Assembly: GCF_030068605.1 (NCBI RefSeq)
Contig: NZ_JASJOU010000015.1
Location: forward strand, 62,001 to 126,000
Source: Xanthocytophaga agilis
GTDB lineage: Bacteria; Bacteroidota; Bacteroidia; Cytophagales; 172606-1
DNA length: 64,000 nucleotides
Reading direction: 5' to 3'
The translations under genes and the position numbers were made by a program. This document shows, in pieces, positions 1 through 64,000 of this stretch; the first letter of the stretch is position 1; each line of letters begins with the position of its first letter. A model generated the notes under the pieces. That model was not told the DNA's origin, searched no databases, and worked only from the letters and a program-made list of their open reading frames with translations.

Positions 1-1702
1 TCTGAGCAATGGTCATTGGTCCTGTTCCTTGCTCTACAGTCACATTATAAAAATTCAGTAGCCCGCTCACATATCCACTTGTCCCTTTTTCCATAGAAGC
101 GGTCGATTTAAATAGTACTTTTCCCACTCCACTGGTCGTTCCAAACTCAAGTCTTCCTCCACTACAATTGTAGGTAACTTTGTCATAGAAAATAACGTTT
201 CCTGCTGTTCCGACTGTAATCCAGGCTTGCCAGTTGGTCGGATCCCACTGGTTGGTAAAAGTCACTGGTCCATAAAAGTTTATCACCGAACTGGCAGAAG
301 TACCAAGGTTTAACTGACTGGCTGAAGAATTATACATCAGCGCTTCTTTGCGGAAATTAGACGCTGACACATTCGTTGATCCCCCTTCATTGCGGATTTC
401 AGCATACTCTTTAAATTCTCCCTGTGGCCAGTGATAGCTACCCGATTTGCTGACAAACTTATAGGTATCTTCATAGGTATTCCATCCGGGACGATAAGCT
501 CCACCCCCTGATTCAAACGTGACCACCACAGGACCTTTGAATGTATTACCTGTAGGAGAACTAGCCGCATCATTTTTCTGGCGCATGATATGGCTCAAAG
601 CCCCGAAGAAAGTACAGTTTGTCCAGCTAGGATAGGGTGTGATGATGGTTCCTCCATTACTTTGAATGGTAGCTGAGGTCCAGGTAGTAGTAGCAGCTGT
701 CAGGGTTTGTCCATTTAGATCCAGTTTACCCCCTGTATTAATAGCAAAGTTACTCACTGTGGTAGCAGCGGGTAACACAGGACAGGTGGTACAACTGTTA
801 ATCACTATATTACTTACTGAGGTAGGTGCCAGTTCTCCCTGCCAGTTGGAAGCAGTGCTCCAGTCAGTGGAAACAGGGGTGCTTTTCCAGACAGCTGTAG
901 CCGGTCCATGCGGGTAAGCAGCCAGGTTAAATACTTCTGTGTCAGTAAGTGCACGGTTATAAATACGCACCTCATCTATTTTTCCATGGGTGGCATTGGC
1001 AGCCGTGGCACTACTCATATAAAATCCACCCCAGGTAACGGGATTAGTCATGGCTTTGGATCCGAGTAACACTCCATTTTTGTAGACTCTGCCTGTTCCG
1101 GTAGTACTGCCACTACTCCCAGCGGTAAAGGTAAAAACCATGTGATACCATTGATACGTACCAAACTGGACATTAGAAACGCCTGAGGTATTGTAGGGAC
1201 TGATACAGGTATTCTGATCGGTTCCTACATACATCCCACCATAATTATCCATATAAAAAATAAATCCTCCCCATCCTACTCGTGATCCTAATTGGGACAC
1301 TGTGGTTCCAAATGAATAGGGAGCAATCCAGAAGGAAACCGTAAAGTTGGTTGGTTTCCAGTTAAGCCCTCCAGTAGCCGAAGTCACAGCCGTCCAACCT
1401 GTTCGGCTCGCAGCTTCCAGACACGAGCCTACCCGACCTGCAGTAGTAGAACTTACTGTTCCCGATAAGGTTCCTGTATTGTTATTGCCTGATCCATCGG
1501 CTAACGTGGTAGAAGCCCCATCTTCCAGTGCCCAGTGCATCACCAGCCCATCGGTTGGAGGAGCAGTCTGTGCCTGTACTCTTTGGCTGAACAAAAGCAG
1601 TAGTACTAAAACAACGCCTGGTACGGGTTGTATCAATACACCTTGAATACGTTGTTTTATGATTTGTTTGAGAAAGAATCGTATATAAACTGTGTGTTGC
1701 AT
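1..1702 (-). CDS. LamG-domain secreted surface protein, 3' end outside window
   Basis: An open minus-strand frame runs from an ATG at 1702 to the left edge without a stop, so the C-terminus is missing. A basic N-terminus and a hydrophobic stretch ending in a VQAQ-type cleavage site (about residues 30-46) indicate Sec export. Residues about 50-255 read as a concanavalin-like LamG fold: it opens with LVMHWALEDG, has the WYHMVFTFT strand, and closes with KIDEVRIYNRALTDTEV, the classic end of this domain. After it comes a STDWSTASNWQG segment typical of Bacteroidota surface proteins that end in a T9SS sorting domain. It follows two other exported proteins on the same strand and may share their transcript. 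Binding of glycans or matrix is inferred from the fold only. Confidence 0.8.
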   Translation of the reverse strand, partial: MQHTVYIRFFLKQIIKQRIQGVLIQPVPGVVLVLLLLFSQRVQAQTAPPTDGLVMHWALEDGASTTLADGSGNNNTGTLSGTVSSTTAGRVGSCLEAASRTGWTAVTSATGGLNWKPTNFTVSFWIAPYSFGTTVSQLGSRVGWGGFIFYMDNYGGMYVGTDQNTCISPYNTSGVSNVQFGTYQWYHMVFTFTAGSSGSTTGTGRVYKNGVLLGSKAMTNPVTWGGFYMSSATAANATHGKIDEVRIYNRALTDTEVFNLAAYPHGPATAVWKSTPVSTDWSTASNWQGELAPTSVSNIVINSCTTCPVLPAATTVSNFAINTGGKLDLNGQTLTAATTTWTSATIQSNGGTIITPYPSWTNCTFFGALSHIMRQKNDAASSPTGNTFKGPVVVTFESGGGAYRPGWNTYEDTYKFVSKSGSYHWPQGEFKEYAEIRNEGGSTNVSASNFRKEALMYNSSASQLNLGTSASSVINFYGPVTFTNQWDPTNWQAWITVGTAGNVIFYDKVTYNCSGGRLEFGTTSGVGKVLFKSTASMEKGTSGYVSGLLNFYNVTVEQGTGPMTIAQ

Positions 1703-1777
1703 ACATGTGTTGATTAAAGTCCGGATAGGTGAGAAGGTACTACCATTTTCAAGAAAAGAGTGAGTTAACTATCCTTC

Positions 1778-3070
1778 TCAGATCTTACGAATAGTCAGAT
1801 TCCCATTGTGCACCCATAGACGAATGAGCTTATTTCCAGCGCCAATCTGTTGCTCTGAGTAGGTGTTAAAGCCGATGAATCTTCCTTCCTGATCGGTTTG
1901 AGGGCGGGCTTTTCCAGCCCATATCTGCTGCTCAAGCGGTAATCCATTGGGATATAAGCGGGTATCTGCTGTCAGATTCTCAACAGGGGCAAATCCATTC
2001 TCCACCTTATAGACAGCAGGCACTATCTCTGTGCTAGGTGCAGAAAGGTCTTCCTGTTGAATGATCACTAACTTACCTTGAAAGCTAGCCGGAATAGCCA
2101 GTGTGAGATTGGCACTCTCTACCCGAATATCCACTGGATCCGTGCTTTTTGCTCCGCTAGCACTTAGTTGCAGTGACACATCGGATTGCTGACTGGTGAG
2201 GGTAATAGCTCCTTCTGCGGAAAGAATCTGAGTAGGGGAATGATCCAGACCCAGTGTCAACTCCTTGGTTGTTTTTTCGATTTTGACTGACCCATTGGCA
2301 ATAAACAGATTACCACCATAGGGCAAGGTTTCGATTTCTACGATCTGATTATTGCTTTGCAAGGAAAGCGGCGTTTGATTGGAAGTAAAATAAGCTGAAC
2401 TATAGCGCCTGGTTATGGTTCCATCCTGGGTAAAAGCAGCCAGGTTCCCTTTCAGATTTTGTAATGTCAGATTACCTTTCTGCACACTGATAGCTCCTTC
2501 CAGTTCTGAATCGGAAAGCATGACATTGCCTTGTCCAAGCTGCATACGCAGATTTCCTTTCAGTCGGGTCAGCATGGCATTTCCCTGTTGTAAATCTCCT
2601 TCCAGAAAAGCAGACAAATCCGAAAGCTCAATATCTCCTTTCTCCAGTTGAAAAGACAGCGAATGATTTGTAGGAAAAGCGAGCTGTAGCTTCTGATGAG
2701 AAATCTCAGAGTATTTGGAAAAAATATGTATCCCATCAGTCGCCTCCAGGCGGTTAACAAGGGTATCCAACTTTTTGTCAGATGTAGTATTAGCTACAAA
2801 TACAGATGTAGTTTGATCCTGACCTAGAGTATTAGCTTGTGTAGCAGTCAGATTAGCTGACTGAGAAGCCAAACGCATGGCAGCTTTGATTTGGGAACTG
2901 CCTACTACCTGTAATCCGCCTTGTGTACGTAGATTTATCTCTATTTTTTTTATGGATGGGCTATTGGATGTAAGTGTATCTGATGGTAAATAAACCAGCC
3001 TTGTCCTATATGAGCTGGCAGACAAGGCTATCGACCAGAAGAAAACAAACAGATAAAGACAATATTTCAT
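1778..3070 (-). CDS. secreted DUF4097-like beta-repeat protein
   Basis: A 430-residue protein with a clear signal peptide (start chosen at the ATG at 3070, directly before the hydrophobic core; an ATG nine bases upstream is possible). The middle (about residues 150-330) is a run of short repeats of the kind GDIELSD, GNLRMQLGQGNVMLSD and GNLTLQNLKGNL, which suggests a stacked beta structure like DUF4097 or adhesin-like domains. The C-terminus carries a longer unique part. It lies between the RHS protein and the LamG protein, all on the minus strand and all exported, so the three may act at the cell surface together. No catalytic motif is visible and the function is unknown. Confidence 0.65.
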   Translation of the reverse strand: MKYCLYLFVFFWSIALSASSYRTRLVYLPSDTLTSNSPSIKKIEINLRTQGGLQVVGSSQIKAAMRLASQSANLTATQANTLGQDQTTSVFVANTTSDKKLDTLVNRLEATDGIHIFSKYSEISHQKLQLAFPTNHSLSFQLEKGDIELSDLSAFLEGDLQQGNAMLTRLKGNLRMQLGQGNVMLSDSELEGAISVQKGNLTLQNLKGNLAAFTQDGTITRRYSSAYFTSNQTPLSLQSNNQIVEIETLPYGGNLFIANGSVKIEKTTKELTLGLDHSPTQILSAEGAITLTSQQSDVSLQLSASGAKSTDPVDIRVESANLTLAIPASFQGKLVIIQQEDLSAPSTEIVPAVYKVENGFAPVENLTADTRLYPNGLPLEQQIWAGKARPQTDQEGRFIGFNTYSEQQIGAGNKLIRLWVHNGNLTIRKI

Positions 3071-3206
3071 AATAAGCAATTAAAAGCAGAATGGTTACAG
3101 ATTAAATGAATCAGGTATCGTATTTCTCTTACCAGCAGACAGTAAAGTTATCCTCTGATCTGAATGACAGACAAGAAAATACTTCACACAGGATATATTT
3201 TAGTGT

Positions 3207-6200
3207 TTACTCGAGTGCAGGTTGTCCCTGATAATGATAGCGATACTGCTTGACAATGTAACCTTTCTGATCTCGGATTACACGCAACCGTTGCAGCGAA
3301 TCATACTCATAGGTGAGTGTTTTGCCATCTACTCCACTGACTGTCTTTACTCCTATCAGTGGCAAATACGTATAGGTGCTTACCATCGCTTTGGGAATGG
3401 TACGAAGCTTGGCCAAATCATCCAGGTAATCATCTATTGTAGGACTCTGGGCAATGGCATCCACCACACTTTGTCCGCCTATCGCATCAAGCACCTGCTG
3501 ATAGGTAGCATTTTTAATCTCAGCTACCGGATACTGATGGCCATAGCCCCACAGATAAATCAAAGGAATATCAGAGGGTTTGCTTAGCTGACGGATATTG
3601 GCAAATGAATCATAACTATAACTGATACGGCTCTGATAGCGGTTGTCAATAGCAAAGCCTGTGGCAGTAGTGTTGCCAAACGGTAATTGTCCCACTGCCC
3701 GATTAGAAAACTTAAAGTTAGCCAATGCAACTGGCGAAGCAGTCTCAAGTAGAAAGGTCTGATCTTTGCAAATTGAGCAGGTTGTCTGATAGGTAGTGAT
3801 CTGTCCGGAAAGAATGCTGGTGGTATTGTCTGCATTGACCTGATAGCTTACAGTTTCGATTGGCAAGGCATGCAGGAAACGGGTTTTCATCGCATCAATG
3901 AAAGGAGTACCTGCTGGATAATCTTCCGGATAGGTAGTAATGCTAACTAGTATTTTGCCATCACTGCCAGTTGTTTCACTACGTGTAGGCAAATAGTGTG
4001 ACGGGTTGTCTGAAAAACTTCGGCTTACAGAAACCACCGGATGGGCAGTTCCCTGGGCATCATAGGAAACCGCAGTTTGAGTTTGGGTAGTATTATTCTG
4101 CCAGCGAAAGGTCATCGTGTACGACTTCCATGTCCCCCAGAAACGATAGGACTTTACCGATTGTAATACGACAGTGTTAAAACTGGATTCCTCTTTCTGA
4201 ATCAAACGTAACTGATTGTCTTTTTTCTCATAAATGTTTTTCTCCTGTAAAAATCCATTCATGTTTTTATCTTCATTCACTGGAAAGTCAGGAATATAAA
4301 TACACTTATTTTTAGCCGTCGGATAACGGATCAAATCTGGTTCATTATAGTAATAGTATACCTCTCGCCCTGCATCATCGTTCTGTCCTGTGCTAACAGA
4401 AACCTTACTATATCCTACACTACTACCCTGTGCAGTAGAACTTAAAGGATAGGTTGAGGACGAACGTATCAGATATCCTTTATAAGATAAATTATTTTCA
4501 TCAAAGTAATCTACAGGAAAAAGGTACTTAATCACATTGGACATTAGTTTTCCGCTGCTTTTCTCTATACCATCTGTATAATTATAGTTGTAAGTACGCA
4601 CAATATCCTTGGAAAGATTGATTCCATCTGAATCGATTGTTTGTCTAATGCGAAGTCCACCTCCGATTCGGGCGGTTGCTGTACTAAAGTTTGGAAACAA
4701 AATCTTAAAAGATATATTAAGCACCTCAATCCCTGTCTTAGGATTCTCATATAAGGGAGTACGAACAAAGATGTTTTTAAATACGATTCTGTATCGACCT
4801 GGGTACATAGTAAAGTCGTATCCAGGCGAAGTAAATGTTTCACTCGAACAGTCGTAGGGATTGCTTTGTCCCGGATTCTGCACCTGCCCCAGACAACCTG
4901 TTCCTGAACTGGTATACACAGGAGTAGGTCCTAACGTTCCATCAGAGTTAACAGGATAAATGGCAATCATATCACTTGGGCGTGCATAGGCTTTAAGAAA
5001 AACAAAAGATCCATTGGTCACAGAGAACTTTACATTCGTAGTTTGAGAGACCTCGAATATGTCTGACATTGTAGTGGGAAGTAAATTTCCACTAGCATCG
5101 AATTTGTCTACATTCCCTGCTGTAATGATTCTCATCTCATAACTGTCATCGCTTTCATTGACTAATTCTGGACGCAGTTCATAAGTATTAGGTTCAAATT
5201 CAAAACTGGTGAATCCTCCTGTAGGATAGATTATTTTAGTTAAAATACCAGCCTTCATATAAGGATAATCTTTTTTTCCATCGCTTCCAGTACTTCCATA
5301 ATCTGGAGTCCGGATACAAAATACATCCTGCCCTTCGTCTGAAGAGTTCAGAATGGTAACAGCAGTTGAGCCAGAAGGTTGATAACGCATTAGAGGAATT
5401 TGTGTTCCTGTTACGATGGCATTGTTCCACTCACCATTGTAATATCCCCAGTGGTCCTTATCAAAACTATTTTTGGAAGGAAGAGACTTTCGTTCATCAT
5501 AAAAGAACTGATGTCTTTTTTCTGTATTTTCAATCACTTCCGTTAATTTCAATCGTTGATATTCTTGTGTTTTTCCCTGATTAAAATAGCCATATTTCAG
5601 TTCAAACATTTTATTGAATACTGCATTGGCGGCATTCAGTGTTCGATTGGTCGCAGTAATCTTAATTTGCTTGAGCCGCTGGGGAACCGCTGGGGTGAAG
5701 GTATATCCACTAGGAGTAGTAAATGTGCCCAGATAGCCTATATCCGTTCTGTTTTCAGTAATAAATTCTACTTTTCCATCGCCAAAATGAATTTCTTTCA
5801 ACAATCGTTCTTTTGTTATTAATTGTGAGGTGGACACACTAGTACCTGCTCCGCTTACAGAATACCAAGCTCCACTGCTTTTTTCATTGCGCATTAGAGG
5901 AGATAAAGAAGCATAGTTGGTCGTCATATCATAGACAAAATCCACTGTTGTACCGGAGGGAGAAGTAATTTGATCCAGTTGCCAGGCACCAACCTGTTTG
6001 CAATTGATAGCGGAGTTGACATAGTCGTTATTGTAATCCTGTAATGCAAACGTCGAGCCATTACTACCAGGCTCTTCTCCATTAGATATATTTTCGATAC
6101 ACTTATTGTCTGCTGCTGCCAGAGTCGGCCATTCGCCAATACTTCTCCGAGTAAAGGTGAATTCTTTCGTTTCAAAGTGATATTTCATTCCATCTGCTGT

Positions 6201-6884
6201 AATGATTTCCCAGTAACCAGGTAAGTTGGTAGGAACTGTAGGCGTTGAGTTGGAATAATAGGTAATCGATATTTTCTGAGCATCCAACGGAATCCCTTTC
6301 ATAATGATCTTTTGACCGGCAGGGGTAGAAGAAACTTTATCCAATATAAATTTACCGCTTTGTCCTCCTATGTTGTAATAAAATATATCAGGCTCATAAT
6401 CAGCAACATTCTGATTATGATACTCAGTACCAGGATCATCCTCTTGAGGAAAATCCCATCCCTGCTGAGTCATAAAAGCCTCTGTCAGAGAAGGGTATCC
6501 CACACGTGTATTTTCCTGTAGTATATCATCATACCCTCGAATAGTCCGTGTAATGGTCCCACCAGCCATCAACGCCCAATTTAGACCTACTAAACTTGCT
6601 TCCTGGTCTACTTTTACTCCCTGAGCATGATAGGATAAAGATATGGGAAGTGTAATATCCCGATACTGAATCGTGTAGATGGGAATAGTCACATTGGGTA
6701 AACCAGTGTAAAGAGAAACAGGTACATTGCCAAATACACCCAGCGAAGCTGCATTAGGTGAGGGAGGTACAACCTTTGGCTGCCAATCTTGAGCTTGGAC
6801 TAAAATTGTCGTTAGTAAGGCCAAAAAAAGCAATCCCCATTTCCTGTGACGGATTAGTGGAGATAAGAGTAAAATCTTAATCAT
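3207..6884 (-). CDS. RHS/YD-repeat family secreted protein
   Basis: A 1225-residue protein with a signal peptide ending near LVQAQDW. The N-terminal part (about 35-110) has the stretch VSLYTGLPNVTIPIYTI followed by LPISLSYHAQGVKVDQEASLVGLNW, a hallmark of Bacteroidota RHS-like proteins related to the SpvB/TcdB shell. YD-type repeats are seen, for example VDFVYDMTT, ISYSYDS and LTYEYDSLQRLRVIRDQ. The protein stops at the motif KQYRYHYQGQPALE with no hyperconserved core domain and no variable toxin tip, so it is the shell part only. It is the first gene of a minus-strand run of three exported proteins. It may be a surface or filament protein rather than a toxin; that is inference. Confidence 0.8.
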   Translation of the reverse strand: MIKILLLSPLIRHRKWGLLFLALLTTILVQAQDWQPKVVPPSPNAASLGVFGNVPVSLYTGLPNVTIPIYTIQYRDITLPISLSYHAQGVKVDQEASLVGLNWALMAGGTITRTIRGYDDILQENTRVGYPSLTEAFMTQQGWDFPQEDDPGTEYHNQNVADYEPDIFYYNIGGQSGKFILDKVSSTPAGQKIIMKGIPLDAQKISITYYSNSTPTVPTNLPGYWEIITADGMKYHFETKEFTFTRRSIGEWPTLAAADNKCIENISNGEEPGSNGSTFALQDYNNDYVNSAINCKQVGAWQLDQITSPSGTTVDFVYDMTTNYASLSPLMRNEKSSGAWYSVSGAGTSVSTSQLITKERLLKEIHFGDGKVEFITENRTDIGYLGTFTTPSGYTFTPAVPQRLKQIKITATNRTLNAANAVFNKMFELKYGYFNQGKTQEYQRLKLTEVIENTEKRHQFFYDERKSLPSKNSFDKDHWGYYNGEWNNAIVTGTQIPLMRYQPSGSTAVTILNSSDEGQDVFCIRTPDYGSTGSDGKKDYPYMKAGILTKIIYPTGGFTSFEFEPNTYELRPELVNESDDSYEMRIITAGNVDKFDASGNLLPTTMSDIFEVSQTTNVKFSVTNGSFVFLKAYARPSDMIAIYPVNSDGTLGPTPVYTSSGTGCLGQVQNPGQSNPYDCSSETFTSPGYDFTMYPGRYRIVFKNIFVRTPLYENPKTGIEVLNISFKILFPNFSTATARIGGGLRIRQTIDSDGINLSKDIVRTYNYNYTDGIEKSSGKLMSNVIKYLFPVDYFDENNLSYKGYLIRSSSTYPLSSTAQGSSVGYSKVSVSTGQNDDAGREVYYYYNEPDLIRYPTAKNKCIYIPDFPVNEDKNMNGFLQEKNIYEKKDNQLRLIQKEESSFNTVVLQSVKSYRFWGTWKSYTMTFRWQNNTTQTQTAVSYDAQGTAHPVVSVSRSFSDNPSHYLPTRSETTGSDGKILVSITTYPEDYPAGTPFIDAMKTRFLHALPIETVSYQVNADNTTSILSGQITTYQTTCSICKDQTFLLETASPVALANFKFSNRAVGQLPFGNTTATGFAIDNRYQSRISYSYDSFANIRQLSKPSDIPLIYLWGYGHQYPVAEIKNATYQQVLDAIGGQSVVDAIAQSPTIDDYLDDLAKLRTIPKAMVSTYTYLPLIGVKTVSGVDGKTLTYEYDSLQRLRVIRDQKGYIVKQYRYHYQGQPALE

Positions 6885-7409
6885 AGTAAGTGGTAGAACT
6901 ATACAGGTAACAAATTAAAACAGACAGACAGGAATTTTACAAATGAAACAGCAAGGCAAAGCTATGTACATCAAGCACTTAACCATGGCAAAATCTTTCT
7001 TTCAATAGGTTATTAAGAATTGAATTTATCTAATGCAAAGTACATGTAAACATAAGCTTGATATCTCTCTGGAAGGTTTAATTACAGAAAATAAAAAAGG
7101 TAAACATAGATTTTATCAAAAAAGAAGAAAATATTTTCTCCCTGATAAAATCCTATTTTAAGCTTAAAATCAAAAGTTTTTTCTAGGAAATGTTTACCTT
7201 TTGCTTTATTTGAAAACATATATACCTATTCCTATCATTGGGGGCATTGGTTAGTATATATAGCTTAACAAGCATAAATTCCTTACATTACCAATTTTAG
7301 TATTTTTTTCACACAATCGGCTGATTTGAAACACTTTAAGTAGAAAAAATTCATAAAATCCATATTTATCAGTTATAAAACGCTAATTAGTAACAAAATA
7401 TAAATTCAT
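6885..7409. promoter_or_regulatory. AT-rich divergent intergenic region
   Basis: This 525-base AT-rich gap separates the minus-strand RHS gene from the plus-strand LRR gene. It must hold the promoters of both. An imperfect inverted repeat around 7085-7200 (the reading aaaaaaggtaaacatagatt and, further on, aatgtttaccttttgc) is visible. I see no RNA gene and no open frame worth calling. Confidence 0.4.
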
Positions 7410-9080
7410 ATGATTTTATCTTTATTCTCGTCCATCTTTTCAGCAGCCACAATCTCAGAGAAGAAAAAAATATTCTCAGAGGTAAGAAGAAATTCCATTG
7501 TTCAGTCTCTATGTCTCTTCCTGTTTCTTTTAGGTGGACTAATCGAAGTTTCTGCACAGCAAACTAAAACACAGACAAAGCCGGGAAAGGTAGCATCAGC
7601 AAAAAGTACGTCTGCTAAATCGAGCAAAACAGACTCACTTACCTTCATCAAATCTCCAATATATACTTCTTTGCAGGAGGCACTCAAGAATCCTAAAAAA
7701 GTTTATAAACTTAAACTAGCTAATCTGGATTCGTTACCTTCTTCAATTGGGTCATTTCCTAATTTGAAAGTATTGGATCTGACCGGCTCTCATCTAAAAA
7801 CACTTCCGTCTCAGATTGGTAATCTCAAACAACTACAAGTACTCAAAGCAGACTCCAATCAACTGTCTTCCCTGCCAGAATCGATTACTCAGCTCAAACA
7901 ACTACAATTCCTTTCTCTGACTCATAATAAACTGACTTCTCTACCTGAAAAAATTGACTCGTTGCCTAATCTGAAAAGTCTCCAGATTCGGGGCAATGCA
8001 GAACTGAATCGTCTTCTTTCCAAGGACGAACTGGCTATGACCAAAACCTTCCAATCACTACAAGAAGCACTGGCACATCCGGATCAGGTGTATAAACTAG
8101 CGTTGAGCAAAGTGACTCAGCTACCTGAATCGATTGGTAGTCTGAAAAATCTGCAATCACTTTCAGTAGACAATGGAGCACTCACTACACTACCCGATCA
8201 AATTACTCAGTTAACCAAACTGCAGGATTTGTCGCTGGTTAATAATTCGATTAAGGAATTGCCTGCTTCGATTGGAAAGCTGCCCAACCTGCAAAGCCTG
8301 AATCTCTCACTCAATCCACTCGAAAAACTGCCAACAGAACTGGGTAATCTGTCTAAACTTGAATCGCTGACAGCTTTGCAGAATCGGATTTCTTCGCTCC
8401 CTTCTGAGTTAGGTAATTTGTCCTCATTAAAATCGCTGAATCTGACAGGCAACCAGTTAACGTCTCTGCCCGAATCGATTGGAAAACTGGGTAATCTACA
8501 ACAGTTGAATCTGATGGGAAATAAGCTCGAAAAACTGCCCTCTTCTCTGGGAGATATTTCCAAACTGGAAAAGTTGAATCTGTTTGGAAATAAGCTCACA
8601 TCACTTCCCGAATCCATCAGCAAACTCGAAAAATTGCAGTCAATGAATCTGTCTCAGAATGCCTTGCAAACCCTGCCTTCGCTGGATGGACTGAAAGGAC
8701 TGGAGTCTCTTTCATTGAATGAAAATCCGCTGATAGAGCTTCCATCTTCGATAGGAGAACTAACTAACCTGAAAGAGCTGAATCTGGCTGGAGGAAAACT
8801 CTCTAGTTTGCCTGAATCAATCGGTAAGCTGAAAAACCTTTCTGCGTTGGATTTGTCAGCCAATCAGTTATCAAGCCTACCTTCTTCCATTGGAGGACTC
8901 GAGAAATTAGAATCACTCGATGTCTGGTCGAATAAAATTACTTCGTTACCTGAACAGATTAATGGACTAAGCAGTTTGCATGATCTGAAGCTGCCTACTC
9001 AGTATCTGTCACGAACTGAACTGGATAAGCTCCGAATGAGCCTGATGAAAACCAAAGTGGTTTCCCTGCCTGGATTGTAA
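7410..9080 (+). CDS. leucine-rich repeat protein, exported
   Basis: A 556-residue protein. A hydrophobic segment (about residues 31-46) ending in EVSAQQ looks like a signal peptide, but it is preceded by about 30 unusual residues, so the true start may lie inside. From about residue 70 to 545 the protein is built from 23-residue LRRs of the LPxSIGxLxNLxxLxLxxNxL type. A partial duplication is visible: the segments SLQEALKNPKKVYKLKLANL and SLQEALAHPDQVYKLALSKV each begin an LRR block, so the array arose by duplication of a larger unit. Such proteins serve in protein-protein contacts. It is followed closely by a T9SS-type cargo gene in the same direction. Confidence 0.85.
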   Translation: MILSLFSSIFSAATISEKKKIFSEVRRNSIVQSLCLFLFLLGGLIEVSAQQTKTQTKPGKVASAKSTSAKSSKTDSLTFIKSPIYTSLQEALKNPKKVYKLKLANLDSLPSSIGSFPNLKVLDLTGSHLKTLPSQIGNLKQLQVLKADSNQLSSLPESITQLKQLQFLSLTHNKLTSLPEKIDSLPNLKSLQIRGNAELNRLLSKDELAMTKTFQSLQEALAHPDQVYKLALSKVTQLPESIGSLKNLQSLSVDNGALTTLPDQITQLTKLQDLSLVNNSIKELPASIGKLPNLQSLNLSLNPLEKLPTELGNLSKLESLTALQNRISSLPSELGNLSSLKSLNLTGNQLTSLPESIGKLGNLQQLNLMGNKLEKLPSSLGDISKLEKLNLFGNKLTSLPESISKLEKLQSMNLSQNALQTLPSLDGLKGLESLSLNENPLIELPSSIGELTNLKELNLAGGKLSSLPESIGKLKNLSALDLSANQLSSLPSSIGGLEKLESLDVWSNKITSLPEQINGLSSLHDLKLPTQYLSRTELDKLRMSLMKTKVVSLPGL

Positions 9081-9103
9081 AAGCATAAACATCTCTATTC
9101 GTA

Positions 9104-10159
9104 GTGAGAATCACTTTTTTTTATCAGCTTTTCTTATTGCTATTGCTGAGTATATCAGCCGTAGCACAAACACCTATTGTGTTCTCCAATCCCAGTATGG
9201 AAGGGTATGTTCAAATAAATATTCCTCCGCCAGGCTGGGATATTTGTGGAGAAGGAAGCACTCCTGACACACAACCAGGTTATTTTGGCGTGGTTACCCC
9301 TCCTTCAGATGGTAAAAGTTATGTAAGCATGGTTTGCCGGAGTAATAATACCTATGAAGCTATTTCACAAAAAGTCTTTCTTCAACAAGGCAATTCCTAT
9401 TGCTTTCGGCTGGATCTGGCTTTTTCTGCTACGTTTACAGATGCAGATGGGGATCACCGCCCTGCCTGCCTGAGGGTATGGAGTGGCAATGAATCTTGTG
9501 ACAGAAAGGAACTTTTATGGGTTTCTCCGAGAATTGATCATTACAACTGGAAAACATATCAGGTCTCTTTTACATCGCATCAGGCACAACCCTTACTCAT
9601 CTTTGAGATTTATTTCACAGAAAGTAAACCCTATCTGGGTCGTCTGCTGATAGATCATATCCAGAGTGTAGAAAAAGCAGACTTTCTTCCCGAATCACTT
9701 ACTGTCTGTGTAGATGATTCGCTTTTCGTAACAGCGGCCTCTTCTTTGCCAGAATCAATGACTCACTGGCAATGGCAGGATGAGCAGGGAGAATTACTCT
9801 CCAACGAGCAGAATCTCTGGATTCAAAAAACAGGAAAATACTATCTGACTGCCAGTAATGGATGTGTGATTTACAGAGATACCATGCTGGTAAAAGACAA
9901 AGAATGTGAGTCGGTATTTTTTATTCCCAATGTATTTACCCCCAATGCAGATGGACGAAATGAAATATTTGCTTTTCGGGGATTCAAACGGGAAGGATGG
10001 AATCTGCAAGTCTGTAACCGATGGGGAGAAATTGTCTATCAAAGTACTAATTATCAACAGGACTGGACAGCAGAAGGTCTTTCATCAGGTATGTATTATT
10101 ACCGCCTGGAAAAAGCTGGATTTAAACCCAAACTTGGTTGGGTAGAAGTGTTACGCTAA
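9104..10159 (+). CDS. T9SS cargo protein with gliding-type C-terminal domain
   Basis: A 351-residue exported protein. The frame opens with GTG at 9104, and the signal peptide ends at SAVAQT. The first half is a beta-rich region with a jelly-roll look (FSNPSMEGYVQINIPPPGWDIC is its beginning). The C-terminal 80 residues carry the CHU_C/gliding motility-associated signature: FIPNVFTPNADGRNE, then RWGEIVYQS and SGMYYYRLE. This domain directs secretion and surface attachment through the type IX secretion system. It lies 23 bases after the LRR gene and before a small outer-membrane-type gene, so the three probably form one operon. Confidence 0.85.
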   Translation: MRITFFYQLFLLLLLSISAVAQTPIVFSNPSMEGYVQINIPPPGWDICGEGSTPDTQPGYFGVVTPPSDGKSYVSMVCRSNNTYEAISQKVFLQQGNSYCFRLDLAFSATFTDADGDHRPACLRVWSGNESCDRKELLWVSPRIDHYNWKTYQVSFTSHQAQPLLIFEIYFTESKPYLGRLLIDHIQSVEKADFLPESLTVCVDDSLFVTAASSLPESMTHWQWQDEQGELLSNEQNLWIQKTGKYYLTASNGCVIYRDTMLVKDKECESVFFIPNVFTPNADGRNEIFAFRGFKREGWNLQVCNRWGEIVYQSTNYQQDWTAEGLSSGMYYYRLEKAGFKPKLGWVEVLR

Positions 10160-10194
10160 AACTATTGTAGAAAATCATTGTCGATGAAAAACGT

Positions 10195-10812
10195 ATGAAA
10201 ACCTATTTATTCGGACTGCTCATACTTATGTCTGTTCTTGTTCAGAAAAGTTTCGCTCAGTCTGCTTCCGATTCGCTTTACACGCCACGAAAAGAAAAGC
10301 CCCAAAAGAAAAAGTCAAAAAACAGTCCATGGGTATTTGCGGGCAATGTCAGCTTTCAGATTAAACCGCTACTAATCAATGCATCTCCCCTACTAGGTTA
10401 TAAGTTTACAGATAACTTGGTGGCAGGCTTGGGACCTACCTATATTTACAACAACGAAGGGTTGGTTTCCCCAGCGGTTACCAGCAAACCCAGTAGTAGC
10501 AAACCGGGTCCGATGCATGTGTATGGAGGCAGAGTATTTGTAGCCAGAAGGCTCTATAAGCCATTGTTTTTACAGGCCGAGACCGAAGCGTTGAATTATC
10601 CTTATTATGATGACAGGGAAGACAAAAAACGTGATTGGGTAGTCAATCCACTGGCAGGGATTTCGTTAAACATGAATATGGGTGGAAAATCGTTTTTTCA
10701 AATCACAGTGCTATACAACTTTACTTACAATAACAATGCTTTCAATAAACAATTGTATAATTCTCCCTGGATATTCCGCTTAGGAGCTGGTTTAGGTGGA
10801 AAGACGAAATAA
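10195..10812 (+). CDS. small outer-membrane beta-barrel-like protein
   Basis: A 205-residue protein with a signal peptide ending at KSFAQS. After a charged linker rich in Lys (about residues 33-43) the sequence alternates hydrophobic and polar residues and contains GYKFTDNLVAGLGPTYIYNN and FRLGAGLGGK, the pattern of small Bacteroidota outer-membrane barrels. It comes 35 bases after the T9SS cargo gene. The likely place is the outer membrane; no specific function can be read. Confidence 0.65.
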   Translation: MKTYLFGLLILMSVLVQKSFAQSASDSLYTPRKEKPQKKKSKNSPWVFAGNVSFQIKPLLINASPLLGYKFTDNLVAGLGPTYIYNNEGLVSPAVTSKPSSSKPGPMHVYGGRVFVARRLYKPLFLQAETEALNYPYYDDREDKKRDWVVNPLAGISLNMNMGGKSFFQITVLYNFTYNNNAFNKQLYNSPWIFRLGAGLGGKTK

Positions 10813-10847
10813 ATAGAGGTAGGTTGTCACACCTACCTCTATTTAGA

Positions 10848-11234
10848 TTAATATTCAGAAGGCAGCAGCAGCACTCCATCTGAAAACCACAATGTGAGAT
10901 AATCTGCTACAAAATCTGAGTAGGGAATGATCTCTTTAAACAATTCCCTGTCATTGCCGTCTGAACAATGCAGCTCAAAAACGTCTTCTCTGAGCCATGT
11001 AAGTTTCCAAACCTGAAAGTCTTCTTTAAGCAGATTCTTATTGAGCGCTGCCTCAATCAGGATTTTGTCCACTAGCCAGTAGCATCTATAGTGTTCAGCC
11101 ATGTATTGTACTCCTTCCGTATAGTAGAGGCGAGAGAGCATATGGCGGTAATACGATTCGCTGCCTGTAAAGTGAGCCAGCTGTTGGTTTAAGTTCGGGA
11201 TACGATTCGAAGAGCCGTTAGAAGAAGCATTCAT
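10848..11234 (-). CDS. DUF6876-like protein of mobile elements
   Basis: A 128-residue soluble protein. The order FTGSESYYRH, YTEGVQYMAEHYRCYWLVDKI and FQVWKLTWLREDVFELHCSDGND matches my memory of the DUF6876 family, found on Bacteroidota conjugative elements next to RadC. No function is established. It shares an upstream 26-base leader element with the RadC-like gene further up, which suggests the same regulation or the same element of origin. Confidence 0.6.
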   Translation of the reverse strand: MNASSNGSSNRIPNLNQQLAHFTGSESYYRHMLSRLYYTEGVQYMAEHYRCYWLVDKILIEAALNKNLLKEDFQVWKLTWLREDVFELHCSDGNDRELFKEIIPYSDFVADYLTLWFSDGVLLLPSEY

Positions 11235-11692
11235 AGAAATAAAAGATTTTGGTGAGGCCTAACCCTGTGTCAGGCGATAGCTTCACACCAGATGAAAAAA
11301 AAGGATCGGCTTTGGGTGGGTTTAGCAGGTAGCCTCTTGTTTTCAGGGGCTGAGTCCGTTTTAGGGCGGGAGGGGAATACTAAATGAGCTAAATAGGAAT
11401 CAGGACACAGTCTTTACCCTTGAAAAGATCCTTTTTTCTCATCTATCTTTGCTTTCGCCTGTCACATAGTAGTGGGCGGGATAAAAGATAAGGAACAGGT
11501 CAATCCTGGACTTATCTTAAAAGTAGTATTTGTGAAGATGCATGTGGGTTATAATGGTTCAATCAAATCATCCACATAGAAGAATCCATATTTATTCCTC
11601 CAACCTATCTTGCGTAAATTCTTGCATAAGTAGTAGTAAATAAGAGGTCAACTAACTATAGTGCTATAGGCCATACAGGTAGAAAAGAAGGG
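11235..11692. other. 458-base gap between two minus-strand accessory genes
   Basis: The gap holds the leader repeat at 11256..11281 just before the DUF6876-like gene and otherwise no convincing frame. The GC-rich stretch around 11300-11380 differs from its AT-rich surroundings. I see no RNA gene. Confidence 0.4.
11256..11281 (-). repeat. leader repeat copy 1, before the DUF6876-like gene
   Basis: The 20 bases accctgtgtcaggcgatagc are identical in two places, and flanking bases are nearly the same. Both copies sit about 22 bases upstream of the ATG of a minus-strand gene. On the transcribed strand the element contains cctg-aca-cagg, a small hairpin. The position suggests a 5' leader or operator. 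Confidence 0.6.
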
Positions 11693-12136
11693 CTATAAAA
11701 GCCCTTCATCGGCAAAGGAGAAATAGCCTTCACTGCTAAGAATCAGATGATCCAGAAGCGGAAGTTCCAGCATCTTTCCGGCTTGGCGAAGTTTTTCTGT
11801 CAGATCCTTGTCTGCCTGAGAGGGTTTGAGATTCCCGGAAGGGTGGTTATGGGCAACAATGATAGAGGAGGCATTGCAGCCAAGCGCTGCCTGGAAGATC
11901 AGTTTCACATCGGCTACAGTACCTGAAAGACCACCTTCACTGACCCGAAAGTAGGATACTACCTGACTGGATCGGGAAAGAAACAGTGCATAGAAGGATT
12001 CGCGATGATCGAGTGAGCCTTCTTCCCAAATTGACCGGAAGATAGATTCTGCTGTGTGGGAGGAGTCAATGGTTTTGGAAGTGATTTCCAGAGAGCGGCG
12101 TTTGTAGTGGATACGGATTTCGTTTAGATAACGCAT
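11693..12136 (-). CDS. radC: RadC-like JAB-domain protein
   Basis: A 147-residue protein that is nearly all JAMM/JAB domain. The metal-binding signature HNHPSGN lies at about residues 95-101 with an Asp ten residues on (SQADKDLTEKL). The hallmark DHLILSSEGYFSFADEGLL ends the protein. It is shorter than chromosomal RadC (about 220 residues) because the N-terminal helix-hairpin-helix region is absent, which is typical of the mobile-element version. The precise role is unknown. Confidence 0.85.
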   Translation of the reverse strand: MRYLNEIRIHYKRRSLEITSKTIDSSHTAESIFRSIWEEGSLDHRESFYALFLSRSSQVVSYFRVSEGGLSGTVADVKLIFQAALGCNASSIIVAHNHPSGNLKPSQADKDLTEKLRQAGKMLELPLLDHLILSSEGYFSFADEGLL

Positions 12137-12157
12137 GGTAGTGAAAGTTTAGGATAC

Positions 12158-12183
12158 GGCCCGACCCTGTGTCAGGCGATAGC
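12158..12183 (-). repeat. leader repeat copy 2, before the radC-like gene
   Basis: Same element as at 11256..11281; the shared core is accctgtgtcaggcgatagc. It is again about 22 bases before the start codon of the gene it precedes on the minus strand. Confidence 0.6.
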
Positions 12184-12424
12184 CCTCTCCCACCCGCCTA
12201 TACGCACAGATCTATATTGGCTATAGCAGAGTCAGATCCTTGCTTTCCAGTGCCTTTTCCGATTTACGGTGCGTTAGAAAACTAAAGGATTAGTAGTTGG
12301 GAATGAAGAGCTAAAAAGGAAAAGGCAGCGTTTACACTGGAAAGTGTACGGATAGTAGGGTAGTTTTGCTCTCGTCTGACTCAGGCCACAGGCAGAACTT
12401 AGACTACAATAAAAAACTCGTTGT

Positions 12425-12452
12425 TACAGGGTTCGAATCCTAGTGGGATCAC
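12425..12452 (+). other. tRNA 3'-end-like segment, candidate attachment site
   Basis: The stretch contains gggttcgaatcc, a canonical T-loop (GTTCGAATCC with the conserved T54-T55-C56 and A58), followed by ctagtgggatcaca, which fits the 3' strand of an acceptor stem. No D-arm, anticodon arm or matching 5' acceptor strand is found in the preceding 90 bases. A tRNA 3' end alone beside an integrase gene is the usual mark of integration into a tRNA gene. No second copy is visible in the window. Confidence 0.55.
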
Positions 12453-12466
12453 AACCCTCAATTATA

Positions 12467-12498
12467 GCTCTAAAAACGGTGTTTTTAGGGCTTTTTTT
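12467..12498 (+). terminator. rho-independent terminator after the tRNA remnant
   Basis: The arms gctctaaaaac and gtttttagggc form an 11-base stem with one G-T pair and a three-base loop, followed by a run of seven T. It fits a terminator of the former tRNA transcript. Confidence 0.75.
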
Positions 12499-12757
12499 AT
12501 GCCCTTTCCGGAAGAAAAAGCGCCCTGCTGATACTAATTTCCGTGTTTTCTACTGAATTCGCTTGCCCTGTTTTACAAACCACTTGCTCATTTCACTTGC
12601 TCTCTCTACTTGCTCACCTAAATGTGCTACTTGCTCACTTTTATGCGCTTGTTTGTAGGTGTTACTTGCTCTTTAGAAATATTTCTTTTTTTTGTGAAAA
12701 ATTTACAGATGTTACATCTACTAACTTTTCACTAATTCATTTAATCATGCTTAAAAA

Positions 12758-13891
12758 ATGAGTATTCTTTATTGGCTTAGAAAGAATCAAGTCAATCGTA
12801 AAGGTGAGTGTCCACTATGGTGCACTATCTCCATTGAACAAAGTAAAGCAGAGTTCTCCTGCAAGATTACTATTGATCCTGTTGATTGGGATCAAAAAAA
12901 TCAAATAGCCACTGGTCCGCTTGCTGGACATATAAATGTTCAGCTGGAGTTGATTACTAAAAAGCTCCTGGAAATCAAATTAGCAAGCCATGCACTTGAG
13001 AAAACAGTAACACCTGCATTAATCAAAGATCAGTTTTTAGGGAAAACAATTTCCCGATCTACATTTCTGGAGATGTTCGAAAAATGTCTCAAGCGCAAAA
13101 CTACTCTTAGCCAGACTACTAAAAAGCGCTATGAAAGAAGACTCAAGCACATAGAAGCATTTCTGAAGCTTCAGCGCAAAGACAAAATTTTACCTGAAGA
13201 ATTCACGCCTGGTCTGCTCGAGGAGCTGGAGCACTATTTACGAACTGAGAAAAAAATTAAATCACAGGAATACCTCTATCGGTATATTGATTCTGTAAGA
13301 GAGGTATTACGATTTTGTAAAACAAAGCAGATTCCCATACACCTGGGAGCACTAGATTATAAAATTTCAAAAGGTAAACCTAAAACACCAATCTATATGA
13401 CAGAGCAACAGATCAGCGACATGGCCGCATTTGATCACCAGAATTTTCACCTTATTAAAGCTAGGGATTTAGCATTATTTCAGAGATACACTGGCTTTTC
13501 TTTTGGTGATATGATGAGTTTCGATTACGAGAAAGATGTTATTATAGCCAATAATAAAAGGTGGATAAAGAAAGCAAGGGGTAAATCCGGACAGATAGCA
13601 CTGTTGCCTTTTTTTGATGAGGCGCTGAAGATCCTGCAAGCCTATGAGTATACTTTGCCAAAAATCAGCAATCAAAAGTATAATGCATACCTGGGAACAA
13701 TAGGAGAGCTGATAAACTTACCTTTCAAACTTACCAGCCATGTGATGAGAAAAACAGCTGGCGCTCTCTGGCTCCAGTCTGGTGTTCCGTATGCTCTTGT
13801 AAGTAGTATGCTTGGACATTCTAACATTGCTACCACACAAAAGCACTATGTAAGAGTAGATCTTACAGTATTACAAGCGTATTTCAAATAG
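12758..13891 (+). CDS. tyrosine recombinase (integrase) of Bacteroidota mobile-element type
   Basis: A 377-residue recombinase with an N-terminal arm-binding region (about 1-95), a SAM-like core-binding domain (about 100-205) and a catalytic domain. The catalytic residues seen are HVMR near 328-331, the second His in LGHSN near 352 and the Tyr in HYVRV near 363. The first catalytic Arg (Arg I) is replaced: the box reads YTGFSFGDM with Ser where TGLR is usual. IntDOT of CTnDOT is known to lack Arg I in the same way, so the enzyme may still work. The position next to a tRNA remnant suggests it integrates the element to which the following accessory genes belong. Confidence 0.9.
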   Translation: MSILYWLRKNQVNRKGECPLWCTISIEQSKAEFSCKITIDPVDWDQKNQIATGPLAGHINVQLELITKKLLEIKLASHALEKTVTPALIKDQFLGKTISRSTFLEMFEKCLKRKTTLSQTTKKRYERRLKHIEAFLKLQRKDKILPEEFTPGLLEELEHYLRTEKKIKSQEYLYRYIDSVREVLRFCKTKQIPIHLGALDYKISKGKPKTPIYMTEQQISDMAAFDHQNFHLIKARDLALFQRYTGFSFGDMMSFDYEKDVIIANNKRWIKKARGKSGQIALLPFFDEALKILQAYEYTLPKISNQKYNAYLGTIGELINLPFKLTSHVMRKTAGALWLQSGVPYALVSSMLGHSNIATTQKHYVRVDLTVLQAYFK

Positions 13892-13910
13892 GAAATTATT
13901 TGATTTGTCA

Positions 13911-13951
13911 AAAGGTGTTTTTCCCGTTTTTAACTGGGGAAAATACCTTTT
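13911..13951 (+). terminator. terminator of the integrase gene
   Basis: The arms aaaggtgtttttccc and ggggaaaatacctttt pair with small imperfections around a ten-base loop, and a T-rich run follows. A close relative of this hairpin lies at 15692..15736. Confidence 0.7.
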
Positions 13952-14035
13952 TTCTTTCAGATACAATCCTTTTCATTTACCTGGATAGTCATTTTTAGTA
14001 TTCATCAAAAAAATAGCATACTCAAAAACGAAACA

Positions 14036-14563
14036 ATGAATAAAAAAACTCTCGTCATTTTAATGACGGTTATGCTTGGCACAACTTCACTGGCATTTAG
14101 TCAGACATTAGAAGAAAATAAGGTTGACGAATTCACCAACAATAAGGTCAAACGTACTTCTTGGGAAGCGTTAAATATGACAATGAAGTTTACTACCTAT
14201 TTCAGGATATCACGAATTAATGATCAGGACTATTTTGATTTAAAGATGATGAAAGGAGCAGGTGTATTTTCTATTGATAAGGATCAGGAAATAATGTTTA
14301 AACTAAGCAATGGAGAGTTTGTTAAGCTTCCTAATCTCAGATACACTGTTACTTGTACAGGCTGTGGCGCTAAAGGATTAGCAGGTAGTACTGGACAAGG
14401 AATAGAAGTATCCTATCCTATTAATAAAGAACAATTTGAGCAATTGAAAAATAATATTGTTGTTAGAGACAGAATCTATACAACAGATGGCTATGTTGAG
14501 GATGACACTAAAGAAAAGAATGCAAAGAAAATTTCAGAAGCTTTAAAGTTAATAGAGAAATAA
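14036..14563 (+). CDS. exported hypothetical protein
   Basis: A 175-residue protein with a clear signal peptide ending at SLAFSQT. The mature part is rich in Lys and Asp/Glu, and a CTGCGAKG segment (about residues 123-130) could bind a metal or form a disulfide. I do not recognise the family. It is AT-rich like its neighbours and stands alone 140 bases after the integrase terminator, so it is accessory cargo. Confidence 0.6.
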   Translation: MNKKTLVILMTVMLGTTSLAFSQTLEENKVDEFTNNKVKRTSWEALNMTMKFTTYFRISRINDQDYFDLKMMKGAGVFSIDKDQEIMFKLSNGEFVKLPNLRYTVTCTGCGAKGLAGSTGQGIEVSYPINKEQFEQLKNNIVVRDRIYTTDGYVEDDTKEKNAKKISEALKLIEK

Positions 14564-14621
14564 AATATTTGACATTAAGCAAAATACCTATTTAATCATA
14601 CTCACTTTAAAGAAAAAAGAT

Positions 14622-15014
14622 ATGAAACTTAATATTTCTAAAGTAGAAGCCTGGCTTAGTTATATTATTACTCTTTTTGCTATAGTAAGAGAAAAAAGTG
14701 AAACACAGAGGCTTGTTTTTATAAGGGAAGATAATCACCATTTTCTGGTAAGGCTTGAAAAAGATCCAGAGGATATTGTAAATCTTGAAGTCGAATATGA
14801 TGACATTCGCAATAAAATTTTAGATTGGATGGAAGATAGATATAATCTGAGACCTGTAGAGTTGAACGAAGATGAGTCTAGACGTTTCATATTATTATCT
14901 GATGCAGCTTATTATTTTGTTACAGAACGTGAACAAGAGGCTTCACCGGCAGAGAAGAATTTTATTGCTTGTCATTTAGATATTAAAAGAGTTTGGAATA
15001 CCTACAATAGATAA
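14622..15014 (+). CDS. hypothetical accessory protein
   Basis: A 130-residue acidic soluble protein without signal peptide. It begins MKLNISKVEAWLSYIITLFA, with a weakly hydrophobic segment, then a charged core. No family is recognised. It starts 58 bases after the exported protein gene and is closed by its own terminator, which suggests a small two-gene unit. Confidence 0.55.
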   Translation: MKLNISKVEAWLSYIITLFAIVREKSETQRLVFIREDNHHFLVRLEKDPEDIVNLEVEYDDIRNKILDWMEDRYNLRPVELNEDESRRFILLSDAAYYFVTEREQEASPAEKNFIACHLDIKRVWNTYNR

Positions 15015-15036
15015 TATACTATTATATAAGAGCATT

Positions 15037-15071
15037 AAGAAAAGCCTGGTCAAACTAACCAGGCTTTTCTT
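15037..15071 (+). terminator. terminator hairpin after the 14622 gene
   Basis: A perfect 14-base stem, aagaaaagcctggt with accaggcttttctt, around a seven-base loop. Its core gcctggtcaaa is shared with the terminator at 15514..15544. Confidence 0.8.
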
Positions 15072-15116
15072 ATATTGAAATGTCTTATTAAAATTATTCA
15101 TAAAAACCTAAATGTA

Positions 15117-15509
15117 ATGAACAATTCATTAACTATTAGCCATGTTGTAAAACTTGGCAATGAAGGTCGAGAGATGACTATTTTCGATCAAAGTGTGGGA
15201 ATTAGTCATTGTATGTATTTCGATGCCAAAAAAAACCTTCACACTATAGAAATACCTACTGAATTGCTTGGAGTTGTTGAGAAAGGCTTGCCTAATTTAA
15301 TGACTTTTGAGATGGGCAAAAAAGTGTATTTAAGATCTAATTTAGACATTGAACTATGGTGTGCTGGGCTCAAAGACCATAAAGTAGCATGTTATTGGTG
15401 GAATGACGATCATATACTGCAACAAAAAGACTTTGATTCCAGGGTTTTAACTCCTGGTCCTGAACCAACACCTTATATTGGTTTTGCATTTTCAAGACGT
15501 AGAAATTAA
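15117..15509 (+). CDS. small protein with YodC-like (DUF2158) N-terminus
   Basis: The start is taken at the ATG at 15117; an ATG 42 bases upstream would add residues that read as noise and sits next to a terminator. From residue 5 the sequence reads SHVVKLGNEGREMTI and then CMYFDAKKNLHTIEIP, which fits the DUF2158/YodC pattern (VVxLxSGGPxMTV ... CxWFD). The rest (about 60-130) is not recognised. Function unknown. It is flanked by terminators on both sides, so it is its own transcription unit. Confidence 0.55.
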   Translation: MNNSLTISHVVKLGNEGREMTIFDQSVGISHCMYFDAKKNLHTIEIPTELLGVVEKGLPNLMTFEMGKKVYLRSNLDIELWCAGLKDHKVACYWWNDDHILQQKDFDSRVLTPGPEPTPYIGFAFSRRRN

Positions 15510-15513
15510 ATAA

Positions 15514-15544
15514 AAAACGCCTGGTCAAATTGTCCAGGCGTTTT
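15514..15544 (+). terminator. terminator hairpin after the DUF2158-like gene
   Basis: The perfect 11-base arms aaaacgcctgg and ccaggcgtttt enclose a nine-base loop. Confidence 0.8.
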
Positions 15545-15631
15545 CTTTAGCAATATTGTAATTTCGGACTGCAAATATATATTTGTACAGCTTATAAGTG
15601 GCAGGCTCTAGTTATCCTGCTCAGTTGTGCG

Positions 15632-15654
15632 AAGCCAGACGGGAGTGTCTGGCT
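15632..15654 (+). terminator. terminator-like hairpin in a gene-free stretch
   Basis: The arms aagccagac and gtctggctt form a nine-base stem with a five-base loop, followed by ttgcctttt. Just before it, gcagg and cctgc form a second small hairpin. No gene precedes within 100 bases, so it may end a small untranslated RNA or be a relic. Confidence 0.5.
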
Positions 15655-15691
15655 TTTGCCTTTTATGCATTAGTAGCAAATTGAAATTTAT

Positions 15692-15736
15692 AAAGGGTGT
15701 TTTTCCTATATACAACATGGGGAAAATACCCTTTTT
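15692..15736 (+). terminator. terminator-like hairpin, relative of 13911..13951
   Basis: The arms aaagggtgtttttcc and ggggaaaataccctttt pair around a twelve-base loop. The arms differ from those at 13911 by about one base each, although the loops are unrelated, so the structure rather than the loop is conserved. Confidence 0.6.
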
Positions 15737-15788
15737 CTTTCATAAAGAAAGACGTTGATTTACTGCAAACCTAAACTCTATTCAATAT

Positions 15789-16001
15789 ATGGACCCTATC
15801 AAATTTAAAGATCTGGATACCGCTAGTTTTATAAGTCATGACCTTACTGCACTTACAACGTCCTGCAAAGAGTTCTTTCTTAAGAACCCATATTGTATTT
15901 ACTCAGAGTCTCATCTAGTCTTCAATGGAGTTGAATATGTGCTCATTGTCTTTTATAAAAAAGGAATGGCTCCAACACCTGCTAAGTCAGGTATAATTTA
16001 A
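15789..16001 (+). CDS. small hypothetical accessory protein
   Basis: A 70-residue protein with no signal peptide and no recognised domain. A hydrophobic beta-like run, VEYVLIVFYKK, is near the end. It lies between two hairpins (15692..15736 and 16023..16073), the same one-gene-one-terminator layout as its neighbours. Confidence 0.45.
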   Translation: MDPIKFKDLDTASFISHDLTALTTSCKEFFLKNPYCIYSESHLVFNGVEYVLIVFYKKGMAPTPAKSGII

Positions 16002-16022
16002 AAATATTAATAAAATTGTACT

Positions 16023-16073
16023 AACCCGTTATTTGCCCTATGGTCCACGATGGAACAGGCTTGCTAACGGGTT
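16023..16073 (+). terminator. hairpin after the 15789 gene
   Basis: The arms aacccgtta and taacgggtt bracket a long, weakly structured loop; the right arm is followed by tagttttct. A terminator is likely. Confidence 0.5.
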
Positions 16074-16186
16074 TAGTTTTCTCTTGGAAAAATTTCTTAA
16101 CATAAAAGGCGTTATTTTTCGACCCTCTTTTTTGTCCTATCCTTTATAGAAATAAAGAATTAAAAAACTTCATTGTACTTTCTAAC

Positions 16187-17197
16187 ATGCTTACTGTCTC
16201 TAGATATTCTATAGTTCAAAATACTAAATCTTTTGTTTTTTTGGGAGATTGGATTGATGCTAAACAATTAGTGCCACTTCAACTATTCGATCATTATCAA
16301 TTAGTCAAAGCTTCAAAAGTTCAAATAGAGTACATCAAAAGACAGATTGACTATTTATTGTTAGCAAATGTACCTAATATATGGACAAACAAATTTGAAA
16401 TAGAAAGAGTCCCTACAAGCAATGGCGTCCTTTATCAGGGTGTTCCTGAAGCAAAGTGGAATTATTATGTGATTGAACACAAAAGAAGGCAAGCCGGAAA
16501 CTCTTTAAAACTTGCGCTTACGTTATCATCGCTTGATTTAACTGTTTTATTTGAAGTATACTTTGATCAAAATAATGACATTTCAACACGGCATATACCA
16601 AATTATTTAATGGATGGCCTTTCAACATTTAATTATACCTATGATACATCAAGCCCTTTTTATTTTTATCAACAAGGGCCTAAAATAATAGATAATAAAG
16701 GTATAGAAGAACTCAATTTTATTTATCAGAAATGTATAAATTTTAAACATAAACCAGCTTTTGATTTTATTCAAAAGGCATTAAAGGATTTCTTAGAAGT
16801 AAAAAGCATATCTGATAGCTCTGCATTTAAAATATTGTCATATTTCTCTATCCTAGAATTAGTTTTGACTACTAATCAGAATAGAACCCCAGGAGGAGTC
16901 TCCTTGACTCATCAACTTCAAAAAAAGATGTCTCTTCTTAATAATCGATTCTCCGAGCCAATTGATTTTCAAAAACATTTTAAAACACCAAATACAGTTA
17001 ACTGGGATAAACTCATAGAGAAACTCTATGACTATCGAAGTAGTATTGCTCATGGTACACAAGCTGACTTTAGTGACAAATTATCAATGCTTAAAGACAG
17101 ATATAAGGTGTTAGATTTTGTAAAAGAATTGTGTCGAAAGGTATTACTTCAAGCACTCATTGAACCCCAATTAATTACAGATTTAAAACAGTGCTAG
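16187..17197 (+). CDS. HEPN-domain (ApeA-like) protein, possible RNase
   Basis: A 336-residue AT-rich gene. The C-terminal third (about 190-330) is helical and holds FKILSYFSILELVLTTNQN and, near residues 284-289, RSSIAH, an Rx4H motif of HEPN ribonucleases. The arrangement (helix with ILELVL, then YDYRSSIAHG) is that of the ApeA/Apea-like HEPN families. The N-terminal part is not recognised. Such proteins often serve in phage defence or as toxins; here it stands alone without an evident antitoxin. It lies in accessory DNA beside a phage relic. Confidence 0.6.
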   Translation: MLTVSRYSIVQNTKSFVFLGDWIDAKQLVPLQLFDHYQLVKASKVQIEYIKRQIDYLLLANVPNIWTNKFEIERVPTSNGVLYQGVPEAKWNYYVIEHKRRQAGNSLKLALTLSSLDLTVLFEVYFDQNNDISTRHIPNYLMDGLSTFNYTYDTSSPFYFYQQGPKIIDNKGIEELNFIYQKCINFKHKPAFDFIQKALKDFLEVKSISDSSAFKILSYFSILELVLTTNQNRTPGGVSLTHQLQKKMSLLNNRFSEPIDFQKHFKTPNTVNWDKLIEKLYDYRSSIAHGTQADFSDKLSMLKDRYKVLDFVKELCRKVLLQALIEPQLITDLKQC

Positions 17198-17203
17198 GCT
17201 ATT

Positions 17204-18040
17204 TTACCCAAAAGAGCTTTCGATATCAATTTCATTCTGCAACTCCTGAGCTGCATTCATTTCCGAAAGAACAGTATATGCTTTCAATAACTTTGGAAAG
17301 TTTCGAGTATTGACATTGATCTCCTGTAGCAAGCTAATCATCTGACCAGTCAGATCTGGAGCTGTTGCTGTTGATTGGTTATTATCTGAAAGTGTACCTG
17401 ATGCAGAGCCGGCTGTCATGATCCCTCCATCTTCAAATCTACGACTCACAATAGGAGCTCCATTCCGGTAAAGACTACTATGCAACAAAGAATCTACAAT
17501 CTCCCGATTATTTGCATAGGTATTCCTAGAGAGAATCATATAAGGCTCCCCTCTCTCCCATTCACCCAAGTGTTCCCCTGTCGCTCCATCAATCATTTTG
17601 ATTCCTCCAATACTATGCAGTTGGCCAGCCGACGGAACACCAGCCGTAGCATTAATTTTACCACCCTTCGCATATTGCAATGGAGTTGATGCTACTTTAG
17701 CAATCTGTAATGCACCAATTACATCTGCTGCAATAGCTGAAGGAAACGGAGGAATAGCAGGTTTTGCCATAGCTGCAGTAACGGCAACAGCTGTATTTAT
17801 GATCGCCTCTCCTAGCTTTACTTGTTTGTCAATTCGTGCCTGGCGTCGTTTGATTTCGGTTGTCTTCTTTTCTATTTCTGCTTCAGCAGCCTGGACTGCA
17901 GCATTGTATTGATCCTGATTCAGACGCTTCGCAACTTTAAGGCACTTACCTTTCTGTCTTTGGCAGTTTCAGCTGATTTGATTCCCTTCTGTGCGCTGAT
18001 ACCAGCAAAATCAGATATTGCCTGTAAGCCTCACTATCAA
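17204..18040 (-). pseudogene. C-terminal relic of a phage tail tape-measure protein
   Basis: The main frame (17204..17770 from its first ATG) continues upstream without a start through a coiled-coil part, QAAEAEIEKKTTEIKRRQARI, to about 17940. Then it needs a one-base shift, at ttaaag, to join a second frame reading SDFAGISAQKGIKSAETAKD. The part MAKPAIPPFPSAIAADVIG with ALQIAKVASTPLQYAKGG, then ERGEPYMILSR and a late Gly-rich part, is the usual end of Bacteroidota prophage tape-measure proteins. No other tail gene is nearby, so this is a broken leftover. Confidence 0.65.
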
Positions 18041-18494
18041 TATGTAGTTGGTCGGGCGCATACGTTGAATTAATTAAGGATTTAGGAGGTCATTAGTTAT
18101 TATTTAACTAAGCCCCGGAATATTGCTGGAGTTGGTCATCTATCTGGATGCAGGCAACAAAAGTTATACAATCATAGGGTAGTGCCCGGATCGATACTAT
18201 CACATCATTGTTCACATTCATTGCTGGTATGTTTCGCGGAATTGGTAGATTTCGCTTTTAGGCACTAAGTGTCTAGCTCCGGATACAAAGTTGGATTTAC
18301 AGACAGGCAAAAAAATACAGCCATTACGGACATATCCATAAGGGCCATTTACTTACTTTAAGTAAGTATATATATTCTATATAGTATATTTTCTCAACGT
18401 GTGAGAAAATGGGCCATTTTACAGGAAGTAGATTGCACTAAATCAGACAGGGGCTTCTCTGAATGTAATAAAGTAATGTGAGTTCTGAATTATG
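18041..18494. other. gene-free stretch with tRNA-Leu-like relic, hairpins and repeats
   Basis: Around 18222..18305 a sequence resembles a decayed tRNA-Leu: gcggaattggtaga followed by cgc gives a D-arm, but the anticodon and T arms do not fold. Further on, gggccatttac (about 18341) and gggccattttac (about 18412) form a spaced direct repeat enclosing two small palindromes (cttacttt aagtaag and ttttctca acgtg tgagaaaa). No open frame is supported. A regulatory or replication-type site is possible. Confidence 0.4.
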
Positions 18495-18842
18495 TTATTT
18501 ATATAAAGCTTTTATTGTCATGTAATTATCTTTTATTGTAATGATTCCTTTATCTGCACTCTCATCACCATACCAGTTTACCTCCCCATCCAATTTAATA
18601 CCCCACTGCTCAAAATAGTTTTTGATCAAATAGTGTAACCACTCGATATAGGTATTAAACTTTTCGCCTCCATCCCATACTAAAGCCGTACCGTTTTCAT
18701 TGGACACCCATTGACACCAGGTACTTGGCATTATTGCCACATCATGTGTTTTATCTGTAAACTCTTTCAAAATGTTTCTTTCTGTTTCAGTCAATGATCT
18801 GGAGAAATTAAATTGACCTTCGAACGCTGTTGAATATCCCAT
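18495..18842 (-). CDS. hypothetical protein (MGYSTAFEGQF family)
   Basis: The start is chosen at the ATG at 18842, because the protein then begins MGYSTAFEGQFNFSRSLTE, a beginning I recall from a small family of phage and bacterial proteins. The core has WCQWVSNENGTALVWDGGEKF and EWLHYLIKNYF. 115 residues, soluble, function unknown. Isolated on the minus strand between the phage relic and the LRR gene. Confidence 0.6.
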   Translation of the reverse strand: MGYSTAFEGQFNFSRSLTETERNILKEFTDKTHDVAIMPSTWCQWVSNENGTALVWDGGEKFNTYIEWLHYLIKNYFEQWGIKLDGEVNWYGDESADKGIITIKDNYMTIKALYK

Positions 18843-18965
18843 GTTGGTTTTACTAGCTAAGTAATAAGTAATACAATAAGGTGTGATACAATATAGCAAA
18901 AAGTAGAAAAGAGGAATAATCCGGATATTCAGAAAAGTAATAAGAACTACTAATCGAAAATAGCG

Positions 18966-18999
18966 AATCAGAGATAGCTGATCAGAGATAGCTAATCAG
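18966..18999. repeat. short tandem repeat upstream of the LRR gene
   Basis: The unit atcagagatagct occurs twice in tandem, followed by a third partial copy. It lies about 50 bases before the start of the LRR gene at 19051. Confidence 0.5.
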
Positions 19000-19050
19000 G
19001 GATTCACGTTAAAATAATTATCTTGCTATCCTTATCTATTTTATTTTTCT

Positions 19051-20070
19051 ATGGATACTACACTCGAAAAAGAAAATTGTATGCAATTATTGCAGTCCGG
19101 GCAACTGGAAAATATTCAGCTTGGATTAGAAACCGCCCAATCGTTATCTCTTGATATAGGCGAGTTCATAACCGATATGGAAATCCTCTATAAATGGATG
19201 ACTACCGGCCAGGAACGAAAAGAGTCCACACTGGCAGAAAAGATTTTGCGGGTTTATTCCGGCTGGGAGTATGTGCATCCAAGAGAGGTACTGGATATGA
19301 GCAACACAAGCCCCTATGAAATTAAAGAAGTTCCTACACAGATCCGCTATCTGACACATCTGAGAGAATTTATTATCAATGGGCAATTCGTAAAAACGCT
19401 TCCCGATGAATTAGCACAATTAACTGGATTGCAGAAAGTTGATTTGTATTTCAATCCGCTTGGTCATTTTCCAAAGGCTATTGGCTCACTAACCCAATTG
19501 AAAGAATTGAGGCTGGGCATGACTAAGTTAAAAGAACTGCCAGATGAAATCTGGAATCTAACTCAGTTGGAAACACTGGATCTACATTCGAATCAGCTTA
19601 CAGAAATATCGCCACAGATTGAACGTTTAGTAAACCTGCAGGATCTGGACTTGAGAGGTAGTAAGTTAGATGAATTTCCAAATATTTGGAATCTGACAAA
19701 GCTTGAAACACTGGTTCTGTCACATTGCCAGTTACAGAAGATTCCTACCTTGATTGGAAACCTGGTTAAACTAAAGGTGCTTGATTTGGGTACCAATCAG
19801 ATTGACAACTGTCCGGCAGAGATAGGAAAATTAACTCAGCTGATAAGTTTGGCTCTTGATACCAATCAATTGACGCAAGTTCCTTTAGAGATAGTGCAGC
19901 TAAAAAAACTACAAACATTAGAGTTACAACGTAATCAACTTCAGCACCTGCCCGAACAAATACGGTTACTACCTGAGTTAAAGTATATATACCTAAAGGG
20001 AAACCCTATGTCTGAGCAAACCATAGCCCAGATCCGCGAGTGGCTACCTAACTGTAAGGTAGATTTCTAA
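19051..20070 (+). CDS. cytoplasmic leucine-rich repeat protein
   Basis: A 339-residue protein without signal peptide, unlike the LRR protein at 7410. The first 85 residues are helical; from about 90 to 330 it is a solenoid of 23-residue LRRs, for example LPDEIWNLTQLETLDLHSNQL, and ends in a capping motif NPMSEQTIAQIREWLPNCKVDF. The last motif (MSExxxxxIxxxLPNCxIxF) is frequent in intracellular Bacteroidota LRR proteins. Role inferred: protein-protein binding. Single gene. Confidence 0.85.
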   Translation: MDTTLEKENCMQLLQSGQLENIQLGLETAQSLSLDIGEFITDMEILYKWMTTGQERKESTLAEKILRVYSGWEYVHPREVLDMSNTSPYEIKEVPTQIRYLTHLREFIINGQFVKTLPDELAQLTGLQKVDLYFNPLGHFPKAIGSLTQLKELRLGMTKLKELPDEIWNLTQLETLDLHSNQLTEISPQIERLVNLQDLDLRGSKLDEFPNIWNLTKLETLVLSHCQLQKIPTLIGNLVKLKVLDLGTNQIDNCPAEIGKLTQLISLALDTNQLTQVPLEIVQLKKLQTLELQRNQLQHLPEQIRLLPELKYIYLKGNPMSEQTIAQIREWLPNCKVDF

Positions 20071-20128
20071 AGGTTTTGGTGTTTGGAGAGTAGAGCATAC
20101 GTTTTCCTGAAAATGAAAAATGCTGAAG

Positions 20129-20410
20129 TTATAAATAAGCGTCTAACTTGGAATGTAACTTAGAATGTAACTTAGAATGTAGCTTGCACCTACCCACATG
20201 GGCATTCAATGCAGATTGGTTTTTGAAATTAGCTCGCTGACAGTACTGACAGCTGAGCTGATTAGCTTCAGCTGATTTTGCTTTTGCTGGCTGCTTTTTA
20301 GCTGGATTAGCTGAGCGAACCGGATTAGCTAAGTACTTGCTGGCTATATTCTTGACTGTGTTCAGCAAATAGCTCACAGAAGTACCAGAGCAAAGAGGAG
20401 CTGAGCGCAT
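20129..20410 (-). CDS. small zinc-finger-like protein with C-terminal LHSK repeats
   Basis: The start at 20410 is ATG; the longer frame needs GTG. The 93-residue protein is basic and Ala/Lys-rich in the middle (about 30-50). It has a C2HC finger: C54 and C57 in CQYC, H71 and C75 in HVGRC, with a hydrophobic core SALNAH, which is much like a eukaryote-type C2H2 finger. The C-terminus is LHSK repeated three times, encoded by a 12-base tandem repeat (gaatgtaactta units at about 20153..20182). A nucleic-acid-binding role is inferred. Coding status is likely but not certain. Confidence 0.5.
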   Translation of the reverse strand: MRSAPLCSGTSVSYLLNTVKNIASKYLANPVRSANPAKKQPAKAKSAEANQLSCQYCQRANFKNQSALNAHVGRCKLHSKLHSKLHSKLDAYL

Positions 20411-20627
20411 AGACCAAAATTTTAGCACCTGTATGGCTCGCTGAAATCAATCACCTGATTAGCTAACAGGTTAATCAAACATGCTTTATTTGCCTGTGTT
20501 GAGCAATTTGAAAGCTCAATTACCTATGTATGTTTAGGTCAGTAATCCAAAATAAATCAGACCTATTTAGTTTACCTTTACAGAGATTTAATTCCAGGTA
20601 AACTTGTGTCCTTTAAATCTTCCATCT

Positions 20628-20876
20628 ATGATTAGTTATCTTGTATTCTCCGATTTGCCATTAAATCAGAAAGCCGAGCTTACCTGGCAGGGAGGAACTT
20701 TTCTGGATTGCCATATTGAGCAAGACCATTCCTTTAGTTTGTATTCCCTGGGGGACTTTTATGTAGAGCTCCGCTATGATCCTCAGGCAAATCAGATCGT
20801 TGACCTGATGGCTTTTAAAGACATATCCAGGCTGAGTGCTTATCTGGATAAGATACCTTACCCTTGCCTTGAGTAG
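20628..20876 (+). CDS. small hypothetical protein
   Basis: Start chosen at the ATG at 20628 (MISYLVFSDLPLNQ); a frame eight codons longer begins in the preceding AT-rich spacer. The 82 residues are acidic and beta-like (FLDCHIEQDHSFSLYSLGDFYVELRYD). No family recognised. Isolated gene. Confidence 0.5.
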   Translation: MISYLVFSDLPLNQKAELTWQGGTFLDCHIEQDHSFSLYSLGDFYVELRYDPQANQIVDLMAFKDISRLSAYLDKIPYPCLE

Positions 20877-20986
20877 CACGATCCAATCAAAGTATTACTA
20901 AGATCTAAAAGAAAAATACCGAATCTAGACACCAAATCTACCAACACCTTAAATCTATTTACATATTGACTATCCTCTTACATGTT

Positions 20987-21619
20987 TTATCCAGAGCGTG
21001 ATGCTTTGCCTGTATTGGGGTTATAGGTTATTTCACCCACATAGGGCTCAATAAATTGAGTAATTTCAGAGATACGGCTCTTTGTCTGTAGCAATACAAA
21101 AAGCTTTATTTCTACCTGTGGATAGGCCTCTCTAAGTTTTAATGCACAAGCGATTGAGGTTCTACCAAGCGTTAACACATCATCTATCAAAGTAATTTGC
21201 CTGTGCGTTATCATTTCCGGTTCAACATGTAAGCTCTCCAATTGCGTTTCAATGGATGGCCTTGACTCGGCGCTGTAGCTTCCGGAAGATTTAGGCACAG
21301 CTCTGGTTCTTTGTAGACAGGTAGATACCTGACTACCATGTCCAGAAGCTACTAACAGATTTGAGATAATTAAGCCTGGCCACACTGAATCAGGTTGTAA
21401 TAAAGAACTCCTCGGCACAGGAATAAGCAACGTATCTGCATTCAGAAAAGGGCTAAAGATTGTCATGGTAGCAGCATCAAAGTACACAAAAGCACTGCTA
21501 ATCGTCTTCTCAGACCCTTTCTTAACTCTTGCACATACGTCTCTGGACTTTACCGAAAGTTCACTGCTACCTCTTGGTGAGTAATTTGCCAGACAGGCAT
21601 AGGGTAGATTAAAAGACAA
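20987..21619 (-). CDS. phosphoribosyltransferase-like (ComF-type) protein paired with DprA-like
   Basis: A 210-residue protein. ITLIDDVLTLGRT (about 141-153) is the PRPP-binding loop of type I phosphoribosyltransferases, with DD as the acidic pair. Upstream, TLLIPVPRSS matches the conserved VPxP region of ComF-like enzymes. The N-terminal Cys-rich zinc part of ComF is missing. The start overlaps the end of the DprA-like gene by 11 bases, so the two are translationally coupled. Possibly it makes or uses a nucleotide in a defence context; that is inference. The alternative is a competence-related role. Confidence 0.75.
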   Translation of the reverse strand: MSFNLPYACLANYSPRGSSELSVKSRDVCARVKKGSEKTISSAFVYFDAATMTIFSPFLNADTLLIPVPRSSLLQPDSVWPGLIISNLLVASGHGSQVSTCLQRTRAVPKSSGSYSAESRPSIETQLESLHVEPEMITHRQITLIDDVLTLGRTSIACALKLREAYPQVEIKLFVLLQTKSRISEITQFIEPYVGEITYNPNTGKASRSG

Positions 21620-22289
21620 CTTCTTTCCTTCCTGTTAAACTGGGTATGGCATACAGATAATCTTCCAGATTTTCTCTTGTCAGAATCTGAGCACCATAAT
21701 TTAACATTTCCTGTGCCCAGGTATTGGCCTTATCCTGGACAACATTTTCTAGTAAATACACTATGCGCCCTAACCTCAACGCTTCCCAACCCTGATGTCT
21801 TGTCCCACTGTTTTCTTTTGCTTCAATAATGATGGTTGCATCACTGATTAAAGCCATTGTTCGATTGCGAACAGGAAAGTTCTTTTTTTGAAAGGGGTAG
21901 TTTTCAGGAAATTGGGAAATAGCCAGATGATTGGTTTTAATACTTTCCAACAAGGCCGTATTTGACTTTGGGTATACCTGACTTAAGGGTGTTCCCAGGA
22001 CAGCTATGGTTTTGCCTCCATTCTCGATTGCTGTCCTATGAGCAATGGTATCCACTCCTTCGGCAAGGCCACTCACTACAGTGATTCCATGTTTTACCAA
22101 AGCCCTGGTTAAAGATTGTGCTCTTATTATACCTGAAGGGGAAACATTTCTTGATCCTACAACAGAAACTCTGATTCCTTCCAAAAGGAGGTTGATATCT
22201 CCTTCACAAAATAATATGTCCGGTGCATTTTTTGCCTCCGAAGTTGTCAATTCTCCAAGCGTTTCCTTTATATTGATTTGTAAAGTCAT
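21609..22289 (-). CDS. DprA/Smf-like Rossmann protein
   Basis: A 226-residue protein, shorter than DprA (about 290-370). The Rossmann signature is intact: VSVVGSRNVSPSG (about 40-52), VVSGLAEGVDTIAHRTAIENGGKTIAVLG (two parts, about 71-99) and ISDATIIIEAKENSGTRHQGWEA. The C-terminal winged helix of DprA is missing. DprA loads RecA on ssDNA, but many DprA-like Rossmann proteins without the winged helix belong to predicted nucleotide-signal immune systems. The 11-base overlap with a phosphoribosyltransferase gene supports a dedicated two-protein module rather than transformation. Confidence 0.8.
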   Translation of the reverse strand: MTLQINIKETLGELTTSEAKNAPDILFCEGDINLLLEGIRVSVVGSRNVSPSGIIRAQSLTRALVKHGITVVSGLAEGVDTIAHRTAIENGGKTIAVLGTPLSQVYPKSNTALLESIKTNHLAISQFPENYPFQKKNFPVRNRTMALISDATIIIEAKENSGTRHQGWEALRLGRIVYLLENVVQDKANTWAQEMLNYGAQILTRENLEDYLYAIPSLTGRKEVVF

Positions 22290-22760
22290 ATAGGTTGTCA
22301 GGATTAAAAAGTCACTTCAGATTATTTTCTTCCAGAGTTGATCTTTAGACCAAATATAGTACATTTCCAATGTATCTATCAAGGAAAGTACAGGAAAATT
22401 AAGACAAAAGGTTTTCGTTTTGTATACAGCTATACTAACTAGAAACTACTAAGCTCTAGAGGGTTTTTGCCACTTGATCCAAGCCCAAAGATACTATAAT
22501 TGCATGTAAATATTTTCACTATTGAATTACACCAAAAAAATATTTTAGATCAATACTAACCAAAAACAACTGATTTTCAATTACCTACACTATAAAATTA
22601 TAACTTTTACTCAGACAGTCTCGCCATTCAAAATTGAACATACTTATGCATTTCACTTCATAAAAATCTTTTTTGTTCTAAATTTACCTGCTTCACTTTT
22701 TACTTCATTTTTTAGAAAACCAATTCCTCTAGTGTATTTGGCCTTCTAACAACCAAGCCA
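22290..22760. promoter_or_regulatory. AT-rich divergent region before the RiPP exporter
   Basis: 471 bases between the minus-strand DprA-like gene and the plus-strand exporter. It must contain the exporter promoter. No small open frame with a double-glycine leader was seen on either strand, and no RNA gene. Confidence 0.4.
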
Positions 22761-24962
22761 ATGCAAAGCCAGCTATTTTACATGAGAGCCATACAAATCA
22801 AACAACACGATCTTACAGATTGCGGAGCTGCCTGTCTGGCGTCCGTTGCAGCATACTACAAATTGCATTTACCCCTTGCCCGAATCCGTCAGTATGCAGG
22901 CACAGATAAGAAAGGAACCAACCTGTCAGGTCTGATGGAGGCTGCCACCAAGCTGGGTTTTCAGGCCAAAGGGGTAAAGGGCAGCTTTGAAAGTCTTACT
23001 CAGATACCACTTCCCTGTATTGCTCATGTTGTACTAAAACCAAACACCTCGGCAGAAAAAGAGCAGCTAGTTTCCCATCACTATGTAGTGATTTACCATG
23101 TAAGTAAAAACTACATCAGGGTAATGGACCCTATTGATGGAAGACTACATAGAAAATCACATGAAGACTTTAGAAAAGAGTGGACCGGAGTTCTTCTACT
23201 TTTATTACCTGACGAAGGAAGATTCAAGCAGGGCAATGAGAAGATTTCGTTCTTTCGACGGTTCTGGACTTTGCTTACTCCTCATAAAACTGTCATGCTC
23301 CAGGCACTAGCAGGGGCTATCACTTATACAGTCCTTGGGCTCTCCACCTCGGTTTACATTCAGAAAATAACAGATTCAGTGCTGGTGGAAGGCAATAAAA
23401 ACCTATTGAACCTGCTAAGTGTGGCAATGATTGTTATTCTGGCTTTTCAGCTTCTGATCAGTTGGTTCAAAAGTATGTTTATGCTCAAAACGGGTCAACA
23501 GATTGATGCCCGCCTGATCCTTGGTTACTACAAACATCTGATGAGGCTGCCCCAGACATTTTTTGATACCATGCAGGTAGGTGAAATCATTTCACGGGTC
23601 AATGATGCGGTGAAGATACGTGCCTTTATCAATGATGTTGCCTTGAATCTGGTAGTGAATCTGTTCATCGTATTTTTTTCCTTTGCACTAATGTTCACCT
23701 ATTACTGGAAGCTGGCTTTTATCCTGACGGCAATCATTCCCCTCTATGGGGTTGTCTATTTTATTGCAAACCAAATCAATAAACGGTTGCAGCGGCAATG
23801 GATGGAAAGTTCAGCCAATCTGGAAATTCAGCTGGTAGAGTCTTTGAATGCGGCAGCAACCATCAAACGATTCGGGCTGGAAGAGCATGCCAATCTGAAA
23901 ACAGAAATCCGTTTTGTTCAACTGCTCAGAAATGTTTTCCATTCCGGAAAAAATACATTATTTATTTCAACAGCCGGAGAGTTTCTGTCCCGTTTGTTTA
24001 CGATTATTCTGCTTTGGACAGGAAGTTACTTTGTGATCGATGGAGAGTTAACACCTGGAGAATTGCTATCATTTTATACCCTGGTTGGGTATTTTACCCT
24101 TCCAGCTACCAATTTACTTGCCGCCAACAAGTCTATCCAAGAGGCTGTAATAGCCACAGATCGGCTGTTTGAAATCATGGATCTGGAACGGGAGGAAAAT
24201 GAGAATAAGGTTGATCTGACACCAGAACTAATAGGAGATATACAATTTAAAAATGTTTCATTTCGGTATGGAACCCGTCAGAAGGTATTTGATAAACTTA
24301 GTTTTACCATTCCCAAAGGCAGTATTGTTGCAATTATTGGCGAGAGTGGTTCCGGCAAATCAACCCTTTTATCCTTACTCCAAAACCTGTATCCCCTCAG
24401 TGAAGGAAACATTACCCTTGGCCAGTATGATATCCGCTATGTTTCCACCAAAAGCTTGCGCCACATGGTAAGCGTTGTTCCTCAGCAGATTGATCTGTTT
24501 AGTACAAGCATACTGGAAAACATTGCTGTTGGAGATCATACACCCAATATGCAGAAAGTGCTCTCCCTTTCGGCACAGTTGGGGATAAGCGAATTCATTG
24601 AAAAACTCCCGGGCGGATTTAATGCACTCTTAGGAGAAAATGGCATAAATCTTTCCGGTGGGGAGCGTCAACGGCTGGCTATTGCGCGGGCATTGTATCG
24701 CAATCCGGAAATTTTAATTCTGGATGAAGCCACTTCTTCGCTCGATAGTATCTCAGAGCAATATGTCCAAACTACTATTGAGAATTTACGTAAAGAGGGT
24801 AAAACTGTTTTAATCATTGCGCACAGACTTTCCACTATCAAAAATGCAGATAAGATCATTGCACTGGAAAATGGACAGGTAATGGCAGAAGGTACCCATG
24901 AACAGCTACTTGAACAGGATACTATCTATAGCAAATTATGGCGAGTACAATTTGGCATGTAA
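22761..24962 (+). CDS. peptidase-containing ABC exporter (LanT-like, C39)
   Basis: A 733-residue three-part exporter. Residues about 8-140 are a C39 peptidase: HDLTDCGAACLASV with catalytic Cys21, SHHYVVIYHV with the catalytic His near 104, and MDP with the Asp near 124. Six membrane helices fill about 170-450. The ATPase has GESGSGKST (near 527), LSGGERQ (near 631) and LILDEA (near 652). The family cuts leaders after Gly-Gly and exports the core peptide. The precursor at 31023..31187 has exactly such a site. The start may instead be the ATG at 22782, giving MRAIQIKQHD. The HlyD-like adaptor follows after 86 bases. Confidence 0.95.
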   Translation: MQSQLFYMRAIQIKQHDLTDCGAACLASVAAYYKLHLPLARIRQYAGTDKKGTNLSGLMEAATKLGFQAKGVKGSFESLTQIPLPCIAHVVLKPNTSAEKEQLVSHHYVVIYHVSKNYIRVMDPIDGRLHRKSHEDFRKEWTGVLLLLLPDEGRFKQGNEKISFFRRFWTLLTPHKTVMLQALAGAITYTVLGLSTSVYIQKITDSVLVEGNKNLLNLLSVAMIVILAFQLLISWFKSMFMLKTGQQIDARLILGYYKHLMRLPQTFFDTMQVGEIISRVNDAVKIRAFINDVALNLVVNLFIVFFSFALMFTYYWKLAFILTAIIPLYGVVYFIANQINKRLQRQWMESSANLEIQLVESLNAAATIKRFGLEEHANLKTEIRFVQLLRNVFHSGKNTLFISTAGEFLSRLFTIILLWTGSYFVIDGELTPGELLSFYTLVGYFTLPATNLLAANKSIQEAVIATDRLFEIMDLEREENENKVDLTPELIGDIQFKNVSFRYGTRQKVFDKLSFTIPKGSIVAIIGESGSGKSTLLSLLQNLYPLSEGNITLGQYDIRYVSTKSLRHMVSVVPQQIDLFSTSILENIAVGDHTPNMQKVLSLSAQLGISEFIEKLPGGFNALLGENGINLSGGERQRLAIARALYRNPEILILDEATSSLDSISEQYVQTTIENLRKEGKTVLIIAHRLSTIKNADKIIALENGQVMAEGTHEQLLEQDTIYSKLWRVQFGM

Positions 24963-25048
24963 AGCAAGTTGGTTTGTAAAGTATATCCGTTAACTGCTTA
25001 AAACACTACAAAACCAACTAGAAGATTGTCAATCAGAAAATTGTTACA

Positions 25049-26215
25049 ATGAGTGAGCTTAGATTAGTCCCCACAGAAATTATTACCAACACAACAGAAG
25101 CGTATTTGCCTACTGTTTCTGTGAAAAGCCAGATCATTTATCTATCTGTGTTAACCCTGATTCTGCTTTCCATTATAGTACTCCCTTTTGTCAAGGTCGA
25201 TGTTTCTGTAAAGAGTGCAGGTACCATCCGGACAGCAGCAGAGAAGAATGAACTCAAAGCAATAGTCTCTGGAATTGTAGCCGAGGTTTATGTAAAAGAA
25301 AATCAGTCTGTAAAACAAGGACAGGTATTGTTTAGCCTTACCAGTAAAATTGCCGATAGTAAGCTAGCACTGAGCAAGTCCAGCCTTTTAGAAAAAAAAC
25401 AGTTTATAACCGATCTGAAGCATCTTATCAGTACCCCTCGCACACAATTACTACAACGGATAAAAACACTCTCTCCTGTTTATACCCAGCAATACAACCA
25501 GTTCAGATTACAAACCCTTGAAAAGCAGCATATTCTCTCCAAAACCAGAAAAGAACTGGAACGCCACCAGTTACTTTATACCCAAAAAGTGATAGCTCAG
25601 GTTGAACTCGAAGAGAAACAATTTGTCTATACCCAAGCCCTCAATGAGTATAATACGCTCATTGAGACGCAACTTTCACTCTGGCAGGGACAACTTAATG
25701 CTTATCAGCTGGAAATAGATGCATTAGAGGCGCAGAGACAGCAACTCTTTGCTGAAAAAGAATTATATACCATCAAATCACCAATTGCAGGCACAGTACA
25801 GCAGCTAAGTGGTAAATATGTTGGCAGTTTTATTGAGGAGGGGGAAATGCTGGGAATTATCTCGCCGGATTCCAACCTGATCGCAGAGTGTTATCTTCCT
25901 CCTGAAGATATTGGACTCGTGAAAGAAGGGATGAAAGTCAATCTTCAAATAGATGCCTTTAATTACAATGACTGGGGACTGATTTCGGGGAAGATCATTG
26001 ACATTGGGAATGACTTTACCCTGATCAACAACAAACCTGTTTTTAAAGTGAAGTGCAAATTGGATAAGCAAACACTTTCTCTCAAAAACGGATATATGGC
26101 GTATTTAAAGAAAGGAATGACACTACATGCCCGTTTTGTGGTTACCCAACGCAGTTTATTTCAATTATTGTATGATACAACTGATGATTGGTTAAATCCA
26201 CTTATTATAAAGTGA
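25049..26215 (+). CDS. HlyD-family membrane fusion protein
   Basis: A 388-residue periplasmic adaptor. One membrane helix lies at about 27-48 (IIYLSVLTLILLSIIVLPFV). A lipoyl-like half (ELKAIVSGIVAEVYVKENQSVKQGQVLFSL) is followed by a long coiled coil (about 110-235), the second lipoyl half (IKSPIAGTVQQLSGKYVGSFIEEGE) and a beta-barrel part. It bridges the exporter to an outer-membrane channel, which is not encoded nearby. It lies between the exporter and the dehydratase in one plus-strand unit. Confidence 0.9.
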   Translation: MSELRLVPTEIITNTTEAYLPTVSVKSQIIYLSVLTLILLSIIVLPFVKVDVSVKSAGTIRTAAEKNELKAIVSGIVAEVYVKENQSVKQGQVLFSLTSKIADSKLALSKSSLLEKKQFITDLKHLISTPRTQLLQRIKTLSPVYTQQYNQFRLQTLEKQHILSKTRKELERHQLLYTQKVIAQVELEEKQFVYTQALNEYNTLIETQLSLWQGQLNAYQLEIDALEAQRQQLFAEKELYTIKSPIAGTVQQLSGKYVGSFIEEGEMLGIISPDSNLIAECYLPPEDIGLVKEGMKVNLQIDAFNYNDWGLISGKIIDIGNDFTLINNKPVFKVKCKLDKQTLSLKNGYMAYLKKGMTLHARFVVTQRSLFQLLYDTTDDWLNPLIIK

Positions 26216-26244
26216 TCATAGCCATTAAAATATTTAAAACATTT

Positions 26245-29200
26245 ATGGATTTAGTTTCTTCAGATTTCTTTGTTCTTAGAACCCCCATCTTTCCTTATAA
26301 GCTACTTGATAAATTAAAGCTAAATGACATAAGACAGGATTCACGTTTTCTTGATGCACTTTATAGTGCTTCTTCAAAGCTTCCACTTGAAGAACTTAAT
26401 AATGGCAAACTTGATGAGAAGAAGAAAAGAAGATTGATTATAACAATAGGTAAATATTTACTACGGGCTCATACTCGTTCTACCCCTTTTGGACTATTTG
26501 CTACTATATCTTTAGGCCATATCGGTGATTCTACTTCATTAAAGTTGCAAGGAATTAATTCTGTTCAAACCAAAACCCGATTAGATAGTGAATTTATTAC
26601 CTATTTATCAGAAGATTTACTAAAAGAGCCTACTGTCAGACAGCAAATACGTTATTGGTTAAATTCTTCTGTTGTGAAAGTTTCGTCAGTCTATCAGTAT
26701 ATAGAATACCGCATAGAAAATGGCATTAAAAGGTTTTTTCTTTCAGAAATTGAAGCAATAGAAGCATTAGACTACATTGTAACTATTCTTAACCAACAAC
26801 CTGGATTCCACTATAGAGATTTGTTAAAAAAGATATGCAAACAATTAAATACCTCAACACAGGAGGAGGAAGCTTCTGAATTTATTGATAGCTTAATTGC
26901 AAGTAAATTCTTACTATCTGAACTGGAATTATTTCCTTTTCCAGTACAAGGCCAAGATAAGGCGGAACAACTAGTCCAAATTTTAAAAACAGAAAATAAT
27001 CGGTGGAGCCCAATCTTAGAAAATCTTTTAGAGGTGGCCAATCGGGCAGATCAGAATCGCATAGGGGATAAAAGAAAATTCTATTTTGAAATAAACAAGC
27101 AAATAGAAAAGGCAGAATTACTTACAGTAAAGACAATAAATGATTTTTACCAGGTTGATAGCTTTCGACCTTTAAAAGGTCATCTTACAAGCAAAATCGC
27201 TCAAGAATTAAAGGATACTATTGAGTTTCTTTCTTATCTACCCAGACCTGTAAATAAGCAGTTTGAGAAATTTAAAGAAGTTTTTGCAAACTTGTATGAG
27301 GAGGCAGAGGTACCGTTGCTTCAAGTGTTGAACACAGAAACAGGATTGGGATATCCAATCAACTCACATCAAATCGAAAGCTCATTTATTGAAGGGTTGT
27401 TTGAAACAGACAATGATAGAAGAACAGATTGGCATTCATGGAACAATCATCTTTTAAACTTATATACCAAAGCTATTCAGAAAGGACAACTTGAAATAAA
27501 CCTTACTAATAAAGATATTGAGTCGATTGAGAAACAAAAAAATATTGCTGCTTCCTTATTTTCGGTAATAACAATTCTTGCAAGTACCCAAGAAGACATA
27601 GACAGTGGCAACTATCAACTCTTACATCACCTAACAACAGGTCCATCCTCTAGTCGTTGGCTTGGTCGATTTTGCCATCTTGATGAAAATCTTACTATAC
27701 TTCTTAGGGAAGCACTTGAAAAGGAACAAGAATTCTATCCAGATTGTGTGTTAGCCGAAATTGCCCATATTTCACAACCACGTAGTGGAAATGTCATTTA
27801 TCGTCCCCCTTTACGTCCATATTATATACCATTACTTTCTCCTTCATTAGAATGTGACTCGGAACCCATCACGTTGGATGATATTTATATAAGCTGTATT
27901 GCAAATGAATTAATTCTACGAAGCAAACGATTAAACAAAAGAATCCTTCCACGATTAAGTTCCGCTCATGATGCACAAAAATACTCTCTCCCATTATATA
28001 AATTACTTGTAGATATTCAAGATCAGGAAATGGGAACACTTAGTTTTACATGGGGTCCTATGGCAAAAGACCAACCTTTTCTTCCTAGAGTAACTTTTGG
28101 AAAGACTATTCTCTCCCCATCTATATGGCAATTAACCAATGACCAACAGATACATTTAAGTACGTTAGAGGAAAACAGTTTTATAGAAGAATTTACTAAA
28201 ATAAGTTGGGAACTTAACCTTCCTGAAATAGTACTTATTGGTGAAGGAGATAACAGACTCCCCATTAGCATTGCCAGCATTGCTAAGGATGCTGTTACCA
28301 GAGCAATTTTGATGCAGTGGATTCAAACAACGAAAGACAGAATTTTACTAGAAGACTTGTCAATAAATTCTAAATGGGTTTCTTCACCAGAAGGGAAACA
28401 TTCCCATGAGATAATCATTCCATTTTATAATAGGGCTCCAGAACCTAAACGGCTTCTCAAACTTGACATGAATGCAGTCATATCTCAAAAACGTCGTTTT
28501 GGTTTCGGATCGGAATGGATATATTTTAAAATATATGCAGGAATACAGGCAACAGAGAAGATATTACTTAATGTATTACCCAAATGGATCCAATCTATTG
28601 AGCAAAGAGGATTGATACAGAAATGGTTTTTTGTTAGATATCAGGATGATAAGGGACACCATCTCAGGATCCGCTTTTTTGGAACCGACAACTTTTATTT
28701 AACAGTAAGTCAGGAATTACATACTCTTCTTAATCCTTTCCTAGAAAGCAATCAAATTCAGAACATTGTAATAGATACTTATCAGCGTGAAATTGAAAGG
28801 TATGGTGCAGAGCTGATCGAAGTCACAGAAACTTTGTTTTATTATGATAGTAGAACAGTAATGAATCTACTTGGTAACATTGATGAGGATTCCAAAGAAA
28901 ATAGCCGAATCTTAATTGCATTTTTGCTTGTGGATAGCTTCATGAGTGCGTTTGGGTTAAGCCTTCTAGAAAAGTATCAGATGATGAATTGGCAACAATC
29001 TACATTGAAGAAAATATTTAAAATTCACAAGTCCACTCAACTCAAAAAACTTAGTGATAAATACCAAAAGTCTAAATCTCTTCTCTTTTTTCTAGAAAAG
29101 CCAATAAATAGTGAGTCAAATGATATAAGTCAGATTCGAAAAATTATAGATATACATTGGTCAAAGTGTATAAATGTAATAACAATACTTAGTAAGGACA

Positions 29201-29355
29201 ATGACCAAGCTGCTCCGATCAAAAGCAGGTTAGCCGCATATTTACATATGAGCCTTAATAGATTATTCACCACTAATTCGAATCATCATGAATTAGTAAT
29301 TTATTATTGCCTATGCAAACACTATGAGTCAAAAATTAAGCAAATCAAGAACTAA
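26245..29355 (+). CDS. class I lanthipeptide dehydratase (LanB-like), full length
   Basis: The start at 26245 gives MDLVSSDFFVLRTPIFPY, the usual LanB beginning; a longer frame from 26188 would overlap the HlyD gene. The 1036-residue protein has the Lant_dehydr_N glutamylation domain (about 1-660; RAHTRSTPFGLFA is its diagnostic motif near 71-83) and the SpaB_C/thiopeptide-type elimination domain (about 770-1030; WIYFKIYAGIQATEKIL and KGHHLRIRFFG). It glutamylates Ser/Thr of the precursor with Glu-tRNA and eliminates glutamate to give dehydro residues. It is more AT-rich than the exporter. It converges with the S41 protease gene, with 7 bases between stops. No LanC follows. Confidence 0.95.
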   Translation: MDLVSSDFFVLRTPIFPYKLLDKLKLNDIRQDSRFLDALYSASSKLPLEELNNGKLDEKKKRRLIITIGKYLLRAHTRSTPFGLFATISLGHIGDSTSLKLQGINSVQTKTRLDSEFITYLSEDLLKEPTVRQQIRYWLNSSVVKVSSVYQYIEYRIENGIKRFFLSEIEAIEALDYIVTILNQQPGFHYRDLLKKICKQLNTSTQEEEASEFIDSLIASKFLLSELELFPFPVQGQDKAEQLVQILKTENNRWSPILENLLEVANRADQNRIGDKRKFYFEINKQIEKAELLTVKTINDFYQVDSFRPLKGHLTSKIAQELKDTIEFLSYLPRPVNKQFEKFKEVFANLYEEAEVPLLQVLNTETGLGYPINSHQIESSFIEGLFETDNDRRTDWHSWNNHLLNLYTKAIQKGQLEINLTNKDIESIEKQKNIAASLFSVITILASTQEDIDSGNYQLLHHLTTGPSSSRWLGRFCHLDENLTILLREALEKEQEFYPDCVLAEIAHISQPRSGNVIYRPPLRPYYIPLLSPSLECDSEPITLDDIYISCIANELILRSKRLNKRILPRLSSAHDAQKYSLPLYKLLVDIQDQEMGTLSFTWGPMAKDQPFLPRVTFGKTILSPSIWQLTNDQQIHLSTLEENSFIEEFTKISWELNLPEIVLIGEGDNRLPISIASIAKDAVTRAILMQWIQTTKDRILLEDLSINSKWVSSPEGKHSHEIIIPFYNRAPEPKRLLKLDMNAVISQKRRFGFGSEWIYFKIYAGIQATEKILLNVLPKWIQSIEQRGLIQKWFFVRYQDDKGHHLRIRFFGTDNFYLTVSQELHTLLNPFLESNQIQNIVIDTYQREIERYGAELIEVTETLFYYDSRTVMNLLGNIDEDSKENSRILIAFLLVDSFMSAFGLSLLEKYQMMNWQQSTLKKIFKIHKSTQLKKLSDKYQKSKSLLFFLEKPINSESNDISQIRKIIDIHWSKCINVITILSKDNDQAAPIKSRLAAYLHMSLNRLFTTNSNHHELVIYYCLCKHYESKIKQIKN

Positions 29356-29362
29356 AGGTTGG

Positions 29363-30781
29363 CTATCTTAGAGTGCCTGCTTTTTTTATGATATACTGAA
29401 TCCAGTCCTGCGTTTGCTCAGGAATCTTAAGAAAGGGAATGATCTTTACAGGATCAAGAGTAGAATCTACATTCTTATAATTGCCATTCCGGGTAATTGG
29501 ATACATAATCTGATAGATAGGACAGGGTAAATTAACTGATACCGCATCTAAATTATCAATAGCACCAGCAGAAGGTTGCCCACAGGTGATTACTTTACTA
29601 CTCTGTTGCGCCAGTTCAGCAAACATCTCTGCTGCACTAGCTGTTCCTTTGTCAATTAAGACAAAAACCCGTTGAGGGAATCGACTTTTTGGAATAGCAG
29701 CAATACTATCTGTTTGCCAGTAAAGCTGATCGGGATGAGATTTCATATCAGAAATTAGCTTTGTAACCAGATTGATCTCATAGGGTGTTACATCTGGGTA
29801 TGTTTTCAGTATATCTATAATTTTTGAATATGCGTTAACATTAGTTAAAGTAGCAAGAGTGCCCGCGCCTTTCATTACTACTTCACCATCTGAAACCAGA
29901 GTAAGAAGCTTTGGAAAAGTGGCGATCCCACCACCTCCATTTTGTCGCAAATCGATAATTAAATTCTTCACTGAAAACAATTGATTTTTATATCGAGAGA
30001 AGACAGAATCAATTGGTTCAACCAAGCCAAACGAGTTAATATCTAACAAATTCCAGTCAGCAGAAAGAGACTTAAATGAAATAATAGGTTCTTCTTTAAA
30101 AGGCTTTTCTTGATCGGATTGCTTTTGCCAGTTAAATGAAATCTCGGAACCTTGAAGGCTCACAAGTTGATTTTGAGCAAAATGATATTTGATTTTTCTG
30201 GGTAAATGGTCTCTCGAATACAATATACCTTCATAGATTGAAGGGCTTCTGCGAGTAAGCTTCACTTTGATCTGTCCAGGTTTCCAGAAGGCTGTGTCAG
30301 CAAAAAGTATCAAACCAATAAAGGAATCTTTAGACCCTTTTTCCCGAGATATAGATATCTGATAAGCCCCAGAAGTATTATTCCATTTGCCTTCAATCGG
30401 GTCATTCCTTGTACTCTCATTTTTTTCAGATATTTCAATACTCTGATTTGGTGCAAAATTTAGAACCTGAGAAGCATTTTTGCGATTCAACGAAATAAGA
30501 AAATGTCCATCTTTAAAAAAAGACACCCATGAATCCAAAAGGTTTAAACATGCGAATGGATTAGTGATATTCTTGCTAGTTCTTTGCAGACTGTCCTGAA
30601 AGGAAATAAATAGATTTTTGTTGCCAGAATGTATTTTATATTTAAACCCAATATAATTTGTTTTAGTATGTTCAATGAGCGCATTTAATGTTGATTCACA
30701 AGAACATGAGCTTTGGGCTTTGCCTTCCCAATTGCTTAATAACAATATTATAAGAATAACAGAAAAGTGTAATCGAATCAT
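29363..30781 (-). CDS. S41 (C-terminal processing type) protease, exported
   Basis: The start at 30781 (MIRLHFSVILIILLLSNWEGKAQ) puts a signal peptide first; a longer frame starts at 30814. 472 residues. The catalytic core holds LRQNGGGG (near 283) and GTASAAEMFAELAQQ with the nucleophile Ser near 380, then CGQPSAGAIDNLD. A PDZ domain is not obvious. It lies between the convergent LanB gene and the precursor on the same strand as the precursor, with the 58-base palindrome between. Possible roles are processing or degradation of the exported peptide, or immunity; none is proven. Confidence 0.85.
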   Translation of the reverse strand: MIRLHFSVILIILLLSNWEGKAQSSCSCESTLNALIEHTKTNYIGFKYKIHSGNKNLFISFQDSLQRTSKNITNPFACLNLLDSWVSFFKDGHFLISLNRKNASQVLNFAPNQSIEISEKNESTRNDPIEGKWNNTSGAYQISISREKGSKDSFIGLILFADTAFWKPGQIKVKLTRRSPSIYEGILYSRDHLPRKIKYHFAQNQLVSLQGSEISFNWQKQSDQEKPFKEEPIISFKSLSADWNLLDINSFGLVEPIDSVFSRYKNQLFSVKNLIIDLRQNGGGGIATFPKLLTLVSDGEVVMKGAGTLATLTNVNAYSKIIDILKTYPDVTPYEINLVTKLISDMKSHPDQLYWQTDSIAAIPKSRFPQRVFVLIDKGTASAAEMFAELAQQSSKVITCGQPSAGAIDNLDAVSVNLPCPIYQIMYPITRNGNYKNVDSTLDPVKIIPFLKIPEQTQDWIQYIIKKAGTLR

Positions 30782-30906
30782 TTGATGAGTGATAAATATG
30801 TATTGGAAATTCAAGTATCATACAAGTATCCGAGGTCTACTTATATAATATTAGTCTATACAATTTTTAATTTTGATCAAATATTATTAATCTTATATAT
30901 GGTAAT

Positions 30907-30964
30907 TTCTCTAAAACAGGAAGTGGTACAAAATATATTTTGTACCACTTCCTGTTTTAGAGAA
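30907..30964. terminator. 58-base perfect palindrome between precursor and S41 gene
   Basis: The 29-base arms are exact reverse complements with no loop bases: the left arm begins ttctctaaaacaggaagtgg and the centre reads aaatatattt. It lies 58 bases downstream of the precursor stop on its strand. A terminator or an attenuator that lets the precursor be made in excess over the protease is the simplest reading. On the plus strand the right arm is followed by tctttctattttt, so it may work in both directions. Confidence 0.65.
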
Positions 30965-31022
30965 TCTTTCTATTTTTAATACTCGTTATTATACCATCTT
31001 TCTTAAATGGAAAGATATTCTT

Positions 31023-31187
31023 TCAAATACTAATACCAGTTGTACAGGCAGTGATTGTCGTTCCACAATTACGACCACCAGAACCTCCGTTTATTTGTTT
31101 AGTTTCCAGTTCAGTTAACGGTGTCAGGCTACTCAATGTCTTCTTTTTAAGATTGAAGTGGGTTGAAGGATTTTTTTTGCTTTTCAT
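31023..31187 (-). CDS. RiPP precursor peptide, class I lanthipeptide-like
   Basis: A 54-residue frame found by reading the gap: ATG at 31187 (complement cat at 31185-31187), stop at 31023. The leader (1-35) has FNLKKKTLSSL at 11-21, close to the FNLD-box that LanB enzymes bind, then an acidic stretch and the double-glycine end QINGG. The core after GG is SGGRNCGTTITACTTGISI: two Cys, and seven Ser/Thr that LanB could dehydrate. The gene is divergent from the histidine kinase gene and upstream of the S41 gene. It is too short for routine gene finders. The match in leader, cleavage site, enzyme and exporter is strong; the product structure is inference. Confidence 0.88.
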   Translation of the reverse strand: MKSKKNPSTHFNLKKKTLSSLTPLTELETKQINGGSGGRNCGTTITACTTGISI

Positions 31188-31282
31188 AAATAAATGCTGG
31201 TAAATTAATTAAAATTACAACTGCATAAAAATAGGAAAATCATTCAAAATGACAAGATATTTTAACCTAATTAAAATGAACA

Positions 31283-32368
31283 ATGAATGTAGAAAAAATA
31301 TTGAATTACAAAATAACACTACCTCTGATACTCTGGTTGGTATATGTTTTTTGTGGTGCGTTAAATTTGTATATAGTCAGTCGGGCCGACAAAATCGTAT
31401 TCTTAGATCCGCTAATCTATTTCATCTATCTTTCAGGTGTATTTTATATAGCCGCCTGTGTGATCTATCCGATTTGGCAAACAAAATATAGTAGAATTAT
31501 AAAAATAGTATTCATACTATTTTCTGAAATAGGAGTACTTCTATTGTTAACACTTATGGATTTTATACTCGATTATGTTCTACCAATCCATAACTCTGAA
31601 ATTCCTCCTCCAGAATGGAAATTATCCTGGATTTTTAACTTCATAATAACTGGACATGTCTGGCATACAATTCAATATTCCATCTTTGGTTTTTTATATG
31701 CATATGCAAAATTCATCAATAAAAATAGAACAGAGCAACTTATAAAAACAGAGCGGGAAAAATATGTATTGGAAACATCCTTTCTGCGTTCTCAATTCCA
31801 TCCTCACTTCGTATTCAATGTGATCAATAGCATGTATAATCTGGCAAGAAAAAAAACAGACACACTACCAGTAGTCATTCAAAAATTTGCAGATTTGATG
31901 CGACATTCCTATGAATACAGAGAAGCTACAATCCCAATAGAGCAGGAGATTCAACATATAACAAACTATCTTTCTATTGTCCAGTTTCAATATAATCATA
32001 CCCTTCAATATGATATCTCATTCGCAGGAGACAAACAACTCAAAGTTATTCCTTCCGTTCTGATAACCTATGTGGAAAATGCGGTAAAACACGGATACCT
32101 GTTAGATCAAAATAACCCTTTAACTGTTGCTATTACTGCGGAAAGTAATCGCTTACAGATCAGTATTTCTAATCCGGTCAAATCCAGTCCAATCACTTCT
32201 ACAGTTGAAAAAGTTTCTACAGGTATTGGCCTAAAAAATGCGCAAAGACGTTTAGAAATCCACTATGGTAACAGACAAACGCTAAAAACAACCAATCAGA
32301 ACAATTACTATAAGGTAGATATTCATATCAATAATCCAGCACTGATAGATTCACTTATCCAGGATTAG
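31283..32368 (+). CDS. LytS/YehU-type histidine kinase
   Basis: A 361-residue kinase. Four membrane helices fill about 10-150. The His_kinase box FLRSQFHPHFVFNVINSMYNL carries the phospho-accepting His near 172. The ATPase part has ITYVENAVKHGYL (N-box, near 262) and TGIGLKNAQRRLEIHYG. It lacks a periplasmic sensor domain, so it likely senses in the membrane, as in peptide quorum sensing or antibiotic stress. It is divergent from the RiPP precursor and followed by a response regulator gene, so it probably controls the RiPP locus. Confidence 0.9.
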   Translation: MNVEKILNYKITLPLILWLVYVFCGALNLYIVSRADKIVFLDPLIYFIYLSGVFYIAACVIYPIWQTKYSRIIKIVFILFSEIGVLLLLTLMDFILDYVLPIHNSEIPPPEWKLSWIFNFIITGHVWHTIQYSIFGFLYAYAKFINKNRTEQLIKTEREKYVLETSFLRSQFHPHFVFNVINSMYNLARKKTDTLPVVIQKFADLMRHSYEYREATIPIEQEIQHITNYLSIVQFQYNHTLQYDISFAGDKQLKVIPSVLITYVENAVKHGYLLDQNNPLTVAITAESNRLQISISNPVKSSPITSTVEKVSTGIGLKNAQRRLEIHYGNRQTLKTTNQNNYYKVDIHINNPALIDSLIQD

Positions 32369-32513
32369 AACAGAAGAGTATGATGTACACAAAATATCTT
32401 CCGTTTTTATAGCTATAGAGGCTTTTTTTATGATATAGCTTAATTATTCAAAAACTATTCTATATGGTTATCGTTAAAGTAACATAAACAAACCATACAA
32501 TTCTTTTATTCCG

Positions 32514-33155
32514 ATGCAACCCTCAAGGCAAAAAATCAAATGTGTTATAGTAGATGATACTCCCATTCAGTTGGAAATCTTAACAGAAGACCTTCAAAAG
32601 ATACCCCAGATTGAAATCCTTTTAGCCACTACAGATCCTGTAGAAGCCTATAGCTTCTTGATGGATAATCAGGTAGATGTTGCCTTTTTAGATATACATA
32701 TGCCAGTGCTGACAGGAATGGATATTATTGAACAATTTGGCAACACCATTAACTTTATTGTCATCACTGCCTATGATGATTATGGGCTGAAAACTCATAA
32801 GTATCATGGTTCTATCGATTTTTTGTTAAAGCCTGTGAGCATGGACAGTTTACTGAATGCTGTAACAAAACTGTCCAAACGGCTTGAGGAGCAAAACGCC
32901 TTAAAAAATGCAACAAGACCCTGGGATCATAAACTAGAGGAAACGTATAAGAATTTTAGAAGTCTGTATAGCTTAACAGATCGGGAAGAACAGATCACCA
33001 AACTTTTAACAGACGGATTATCGAACAAACAGATTGCAGATAAAATTTTTCTGGCAGAAAGCACAGTGGCTAAACACATTCAGAATATTTACAAGAAATC
33101 CTCTGTCAAATCCAAGTTCGAATTGATCCACAAAATCAGTCAGTTAAACTCCTGA
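32514..33155 (+). CDS. response regulator with receiver and LuxR-type HTH
   Basis: A 213-residue regulator. The receiver has VDDT at 12-15 and the phosphorylated Asp in FLDIHMP near residue 59, with a Lys in LLKPVS near 106. The C-terminus (about 148-210) is a LuxR/GerE HTH: LTDREEQITKLLTDGLSNKQIADKIFLAESTVAKHIQNIYKK read in parts. Most LytS-type kinases pair with LytTR regulators; here the output is LuxR-type. The gap to the kinase gene is 145 bases. Regulated target inferred: the RiPP genes. Confidence 0.92.
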   Translation: MQPSRQKIKCVIVDDTPIQLEILTEDLQKIPQIEILLATTDPVEAYSFLMDNQVDVAFLDIHMPVLTGMDIIEQFGNTINFIVITAYDDYGLKTHKYHGSIDFLLKPVSMDSLLNAVTKLSKRLEEQNALKNATRPWDHKLEETYKNFRSLYSLTDREEQITKLLTDGLSNKQIADKIFLAESTVAKHIQNIYKKSSVKSKFELIHKISQLNS

Positions 33156-33273
33156 CCGGCTACATTTAGAAAATCGTATTGGCTTAGAAACTCACTTTAA
33201 ATTAGCTTCTTCTACAACGCTTATCTACTAGCATAAAGCGGTGTTCTGATCAAAAAGCCTAAAATTCAGTACT

Positions 33274-33304
33274 AAAATACTCAATTTTGAGTATTTTTTT
33301 TTGC
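33274..33304 (+). terminator. terminator after the response regulator gene
   Basis: The arms aaaatactcaa and ttgagtatttt form a perfect 11-base stem with a two-base loop, and more T follow. It separates the RiPP unit from the T4SS operon. Confidence 0.85.
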
Positions 33305-33349
33305 TTCACTTAGCAAGACCTTCGTCATAGAAACTTAAACGTTACTTCT

Positions 33350-33715
33350 ATGCAAGATCATCATCCTATACAAGATCATCCTATAGCACGAGCTGTTCCA
33401 CAAACACAAAACAAGAAAGCAGAGAATAGCATCGTAGAGACTGCTCCAAACCACTTCCTTAATGAGTATGCGCAAAGTCTGGTATTAGCTCTTGCGTGTT
33501 ACTATGATCTATTGGATGAAAAACTGCGAAAAGATCTCTTCATCAGAGGTATGCTCTGTAGTCCGCTTGAAGATCTGATTGATAGTCTTTGCCTCCATGA
33601 GCCATGTGCGCTACTGCTTACCCAGATAAAGCTTGAAAAAGTTGATATTGATGAAATTCCAACAAGTAAGATTTTAGATACCATCCGGCTGAGAGCCATT
33701 ACTCTATTGCCTTAA
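33350..33715 (+). CDS. hypothetical protein at the head of the T4SS operon
   Basis: A 121-residue soluble protein. The N-terminus is polar with a repeated HHPIQDHPI; the rest is helical. No family recognised. It is the first gene after the terminator at 33274..33304 and stands about 150 bases before the VirB2-like gene in the same direction. Confidence 0.5.
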   Translation: MQDHHPIQDHPIARAVPQTQNKKAENSIVETAPNHFLNEYAQSLVLALACYYDLLDEKLRKDLFIRGMLCSPLEDLIDSLCLHEPCALLLTQIKLEKVDIDEIPTSKILDTIRLRAITLLP

Positions 33716-33863
33716 TCCTGTCCTGCCAAAATCTTGTCTTGCCCAATTGTCATTTTTACTTCCTATTTCAAATGACTTATCAAGTTATCAACCATTAGGT
33801 ATTTCACCTATTGAATTCCTATACGATTCGCATAAACTCTATATCATTTTTTATTCACCGTTA

Positions 33864-34256
33864 ATGCTTACTTATATGCTTGCCAACCTTTTTCAATCTT
33901 CTTTACCTGAAAATTTAACACAGACTGGTCTAAAGACTCACATACCCTACTCCAACAAGTACCTATGGGGATTTGTATTTCTGTTTTTATCTCAGACAGT
34001 CTCTGCTCAGCAAACTGTTGGCGGTCTTACCCAGATTGTCGAGCAAATTAAACTCGTTGCCAATGTTCTTTTTATTGGGGCTATTGTCTGGGCAGCAGTC
34101 CGTACGGTACTCGCCTTTGCCGGAGGGAGTCCCAATGCCATGGGAAATGCCATGCAAACGATTCTGATCGCCATCTTCTGGTTTGGCTTTAACTACTTTG
34201 TTGAAGATATCGCTTCCTCACTGGGTGGAGCTGGGGCAGGTGATTATAACCGATGA
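33864..34256 (+). CDS. traE: TraE-like pilin/VirB2-type protein
   Basis: The frame is open from 33747; I start at the ATG at 33864 because the part before it is low-quality sequence. A signal-like segment ends at TVSAQQ, then two hydrophobic helices (KLVANVLFIGAIVWAAVRTVLAFAGG and AMQTILIAIFWFGFNYFV, each read in part) give the small two-helix plan of VirB2/TrbC pilins and of Bacteroidota TraE (DUF4134-like). It is followed by the VirB3-like gene, as expected for this order. Confidence 0.6.
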   Translation: MLTYMLANLFQSSLPENLTQTGLKTHIPYSNKYLWGFVFLFLSQTVSAQQTVGGLTQIVEQIKLVANVLFIGAIVWAAVRTVLAFAGGSPNAMGNAMQTILIAIFWFGFNYFVEDIASSLGGAGAGDYNR

Positions 34257-34339
34257 TCTACCCTTGTTAATCACACTCTATTAATTTATCCATAGTGATA
34301 GATCTTTATTAGCTACTCTGACTTATACAAACCCTGATT

Positions 34340-34837
34340 ATGATAACAAGACGCTATCTGGAAAAAGAGTCTACTGTTCTGGGTCTTCCCATGCTGCAGG
34401 TAGGCATGCTGATTATGCTCACTGTGGTGCTGATCATCTTTTCGACCTTTCTGAAATTGATGGCACCTGGCTTTAAGTGGTTCAATCATGCGACTGTGAT
34501 CATTGTTACATCTGCTTATTTTGGACTCAAGTATGCTTCCCGTCAGAAGCATCCGAGCTTTATTACTTCGTATCTGAGCTATCGCTTTCAGCAAAAGTCC
34601 AAACGGTTTTCTCCAACAGCGGACTCGGTGTTAAATGCAGAGTCCATACTGCTGGCTTTTCATCGCAATCAGGCACTTCTGAAAAAAGACACAAGCAACT
34701 GGACACAGGGTAACTCTTTGCAAAGAAAAACGATAAGAAAAGAAGCTGACAATCCAGCGAAGAATGAAACCAAGTGGACAGATGCTGCCAGAGACTATTC
34801 CGATAGGGAAGTAAGTCTGAATGAATACGGGCAATGA
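34340..34837 (+). CDS. traF: TraF-like VirB3-type T4SS protein
   Basis: A 165-residue protein. Two adjacent hydrophobic helices lie at about 20-65 (MLIMLTVVLIIFSTFLKLMA and WFNHATVIIVTSAYFGLKYA), as in VirB3 and Bacteroidota TraF (DUF4133). The C-terminal half is a polar Lys/Gln-rich tail longer than usual. It sits between the VirB2-like and VirB4-like genes. Confidence 0.65.
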   Translation: MITRRYLEKESTVLGLPMLQVGMLIMLTVVLIIFSTFLKLMAPGFKWFNHATVIIVTSAYFGLKYASRQKHPSFITSYLSYRFQQKSKRFSPTADSVLNAESILLAFHRNQALLKKDTSNWTQGNSLQRKTIRKEADNPAKNETKWTDAARDYSDREVSLNEYGQ

Positions 34838-34864
34838 CCACTCTCAAAGTGGTCATTGCTTTTT
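34831..34864 (+). terminator. terminator-like hairpin between traF and traG
   Basis: A perfect 12-base stem (gcaatgaccact with agtggtcattgc), loop ctcaa, followed by five T. It lies across the traF stop and before the ATG of the VirB4 gene at 34927. It may attenuate transcription into the ATPase gene. Confidence 0.75.
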
Positions 34865-34926
34865 GGGGAGGTCAGTATTTTTCCTTTCCTATCAATCCCT
34901 TACACCATCTAACTACTACCATTTCT

Positions 34927-37560
34927 ATGTTTTCCCCAAAAGAAAAACCATTGGATGATGCCCTTCCCATCTTTGAAATCGAGGATGGAATCATTGTCTA
35001 TAAAGACGGACGGGTAGCAGTCGGCTTTGAACTTGACGTGCTGGAAATGGAAAAGTTTCCTGCTTCGCGCTATGAGCATCTGTCTGATGTGTTCACAGGA
35101 GCAATCAAGATTCTGCCCGCCGGTTGCTCGGTCCAGAAGCTGGACTACTATTACTTTGAGCCCTTCCAGGCTGCGACAGCCGATAAAGGCTTTTTTGAGA
35201 AAAACATGATCCATCACTTTTACAACCGGCAGTCTCTTTCTCACAAATCATATCTGTTTGTCTCACTCGGAGAGCCGTCCCAGCCTCCTTCCAATCCGGT
35301 CAATACCCTGTTTGCCTTTGGCAAAGCGTTTCTGAACAGCTCTCCTTTCAAAGGGATTGAGGAAAGAATGCTGGTGTTAAACCGGGTAGGTCGTGAATTT
35401 GCCTCCAGCCTCGCCCTAGAAGGGATCAGAATCAAGCTGCTTTCCAATGAGGATCTTAAATGTGTCTGCCGGATGTATTTTAACCTCGAATTCAGCCCCG
35501 TACCTCAGAGCCTGGAAAGACCGTTAAAGGTAGCAGAAAATTACTGTGTACTCGGGGAGAAAAAGGTAAATGTGATCTCGCTGCAAAACCAGCCGGGACA
35601 GATCTTCCCTTCGGTGTATAATTACACGGGAGTCGCTTCACCTTTTGTTTATCCGCTGACACATTACCTGCAACTGCCCCATATTCTTTCTGTTACAATC
35701 ACGGTCAGCGATACGGACAAAACGCTTAAAAAGCTCGACGATGAAAACAAGCGCAACCGTTTTTTAGACTTTCTTACCACACAGGACAATATCAAAAAAA
35801 CGGAAGAGATTACCGACTTTACCCATGAGATCCGGACTTATAACAAAAACACAGTCGAAACATCTGTTTGTGTGATTGTCTGGGAAACAGACGATACCAT
35901 CCGGGGTGAATACTGTCAGGGGGTGGCGAAGGCTTTTCAGATGATGGGAGGTGCTACAGCCCTGATTGAAACGGTTGATTCGGCAAATCTGTATGTTTCC
36001 AGCTCTCCGGGAAACAGCTACCATAATTACCGCAAGCTCCTGATGAGTGGAGACAATGCTTCGATGTATATGAATCTGATCACTAACTACAATCATCTGA
36101 CCAAAGGAGATGAAATCCTGTGTGACAGGTTCCGCAATCCGCTCCGGGTAAAGCTGTTCAATACCGATCTGAACAATCAGAACCAGCTCACCATCGGTCC
36201 CTCCGGATCAGGTAAGTCCTATACGATGGGAAATCTGATCACGCAACGTTTTGAGCTCGGGCACAGCCAGATTATCATTGATGTAGGAGGAACGTATCTT
36301 TCGCTGATTTCTGCCCTGGATGGAAAATACTTTGAGTATGACCCGGAGGCTCCACTAAACCTGAATCCCTTCATTGTTGACCGGGTCAGAGCTGATCAGC
36401 TGGAAGATAAATCGCATCAGGGATATGAGCCCTATAAGCTTTCCGGAGATAAAATTAACTATCTGACAGCGCTTTTATCAGTCATCTGGAAAGGGTCAAA
36501 AGGGGATATCTCCCAGGCGGAACGGGCTATTTTCACCAAACTACTGCCCCTGTATTATGGGCATTACAATCAGGAGCTGCTGGAAAACCCGGCCAAAGAA
36601 GCTCCAAGCATCAAAGGGTTTTACCATTGGGTGGAAACCTTTGAACGGGAAGGGTCAGCTGACTATCTGCGGCTGAAGAATTCGTTTGACTTTAATGAAT
36701 TTCTGGTGGTATTAGAGCCTTATGCCATTGGCAACTATGCCGATGTGTTAAACTCTTCTTCGCACGCAGATGTATCCGATCACCGGCTGATCTGTTTTGA
36801 TATGGCCAAGATCAAAAAGAATCCGATGCTCTACCATGTGATTGCCCTTTTGATCACAGAGCTCGCCCTGGATGTAATCCGCAAGTATCCCGAGCAAAGA
36901 AAGTATTTCTACATGGATGAAGCCTGGTCAATGCTTTCAGACGGCATGGGGAATTTTGTCGAATCGATGTACCGCACAGTGAGGAAAAACAACGGGTCGA
37001 TGTGTATCATCACCCAGGGGATTTCAGAGATTGTTAGTTCCAAAATCGGCCCGGCTATTTTGCAGAATGCAGCTACCTATGTGATTCTCAATCACAGTGA
37101 TCAGACTGAAATCACCAAACTGGCCTCTCACCTGGGCCTGACCTCGCATGAAGTCGAGCTGATCCGTTCGATTCGGAAAAACGATGCAGAAGGCTGGCGG
37201 GAGCTGTTTATCAAACAGGGGGATTTTGCCAAAATCTATCTGATGGAAGTCTCTGTTAAGATCGACGCCATCCTGACCTCCAAGCCCGAAGAAAGGGATT
37301 ATTTGCGAAGACTTCAAAAGCAGTTCAAGGGCAACATTCATTATGCGATCAATGAATATGTAGCCTGGAAAAAGGCTGGAAAACCCACTCCAAAAAAGCA
37401 GGAAATGAGGGAAAAACACGTAAATGAGCTGAATGTTGCTACACCACTAACTACTATACCATCAACTGCTGCAATATCAACGGCTACAATATCAACGGCT
37501 ACAACAACTATGACAGAATCAAACCCACTTACAGGCAAAAGTAAAGAAGAAATCCGATGA
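34927..37560 (+). CDS. traG: TraG-family VirB4-type conjugation ATPase
   Basis: The start is set at 34927 (MFSPKEKPLDDALPIFEIEDG), which matches the usual TraG start; a longer frame from 34834 would begin inside the hairpin. 877 residues. Walker A GPSGSGKS is near 424, Walker B FYMDEAW near 661, with a conserved DRFRNP and LINL-like region between. It powers pilus assembly and substrate transport at the inner membrane. A Thr/Ile-rich tail (TTIPSTAAISTATISTATTT) is a simple-sequence addition. Confidence 0.95.
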   Translation: MFSPKEKPLDDALPIFEIEDGIIVYKDGRVAVGFELDVLEMEKFPASRYEHLSDVFTGAIKILPAGCSVQKLDYYYFEPFQAATADKGFFEKNMIHHFYNRQSLSHKSYLFVSLGEPSQPPSNPVNTLFAFGKAFLNSSPFKGIEERMLVLNRVGREFASSLALEGIRIKLLSNEDLKCVCRMYFNLEFSPVPQSLERPLKVAENYCVLGEKKVNVISLQNQPGQIFPSVYNYTGVASPFVYPLTHYLQLPHILSVTITVSDTDKTLKKLDDENKRNRFLDFLTTQDNIKKTEEITDFTHEIRTYNKNTVETSVCVIVWETDDTIRGEYCQGVAKAFQMMGGATALIETVDSANLYVSSSPGNSYHNYRKLLMSGDNASMYMNLITNYNHLTKGDEILCDRFRNPLRVKLFNTDLNNQNQLTIGPSGSGKSYTMGNLITQRFELGHSQIIIDVGGTYLSLISALDGKYFEYDPEAPLNLNPFIVDRVRADQLEDKSHQGYEPYKLSGDKINYLTALLSVIWKGSKGDISQAERAIFTKLLPLYYGHYNQELLENPAKEAPSIKGFYHWVETFEREGSADYLRLKNSFDFNEFLVVLEPYAIGNYADVLNSSSHADVSDHRLICFDMAKIKKNPMLYHVIALLITELALDVIRKYPEQRKYFYMDEAWSMLSDGMGNFVESMYRTVRKNNGSMCIITQGISEIVSSKIGPAILQNAATYVILNHSDQTEITKLASHLGLTSHEVELIRSIRKNDAEGWRELFIKQGDFAKIYLMEVSVKIDAILTSKPEERDYLRRLQKQFKGNIHYAINEYVAWKKAGKPTPKKQEMREKHVNELNVATPLTTIPSTAAISTATISTATTTMTESNPLTGKSKEEIR

Positions 37561-38762
37561 ACAACTGGGGACACATCAATCAGGCATTTTTAGACCTGGT
37601 CTTACTGCTTATGAATACAGTGCGTCAGAACTGTCTGTTTCTGGTACCCGCTTTTTTAGTGGCATCGCTTATCGTAGCCATCATGCGGGCCGTGTTTTCT
37701 TCCGGGCCTATGGTTGTCAATGGCGATTTTATGCTGCGGGGCATTATCATCTGGTGTATCCTTTTTAACTATGTCGAGCTGCTGGACCTAATCTCGGGTG
37801 GCATTGAAGGATTTCGCAATCTGATCCCGCAACCCGCCTCCATCCTGGAAGATCTGAATCAGTTTTCCAACCGGGCGCTGGCGATGAAAAAAGATGCAGA
37901 CAATCCGAATATGTCAACCGGAGACAAAATAGCCGAGTATGCCAAAGGGATTTTTGATATCCAGTTTGGCATTACTTACTTTATCCGCTCAGCTATTGAA
38001 GAGGGAATTACGATGGTAATCCGCATTGCCCTTGAAAAAATACGGGCGATGCTGCTTGCCTTTCTGACTGTGGCAGGACCGTTATCACTGGCCATCTCAG
38101 TTTTTCCGGGCATGGAAAAAGTAGCCTCCCACTGGTTTCGGGGCTGGTTCTCGGTACACATGTGGTCTGTGACCCTGCGCATTCTGGATGCAATCATTCA
38201 CAACTACAACCAGGCTGTGTTTTCTACCCTGTGGGAAAACGATCCATGGATGGTTGATTCGCTTATTGTGAACCTGGTTTGCATGCTGATGTATCTGATG
38301 GTACCGACCCTGACAGCTTACTTTATCGGACAGACCCTAACTGGTGGCTTTCTATCCAAACTGGCAGGAACGGCCAGTGCTGTACTAGGTGCTGCTTCCA
38401 GTATGGCCTCTTTTGGAGCAGGTGCAGCCAAAATAGGGGCAGGTACAGCCAAAGGAGCGAGCGCCGGAGGCGCTATGAATCTGGGCACTATCGGAGTTCC
38501 TCCTTCCGGAGGGGGTGGCTCGCCTGTTCTTACAGGGGGTGCCACTGCCAATCAGCTTAACTATGGAAATAGCCCGGCGGGCTTGTTAGGGGGCGGCTCA
38601 CCTTCCCCTTTGCCCGGTGGAGGTGGTGGTTTTCCTCCCATGCTGTCTGGAGGTAACACCGCTATTCCCATCAGGCAGAAATCCCCTGCTCCCCAGCCCC
38701 GCATTAACACCTATTCACAATCAAACAGCAAGGTGGAATATACGCCTTATGAACTGGTGTAA
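37557..38762 (+). CDS. traJ: TraJ-like VirB6-type inner-membrane protein
   Basis: A 401-residue protein whose ATG overlaps the traG stop by four bases, which suggests translational coupling. Helices occur at about 25-45, 60-75, 155-185 and 230-265, as in VirB6/TrbL. A Gly/Pro/Ser-rich tail (about 280-365, with VPPSGGGGSPVLTGG) is typical of TraJ. It forms part of the inner-membrane channel. Confidence 0.85.
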   Translation: MNNWGHINQAFLDLVLLLMNTVRQNCLFLVPAFLVASLIVAIMRAVFSSGPMVVNGDFMLRGIIIWCILFNYVELLDLISGGIEGFRNLIPQPASILEDLNQFSNRALAMKKDADNPNMSTGDKIAEYAKGIFDIQFGITYFIRSAIEEGITMVIRIALEKIRAMLLAFLTVAGPLSLAISVFPGMEKVASHWFRGWFSVHMWSVTLRILDAIIHNYNQAVFSTLWENDPWMVDSLIVNLVCMLMYLMVPTLTAYFIGQTLTGGFLSKLAGTASAVLGAASSMASFGAGAAKIGAGTAKGASAGGAMNLGTIGVPPSGGGGSPVLTGGATANQLNYGNSPAGLLGGGSPSPLPGGGGGFPPMLSGGNTAIPIRQKSPAPQPRINTYSQSNSKVEYTPYELV

Positions 38763-38852
38763 GAATACAATGTAGAATAAGAATACGATGTAGAAAAGGC
38801 GGTAAGCATCCAAACATATGTAAGAATTCATTAACCATTTAAGTAAGAAAAA

Positions 38853-39455
38853 ATGAAAGCTCCTGACTTTGATAAAACCCTGAAAACAACCCAGCGCATT
38901 GCCACTGTATCTTTACTCTTACTGGTAGTGAGCAATCTGCTCTGGTCGTTTATTTATTTCTCCGCTAAAAGAAAAGGAGAAGAGCGTGTGTATGTTGTCT
39001 CGGATAATACCACCCTGGCTGCCAGTTTGGCTTCCAACTACAAGCCAACCATCTACGAAGGCAAAAACCATGTTCGCAATTTTATGACGCTGATGCATTC
39101 GCACGATGCGTCCAACTATGCAGACCGGATCAATGCAGCCTTAAAGCTGATTGATAAACAGGTAGGCGCAAGGCTGTATAATAAAATGAAGCAGGGAGGC
39201 ATCTTAGAGCACTATACCCGCTTTAACTCCCGTACCGAGATGGAAATCGATTCGGTCAATATTAACATGAGTGTAGAACCCTATAAAGGAGCTATTTATG
39301 CCCGTCAGAAGTATTTGTATGACAATGAGTCTGAGATTATACCTATTGCCGCTGACTTTGATATGATCCGCACGCACCGCAGTGATGCCAATCCGTTTGG
39401 CCTTCAGATCACCAACTTTGATTACAAGGCCTATAATCCACCTGTTGAAAAATAG
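38853..39455 (+). CDS. traK: TraK-like VirB8-type assembly factor
   Basis: A 200-residue protein. A membrane helix lies at about 18-36 (SLLLLVVSNLLWSFIYFSAK), followed by a periplasmic domain with the TraK pattern (HVRNFMTLMHSHDASNYADRI read in part, then YDNESEIIPIAADFDMI and RSDANPFGLQI). It is close to full family length. It precedes the VirB9 gene. Confidence 0.9.
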   Translation: MKAPDFDKTLKTTQRIATVSLLLLVVSNLLWSFIYFSAKRKGEERVYVVSDNTTLAASLASNYKPTIYEGKNHVRNFMTLMHSHDASNYADRINAALKLIDKQVGARLYNKMKQGGILEHYTRFNSRTEMEIDSVNINMSVEPYKGAIYARQKYLYDNESEIIPIAADFDMIRTHRSDANPFGLQITNFDYKAYNPPVEK

Positions 39456-39464
39456 AGGATGAGT

Positions 39465-39494
39465 GCTAAGATCTTCTCTCGAGAAGGTCTTAGC
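39465..39494 (+). terminator. hairpin between traK and traN
   Basis: The arms gctaaga-t-cttctc and gagaag-g-tcttagc pair with one mismatch around a two-base loop, in the 102-base gap after traK. No T-run follows directly, so it may be an RNA-processing or stability hairpin rather than a terminator. Confidence 0.5.
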
Positions 39495-39557
39495 CTGTAA
39501 AAAGCTATCAAACCAGTAACAACTTATCAATTCAGCTACTTTCTACCTGAGTATACC

Positions 39558-40715
39558 ATGAAAAAAGTAATTATAAGTATTCTGCATCTAAGTGTATTAT
39601 GCCTGGTCTATCCTTCACATATGATGGCACAGAAAAAGACCTCTCAAAGCGTTCCTTCAAAAAATCAAATACAAACTCAATCTTCATCTACCCAATCTAA
39701 ACAGATTCAGAAAGATCCCGTTAACTATGAATCATTAGATCATCGGGATGGCGATCAGATACCAGCTGCTGCAGGAACCTATATAGTGGATAGGAAAATG
39801 GAACAGGCTCGCTATCATTCTTATGACTCTGCAGGGTACGACACAGTATATGTATCTACAGAGATAACAACCTATCTGATTTTTCACGCCCCTGTTAAAC
39901 TGCTTGATCTGGGTTCGAAAAACTTTGTGGGTAAGATTGAATCCAATAAGCTTTTGTTAAAGCCTGTCAGGGGATATGTCTCGCCTTCTGCTATGCTGAT
40001 TGAAACAGAAGATGGTCAGATCTTTTTGCATTATATCGCCTATCAGCAAAGACCTAAACGCATTTTCTGGGATTACAGAAACCAACTCGCCAGTGGATAC
40101 AGACCAAAGCCGGATCAGGCTGGGCAAACAGAAAAAGGACAGCCTGGTTTAGCACAGGGAAGCATAGCAGATAGAGTTGCAGCAAACGGGAACAGACAGG
40201 AGAGTAAAACGGAGGATGCCAGAACCATTTATACCTCCAAAATTGCCTATCTGAAAAAACAACGTCGACATAAGCTGTTCCGAAAAAAAGAGAACAGGAT
40301 TGATCTGTGCATTACAGCCCTGGCAGTGGATAATACAGCAACGTATATGATCCTACAGGTAGGCAATCAAAGTTCCATTCCCTATAAACTCGATTATGTG
40401 AGCTTTGCCTATCAGGAAAAAAGAAAAAGAAAGACCCGGCGCAAAATCGTAGGAGAAGAAAATCAGGTACTACCACTTTTCTCTCAGACGGTGGAAATGA
40501 TTAAGCCACAGGATCAGAATGAGCTCGCGTATGCGCTTCCTCTCTTTGCCAACACCCTGAAAGGGAAACTGGAAATCATCGTTCGTGAAGCGGACGGTAA
40601 CCGGGTAGTGAAAGCCTATGTTCCAGCCAAAACGCTGGCAAAAACACTCTATATCCCAACCCTCTCTGCTATTACATCTTCCATCATTACTAACTCTTTC
40701 TCTTATGTCAGATAA
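39558..40715 (+). CDS. traN: TraN-like VirB9-type protein
   Basis: A 385-residue exported protein with a signal peptide ending at HMMAQK. A polar Gln/Ser-rich linker (about 28-60) is followed by the TraN/DUF4138 core: STEITTYLIFHAPVKLLDLGS (read in part), NKLLLKPVRGY and GQIFLHYIAYQQRP, and a C-terminal Ig-like half. It belongs to the outer-membrane core. The gene overlaps traM by 11 bases. Confidence 0.85.
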   Translation: MKKVIISILHLSVLCLVYPSHMMAQKKTSQSVPSKNQIQTQSSSTQSKQIQKDPVNYESLDHRDGDQIPAAAGTYIVDRKMEQARYHSYDSAGYDTVYVSTEITTYLIFHAPVKLLDLGSKNFVGKIESNKLLLKPVRGYVSPSAMLIETEDGQIFLHYIAYQQRPKRIFWDYRNQLASGYRPKPDQAGQTEKGQPGLAQGSIADRVAANGNRQESKTEDARTIYTSKIAYLKKQRRHKLFRKKENRIDLCITALAVDNTATYMILQVGNQSSIPYKLDYVSFAYQEKRKRKTRRKIVGEENQVLPLFSQTVEMIKPQDQNELAYALPLFANTLKGKLEIIVREADGNRVVKAYVPAKTLAKTLYIPTLSAITSSIITNSFSYVR

Positions 40716-42456
40716 AGAACAGGTAACCAAAGAACATATAACCAATTCTGAGAGTGACTCTCCTGAGTATTCTCAACAAGAGACACCCAATCCAAAATCT
40801 ATGACTGAACAGACAACAGATGAATTTAGAGAGACTGAAACTGATGATGAAAATGACTGGAATGATAGCGAGCGGAATACGCACGGGCAGAATAATGATG
40901 CGAGCAAAAATAATATCTCAGAGCCCAACTATGGCTCACTAGTGAGTGGTGTATCAGCGAGTAAAGCAGGTGCAACCGCTCAATCTCCTGTAAAGACTTC
41001 CTCTTCCCTTTCTCAGACAACTCAAAAACAGGAGAAAGCTACTGGATTACCGCTTGGAAATAAAAGTAAAAAAGAAGGCGCTCCTACTACAAACTTTTTC
41101 AAAAAAGTGCCCCTAACTGAAAGGCTGAATAAAATGGATAAGAGAAACAAAGCTAAAATCCGTAAAACGAAACTGCTTATCTATGGGATAGGAGCACTGA
41201 CTCTTGTTTTACTGGCTGGTTATTTTACCCAGAAGATCCGGAGCATGGTAGCGGCCTCGACAACCGGCATTCGGACTCCTGATCGGCATGTCCGACTGGA
41301 TAGCACTTCTACCAAGCTTGATTCACAGTCTCGCATCTACGAGACTGAGGAAAAAAACCGCTATCAGGATTCGCTTCGTCAGGCGATGGATGATGCTGCA
41401 CTCGGCCATATTGTAATGGACTGGCAAAGACTCTATGATATAAGAGATAAAAAGAAAAAGGATCAGCAGACAGAACAGCCAAATGAACTTTCACAGAACG
41501 GTTCCCTTTCTGAGATGGATACGCTTTCACTATTGATCAGCTCATTATCCCCTCAGAGCGACTCTGTTCGTAGTATAAAAGAAGGAGAAGGAAGTATCTA
41601 TGATCGGAACAGGGCAATGCTCTCAGCCAATGAATCCAAATCCGAAAAAAACAATGCTTCAATGCCTAACGCTGTTAAATCTTCCTCTGAGAGTACACGA
41701 ATCTCGCATCCTAAGATTGCTAGCGTAACGGACAAAGGAGCGCCTGTCTCTAAAAGATCTGCTTCTTATAGAAGTAATCAGACAACAAGAAGCGAAACGG
41801 CCTATCAGGGAAACAAATCAGACAATAACCCTTTTAATACCATTTCAGCTGCTTCTGATCAAACCGATCAAAACTTAAGCCGTAACTCGGTCTCCAAAAC
41901 AAAAAAAAGAGCTGTATCAAACGCTAAAGCGGAGAAAGAGATAGCAGAGAAAGATGTAGCTGAAAATGTAATTGTGCGAGCTGTAGTACATGGAAACCAT
42001 AAAGTCAAGTCAGGTTCCAAGGTGGCCTTTCGCTTGCTGGAAGGGATAAACTGGGAAGGAATGTATTTTGAAAAAAACACGATTCTGATTGGTATGGCTG
42101 ATTTTGGAAATGGAAGAATTAGCTTTTCCAACTTCCGTTCCAAATCCCTTTCTGCCTCCACCTCAGCATCAGTTCATTCGGTTGCACTTCCAATTAATTG
42201 TTATGATACCGATATGATTGCCGGCATCTCGGTTCAGGATCAGTCTGCTGTGGAGACAGAAGCTCGTCGGGCGGGTTCTTCTGCGGTTTCGGATGCTGCC
42301 AATGATTTGAGTTATAACATTCCCTATGGGGCTGTTGCCCGTGCAGCTTCCACGCTGACAAGAGGGGTTTCGGGTGGAAAAAAACGAAACCGGGAAATGT
42401 ATATTGATCTGGCCGATAACTATCCGGTTTTGCTGGAATTAGTCCCTTCCAACTAA
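40705..42456 (+). CDS. traM: TraM-like VirB10-type protein
   Basis: The start at 40705 (MSDKEQVTKEHI) overlaps traN by 11 bases. 583 residues. A long polar disordered N-terminus (1-150, with NNDASKNNISEPNY) precedes one membrane helix near 163-181 (LLIYGIGALTLVLLAGYFTQK), then a second polar stretch, and from about 420 the TraM beta-domain (AVVHGNHKVKSGSKVAFRLLEG, read in part; YFEKNTILIGMADFG). It joins inner and outer membrane parts of the T4SS. Disorder is longer than in CTnDOT TraM. Confidence 0.85.
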   Translation: MSDKEQVTKEHITNSESDSPEYSQQETPNPKSMTEQTTDEFRETETDDENDWNDSERNTHGQNNDASKNNISEPNYGSLVSGVSASKAGATAQSPVKTSSSLSQTTQKQEKATGLPLGNKSKKEGAPTTNFFKKVPLTERLNKMDKRNKAKIRKTKLLIYGIGALTLVLLAGYFTQKIRSMVAASTTGIRTPDRHVRLDSTSTKLDSQSRIYETEEKNRYQDSLRQAMDDAALGHIVMDWQRLYDIRDKKKKDQQTEQPNELSQNGSLSEMDTLSLLISSLSPQSDSVRSIKEGEGSIYDRNRAMLSANESKSEKNNASMPNAVKSSSESTRISHPKIASVTDKGAPVSKRSASYRSNQTTRSETAYQGNKSDNNPFNTISAASDQTDQNLSRNSVSKTKKRAVSNAKAEKEIAEKDVAENVIVRAVVHGNHKVKSGSKVAFRLLEGINWEGMYFEKNTILIGMADFGNGRISFSNFRSKSLSASTSASVHSVALPINCYDTDMIAGISVQDQSAVETEARRAGSSAVSDAANDLSYNIPYGAVARAASTLTRGVSGGKKRNREMYIDLADNYPVLLELVPSN

Positions 42457-42462
42457 AGAATT

Positions 42463-42523
42463 ATTCAATCACAGATAGCCCTAGATTACAAGCTTTCTGT
42501 GATTGAGCTATCTGTGATTGAAT
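42463..42523 (+). repeat. inverted repeat between traM and the VirB5-like genes
   Basis: Perfect 16-base arms attcaatcacagatag and ctatctgtgattgaat around a 29-base loop that itself contains another copy of tctgtgattga. It could terminate, attenuate or bind a protein. It is the third hairpin inside the T4SS operon. Confidence 0.6.
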
Positions 42524-42549
42524 AGTATAAACACTAATCTAAAAATGCC

Positions 42550-43758
42550 ATGAAAAAAATTCTCATGTCCGCTCTATTAGTAGGAGCCTTGGTGTTTCCT
42601 GCAGTGCCTTCTCAGGCAACCGGCTTTCCCGTTACCGATATTCCCCGTCTGATCTTTGAGTACATCCAGAATAAGGTGCTCATGGAAAAAGATGAAAAAG
42701 TACAAAAACAGAAGCTGGAAAAACTGCTGCAAACCCTGAAGGAAGTAAAACAGATCCGCGCCCGTCAGACCGAGCAGCTTGATATGGATGTCGATATTGA
42801 TCAGGAGCTCTGGAAAGTGCGTCAGTATAAAGAGCTGTCTATGTCGGATTTGCGCAGACTGGCCGAAAAGATCATTCGTGTATCCACTGCCCTGTATGCC
42901 AATGATCTGCCCACCCTGACTGAGTATCATCTTCTAAAGCAGGCCGTACCAGGTATTCAATCCTCTAATCAGATGTATGAGTTTCTGCAGGGCGGAACCT
43001 CTGCCTATGCAGTGGCCACAGGATTAGCCGCCAGGGATTATAGTGAAAACATGGTTATGCTATCGGATCAGAGAGCCAAACAGTATGCTCTTGAGATAGA
43101 AAGTTCACAGCGCGCCATGCATACGGCCATGACCTATCAGCAGGTTTCTACCGAACTGGCCGATCAGGCAATGGATCTGTCGGCCAAAATAAGCAAGGAT
43201 GGATCGTGGAATATGTTTGGAATCGGCAATATTCTTTCAGATCTGAATGAAATCCTCAGCGGCGATGTCCTGGGAGATGGGAATGGGCTGGAAGGAATAC
43301 TCAATAACCTGGGAGGTAAACTCACAGAGCAGGTAGAGGATCTGGGCAAAAAGATCAAAAAAGAAACCGGGATGAATGATAGTTTTATTGACAAGATTTT
43401 GGGAGGCGGAAAGAATGATGTAAGTAATAAGATCATGGATAAAGTAACTTCCAATATCGAAGGTTTGGATGCCTTGAGTGGTATTTTATCCCTTTTCTCA
43501 GGAGTAGTCAATAATCTGAGTCAGATTCCCAGTTATACCACCCGTATCGAAAAAGAAGGTTTGAAAATGACTACCGGAGAGCGGATCGAAGCGCAGGCAG
43601 CAGCGCTTGACAATATGGAAAGGTCTTTTGATCTCCAGCTTCAGGCCGATCAGATGATTATCGAAGCCTCTAATAAAAGTCAGACGATGGAAAGGCTTGA
43701 TGCCGCCTATCAGAACGCACTGGTTCGCAAAGAGCTTACCAGAATGAGTGTTGAGTAA
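42550..43758 (+). CDS. TraI-like (VirB5-type) protein, long paralogue
   Basis: A 402-residue exported protein with a signal peptide ending near PSQATG. Long helical region with a coiled-coil core (about 30-220) and a C-terminal helical part. The end, TGERIEAQAAALDNMERS then AAYQNALVRKELTRMSVE, is homologous to the end of the next gene (TGERIKAQKLASDYMVKS, NAYQASLVRKELSKVIVE). The insert of about 120 residues (about 215-330) is Gly/Asn-rich and absent from the paralogue. Matches the DUF4141/TraI plan; pilus-tip or assembly role inferred. Confidence 0.7.
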   Translation: MKKILMSALLVGALVFPAVPSQATGFPVTDIPRLIFEYIQNKVLMEKDEKVQKQKLEKLLQTLKEVKQIRARQTEQLDMDVDIDQELWKVRQYKELSMSDLRRLAEKIIRVSTALYANDLPTLTEYHLLKQAVPGIQSSNQMYEFLQGGTSAYAVATGLAARDYSENMVMLSDQRAKQYALEIESSQRAMHTAMTYQQVSTELADQAMDLSAKISKDGSWNMFGIGNILSDLNEILSGDVLGDGNGLEGILNNLGGKLTEQVEDLGKKIKKETGMNDSFIDKILGGGKNDVSNKIMDKVTSNIEGLDALSGILSLFSGVVNNLSQIPSYTTRIEKEGLKMTTGERIEAQAAALDNMERSFDLQLQADQMIIEASNKSQTMERLDAAYQNALVRKELTRMSVE

Positions 43759-43792
43759 AACGCAATAAAATACTTTAGCTAATTAGTGAGAG

Positions 43793-44635
43793 ATGAAAAA
43801 GAAACTAAAATATTTCCTTTTGAGTGCTTTCCTGACAGGAATCTTCTCTTCAGCACATGCACAGATACCGGTTGTAGATGCATTAAGCAATAAGCAATTG
43901 GTCTCCGAAATTTTGAAGTGGGTGCAGGACTATGCCAAGCAGAAACTGCAGGATGCACGCCTTCAGAAGATTATGTCTGAAAATACCTCTACCCGTGAGA
44001 AGCTGGGAAAACTACTGGAACTAAAACAGCAGGTAGAAAAAGAATTGTATCTGGCAAAAGACTTTCGCAAGCTTCGGTTTTCAGATCTGACCAAGATCAG
44101 GCAACAAGTGTATGGCCTTGCCTCTACTGACAAGTATGTAACCGAAGTTCCCTATGTAGCTGAGTTTGTCTCTATTACTTCCCGCACAGCAACAGTAGAC
44201 AATGCTAAACAGGCTTATAACTATTTGTTTGATGGTACAAGTGCTTACAGACCGGAGAATTCAGGTACTTTGAATGGGTTTGTGGCAAAAAATAAACAGC
44301 AGAAAGCAAAGCAGTATTCCCTTGCCATTGCAGCACAAAAGCGTAAGATGGCTGTAGCCATGTCTTACGAAAAACTCAGTGAAGAATACAAGCAGCTTGC
44401 CCAGGATCTGTCTGATCAGGTAGGAAAAGACGGAGAGCAGAAAATGTCTACCGGAGAGCGGATCAAAGCCCAGAAGCTGGCCAGTGATTATATGGTTAAA
44501 TCGCTTGAAATGAAACACAAATTGGATCAACTTTTAAAGGAAGCCTCGCAGAAATCGGCTGTTGTGCAGCAGGTAGACAATGCCTATCAGGCATCGCTGG
44601 TTCGCAAAGAGCTTTCCAAAGTAATAGTTGAGTAG
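43793..44635 (+). CDS. TraI-like (VirB5-type) protein, short paralogue
   Basis: A 280-residue exported protein with a signal peptide ending at SAHAQI. It is the tandem paralogue of the gene before it: both start with a VDALSNKQLVSEILKWVQDY-like or DIPRLIFEYIQNKV helix, share a TSAYxx repeat near 130-150 and end almost identically. The pair likely arose by duplication. 34 bases separate the two genes. Role in the T4SS inferred from position and fold. Confidence 0.7.
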   Translation: MKKKLKYFLLSAFLTGIFSSAHAQIPVVDALSNKQLVSEILKWVQDYAKQKLQDARLQKIMSENTSTREKLGKLLELKQQVEKELYLAKDFRKLRFSDLTKIRQQVYGLASTDKYVTEVPYVAEFVSITSRTATVDNAKQAYNYLFDGTSAYRPENSGTLNGFVAKNKQQKAKQYSLAIAAQKRKMAVAMSYEKLSEEYKQLAQDLSDQVGKDGEQKMSTGERIKAQKLASDYMVKSLEMKHKLDQLLKEASQKSAVVQQVDNAYQASLVRKELSKVIVE

Positions 44636-44744
44636 TGACTCTTTTCTCCACAGGCACTAACTCAGCTATTGTGGATAGTAAATAATTACTCAGCATTCTC
44701 AACTCAGTAAATCTCTACTCAGCAAAACCTTAAACGAAAAAGTC

Positions 44745-45275
44745 ATGAAACCATTACCATCCATTTTGTCTCCATTGACTGCAGAGTCTTTCCTTCTACT
44801 ATTTTTTCTTATCCTTTCATTTAGCTGCCAAAAGAACGATTCAGAGCCGGAGCCTCACTCGCAGATGAGCCTTACTGCAAAAATCAATGGAAAATCATGG
44901 ACGGCAACCGAGTTTAGAGTCGATGAGGAAGATATTACAAGTCAGAATCCCTATTTAAGCATTTTAGCTACTGACAGTAGAGTCCTTAATCCATATACCT
45001 CACTTACACTTATTATTTATGAGTATAAAACACCAGGGGCTAAAATAACAGACCGATCTATTAACAGTATACATCAAACCTGTATTCTGGGAATTACTAC
45101 TAATGGAGTATATAAAGATTATAGTGGTCCTGTCACATTTGAGCTTACCAGTGTTGAAAATGGAAACTATGAAGGCACATTTAAGGGTCAGATGTGTCAT
45201 GAGTGCCAGGGAGATGCAAAGCTTTCTATTGAAGGCTCATTTAAAGTTAGAAAAGAAGAGCAGGCGCTAAAATAA
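44745..45275 (+). CDS. DUF6252-like lipoprotein
   Basis: A 176-residue lipoprotein; the lipobox is SFSC and Cys is near residue 28. The mature part starts with LTAKINGKSWTATEF, the beginning of the DUF6252-type family (small beta-sandwich lipoproteins of Bacteroidota), and ends GDAKLSIEGSFKV. It follows the T4SS genes by 109 bases and is closed by a terminator, so it could be the last gene of that operon or a separate gene. Confidence 0.65.
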   Translation: MKPLPSILSPLTAESFLLLFFLILSFSCQKNDSEPEPHSQMSLTAKINGKSWTATEFRVDEEDITSQNPYLSILATDSRVLNPYTSLTLIIYEYKTPGAKITDRSINSIHQTCILGITTNGVYKDYSGPVTFELTSVENGNYEGTFKGQMCHECQGDAKLSIEGSFKVRKEEQALK

Positions 45276-45283
45276 ACACGCTC

Positions 45284-45321
45284 TTAACTAGTGAAGAATC
45301 AACTTATTCTTCACTAGTTAA
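45284..45321 (+). terminator. terminator at the end of the T4SS region
   Basis: A perfect 16-base stem, ttaactagtgaagaat with attcttcactagttaa, loop of six bases. It lies nine bases after the lipoprotein stop. Confidence 0.8.
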
Positions 45322-45909
45322 ACTAATCATCAGTACTATCCAAAAATAAAGAACAAGGATCGGAACAATGTATGCGTTCGACCCTGACCATCTCTATTTA
45401 CAAAAACAAGGTATTATATTTAGTCTTGCAAACAAACACGGTATTGCTCGGACGCTTACGTTGCATTAGTGCGACTTAGTACTCTAACACTGATATACTT
45501 ATTTTCTTTTTTACATCTACTTCAAAACCTGACTTCTCCCAATCATTTAAGTATTTATGAGTTAATATAGTATTCACTCAAGATTCAAGAAGATTCAAAT
45601 TGAATCATGTACCAGATCAATAAACTGAGTCAATATTTACTCCTCGAAATACTTAAATGATCGATAGAATATCAAACTGCTTAAGCCATCTACTCATCAA
45701 GCCATCACCTCATGGTAAAGAGTAATAAAATAGGCAGGGTAAAAATCCACAAACGTGCATTTGTTGATCTTTACCCTGTTGTTTTTTACCTTTGCAAACA
45801 AGACAAACTGTCAGGTTTCTGTCTTTTTTATCCTTACAATCATATAGCTATCCTATTTTCTATATAACTTCTCTATAAAACTAGTACGGAAGTCAACCTT
45901 CATTTAATC
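45322..45909. other. 588-base gap with a second hairpin
   Basis: No supported gene. An imperfect 21-base stem at 45735..45778 (cagggtaaaaatccacaaac with the near-complement ending tctttaccctg) is followed by a T-rich stretch and looks like a terminator with no gene before it. The gap lies between the T4SS operon and the broken recombinase. Confidence 0.4.
45735..45778 (+). terminator. orphan terminator-like hairpin
   Basis: The arms pair over 21 bases with three mismatches; gttgttttttacc follows. No gene precedes it on the plus strand within 400 bases. Confidence 0.5.
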
Positions 45910-46679
45910 ATGTCAACATTCATTTCTTACTAGCGGGTCTCAACGCAGAAACAGGGCCGCTCCGGTTTAGGGCTTGATGCCCAAAGAGCGGATGTGGAAA
46001 GATACATTGCTGGTAAGGGCGAGCTAATCGCTGAGTTTACCGAAATCGAAAGTGGCCGAAAGAATAACCGTCAACAGCTTCACAATGCCATTGAGAAAGC
46101 CAGAAAAACGGGATCAACCCTGATTGTTGCCAAGTTAGATCGTCTCAGTCAGGATGCTGCCTTTACCATTCAGCTCTCCAATAGTTCGGTAAACTTTGTT
46201 TGTGTCGATAATCCCCATATCAATAAAATGACCATTGGTATTTTAGCGCTCGTCAATCAGGAAGAAGCCGAAAGGATCAGTTTACGGACAAAAGCCGCCT
46301 TAAGGGAAAAGAAGAAAAAAATTGAAATGGGAATTTATACTAATTCACACACAGATCCACTCACTGGAGAACGAAGGTAATGAAGCCTGATAAAAATGGG
46401 AACTATCGACTCGGTAGTCCTCAGGGATTTACTGCTGATATTACCCAGGCAGGAATGATGGCAGCTAAAGAAAAAGCACATGCAAATGAAAATACCAAAC
46501 GTACCAAGCATGTCATTCGGGACACACTCAAAGAGAACCCTGATGCTTCATTAACCTTTTTGGCAGAGCGCTTAAATACGTATGGAATACCTACCAGTAG
46601 AGGAAAACGCTTTAACAAGTTCAATGTAGCCTATTTTAGAAAGCTTGTCAAAGAAGAGATGAGTGTAAAAAACGAATGA
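45910..46679 (+). pseudogene. serine recombinase/resolvase, broken by a nonsense codon and a frame break
   Basis: An ATG at 45910 opens a frame reading MSTFISY, then a TAG at 45931, then RVSTQKQGRSGLGLDAQRADV in the same frame. This is the resolvase active-site region (YxRVSTxxQ with the catalytic Ser); a Tyr codon before R has become TAG. The catalytic domain goes on to 46380 (KLDRLSQDA, EEAERISLRTKAAL). The next frame starts at 46380 with one base shared and continues the C-terminal part (RLGSPQGFTADITQAGMMAAK, NTYGIPTSRGKRF). Both breaks make it a probable pseudogene. Confidence 0.75.
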
Positions 46680-47810
46680 GTTTTCTGATTCATACCTCTT
46701 ACTATTTTCAAACTAGTTGAGATGGAAATGAATCGAAGATGATTTAATCTCAAGTTTTCAATACCACCGATTTTTCAATAGTTCTGAGAAGAAGCGACTC
46801 CGCTGTGAAAGACTCCGCTGTGATTTACCCAGTCCTACATTTGGGTGGAGTCGCAAACGATCAACATTTATACTAATTTCTTCTTTAGTCTTGGGAAAGT
46901 GTGGTGGTTATATGCAAATATATAATCAGTCATACTTCCCAAGACAAAGTCGTTCAATATATTGTTTTCGACCATTTTTTTAATGCGGGCTTAAAAAAAT
47001 TAATATAAAAATCAGAATATTCACTACAAATGAATGCAGAGAATAGATTTCAAATGAATGCGTTTTTTCTTCGGTTAGCTGTTGTCCAAACCTGATAATC
47101 TTTATAACATTTCCACTCTGATCAAAAACAGTTGTGTAACTGGCGCTTAGCCATCCCCATGTACCCCAGGCAGATCACTGGGTTCTTTTACCGATTCCGC
47201 AAAGTCAGATTGATGCCAACAAAACTTTAGCTCAGAATCCAGGGTAGTAACAACATCCAGGGAAGTAACTGTGTCTGCGATCCATACCCAACTGCGTGGA
47301 TCGTTTTTTCGTATTGACAGGCAAGTGGTCATTTTAAAAGGATGTTTTTCTAACTCATTATTGTCAGATAACCTCTGCTATTACTCTCAATTGTTACTCT
47401 CTGTTGCAATTCTGTCTTTCCTGGCTTTATATTGTGATTTATACATGGAGCACACTCTCATTTCAAATTTATTGTTTTTTTCAGCCAGATAGACTATCCG
47501 TTCAACTGGTAGAAAACTATCTACCAGCAGTAAGCAATCCGATTATATCCGGCTATTTTCAGACCCATATAAAAAAATTGGCGATATCTTTACCTGTATT
47601 TCACTACAGATGGGAACGAAGAATATATGGTTCTTTCCAAGTTTGGTTCTCCAAATCTTGATTAACTGGACACCGCAATAGGGCAACCAGCCCACTCCAC
47701 CAAAGGATAGAATTTCATACATTCTTTTTGGCTTCACAATAAAGTCTCCCTACCACCAATTGTTTTGAAAAAAAACATAACAAGCTAACAGCGAATGCAT
47801 TAACAAAATT
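46680..47810. other. gene-free stretch before the heme locus
   Basis: No supported gene in about 1.1 kb. A structured element lies at 46794..46854. The remaining sequence (47000-47800) shows only short frames that look accidental or decayed. Confidence 0.4.
46794..46854. repeat. inverted repeat with internal direct repeat
   Basis: The outer arms gcgactcc and ggagtcgc enclose a direct repeat (gactccgctgtga twice, 46796..46808 and 46811..46823) and an inner acccag/tgggt hairpin. This is unlike a simple terminator and could be a transposon end, recombination site or regulatory RNA. Confidence 0.5.
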
Positions 47811-47829
47811 ATATAGAATAATTCTAAAT
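47811..47829 (+). promoter_or_regulatory. Fur-box-like palindrome 1
   Basis: tagaat-a-attcta is a perfect 6-1-6 palindrome followed by aat, close to the TTAGAATnATTCTAA form used by Fur-type repressors. It lies about 100 bases before the receptor start, a promoter position. Confidence 0.5.
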
Positions 47830-47872
47830 AAAATTTGACAAAAACGAGAATGCTTCGTAAGATTACACTCAG

Positions 47873-47889
47873 TTAAGAATGATTCTAAA
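47873..47889 (+). promoter_or_regulatory. Fur-box-like palindrome 2
   Basis: ttaagaat-g-attctaaat: the core agaat-g-attct is a perfect palindrome, a near repeat of the first box. It includes the ATG at 47879, which makes that codon a doubtful start. Confidence 0.45.
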
Positions 47890-47914
47890 TAAAGGGCATT
47901 TATTTGTAATAGGT

Positions 47915-50311
47915 ATGTTTCGAATGTTACTAATAACTCACATATTATCTATTTGTTATTTGCCTTCCAGCCTTAAAGCGCAGTCCAAAATGCATAACAA
48001 CACAGGTGTATTAAAAGGAAAGGTAACATCTGAGTCGGGAAAGGCTTTGGAAGGAATATCTATCCGCTTGGAGGGAACGAAACTGGGAAGTACTACTAAT
48101 ACAATGGGTGAGTTTGTTATATATACTATTCCACCAAACATATACTCTGTTATTGTCTCAGGGATTGGGTATCATACCTGGAAACAGATTGTCAGAATAA
48201 AGGATGGAGAAGTACATTCTACAAACATTGTGCTTTCAGAGGTAACGCATACTATTGACGAAGTGGAGGTCAAAGCCAATAAAGCAGATGCACCTATACA
48301 AGCTGAAAACCTGGCTACCCAACTTCCGTTACCTGTGACAGTTATTACTCGTAAGACCATTGAGATGATGGGCAGCCGTCGCCTGGATGAAATCCTGAAA
48401 GAGCAAACTGGTTTGGCAGTTGTTAACGATGTCGGTTCAGGATCCAGAGCAGTAGGACTACAACTACAAGGATTCGATGCTGCCTATACGATGATTACCA
48501 TTGATGGACTTCCGTTGATAGGACGCAACTCTGGTAGTCTGGATTTATCCCGTATCACGATCGCCAATATTGAACGGATTGAAATTGTAAAGGGGGCGTC
48601 TTCCAGCTTGTTTGGTAGTGAGGCACTGGCAGGAGTAGTCAATATTGTCACCCGTCAGGCAAGTACACAACCACAGGCACTAGCTATACTGCGCTATGGT
48701 ACTTATCAAACCTGGGATGCTACTGTAGAAGGGGAAACACCTTTCGCCAAACACAAAGGGGCAATTTCTTTGTCTGGCAACTATTATTATACAGGGGGTT
48801 TTAATGTCAATCCATACCTGAGCAGTGGACAGACTGCTCCTCCCTACGGAAGTTATACTCTTCAAGGTAGAGGAAAATACAGAATTAACGACAATTATAC
48901 AGTTTCTTGTTCAGGTCGGTATTCACTACGTACCTCTACTAACCGATACATGTATGGTTCGGAAGCATTTAGAGATCTGCTGGATGAAAAAGACTTTAAT
49001 GGGTTTGTTTCCATAAATCGGCGGCTAGGTTCCGTTCCTGCTACAGAATCCAATATCAGACTGTTTTACTACCTTACCCGTTACTCTTCTGAGCAGGATA
49101 TCCGGCAGGAAAGAAATCAAGTAACTCTCCAATCTGCTCATTTTATACAGTATCTGCATCGGATGGAAATGCAGGGTAGCAAACACATTAGTTCACAACT
49201 GTCATTAACTGGAGGAATTGGAGGGACTGTCGAATCCTTATCAAATAGCACATATAAAGGCACCAAAGATAGGTTTAGCTATTTTGGTTATTCGCAGGGA
49301 AATTACAAGCCTACCTCGCAAATAAATATTATTATGGGACTTCGTTATGATTATTTCAGTCAATATGGAGGGCGTCTGAATCCAACGCTAGGAATAGAGT
49401 TTAAACCTTCAGCAATAGTTGCACTGAAAGCATCTGTAGGAAAAGGATACAAAGCCCCTGATTTTAAAGAAATGTACCAGGTCTTTACCAATGTGCAGGT
49501 TGGCTATACAGTAATCGGAGTGGAAGAATTCTCAAAAACAATTCAGGAGTTGCAGCAGGCCGGACAGGTAGCTTCTATTCGACCTGTTGCGGGTAAAATC
49601 CGATCCCTAAATGCTGAGACGTCAACTTCCTATAATATGGGTTTGACAATCACTCCTTTATCTTCACTTAAGACAGATGTTAACCTGTTCTATAACAATG
49701 TTAAAAATCTCATTACTACCATTCAGGTAGGCACCCGTACCAATGAACAACAGATATTTTCCTACATCAATCTGGCAAAGGCATACACTGCCGGTCTGGA
49801 AGCAAGTTCCACCTGGGCTCCGATAAAGAATCTCGCTTTTTCGGCTGGTTATCAACTTTTATATGCTATGGATCGTGGAGTCATTGATTCCATTCGGGCA
49901 GGAAGTGGATTGTATGGCAGAATCCGTAATCCCCAGACAGGCACTACGCGAGAAGCTCACGTATCAGATTATATGGGTATGGATAACCGCTCCCGTCATA
50001 TGTTCAACATCAGGGTCTTCTATGAATATACACCCTGGGCGATGACAGGCAGCATACGTCTAAACTACAGAGGTCGGTATGGGTATTCAGATGCGAACAA
50101 CAATACCTACATTGACCGCTATGATACTATCGTAGAAAGTACATTGATATGGAATGCCTCTATCGAGAAAAAGTTTTTTCAGAAACACTTGTCCGTGCAG
50201 CTTACCGGCACCAACCTGTCAAATTACACCAATATGCTTATGCCGGGTAGTCCTGGGAGAATGCTCGTAGGGGGGATTTCCTGGAGATTTTTTTCTACTC
50301 CAAACTCTTAA
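47915..50311 (+). CDS. TonB-dependent receptor, HmuR-like
   Basis: Start chosen at the ATG at 47915 (MFRMLLITHILSICYLPSSLKAQ), because the earlier ATG at 47879 lies inside a Fur-like box. 798 residues: signal peptide, a CarboxypepD_reg-like domain (VLKGKVTSESGKALEGISIRLEG, read in parts), the plug with LPVTVITRKTIEMMGSRRLDEIL, then ERIEIVKGASSSLFGSEALAGVVNIVTR and a 22-strand-type barrel ending with an aromatic (FFSTPNS end). The neighbours are HmuY-like lipoproteins, so heme or hemoprotein uptake is likely. Confidence 0.9.
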   Translation: MFRMLLITHILSICYLPSSLKAQSKMHNNTGVLKGKVTSESGKALEGISIRLEGTKLGSTTNTMGEFVIYTIPPNIYSVIVSGIGYHTWKQIVRIKDGEVHSTNIVLSEVTHTIDEVEVKANKADAPIQAENLATQLPLPVTVITRKTIEMMGSRRLDEILKEQTGLAVVNDVGSGSRAVGLQLQGFDAAYTMITIDGLPLIGRNSGSLDLSRITIANIERIEIVKGASSSLFGSEALAGVVNIVTRQASTQPQALAILRYGTYQTWDATVEGETPFAKHKGAISLSGNYYYTGGFNVNPYLSSGQTAPPYGSYTLQGRGKYRINDNYTVSCSGRYSLRTSTNRYMYGSEAFRDLLDEKDFNGFVSINRRLGSVPATESNIRLFYYLTRYSSEQDIRQERNQVTLQSAHFIQYLHRMEMQGSKHISSQLSLTGGIGGTVESLSNSTYKGTKDRFSYFGYSQGNYKPTSQINIIMGLRYDYFSQYGGRLNPTLGIEFKPSAIVALKASVGKGYKAPDFKEMYQVFTNVQVGYTVIGVEEFSKTIQELQQAGQVASIRPVAGKIRSLNAETSTSYNMGLTITPLSSLKTDVNLFYNNVKNLITTIQVGTRTNEQQIFSYINLAKAYTAGLEASSTWAPIKNLAFSAGYQLLYAMDRGVIDSIRAGSGLYGRIRNPQTGTTREAHVSDYMGMDNRSRHMFNIRVFYEYTPWAMTGSIRLNYRGRYGYSDANNNTYIDRYDTIVESTLIWNASIEKKFFQKHLSVQLTGTNLSNYTNMLMPGSPGRMLVGGISWRFFSTPNS

Positions 50312-50340
50312 ATCACCTTTGTTAAAATCTCTAATAATCC

Positions 50341-51078
50341 ATGTACTTTTTATTATACAAACTACTACCCTTGCAACATTTACCCGTCAAACCCATCTGT
50401 ATGATTGGTTTGGTTTTGATAGTTGCTTTTTCTTCCTGTAAGAAAGATGATGCTACACCTGGCACGCCAAACTATGAGGATGGAGTAAGCACAGTAGTAT
50501 ATGACTTGGCTGGTGATACCACCACCACTGTTGGAGGAGAAAATGCTCAACCGTTTAAGACTTTTTACTATTCGTTAAAGACCAGTGCTGTATTTCGGGA
50601 TACTACAGATCTTGATCCAAAAAGTCTTTCCTGGGACTTAGCATTTACGGGTGTTTATAATTCAATTATCTATCCAAACAATGGTATAGCTGCGAGTAGC
50701 CCTGGATATGGAGGAGAAGGAAAGGCAGCCATTGTCTACTATGATGCGGCTTACGAAGATGTAGTGCTAGCTCCGGATAACGATTATTTTACCAATAACA
50801 GCTTGTCATTCATCGGCTGGGATGGGTATCCGCAACCTTACAATACAGGTTGGTACTTTTATGAGATCAATACACATATTGCCACTCCAATAAAAAACCG
50901 AACGTTTGTAGTACGCACTGCAGAAGGAAAATACGCCAAACTGGAAATAATCAATATATATAAAGGCAATCCGGCAGTGGTGACTGATCTCAACTGGCCT
51001 ACACCCTACTTTACGTTCCGGTATTATGTACAGGAAGATGGTTCCCGAAATCTATATACGCCACCAGCTACCTATTAA
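50341..51078 (+). CDS. HmuY-family heme-binding lipoprotein 1
   Basis: A 245-residue lipoprotein with lipobox AFSSC. The HmuY signature is seen at the core: SLSWDLAFTGVYNSIIYPNNG, then PIKNRTFVVRTAEGKYAKLEI and FTFRYYVQEDGSRNL. HmuY proteins are hemophores that pass heme to the TonB receptor. It follows the receptor gene by 29 bases, the expected order of an hmuRY unit. Confidence 0.85.
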   Translation: MYFLLYKLLPLQHLPVKPICMIGLVLIVAFSSCKKDDATPGTPNYEDGVSTVVYDLAGDTTTTVGGENAQPFKTFYYSLKTSAVFRDTTDLDPKSLSWDLAFTGVYNSIIYPNNGIAASSPGYGGEGKAAIVYYDAAYEDVVLAPDNDYFTNNSLSFIGWDGYPQPYNTGWYFYEINTHIATPIKNRTFVVRTAEGKYAKLEIINIYKGNPAVVTDLNWPTPYFTFRYYVQEDGSRNLYTPPATY

Positions 51079-51144
51079 TCACTCTATCAACAACATAAAT
51101 CAACAAACAAATTACTCTATTTATAGATCTTTACAACCTGTTTT

Positions 51145-51960
51145 ATGAACAAGCACTGGTACAAACTATATATTTCTTTCAGACGCATTTTTTATCTGGT
51201 GACAGCTGTAATAGCAGGACTTTCTGTTACTAGCTGTGCTGATTCAGATGACAATAATACTCCAGATCCACAAGAGCCTGTTGAGGTTACCACAGGTGTG
51301 TATAAAGTTGTTAATCTGGCGGCTGATACTACAGCTACTTCGTCAGAAAATGCAAATACCTTGTATTACAGTCTGGAGAATGGCAAAGCCGTTTCATCCT
51401 CAATGTCCCAGACAGATCAGTGGGATATTGCTTTTCTGCAAACGTACAATAGCAGCATTGCTGCCAATAATGGCAAAGGGTTGTATTCACCAGGATATGG
51501 TGGTCCTGGCAAAGGAGGAATCTATCTGGTCATCAATCAGGATGTAGATGCAGCCTATTATACAAGTGCGGGCAAACCAATCAAAGAAATTCCAGACTCT
51601 ACATTGTTTCAGCAAGCTTTTTCAGCCATAAAAACAGTCCCTGTCAGTGATGATAAATTCCTGATCAGTGATTATATCGGACTAGATTACTTTCAGGGTA
51701 GTGGAGCAGGTTGGGCATGGTATGATTTCTATAACGAACTATTTCCGGATAGACCAGCTTCTGAAAAGGCACACGTAGCCTATGCCCTTCCACGACCGAT
51801 CATTGTCAGGACTGCTAAAGGAAATTATGCAAAAGTAATTATCTACAGTGTATACAAGGATGCACCGGCAAATCCTGACCGATCAAATAAAGCCGGATAC
51901 ATCACTTTTTCATATGCCATCCAGAAAGATGGTTCCAAAAACCTGGATATTTCACAATGA
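51145..51960 (+). CDS. HmuY-family lipoprotein 2
   Basis: A 271-residue lipoprotein, lipobox VTSC. Homologous to the previous gene: DQWDIAFLQTYNSSIAANNG, PIIVRTAKGNYAKVIIYSVYK and ITFSYAIQKDGSKNL. The two differ clearly in the middle part (about 130-190), so they may bind different ligands or act in order. Confidence 0.85.
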   Translation: MNKHWYKLYISFRRIFYLVTAVIAGLSVTSCADSDDNNTPDPQEPVEVTTGVYKVVNLAADTTATSSENANTLYYSLENGKAVSSSMSQTDQWDIAFLQTYNSSIAANNGKGLYSPGYGGPGKGGIYLVINQDVDAAYYTSAGKPIKEIPDSTLFQQAFSAIKTVPVSDDKFLISDYIGLDYFQGSGAGWAWYDFYNELFPDRPASEKAHVAYALPRPIIVRTAKGNYAKVIIYSVYKDAPANPDRSNKAGYITFSYAIQKDGSKNLDISQ

Positions 51961-52105
51961 TCTAACCACATAATGATCTAACTACATAATGCGGCTTTTT
52001 CTGAAAACAATGTTTTCGGCCATTTTATATGGTTGAACAGGGATTGTTTTGTAGTAACAAACGCTAATAAAAATTTAACCATACATTCTATTTTCTATAT
52101 ATTAT

Positions 52106-52846
52106 ATGTCTTACCTCTCCAAATTAGCCAATACCTTACTGCTCAGCCTGGTGTTAATGGCCTGTACTAAAACAGAAGTTATTGGACCACCAACACTATC
52201 CTCTAGCCGGATTCTAAGCTATAAAGTCACCAATGTATCCGGTGATCCCATTGAAGGAGTTATCAATGAGGCAGATCAAACAATCACTGTATATCTTCCT
52301 TATTATTATTATTCTACCTCGTTGTTGCCAGAGATAGAAGTTTCCGAAGGTGCTACCGTTACTCCTGCCAGCGAGACACTATTATCTGGCCTGTTATCCT
52401 ATATTCAGGGAGATAGCATACTAAACTATACCTATACAGTAAGAGGAAAAGAGGGTAGTTCCGCTACCTATAAACTGATGCTGCAGGTTCAGCAACCTGA
52501 CTTTACCCTACAGGAACTATCTTCAGATGCACAAAACCCAACTACCTATACTGTTACTACCTATGACGGAGCGGCCATTAACCTAAATTGGTCGGGTGAT
52601 TTTCCTTCTATCTCTGATGAAACCGGACGCATCATCACCAAAATTACACTTATTGCTGAAAATGGACAGAAATATATTATAGACAATAACATCGGTTTCA
52701 AATCCTGGTTCTCAGACACAGGTATTCTCTTTTATATTCCTGTTAATAGTGCTACACAATTACCTACAGGCTTGTATCATGTTCAGGTGACATTTTATAG
52801 CAAAACAGTAACTCTTCAGAACCCAATCCAGTTAATCCAACCCTAA
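52106..52846 (+). CDS. lipoprotein with DUF5018-like beta domains
   Basis: A 246-residue lipoprotein; lipobox LMAC, Cys near 20. The first domain (SSRILSYKVTNVSGDPIEG; VTPASETLLSG; YTVRGKEGSSATYKL) has the plan of DUF5018-type repeats, and the second half is another all-beta part. It probably serves in ligand capture or receptor assembly beside the HmuY proteins. It starts 145 bases after HmuY 2. Confidence 0.6.
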   Translation: MSYLSKLANTLLLSLVLMACTKTEVIGPPTLSSSRILSYKVTNVSGDPIEGVINEADQTITVYLPYYYYSTSLLPEIEVSEGATVTPASETLLSGLLSYIQGDSILNYTYTVRGKEGSSATYKLMLQVQQPDFTLQELSSDAQNPTTYTVTTYDGAAINLNWSGDFPSISDETGRIITKITLIAENGQKYIIDNNIGFKSWFSDTGILFYIPVNSATQLPTGLYHVQVTFYSKTVTLQNPIQLIQP

Positions 52847-52873
52847 CCTATCTTTAGTTTAAACTAACCAACA

Positions 52874-53806
52874 ATGAGACTATATATCACTTTTCCATAT
52901 AGCATGTGGGCAATCTTGTTTCTGACAGGGGTACTTACATCCTGCAAGAAAGAAACCGAATATGCTCCCTATCCTTATTCTTCCATTACAGCCTTCGAGA
53001 TTCCTACAGGAGCTAACTCCATCCAGGCTGCAGTCTCAGATAATAGACTAACGGTCTACTGGCCATACTATCAGATGATACCTGACTCAATAGCACCAGT
53101 GGTTTCTGTATCGGAAAGAGCAACAGTAGAACCAGCCTCCGGAAAGAAAATACCGTTGAAAGATGGAGTGACTTATATTGTAAAAGCAGAAAGTGGAGCT
53201 ACTACAACGTATACACTTAAACTGGTTATCAATCAGGCAGAACCTATTTTTGATCAGGTTCCAGCTACCATTCCACTCTATTCACAGTTTTCATTGACAG
53301 GACAGAATTTTCTGGCAGATACAGCCAAAACCTCTCTGCTACTAGTATCATCTACCGGAACACAATATCCGATAGCACTTACCGCACTGACTGGTAATTC
53401 TGCATCGGGTACAGCCATACATGCACAACTTGACACCGGAAACTATTCTATAAAACTGGTTACAGGGTATCGTTCAGTTACCAGCAATGCCATGGTCCAT
53501 ATTACCTCGCCAGTAACCAATCCCTACTTTGACCCTTTTATTGAATCTGGTACAAGGGTTAAAAGAGGAAGTTCACTGACCCTAAAAACACACAATCTGG
53601 AAGGATATACAATCACACAAATACGTCTGGGCACTCTGACAACAAGAGTACCATTCGAACAAACCGGAGAGGATGAGTTGACTTTGCAGATTCCGGAAAG
53701 TTATCCAATCGGATCATACAATCGCTTTCGAATTTACTACTCAGGATCTGCATCGGCAGGAAATTATTATTCCTTTCTGCTTTATCCAATTACTATAACA
53801 GAGTAG
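52874..53806 (+). CDS. lipoprotein related to the previous gene
   Basis: A 310-residue lipoprotein; lipobox VLTSC. The first domain (ITAFEIPTGANSIQAAVSDN; RATVEPASGKKIP; YIVKAESGATTTYTLKLVI) mirrors that of the 52106 gene, followed by two Ig/IPT-like domains, one beginning FSLTGQNFLADTAKTSLLLVS. It is 27 bases downstream of its relative. Unknown function in the heme locus. Confidence 0.6.
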   Translation: MRLYITFPYSMWAILFLTGVLTSCKKETEYAPYPYSSITAFEIPTGANSIQAAVSDNRLTVYWPYYQMIPDSIAPVVSVSERATVEPASGKKIPLKDGVTYIVKAESGATTTYTLKLVINQAEPIFDQVPATIPLYSQFSLTGQNFLADTAKTSLLLVSSTGTQYPIALTALTGNSASGTAIHAQLDTGNYSIKLVTGYRSVTSNAMVHITSPVTNPYFDPFIESGTRVKRGSSLTLKTHNLEGYTITQIRLGTLTTRVPFEQTGEDELTLQIPESYPIGSYNRFRIYYSGSASAGNYYSFLLYPITITE

Positions 53807-54088
53807 TATGTTACAGAGTAGTCTGGTATCAAGCAGCCTGCAAATAAGAAACGTGCAGACAGAATCATTCAGGCAAAAGCAAATCATTCAGGCAAAAGCA
53901 GAAAGAGAACGCATTTTCATTCGCATTTTATTTAGAGTCAGTATCATACATCAAAGGAAAAAGAAAAGGAGATTCATTATGGAACCTCCCATCTTTAATC
54001 AAGTGAATAACCCGGCAAACTCCGATATCCCGGCAAAAGAATACTTGGAGTGAACCAAAACCTAATCACATAATTCATTTACAATTTT

Positions 54089-54781
54089 ATGAAAAAAACA
54101 AATAACATACTAGGATTTGCCCTTTCAATGGGCCTTATGGTACTTTTTTCAGCTTGTCAGAAAGATTCAGCTGTAGTACCAGAAACTTCATTAAAACCGA
54201 ATGGTACAACAGCTGTAGTTATCTCTCCAGGACAAACTAAGTCATTGGTTGGACCTAACACGAAAGGTACACTTACACTGACTACAGGCAATCTATATCA
54301 GCTGCGTAACTTCACTCAGGGGACAGTTACTGCACCAGCAGATAGCACACAATGGGCAAATGTAGCCAGCACCTATTACTACAGCTTCGCTAACAACGAT
54401 GGCAGCAGTTCATCTGGTGCATATGACTTCATTTTTACAGGAAGTGCAAATGGTAACCTGACAGTAAATACAACCAATTATACACTGTATTATATTGATC
54501 AGGCATTTGACAATGTAACCTCTTTTAGTGTCAGCAGTGCAACTACTGTTTCTAGTGGGGTACTAGGTTACAATCGTACAGGTACTCCTGGCTGGTATAA
54601 CTACAACATCACAACACATATAGTTACACCAGTTACCAACCGTACTATCATCATTGAAAATAATACAACCGGAACAACATATAAACTCCGTATCAACAGC
54701 ATCTACAAAGATGGTTCACCGGATACTACTTTTGCCCCTACGGACTATCCGTATTACAGCATCGATTATAAACTGTTGTAA
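54089..54781 (+). CDS. HmuY-family lipoprotein 3
   Basis: A 230-residue lipoprotein; lipobox LFSAC. The C-terminal part TNRTIIIENNTTGTTYKLRIN followed by SIYKDGSPDTTFAPTDYPYY resembles the end of HmuY 1 and 2, while the N-terminal half is a Thr/Asn-rich beta region. It is a more distant member. A terminator follows at 54830..54868. Confidence 0.7.
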   Translation: MKKTNNILGFALSMGLMVLFSACQKDSAVVPETSLKPNGTTAVVISPGQTKSLVGPNTKGTLTLTTGNLYQLRNFTQGTVTAPADSTQWANVASTYYYSFANNDGSSSSGAYDFIFTGSANGNLTVNTTNYTLYYIDQAFDNVTSFSVSSATTVSSGVLGYNRTGTPGWYNYNITTHIVTPVTNRTIIIENNTTGTTYKLRINSIYKDGSPDTTFAPTDYPYYSIDYKLL

Positions 54782-54829
54782 TACATACTACTAATTCCTT
54801 TTGGTGATACTGACGTTCATAAATAAAAT

Positions 54830-54868
54830 AAAAACTCTGGTCCTGCTGGGATCGGAGTTTTTTTATAA
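54830..54868 (+). terminator. terminator after HmuY 3
   Basis: Imperfect 12-base arms (aaaactctggtcc with gggatcggagtttt) and a run of seven T. It lies before the S41 gene, so that gene may need its own promoter or readthrough. Confidence 0.7.
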
Positions 54869-54884
54869 CACATAGCAGAAAAAC

Positions 54885-56432
54885 ATGATACAATTTTTCA
54901 CGCCCTACTCATCCTCATCCCTATTGAGATCGGGATTCAGTCTTCTCTTGCTTATAATCTTGCTAACAGCCTGTCAGAAAGACAAGGATGTATTTGTCAT
55001 TCCGGTCACTGATAACAGGCAAGAACAAACCCTGGATTCTATCTTTTTATATGCCCGTGAAACATATCTCTGGAATGAGAGTTTGCCCGAGTATTCAGTA
55101 TTTAATCCCAGAAAATACACCCAATACTCAGAAACACCTCTCTTTAGTTTTGAAAAAGAAATCTTCGACATTACCCAATATGCCATCAATCCGGCTACTG
55201 GTAAATCCTATGAATATGTCTCCGCTATCTCAACCCATCCCAAATATTCTTTCTTACAATCGGATAGTGAAAGCGGGAGTATGCGAATAACTTCCTCGCT
55301 AAATACATCCTCACTCAATGGAACAGAAAACGGATTTGGATTTGCATTATCCACATGGGCTGACAATGATCTTCGGATTAAGTATGTATTACCCTACTCT
55401 CCTGCAGCTGGGAAAGGACTGATACGTGGAGATCGCCTGCTTACAATCAATGAAACAAGTGTATCAACCCTATCCGATTCAGAAATACAACAAGCATTGA
55501 ATCAGGATAGCATTACACTCAGGATTCAGAAAGCGAATGATACACTGTCAGTTATGCTAACGAAAACAGCCTATACAACCAGTCCGGTAATCTATTATTC
55601 AGTCATCCAGACAGAGACCAAAAAAGCTGGATATCTGGTATACCATCAGTTTACAGATCCCGCTCACTCACAATCATTTCTTGACAATGTCTTTACAACC
55701 TTTGCGTCTGCACAGATTACAGACTTGATTATCGACCTGCGTTACAATGGTGGAGGATATGTTGAAACAGCCGAATATCTGCTGAATCTAATTGCACCTT
55801 CATCGCTTACGGGAAAAATAATGTTTAGTGAACGATTTAATGCACTTCTGCAAGGTGGGAAAGCAACTATACTTTCGAATCAATCCTATCTGGATAAAAA
55901 TAATCAACCCGTTTACATCAACGGACGGAGGGCTACCTATGCTGATGTCGATTTTACAGAAGCAGGCAATACCTATCTTTTTCAAAAAAAAGGTAAGCTG
56001 GAAAATATTCGTTCAGTTATCTTTATTGTCAGTGGCGCTACAGCCTCAGCCAGTGAGTTGGTCATTAATGCTTTACGTCCTTATTTAGAAGTGAAGCTGA
56101 TTGGATCACAAACGTATGGAAAACCAGTAGGTTTTCTAGGTATTCATATAGGTACCTATACATTGTATATCCCCAATTTCAGTAATGTTAATGCTCAGGG
56201 TGATACCGACTATTATACAGGCTTTTCACCAGATATTGCTGCTACCGATGATGTCACACATGATTTTGGAGACATGAAAGAAGAATGTCTCGCTACAGCA
56301 CTTTCTATAATAAATGGAAAACGCACTTTGTTACGGAAAAATCTTAACAAACCAATTTCTCAAAGAGAAGATATGAATAAACCGGAAAATGTGTGGAAGG
56401 GAATGATTCAAAAGCGACTACGACTGCACTGA
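54885..56432 (+). CDS. S41-family protease lipoprotein
   Basis: A 515-residue lipoprotein; lipobox LLTAC. A PDZ-like part precedes the core. LRYNGGGYVETAEYLLNLI (near 285) and SGATASASELVINAL (near 383, with the nucleophile Ser) followed by SQTYGKPVG show the S41 catalytic region. Likely anchored to the outer membrane, perhaps processing a hemoprotein or locus proteins. It ends the heme locus. Confidence 0.85.
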   Translation: MIQFFTPYSSSSLLRSGFSLLLLIILLTACQKDKDVFVIPVTDNRQEQTLDSIFLYARETYLWNESLPEYSVFNPRKYTQYSETPLFSFEKEIFDITQYAINPATGKSYEYVSAISTHPKYSFLQSDSESGSMRITSSLNTSSLNGTENGFGFALSTWADNDLRIKYVLPYSPAAGKGLIRGDRLLTINETSVSTLSDSEIQQALNQDSITLRIQKANDTLSVMLTKTAYTTSPVIYYSVIQTETKKAGYLVYHQFTDPAHSQSFLDNVFTTFASAQITDLIIDLRYNGGGYVETAEYLLNLIAPSSLTGKIMFSERFNALLQGGKATILSNQSYLDKNNQPVYINGRRATYADVDFTEAGNTYLFQKKGKLENIRSVIFIVSGATASASELVINALRPYLEVKLIGSQTYGKPVGFLGIHIGTYTLYIPNFSNVNAQGDTDYYTGFSPDIAATDDVTHDFGDMKEECLATALSIINGKRTLLRKNLNKPISQREDMNKPENVWKGMIQKRLRLH

Positions 56433-56736
56433 TCCGTACGCTAAAAAAATTACAAGTTAACCCCTACCCAAATTTAGAACTTTCAAACAAGTTAAAAATA
56501 TATATGTCAGCTGCCCTGTTTTCAAACAGGTTTGAGATAGAAAATTTCAATTAACTATTTTTTCAATTGCTACTACTAAGGCTGTGAATTTTGGAAAATT
56601 CCAGGGCTGGTTTTTCTTCTGTGCAATTTTATTCCAAATGCAACACGGTTTTTGCTACTTTGCGCATTAAGCCAGATTAATACTGAGTCAACTGTCGACC
56701 TGACAAAACAAACCCCTATTTACCAGAAGGTAGAAT
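56433..56736. other. 304-base gap before the second broken recombinase
   Basis: AT-rich spacer between the S41 gene and the recombinase relic; no supported gene or hairpin with a clear T-run. Confidence 0.4.
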
Positions 56737-57319
56737 ATGAAAAAGTATGTTGCCTATTATCGTGTCTCTACTCAGAAGTAGGATCAGATCAGAAGCAGGA
56801 TCAGAGTGGACTTGGTTTAGAAGCACAGAAAAAACCTTTGAAAAATTCTGCGAAGGAGGTCAGATTTTGGCTGAGTATACGGATAAAGAACAACAATCGT
56901 CCGGGACTTTTGAAAGCCATTGCTCATGCCAAAAGTAAAGGCGCACTGCTTGTCATTGCTAAACTGGATCGTCTTTCACGCAATGTGTATTTTATTTCTT
57001 CGCTACTAGAATCTAGAGTCCATTTTAAAGCGTGCGATCTTCCGGAAGCTGATCATTTCACTGTTCATTTATTTGCAGCTCTGGCCGAGAAGGAGCGAAA
57101 GATGATTTCAGAAAGAACAAAAGCCGCTCTGCAGAGTAAAAAGAGAAGGGATTCAAATTAGGTACTCCCGCTAACCTGAATGATCACGCCAGAAAGAAAG
57201 CTATTGAGATAATCCAGAAAAATGCTCAACTTAACAAACGGAATATCAAGGCAAAAGCAATGGCTCTGCTCCTAAAAAAGAAGCGTTATCCTACGATAGA
57301 TTGTTATTCAGTTAAATGA
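56737..57319 (+). pseudogene. serine recombinase relic with several frameshifts
   Basis: The ATG at 56737 opens [14 protein letters not shown], the resolvase start with the catalytic Ser, then hits TAG. The cause is a 17-base tandem duplication (56772..56788 and 56789..56805, one base different). Removing one copy restores [11 protein letters not shown]. More shifts follow near 56840 and 57150. Pieces such as [49 protein letters not shown] and [20 protein letters not shown] come from three frames. It is a relative of the relic at 45910. Confidence 0.75.
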
Positions 57320-57489
57320 ACTTATATATAATCCGTTATGGAAAACCCTTTCAGTCTATCAATTTAAAACGACTGGTTGATGTAAAAAGCACTAATCAAA
57401 TTTTCTTCATTAAATATGTTTGAAAAGTAGATTTGCCCAATTGTCACAAAATTTCTATTATCCGTAAATATTTATAAACATACAAATTG

Positions 57490-58269
57490 ATGAAACTTCC
57501 AAAGGGAATAAAAAAATGTGTTGCTTTTATTGGTGTGAAGAAAATCACCGGAGAGCTGACTCTAGTGGGAACAGTGTTCTTTGTATGCAAATACTATGAA
57601 GGAAAGTTATTTAAGTATATTAGTACTGCGAAACATGTTATTGAAGGCATTAAGTCAGTTGGCGCTGAATATAGTATAATTCGTCTTAATCTAGTCGATG
57701 GAACAACTAGAGAGGAACCGATTCTAATTAAAAGCTGGCAATATCACTCAGATATAAATGTTGATATTGCAATATCTCCAATTGAGCTAACAAATGAAGA
57801 GGATCATCAATTTTATGTATTAGATAAAAGTCCAATCGAGCAGGTTTTAACACAGGAAATTATAAAAAATCAAATAATAGATGTTGGTGATGAAGTATTT
57901 ATTATAGGATTATTTGCCAACCATCATGGGAAATCAAAAAATGTTCCTATTGTCCGGGTTGGACATATTGCCGCATTTCCTGAAGAAAGAATTCAAACAC
58001 AAGAACATTTAATGGATGCTTATTTAATTGATACGCTATCTATTGGAGGATTATCGGGTTCTCCTGTATTTGCGAATTTAAATAGTAGCAGCTTTTTTTT
58101 AATGGGTTTAATTTATGGACATTATAATAGTACAATATCTGAAGATCCTAAATTAGGTAACCATACTTTAAATTTCTCAGGAGAAAAGGTTAATACTGGT
58201 ATAGCAATTGTGACACCTATCGATAAGCTTATAGAACTTTTGGACCGGATTCATATTGAACTTGTTTAG
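57490..58269 (+). CDS. trypsin-like serine protease, cytoplasmic
   Basis: Start at the ATG at 57490; the frame one codon longer begins with TTG. 259 residues, no signal peptide. The triad is readable: His near 48 in STAKHVIEG, Asp near 92 in NVDIAI, Ser near 187 in GLSGSPVF. The plan resembles the trypsin-like proteases of accessory and defence loci rather than HtrA (no PDZ). AT-rich, in a relic-rich region. Confidence 0.75.
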   Translation: MKLPKGIKKCVAFIGVKKITGELTLVGTVFFVCKYYEGKLFKYISTAKHVIEGIKSVGAEYSIIRLNLVDGTTREEPILIKSWQYHSDINVDIAISPIELTNEEDHQFYVLDKSPIEQVLTQEIIKNQIIDVGDEVFIIGLFANHHGKSKNVPIVRVGHIAAFPEERIQTQEHLMDAYLIDTLSIGGLSGSPVFANLNSSSFFLMGLIYGHYNSTISEDPKLGNHTLNFSGEKVNTGIAIVTPIDKLIELLDRIHIELV

Positions 58270-58303
58270 TTGAAAAATGATGTATATTTAGTGAAAAACA
58301 GAT

Positions 58304-58498
58304 ATGAACAAGTTGCCTGTCTATATTTCAGAATCCGATTTTGAGAGCTATGTTCTCCCTCATTTGAGTCATAAATTAAATCATAATAGACTCAAAGTAA
58401 GCTATCATTATCTTTTCAATACGATTTTGTATGTAGTATCCGGTACATTCGCTGATCTATTACCTGATATACCTTTGGATTACGAAAGCGCAGGATAG
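58304..58498 (+). pseudogene. transposase N-terminal fragment (likely)
   Basis: 64 residues: FESYVLPHLSHKLNHNRLKV then YHYLFNTILYVVSG, which resembles the N-terminal region of IS-type transposases before a DDE domain. It breaks off at about 58498, exactly where the minus-strand gene at 58480..58800 also loses its C-terminus. The family call is weak. Confidence 0.4.
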
Positions 58499-58800
58499 CG
58501 GATGCCATTGGAAGCTGTACCCCCTTTACTTTTTAGCAAAGCTGCCAGCACCGTATGAGTTTTGGCCAGATCAATGTCAGAGCCTGTAGAATCAATCTGA
58601 TTAACCAGGGAAAGTGTCTGATCACTCAATAAGGCATATCGATTCACTTTCCAAAGAATGATCTCATTGATCAGCTGCTGGTTAAAAAAATCGTCGCCTA
58701 TTGAATCGAGTTTTCGTGTTAACTCTTTTTGATAGGTAAACTCATAGTCCTGAGCAGAAAGACTAAACTCACTGGCATATATTGTGATAGGATGTGACAT
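58480..58800 (-). CDS. 3'-truncated hypothetical protein next to a nuclease-like gene
   Basis: A 106-residue helical protein. NQQLINEIILWKVNRYALLSD and TVLAALLKSKGGTASNGIRYPALS are seen; the latter seems to be cut where a longer family member would go on. It meets the transposase fragment at its 3' end, which points to an insertion or deletion event. It is 18 bases from the nuclease-like gene, so both formed one operon. Family not recognised with certainty. Confidence 0.5.
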   Translation of the reverse strand: MSHPITIYASEFSLSAQDYEFTYQKELTRKLDSIGDDFFNQQLINEIILWKVNRYALLSDQTLSLVNQIDSTGSDIDLAKTHTVLAALLKSKGGTASNGIRYPALS

Positions 58801-58818
58801 GTATAGGATAGCGTACAG

Positions 58819-59430
58819 CTAGCTTCGATTCTGCTGTATTTCTGAAGTATGTACGAAATCAAATTTCAGGTTATTCTCATCAATGATATACCCATACAGG
58901 TATAGAAAAGGTGTAGGAATCTCTTTTTTGGCCGGTAAAGTCAACGCATCCGCATCTGGACGGGCAAATACAACATAGATGCTTAAATAGTCATCCGCCA
59001 GTTGGTAGGTAACATTATCAGTTGATAAGACCTGAGTTTTCCAGCGGGAGGATTTAGGCTTATACCCCAGGGTGAAACTTTGATTTTTAAAAGTCACATC
59101 TTTTAGACAGGTAAGCTTATACAGATCCTGGTGATAGTCTACATACTCCCAGGGCTTGAACTTTATTTCCATAATTCCCACTATCTTATCCTGGTGAGTA
59201 ATGAAAATATCAGGTTTGATCTTAAGCAAATTAAAAAGAGGCAGATCAATCACTGGCTCTATCCATACTTCATATTCTTCAGGCAAGGAATTTTTAAGCT
59301 GCCGGTAAAATTCCCCCTGCACCTGTCTCTCATAGGTCACCAATCCGTTTTTAAACCGGGATTGTATGTCTTTTTGCCATATTGCAATTAATGTATTTTG
59401 AACTATTTCCATGCGGTAAACTATTTCCAT
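58819..59430 (-). CDS. PD-(D/E)XK nuclease-like protein
   Basis: A 203-residue protein. KIKPDIFITHQDKIVGIMEIKF carries the nuclease motif: Asp74, then Glu88-x-Lys90 on the next strand, with an earlier Glu near 40 (RQVQGEFYRQL). The rest is mixed alpha/beta. The start may be the ATG at 59412; the two ATGs lie in a small repeat (atggaaatagt). With its truncated partner it may be a restriction or repair-type module; no methylase is near. Confidence 0.6.
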   Translation of the reverse strand: MEIVYRMEIVQNTLIAIWQKDIQSRFKNGLVTYERQVQGEFYRQLKNSLPEEYEVWIEPVIDLPLFNLLKIKPDIFITHQDKIVGIMEIKFKPWEYVDYHQDLYKLTCLKDVTFKNQSFTLGYKPKSSRWKTQVLSTDNVTYQLADDYLSIYVVFARPDADALTLPAKKEIPTPFLYLYGYIIDENNLKFDFVHTSEIQQNRS

Positions 59431-59484
59431 AATGACAAACGGATGTCTACTGAATAAAAGATGATTAAAGGAATGTATAATTAA

Positions 59485-59988
59485 TTAATAGCATAATTTA
59501 CAGGGAGATCTGCTTTCCTGTACTTCCTTTCGAGTCATGCTTAAGATCTGATGGGTGCAGCGGCTTAAGCCTTTATAAGAGCTATTACTATGATACGCAT
59601 AGGATGTTTTGCTATCACAGACATAAACCTTCTGAACTCCTGCTTCCTTACTTACTTTTGGCCTGATATGTGTAACAGTATTCTGACTAGAAGTATTCTG
59701 GCTGGCAGGTTTAGTACTACTCTGCCCCAAGGGAGCCTCTACAGCTAAACTATCATATTCTATCCTATCATAGGTAGGCTCTCTGGCTGGATCATAGATT
59801 TCCTGACACTTTGAAGGATTAGTAAGTACTTTAGCAACAGTTCTTGCTACATGATCTCTGGAAATCCAGACTGTTTTGCCTTTCCCTTGGTCTTTCAACA
59901 TTGGAAATTTACTGTTGTCCCAAACTTTTAATGAAGGCCTATAACCAGTGGATATGTTGCTATCAATCTGGACAAAGATAAACAGCAT
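59485..59988 (-). CDS. hypothetical protein with conserved VYVCDS...PCKLCY C-terminus
   Basis: A 167-residue protein with a short hydrophobic N-terminus (LFIFVQI) that may be a truncated signal. The end VYVCDSKTSYAYHSNSSYKG, then LSRCTHQILSMTRKE and PCKLCY is a Cys-rich module I recall from small Bacteroidota exported proteins on mobile elements; the four Cys and two His suggest metal or disulfide. Function unknown. Confidence 0.6.
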   Translation of the reverse strand: MLFIFVQIDSNISTGYRPSLKVWDNSKFPMLKDQGKGKTVWISRDHVARTVAKVLTNPSKCQEIYDPAREPTYDRIEYDSLAVEAPLGQSSTKPASQNTSSQNTVTHIRPKVSKEAGVQKVYVCDSKTSYAYHSNSSYKGLSRCTHQILSMTRKEVQESRSPCKLCY

Positions 59989-60012
59989 TAACAGTAAAGT
60001 AAGGCTCGATAG

Positions 60013-60312
60013 TCACAAACTAAGGTTACAGCAAAAAAACACTCTTTTCGAAGGAAAAAACTGGAGGATTGCCGTCTGGGTATTATCCCCAGCAATCAGG
60101 TTCAACTCAACCTCTTTGATGAGGTAGCCCGAAGCAAGCAGGAAAAACTAATGCAGGCAGTGGATAAAGTTAACAATAAAATGGGGAGAGATACCGTGCG
60201 GGTAGCCAGTCAGGGCTTTCCTAAAAAAGGGACACCCTGGCTTTTAAAACGTGACTATCTGAGTAGCTGTTATACTACCCGTTGGGATCAGCTTTGGACT
60301 ATTCGGATATAA
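60013..60312 (+). pseudogene. umuC: UmuC C-terminal fragment (DUF4113)
   Basis: An open frame without start reads KKLEDCRLGIIPSNQVQLNL, then FDEVARSKQEKLMQAVDKVN, NKMGRDTVRVASQGFPKKGT and LSSCYTTRWDQLWTIRI, the standard end of Bacteroidota UmuC-type DNA polymerase V subunits (DUF4113). A TAG stops the frame at 60010. The polymerase domain is not in the window, so this is a gene tail left by a rearrangement. Confidence 0.8.
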
Positions 60313-60791
60313 TCTCCAGATATAATGTTCGGATTTAACTTATTGTGAAGTTTTGTACGTTAGTTAACTCTTGGATTTTGTTCGATCCAATGATCAAGAT
60401 CTGGATGAACAACATTCAGCTCAGTGGCTAATCCCTGAGCAGCTTCTTTCGATAAATCATACAGAAACATACACTTTTGTCTTCTTATCACAAAAAGCGA
60501 TCCGATACAGATTGGGGTTATCAACCATAAAGTTTAGATTCATTTTATATTTTTCCATAGGATGTATATGCTATGATGTATATGCTATGATGTATGTAAG
60601 ACTGGGAGAAAAACCACGAACCAAAAAGCCTGATCAATCAATCATTCCTACAAATTAGGGAGTAAAAAGGAGTATAGTGTAAGTTTTTTGAGGTGTATAC
60701 TCAAAAGTATTCAAAATCAGGAAAAGGAAACTGATATAGACAAAGGATAAATCAAAGATCATTCATTCAAGGCATTTTAGTCGCAGATGGA
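60313..60791. other. gene-free stretch with a 14-base tandem repeat
   Basis: gatgtatatgctat occurs twice in tandem with a partial third copy (60561..60596). A frame across it (60371..60658) has no family resemblance and is not called. Otherwise nothing supported. Confidence 0.4.
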
Positions 60792-61427
60792 TCAATCCAA
60801 TGTTAAAACTTTTTCAATAAAAGGATTAGATTGAAGTGTTTTAAAAAGGTAGAAATCAACATAGTTCACCTTTCCGTTTTCAAACTTACTGATGATAACA
60901 TCATTTTTATTAACACCTCCCCAATATTTTGTGGTATGTGTAGTCATTGCATCCTCTGAATAGCCCTTGAGACGTATTGTTTCTTTGTTTTTTATCCATT
61001 TATGAGTACCAAGCACATAAATATCTATACAAAATTCTTTCTTTGAATTTCTATAAATAATATAATTCTTAACTGTAATCATGTCTCCTAATTCATAATA
61101 CTCAATCACATAAATTGATTTCTTGGTTTTTAGTTCGTCTTTGATTATACCTGTAAACTTAAATCTATCTATACTGGTATCAATAGTATTGAAATCATCT
61201 GTCGGTAAAGACATTTCAAGGCCTTCCAGTCTATTTAGATAAGACATCTTAGCAGCAGTATCCTGAACGCTTGATAAGTTTTTTTTAACAGAATTTATCG
61301 TAGCTTTATTCCAACTCAGGTAAAGTATTCTTTCATCAGAAAAAATCTTTGTCCCAATAATTTTGTTTGTAAAACTTAGTAAAGACCCAATACTTATTAG
61401 CAAAGCAATAATCTTAAGTTTATTCAT
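60792..61427 (-). CDS. exported hypothetical protein
   Basis: A 211-residue protein; the N-terminus MNKLKIIALLISIGSLLSF is a signal peptide. The mature part is beta-rich (FKFTGIIKDELKTKKSIYVIEY; EFCIDIYVLGTHKWIKNKE). No family recognised. It is isolated on the minus strand. Confidence 0.55.
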   Translation of the reverse strand: MNKLKIIALLISIGSLLSFTNKIIGTKIFSDERILYLSWNKATINSVKKNLSSVQDTAAKMSYLNRLEGLEMSLPTDDFNTIDTSIDRFKFTGIIKDELKTKKSIYVIEYYELGDMITVKNYIIYRNSKKEFCIDIYVLGTHKWIKNKETIRLKGYSEDAMTTHTTKYWGGVNKNDVIISKFENGKVNYVDFYLFKTLQSNPFIEKVLTLD

Positions 61428-61689
61428 AATCTTATGTTTTAGAAGAAGGATTGCTTAAGTCATTTTATTCTAAGGTAGAACATGATTTTTCAACTGTCTG
61501 TAAAAAAAAATCGGTGATTTTTGTTAGTTTCAATTAACCAAAAACTCATCATGAAAAACGGATCTTTATCCAGGTATAAAATCTAATTTGTTCTCTGTCT
61601 TCGGCTTGCTCCTGAGCCAGGACCTTGTCAGGCTTCTATGCCCAAGTATTAGTATAGAGGCGAAAAAATCCAAAGAGTTTACTTATTGA

Positions 61690-61839
61690 ACATATCAGGG
61701 AGTAGTGCCGTTTGAAACGCTGGAGGCATGCAGAGAAGGTAAGTGTAATCAGATAAAGGACTACTATCTGCAATCGGATAGTTTCCTGACGAGAAGATGG
61801 TTTCCTGACGAGAAAAAACCAACGGCAATACCGGAATAA
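61690..61839 (+). pseudogene. possible C-terminal gene fragment
   Basis: An open frame without ATG reads TYQGVVPFETLEACREGKCN and ends RRWFPDEKKPTAIPE at the hairpin. The composition is protein-like, but there is no start and the region upstream is full of stops. It may be the tail of a lost gene. Confidence 0.3.
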
Positions 61840-61888
61840 GATTCTCTATTGAGAGATTGCGTCTTATTCCGGCATTGCCGTTGGTTTT
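61815..61888 (-). terminator. long terminator hairpin of the dehydrogenase-like gene
   Basis: 27-base arms (aaaaccaacggcaataccgg... with its near-complement, one mismatch) and a 20-base loop. On the minus strand a run of T follows. It lies just after the stop of the large gene at 61892. Confidence 0.8.
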
Positions 61889-61891
61889 CTA

Positions 61892-64000
61892 TTAATGAGC
61901 AATCACAAATCGTTTGGAAGCAATTACTTTTCCATCTACCACCAATGTATAGACATATACTCCTGCCTTCGCTTCTTTGCCAGTAAACTTCACCTGCCCG
62001 GAAGTGTTGGTACTTACATCAAGGGTCTGATACAACAGGCCGTTGGGATTATAAACCTGTATGAGTGCCTTTTTGCTTTCAGCAGGCTTTTGGAAGGAAA
62101 TGGTCGTCTCTGATTCAAAAGCATTTGGATAGTTGCTTAAGACCTCTGCGCTGACAGCCGCAGACGCAGGAATCAGAGTCAGCTTCCAGCTTTGACTGGC
62201 TCCGGAGTTGGCAGTCTTGCTTACAGCCCTCGTTTCATTATTTAGTAATCCAATGTCCAGGCGCTTTCCTATGGCACACTGGGGTTCCAGTTCATAAATA
62301 GTATTTCCTTTGCTGATTAATTTCCAGCGTTGGTTCAGGCCACCATTTGAAGCATAGATCTGTACAGCTGCATTGTCTGCACTACTCTGGCCTTTGACAT
62401 CCAGTCGTGTGTTAGGTGCATGCTGAGGTTCCAGTTCATAGATATTATTTCCTCTGTCAATAAACTTCCAGCGTTGATTCAGACCACTGTTACTTTGATA
62501 CAACTCCACTACTGTGCCATTGGCCGTGTTGACGCCTCGTACATCCAGTCGTTGGCCTAAAGCATTTTGGGGTTCGAGTTCATAGATCCCTCCTGCCACA
62601 ATGCTGCCTGATGTAGCCGGAACAAAAGTAGCGGTAAGAATAGTATTGGCAGAAGGGGTAGAAATAGAATGCGCTTTAGCACCTGCATCCGACCAGGAGG
62701 AGAATACATACGTGACACCATTGACAGTTTGGGGCGAAACAGCATCCAGTTCACGCTGAATGCGGCTGGCACCCACGAACGAATAAGGAGCAGTAACCGT
62801 GCTTCCGTCCAGTCGAAGCAACAATCCAGCCGGAGAGGAAGCCAGCGTAATGGTAGAGGTGATAGGGGTAATGTCTCTGTATGTGGTAGAGCTAGCGCCT
62901 TTAGAATCCACTACAGTGAGGTAAATCCGGAAAAATACATTAGGAGAAGTCTCCATTTCTGTTGGAACGGTAAAAGCTCCCGAGGTAATGCCACCAGTAG
63001 CTTCCATGGCAGGATGTGTATGAACCGGAGGATCAACGTGATGAAGATCAATTTTCCAGGTAAACGCACTGGCGGGTAATGTGCCATCTTCTGTATCCGT
63101 ACCGGTACCGGTAAAGGTAATTACATCCCCACCTGAATAGGTTTTTCCGGAAGCGGGCGAGGTAATGGTTGCTACCGGCAGCTGATTATTTAGCACGGTC
63201 AGGGTAGCTTCGCTGCTGGTAACCGTTCCTGCCGAGTTCTGTACAATCACGCTGAACTTAGCCCCATTGTCACTTAATGAGGTAGCAGGGATTGTATAGC
63301 TGGCAGAGGTAGCCCCTGTAATGTTTACTCCATTCCGTTGCCATTGATACGTTGGAGGCGGATTGCCCGAGGTAACTATGGTAAAGGTAACAGACTGTCC
63401 GGCTGATACAGTTTGGCTGGCAGGCTGTACACCGATCACAGGAATTCCGTTTCCTGTGTAATTTACTTTCCACAACACACCATTGTTGCTGGAGGTATTG
63501 GCATCATCAGAACCTCCGGGAACACCCCCTCTTGCAATAAAATACAAAGTTCCATTGTTGGCTACAGCTACTTCCAGCGGACGGTTAATACCTGTAGCAA
63601 AGGTAGCTACTGCTTTGGTAGCAGGATCAATAGTCCGGAGCCAGCCATTGCAGTAATCACCAAAAAAGTATTTCCCAGTGTAGGAAGCGGGGAAAGTAGA
63701 AGTAATAGGATTGTAGAAACCCCCAGCTGTGATGGAACAACCCTGGCTATGATTGTAGGCATAGAAAGGGTCCTGATAGTTGGCAGGAGGCGTTTGTGTA
63801 GTCCGGACGCCTTCAATGGCAGGCCAACCGTAGTTTTTGCCGGCTATGCCTTCATTAATTTCTTCCCATGCTCCTGCTCCCACCTCATTGATGAAAAGCC
63901 GTCCTGTCCCCTGCTGTACACTGATTCGGAAGGGATTTCGAAAACCCAGTGCCCAGATAGCTCGGTTTACACCTGTTGCAGTGGTATAAAAAGGATTATC
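61892..64000 (-). CDS. PQQ-type sugar dehydrogenase-like protein with Ig, ricin and T9SS domains, 5' end outside window
   Basis: The frame stays open to the right edge, so the N-terminus is missing. The part near the edge (GFRNPFRISVQQ; LFINEVGAGAWEEINEG; KNYGWPAIEG; GYFFGDYCNGWLRTI-like) is the C-terminal half of a glucose/sorbosone dehydrogenase propeller. Then follow Ig-like domains (VIGVQPASQTVSAGQSVTF; PVATITSPASGKTYSGGD), a ricin-type lectin domain with three QxW-like repeats (GLNQRWKF, GLNQRWKL, ASQSWKL) and a T9SS type A sorting domain ending SKRFVIAH. A secreted carbohydrate-acting enzyme is inferred. Confidence 0.88.
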   Translation of the reverse strand, partial: DNPFYTTATGVNRAIWALGFRNPFRISVQQGTGRLFINEVGAGAWEEINEGIAGKNYGWPAIEGVRTTQTPPANYQDPFYAYNHSQGCSITAGGFYNPITSTFPASYTGKYFFGDYCNGWLRTIDPATKAVATFATGINRPLEVAVANNGTLYFIARGGVPGGSDDANTSSNNGVLWKVNYTGNGIPVIGVQPASQTVSAGQSVTFTIVTSGNPPPTYQWQRNGVNITGATSASYTIPATSLSDNGAKFSVIVQNSAGTVTSSEATLTVLNNQLPVATITSPASGKTYSGGDVITFTGTGTDTEDGTLPASAFTWKIDLHHVDPPVHTHPAMEATGGITSGAFTVPTEMETSPNVFFRIYLTVVDSKGASSTTYRDITPITSTITLASSPAGLLLRLDGSTVTAPYSFVGASRIQRELDAVSPQTVNGVTYVFSSWSDAGAKAHSISTPSANTILTATFVPATSGSIVAGGIYELEPQNALGQRLDVRGVNTANGTVVELYQSNSGLNQRWKFIDRGNNIYELEPQHAPNTRLDVKGQSSADNAAVQIYASNGGLNQRWKLISKGNTIYELEPQCAIGKRLDIGLLNNETRAVSKTANSGASQSWKLTLIPASAAVSAEVLSNYPNAFESETTISFQKPAESKKALIQVYNPNGLLYQTLDVSTNTSGQVKFTGKEAKAGVYVYTLVVDGKVIASKRFVIAH

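What the first reader, a model, noticed from the sequence alone, without database searches (positions are those of the whole stretch)
31023..31187. Unannotated RiPP precursor gene in the gap between the S41 protease and the histidine kinase
Seen: a 54-codon minus-strand frame with FNLKKKTLSSL, an acidic leader, QINGG and a core SGGRNCGTTITACTTGISI. Known: class I lanthipeptide leaders bind LanB through an FNLD-like box, and C39 exporters cut after Gly-Gly. Inference: this is the substrate of the LanB-type enzyme at 26245 and of the C39 exporter at 22761. The core has two Cys and seven Ser/Thr, so up to two thioether rings are possible. It is likely to be missed by gene callers because of its size.
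Basis: partly seen in the sequence, partly recalled or inferred. Interest (0 to 1): 0.92.

Follow-up and report, generated by a model that had tools for sequence, protein, structure and literature searches.

The report
Lanthipeptide precursor gene, cyclase missing nearby
A very small gene most likely encodes the raw peptide of a modified bacterial peptide product, in a cluster beside mobile-element genes that has the dehydrating enzyme, exporter, a companion protease and a sensor but not the usual ring-forming enzyme.

Summary
The 54-codon frame at 31187-31023(-) is there and is very probably the substrate of the LanB. Its leader has the Bacteroidota class I box (FxLxKx5L; published LxLxKx5L), not FNLD, and ends in Gly-Gly; it is basic, not acidic. 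The core has 2 Cys and 7 Ser/Thr. Best evidence: in genome G006 (L059) the same gene set has a GG-leader precursor in the same slot and strand, which passes NCBIfam's class I lanthipeptide leader model (36.6 bits, cut-off 22). Against it: the window's peptide fails that model (11.6), and a leader HMM alone does not beat chance; a composite motif and rank tests do. The weak step is rings: LanC is absent from the window's contig, and the genome's two LanC genes sit beside its other two LanBs. S41 peptidases lie within 10 kb of LanB in 11 of 52 loci examined, and beside a GG-peptide in L138, a stretch without LanB. Both LanC-less clusters abut conjugative tra genes. Most likely: a LanB-dehydrated peptide, cut after Gly-Gly and exported by C39/HlyD, under two-component control. 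Ring closure and the S41 role (self-protection or trimming) remain open.

The parts
31023..31187 (-). LanA-type precursor peptide, 54 aa; leader 1-35 (FxLxKx5L box at residues 11-21, Gly-Gly 34-35), core 36-54 SGGRNCGTTITACTTGISI
   Evidence: NF038153 11.6 bits, below cut-off 22
30907..30964 (.). 58-bp perfect palindrome (29-bp arms, no spacer) between precursor and S41; strong hairpin in a transcript, possible stability or attenuation element (inferred)
   Evidence: z -10.5; no other copy in the genome with up to 3 mismatches in a 23-base arm; L059 has a different strong hairpin in the same gap (z -7.8)
29363..30781 (-). S41-family peptidase, 472 aa from the ATG at 30781 (frame open to a TTG at 30814); N-terminus looks like a signal peptide by eye, not tested
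   Evidence: PF03572 5e-15; TASAAEM and DGH motifs, His and Ser invariant in a 13-row alignment
26245..29355 (+). Full-length LanB dehydratase (N-terminal and C-terminal dehydratase domains)
   Evidence: PF04738 5.5e-123 and PF14028 5e-58; matches four solved LanB-type sequences incl. NisB
25049..26215 (+). HlyD-type membrane-fusion partner of the exporter
   Evidence: PF13437 6.8e-20
22761..24962 (+). C39 peptidase-containing ABC exporter
   Evidence: PF03412, PF00664, PF00005; C39 domain aligns with 4ry2 through the DCGAACL, H(F/Y)VVIY and DP stretches
31283..32368 (+). Sensor histidine kinase, divergent from the precursor (95 bp between start codons)
   Evidence: PF06580 1.3e-18
32514..33155 (+). 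Response regulator with LuxR-type output domain
   Evidence: PF00072, PF00196
33747..44635 (+). Conjugative tra genes that the cluster abuts (TraG-like ATPase at 34834-37560)
   Evidence: PF19044 4e-69; several of these genes match a run in L122. The other four ORFs of the stretch given to one search had no Pfam hit

Best explanation
The frame encodes a LanA-type precursor of the Bacteroidota class I kind. LanB binds the FxLxKx5L leader and dehydrates Ser/Thr of the 19-residue core (inferred from family and synteny). The C39 domain of the exporter cuts after INGG, and the core leaves through the C39 ABC exporter, HlyD and an outer-membrane channel encoded elsewhere (inferred). The divergent HK/RR pair controls the cluster, probably sensing the product (inferred). 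The precursor and the S41 protease point the same way with a strong hairpin between them, so the peptide could be made in excess over the protease; S41 most likely protects the producer by cutting the peptide, or else trims it (inferred). Whether Cys closes rings is open, because no LanC lies in the cluster (shown).
For: Exact frame. Syntenic cluster in G006/L059 with a precursor in the same slot and strand, that precursor at 36.6 bits to NF038153. Composite motif: 1 match in the window, 1 in 300 shuffled windows, 24 matches in 16 of 36 LanB loci, 0 in 15 loci without LanB. Candidate ranks first of 124 window ORFs of 40-120 aa against the L059 precursor (47, next 40) and on the mean score to 20 other leaders (31.5, next 23.1); 8 of 2000 shuffles of it reach its score to L059. 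GC 37.7% against 24.0% and 20.0% in the gaps on either side. Domains of LanB, C39, HlyD, S41, HK, RR. L153 has HK, RR, LanA, S41, LanC, LanB, C39, HlyD in order, its LanA at 55.2 bits to NF038153. PMC7268733 section 6 (read): LxLxKx5L leaders ending in GG, C39 often in the cluster, in Bacteroidetes class I.
Against: NF038153 score below cut-off. Leader HMM not above chance. Codon usage inconclusive: 7th of 100 ORFs, and one antisense frame of the same DNA scores higher. No convincing homologue among 390 order genomes (best other hit E 0.0086, with stops inside). BLASTP to the L059 precursor only E 0.019, and it pairs the candidate's leader Gly-Gly with a Gly-Gly inside the L059 core. Leader has 3 extra residues between box and Gly-Gly. 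The L059 and L153 precursors also pass the cut-off of TIGR04149, a leader family of rSAM-modified RiPPs (27.0 and 30.2 bits, cut-off 25), though with lower scores than for NF038153. No expression data.
Confidence: 0.86

Rival explanations
1. Canonical lanthipeptide with LanC supplied in trans: one of the two LanC enzymes on contigs C8 or C11 closes up to two rings (for example core S1-C6 and T9-C13).
For: The genome holds two LanC genes; G006 also has LanC matches on other contigs; the window's core has two Cys, the L059 core one.
Against: Both LanC genes lie beside their own LanBs; 38 of 52 LanB loci have LanC within 10 kb, so its absence here is not the norm.
Confidence: 0.45
2. LanB-only product: Ser/Thr dehydrated, Cys free, disulfide-bonded or cyclised without an enzyme.
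For: Both clusters of this gene set lack LanC (window, L059). G049 has two LanBs and no PF05147 match anywhere, so LanB can occur without LanC.
Against: Precursor candidates at LanC-less loci mostly have Cys-free cores: both in L073 and two of three NHLP-leader ones in L127; this core keeps two Cys, which suggests that they are used.
Confidence: 0.4
3. The peptide is mainly a signal: GG-peptide, S41 and HK/RR form a sensing module that can occur with or without LanB.
For: L138 has GG-peptide, S41, HK and RR in a row next to a C39/HlyD locus with no LanB in the 20-kb stretch.
Against: Of 44 S41 rows scanned (43 genes), only the window, L059 and L138 have a GG-leader peptide within 700 bp upstream, judged by eye. 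The L138 peptide fits neither leader model above its cut-off. Two-component control is common in lanthipeptide clusters (recalled).
Confidence: 0.25
4. Chance frame: an AT-rich gap that happens to hold a precursor-like ORF.
For: Leader HMM and codon usage alone do not separate it from chance.
Against: Synteny with L059, composite motif and rank tests.
Confidence: 0.04
5. The cluster is decaying cargo: the divergent leader and absent LanC mark a cluster that no longer makes a product.
For: Sub-threshold leader; in G003 a partial S41 beside transposase genes lies just upstream of a related tra operon.
Against: All seven cluster frames are open here and the conserved stretches of LanB, C39 and S41 are kept.
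Confidence: 0.1

Closest known systems
Bacteroidota class I lanthipeptide precursors with LxLxKx5L-GG leaders (NCBIfam NF038153 lant_leader_L1a; PMC7268733)
   Same: Box, Gly-Gly end, Cys/Ser/Thr core, LanB and C39 in the cluster
   Different: First box residue is Phe; three extra leader residues; below the NF038153 cut-off; no LanC in the cluster. PMC7268733 looked within seven genes of LanC-like genes (section 6), so a cluster like this lies outside its net
L059 cluster in genome G006 (same family, other genus)
   Same: Same seven genes, S41 and precursor on the opposite strand, no LanC in the stretch, beside tra genes
   Different: Block order LanB-C39-HlyD instead of C39-HlyD-LanB; core with one Cys; RR with LytTR instead of LuxR-type output; proteins 27-35% identical
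SaNSR nisin-resistance protein (S41 peptidase, PDB 4y68; PMC4828448, passages only)
   Same: S41 family, a TAS(S/A)AEM serine motif, a conserved His
   Different: 472 aa here against 320 aa; TASAAEM, not TASSAEM; located in a producer cluster; other S41 structures score better in the profile search; export from the cytoplasm judged by eye only
Pinensins
   Same: Class I lanthipeptides of the phylum, by 2020 the only ones isolated from it (PMC7268733 passage)
   Different: Pinensin has a split LanB (PMC7268733 section 8); this LanB is full length

Membership tests
Class I lanthipeptide (Bacteroidota LxLxKx5L-GG kind) | LanB dehydratase encoded in the cluster | tested here: met
   PF04738 and PF14028
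Class I lanthipeptide (Bacteroidota LxLxKx5L-GG kind) | LanC cyclase encoded in the cluster | tested here: not met
   Genome-wide PF05147 search: matches only on contigs C8 and C11, window is on C15
Class I lanthipeptide (Bacteroidota LxLxKx5L-GG kind) | Leader box LxLxKx5L | tested here: inconclusive
   FxLxKx5L at residues 11-21: all but the first position fits, Phe for Leu (motif from PMC7268733)
Class I lanthipeptide (Bacteroidota LxLxKx5L-GG kind) | Gly-Gly leader end with C39 peptidase in the cluster | tested here: met
   INGG at residues 32-35; PF03412 6.7e-33
Class I lanthipeptide (Bacteroidota LxLxKx5L-GG kind) | NF038153 leader model above cut-off | tested here: not met
   11.6 bits against 22; the L059 counterpart reaches 36.6
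Class I lanthipeptide (Bacteroidota LxLxKx5L-GG kind) | Core with Cys and Ser/Thr | tested here: met
   2 Cys, 7 Ser/Thr
Class I lanthipeptide (Bacteroidota LxLxKx5L-GG kind) | Lanthionine or methyllanthionine in the product | not testable with these tools
   needs mass spectrometry
NHLP/proteusin precursor | NHLP leader (TIGR03793) | tested here: not met
   not among the hits at E up to 1
rSAM-modified GG RiPP (TIGR04149) | TIGR04149 leader match | tested here: not met
   not among the candidate's hits at E up to 1; but the L059 and L153 precursors pass its cut-off (27.0 and 30.2 bits, cut-off 25)
rSAM-modified GG RiPP (TIGR04149) | Radical SAM enzyme in the cluster | tested here: not met
   17 PF04055 matches in the genome, none on the window's contig C15
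NSR-type lantibiotic-degrading S41 protease | TASSAEM motif and catalytic His-Ser dyad | tested here: inconclusive
   TASAAEM; H93 and S382 invariant in a 13-row alignment, not mapped onto SaNSR His98
NSR-type lantibiotic-degrading S41 protease | Degrades the lanthipeptide | not testable with these tools
   needs an enzyme assay

The most novel reading that the evidence does not exclude
A mobile, LanC-free form of class I biosynthesis: LanB makes a short dehydrated Cys-containing peptide whose rings form without a dedicated cyclase, and the co-directional S41 protease with the adjacent HK/RR forms a peptide-sensing and self-protection module that has moved between LanB clusters and loci of unmodified GG-peptides (as in L138).
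Probability: 0.25. Interest if true: 0.65.

Novelty: new variant of a known kind. Interest (0 to 1): 0.45.

Why it matters
The large survey that I read in part (PMC7268733) found lanthipeptide clusters by starting from LanC. Clusters such as this one, with LanB, a Cys-bearing precursor and no LanC, fall outside that net, and this leader also falls below the curated model. If the product is real, it tests whether class I rings need a clustered cyclase at all. The recurrent S41 neighbour also gives a concrete candidate for self-protection or trimming in Bacteroidota lanthipeptide clusters.

Tried and rejected
Leader HMM from 20 other precursors as a stand-alone proof: failed. Codon-usage proof: inconclusive. 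Bacteroidota-type promoter (consensus recalled) upstream: a TTG-N19-TATTTTTA site scores 8 of 9, but 200 of 500 shuffles reach that, so no claim. Homologues of the peptide: no match in the plasmid collection; in 390 order genomes 8 other genomes with weak matches, E 0.009 to 0.095, not convincing. S41 in viral contigs: none confirmed. S41 structure from a two-row alignment: mean pLDDT 34, unusable, so no fold search was made. Palindrome as a repeat family: no other copy found. LanB tree: the window's LanB falls in a starred 14-row set with L059 and LanC-bearing loci, but its branch is long and its place unsure. Precursor for the C11 LanB (L062): none recognised.

Limits of the surveys. The motif scan has no core-length limit and gives at least one false match (L059 7377-7742, the DUF4133 gene), so its LanA count (24 of 52 loci) is approximate. 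The 52 loci include close copies (L040/L077, L061/L062, L066/L067/L072). Of the 14 without LanC within 10 kb, L044 is a 4.8-kb contig, L071 has LanC just outside the stretch, and the genomes of L070, L073 and L127 have LanC elsewhere. The S41 calls in L046, L047 and L068 rest on my HMM, not on Pfam.

Papers: PMC7268733 passages and sections 6 and 8; PMC10352776 passages; PMC4828448 passages; all others only as search listings. Searches listed no paper whose title or abstract start ties S41 peptidases to Bacteroidota lanthipeptide clusters; I did not open the listed papers apart from those named, and supplements could not be read, so this is weak.

Full report
Observation. The minus-strand frame 31187-31023 reads MKSKKNPSTHFNLKKKTLSSLTPLTELETKQINGG | SGGRNCGTTITACTTGISI. 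The box is FxLxKx5L at residues 11-21. PMC7268733 (section 6, read) reports that a number of Bacteroidetes class I precursors have LxLxKx5L instead of FxLD, that many of these end in Gly-Gly, and that a C39 peptidase is often in the cluster. The better match is thus the Bacteroidota box, with Phe for the first Leu.

Chance. Taken alone, the leader does not prove the gene. NF038153 gives 11.6 bits against a cut-off of 22. An HMM from 20 other LanB-linked leaders gives 5.9 bits, second in the window behind a 7.2-bit hit in another frame; the best hits of 60 shuffled windows have a median of 6.5. Part of the reason is a three-residue insertion between box and Gly-Gly. Codon usage is inconclusive: 7th of 100 ORFs of 40-75 aa, 25 of 1000 base shuffles reach it, and one antisense frame scores higher. 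Tests on the whole anatomy do better. A composite motif matches the window once, at this frame, and once in 300 shuffled windows; it gives 24 matches in 16 of 36 LanB loci and none in 15 loci without LanB. The motif was written after seeing the candidate. The candidate ranks first of 124 window ORFs of 40-120 aa both against the L059 precursor and on the mean score to the 20 other leaders; 8 of 2000 shuffles reach its score to L059. GC is 37.7% against 24.0% and 20.0% in the gaps on either side.

Synteny. The strongest support is L059 (genome G006, same family, other genus). LanB, C39 and HlyD lie on one strand, S41 (15181-16620) and a 58-aa GG-leader peptide (16755-16931) on the other, then HK and RR. 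The peptide has the slot and strand of the window's. It scores 36.6 bits to NF038153; it also passes TIGR04149, a leader family of rSAM-modified RiPPs, with 27.0 bits against 25. No radical SAM gene lies on the window's contig (17 PF04055 matches in the genome, none on C15). The direct similarity of the two peptides is weak: BLASTP E 0.019 over GGSxxxNCG, with Gly-Gly at the leader end in one and within the core in the other. The shared proteins are only 27-35% identical, so the common layout is not a recent copy.

Enzymes. LanB is full length (PF04738 5.5e-123, PF14028 5e-58) and matches four solved LanB-type sequences, among them NisB. The exporter has C39, membrane and ATPase domains; its C39 domain aligns with 4ry2 through the Cys and His stretches (that these hold the catalytic residues is recalled). 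HlyD, HK (PF06580) and a LuxR-type RR are clear. L059 has the same kind of HK but an RR with LytTR output.

The missing cyclase. A PF05147 search of the whole genome finds LanC only on contigs C8 and C11, where the other two LanBs lie; the window is on C15. Over 52 LanB loci, 38 have LanC within 10 kb. Among the 14 without it, some are artefacts of short stretches or have LanC a little further off (L044, L071). G049, however, has two LanBs and no LanC match in the genome. Precursor candidates at LanC-less loci look different: both in L073 and two of three NHLP-leader ones in L127 have Cys-free cores, the third has one Cys. The window and L059 lack LanC in the cluster but keep Cys. Rings could come from LanC in trans, form without an enzyme, or not form. 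This is the open step and the reason not to file the peptide as a proven lanthipeptide.

The S41 protease. By my HMM, S41 genes lie within 10 kb of LanB in 11 of 52 loci: the window, L059, L046, L047, L060, L068, L153, L156, L158, L159 and L163. Eight S41 proteins were checked by Pfam, seven from this list plus one of L138, and all eight are PF03572; the window's is; L046, L047 and L068 were not checked. In L153 the order is HK, RR, LanA, S41, LanC, LanB, C39, HlyD, with LanA and S41 consecutive on one strand, and that LanA scores 55.2 bits to NF038153. In L060 LanA and S41 are divergent neighbours. L138 (G721) has a GG-leader peptide, S41, HK and RR in a row beside a C39/HlyD locus, no LanB in the stretch; the genome has a LanB on another contig. 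Most members of this S41 family have no such peptide: of 44 rows (43 genes, one row a cut copy) only the window, L059 and L138 do, judged by eye. The window/L059 S41 profile matches 52 of 390 order genomes at E up to 1e-30 and 30 of 395 class genomes at E up to 1e-35, with at most four candidates scored per genome. Of these I looked at 24 stretches besides the two (15, 9) and saw no LanB in them; in the class sample no other S41 hit lies next to a LanB hit. The other order-sample hits were not all checked. The profile of the 13-row alignment matches, among other S41 structures, the nisin-resistance protein SaNSR (4y68, E 5e-11), but retinol-binding protein 3 and three others score better. SaNSR is an S41 peptidase that removes the last six residues of nisin with a Ser236 (TASSAEM)/His98 dyad (PMC4828448, passages); the window has TASAAEM and an invariant His. 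This makes self-protection the first guess for S41 and trimming the second. Neither is shown, and the signal peptide was judged by eye.

Hairpin. A 58-bp perfect palindrome at 30907-30964 separates precursor and S41. As RNA it folds far better than shuffles (z -10.5); L059 has a different strong hairpin in the same gap (z -7.8). No other copy was found in the genome. A stabilising or attenuating role would give more precursor than protease; this is inference.

Mobility. The RR ends about 590 bp before tra genes with a TraG-like ATPase (PF19044). In L059 the LanB end abuts DUF4134, DUF4133 and TraG genes, with TraJ- and TraM-type genes beyond. In G003 a related tra operon has a partial S41 and transposase genes just upstream. 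The cluster therefore looks like cargo of conjugative elements; its ends were not mapped.

Verdict. The frame is very probably a LanA-type precursor, a new variant of a known kind: a Bacteroidota LanB/GG-leader precursor in a LanC-less, S41-bearing cluster beside conjugation genes.

Noticed in passing
L138:9932-13451: GG-leader peptide, S41, HK and RR in a row, with a second S41 in tandem, next to a C39/HlyD locus with class IIb bacteriocin-type peptides (TIGR03949); no LanB in the stretch
   Followed up: partly
L127:3209-4310 and L073:2930-3472: LanB loci without LanC in the stretch; three L127 precursors have NHLP leaders above cut-off, and four of the five candidate cores are Cys-free: LanB-only dehydrated peptides may exist
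   Followed up: partly
genome G049 (loci L074, L124): Two full-length LanB genes and no LanC match in the whole genome, given as 99% complete
   Followed up: no
window 30907-30964: 58-bp perfect palindrome with no spacer, no other copy found in the genome
   Followed up: partly
L122:8418-10563: Partial S41 beside transposase genes (PF00665, PF01527) just upstream of a tra operon related to the window's; possible decayed cargo
   Followed up: partly
window 12758-13891, 45994-46380, 56652-57161: Phage-integrase-family gene left of the cluster and two short resolvase-type genes right of the tra genes
   Followed up: no
window 47879-56432: TonB-dependent receptor, an HmuY-family protein (50341-51078), further ORFs, then a second S41 peptidase with a PDZ domain (54885-56432), a distant relative of the cluster's S41
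   Followed up: no
window 7410-9080 and 19051-20070: Two leucine-rich-repeat proteins, one on each side of the integrase
   Followed up: no
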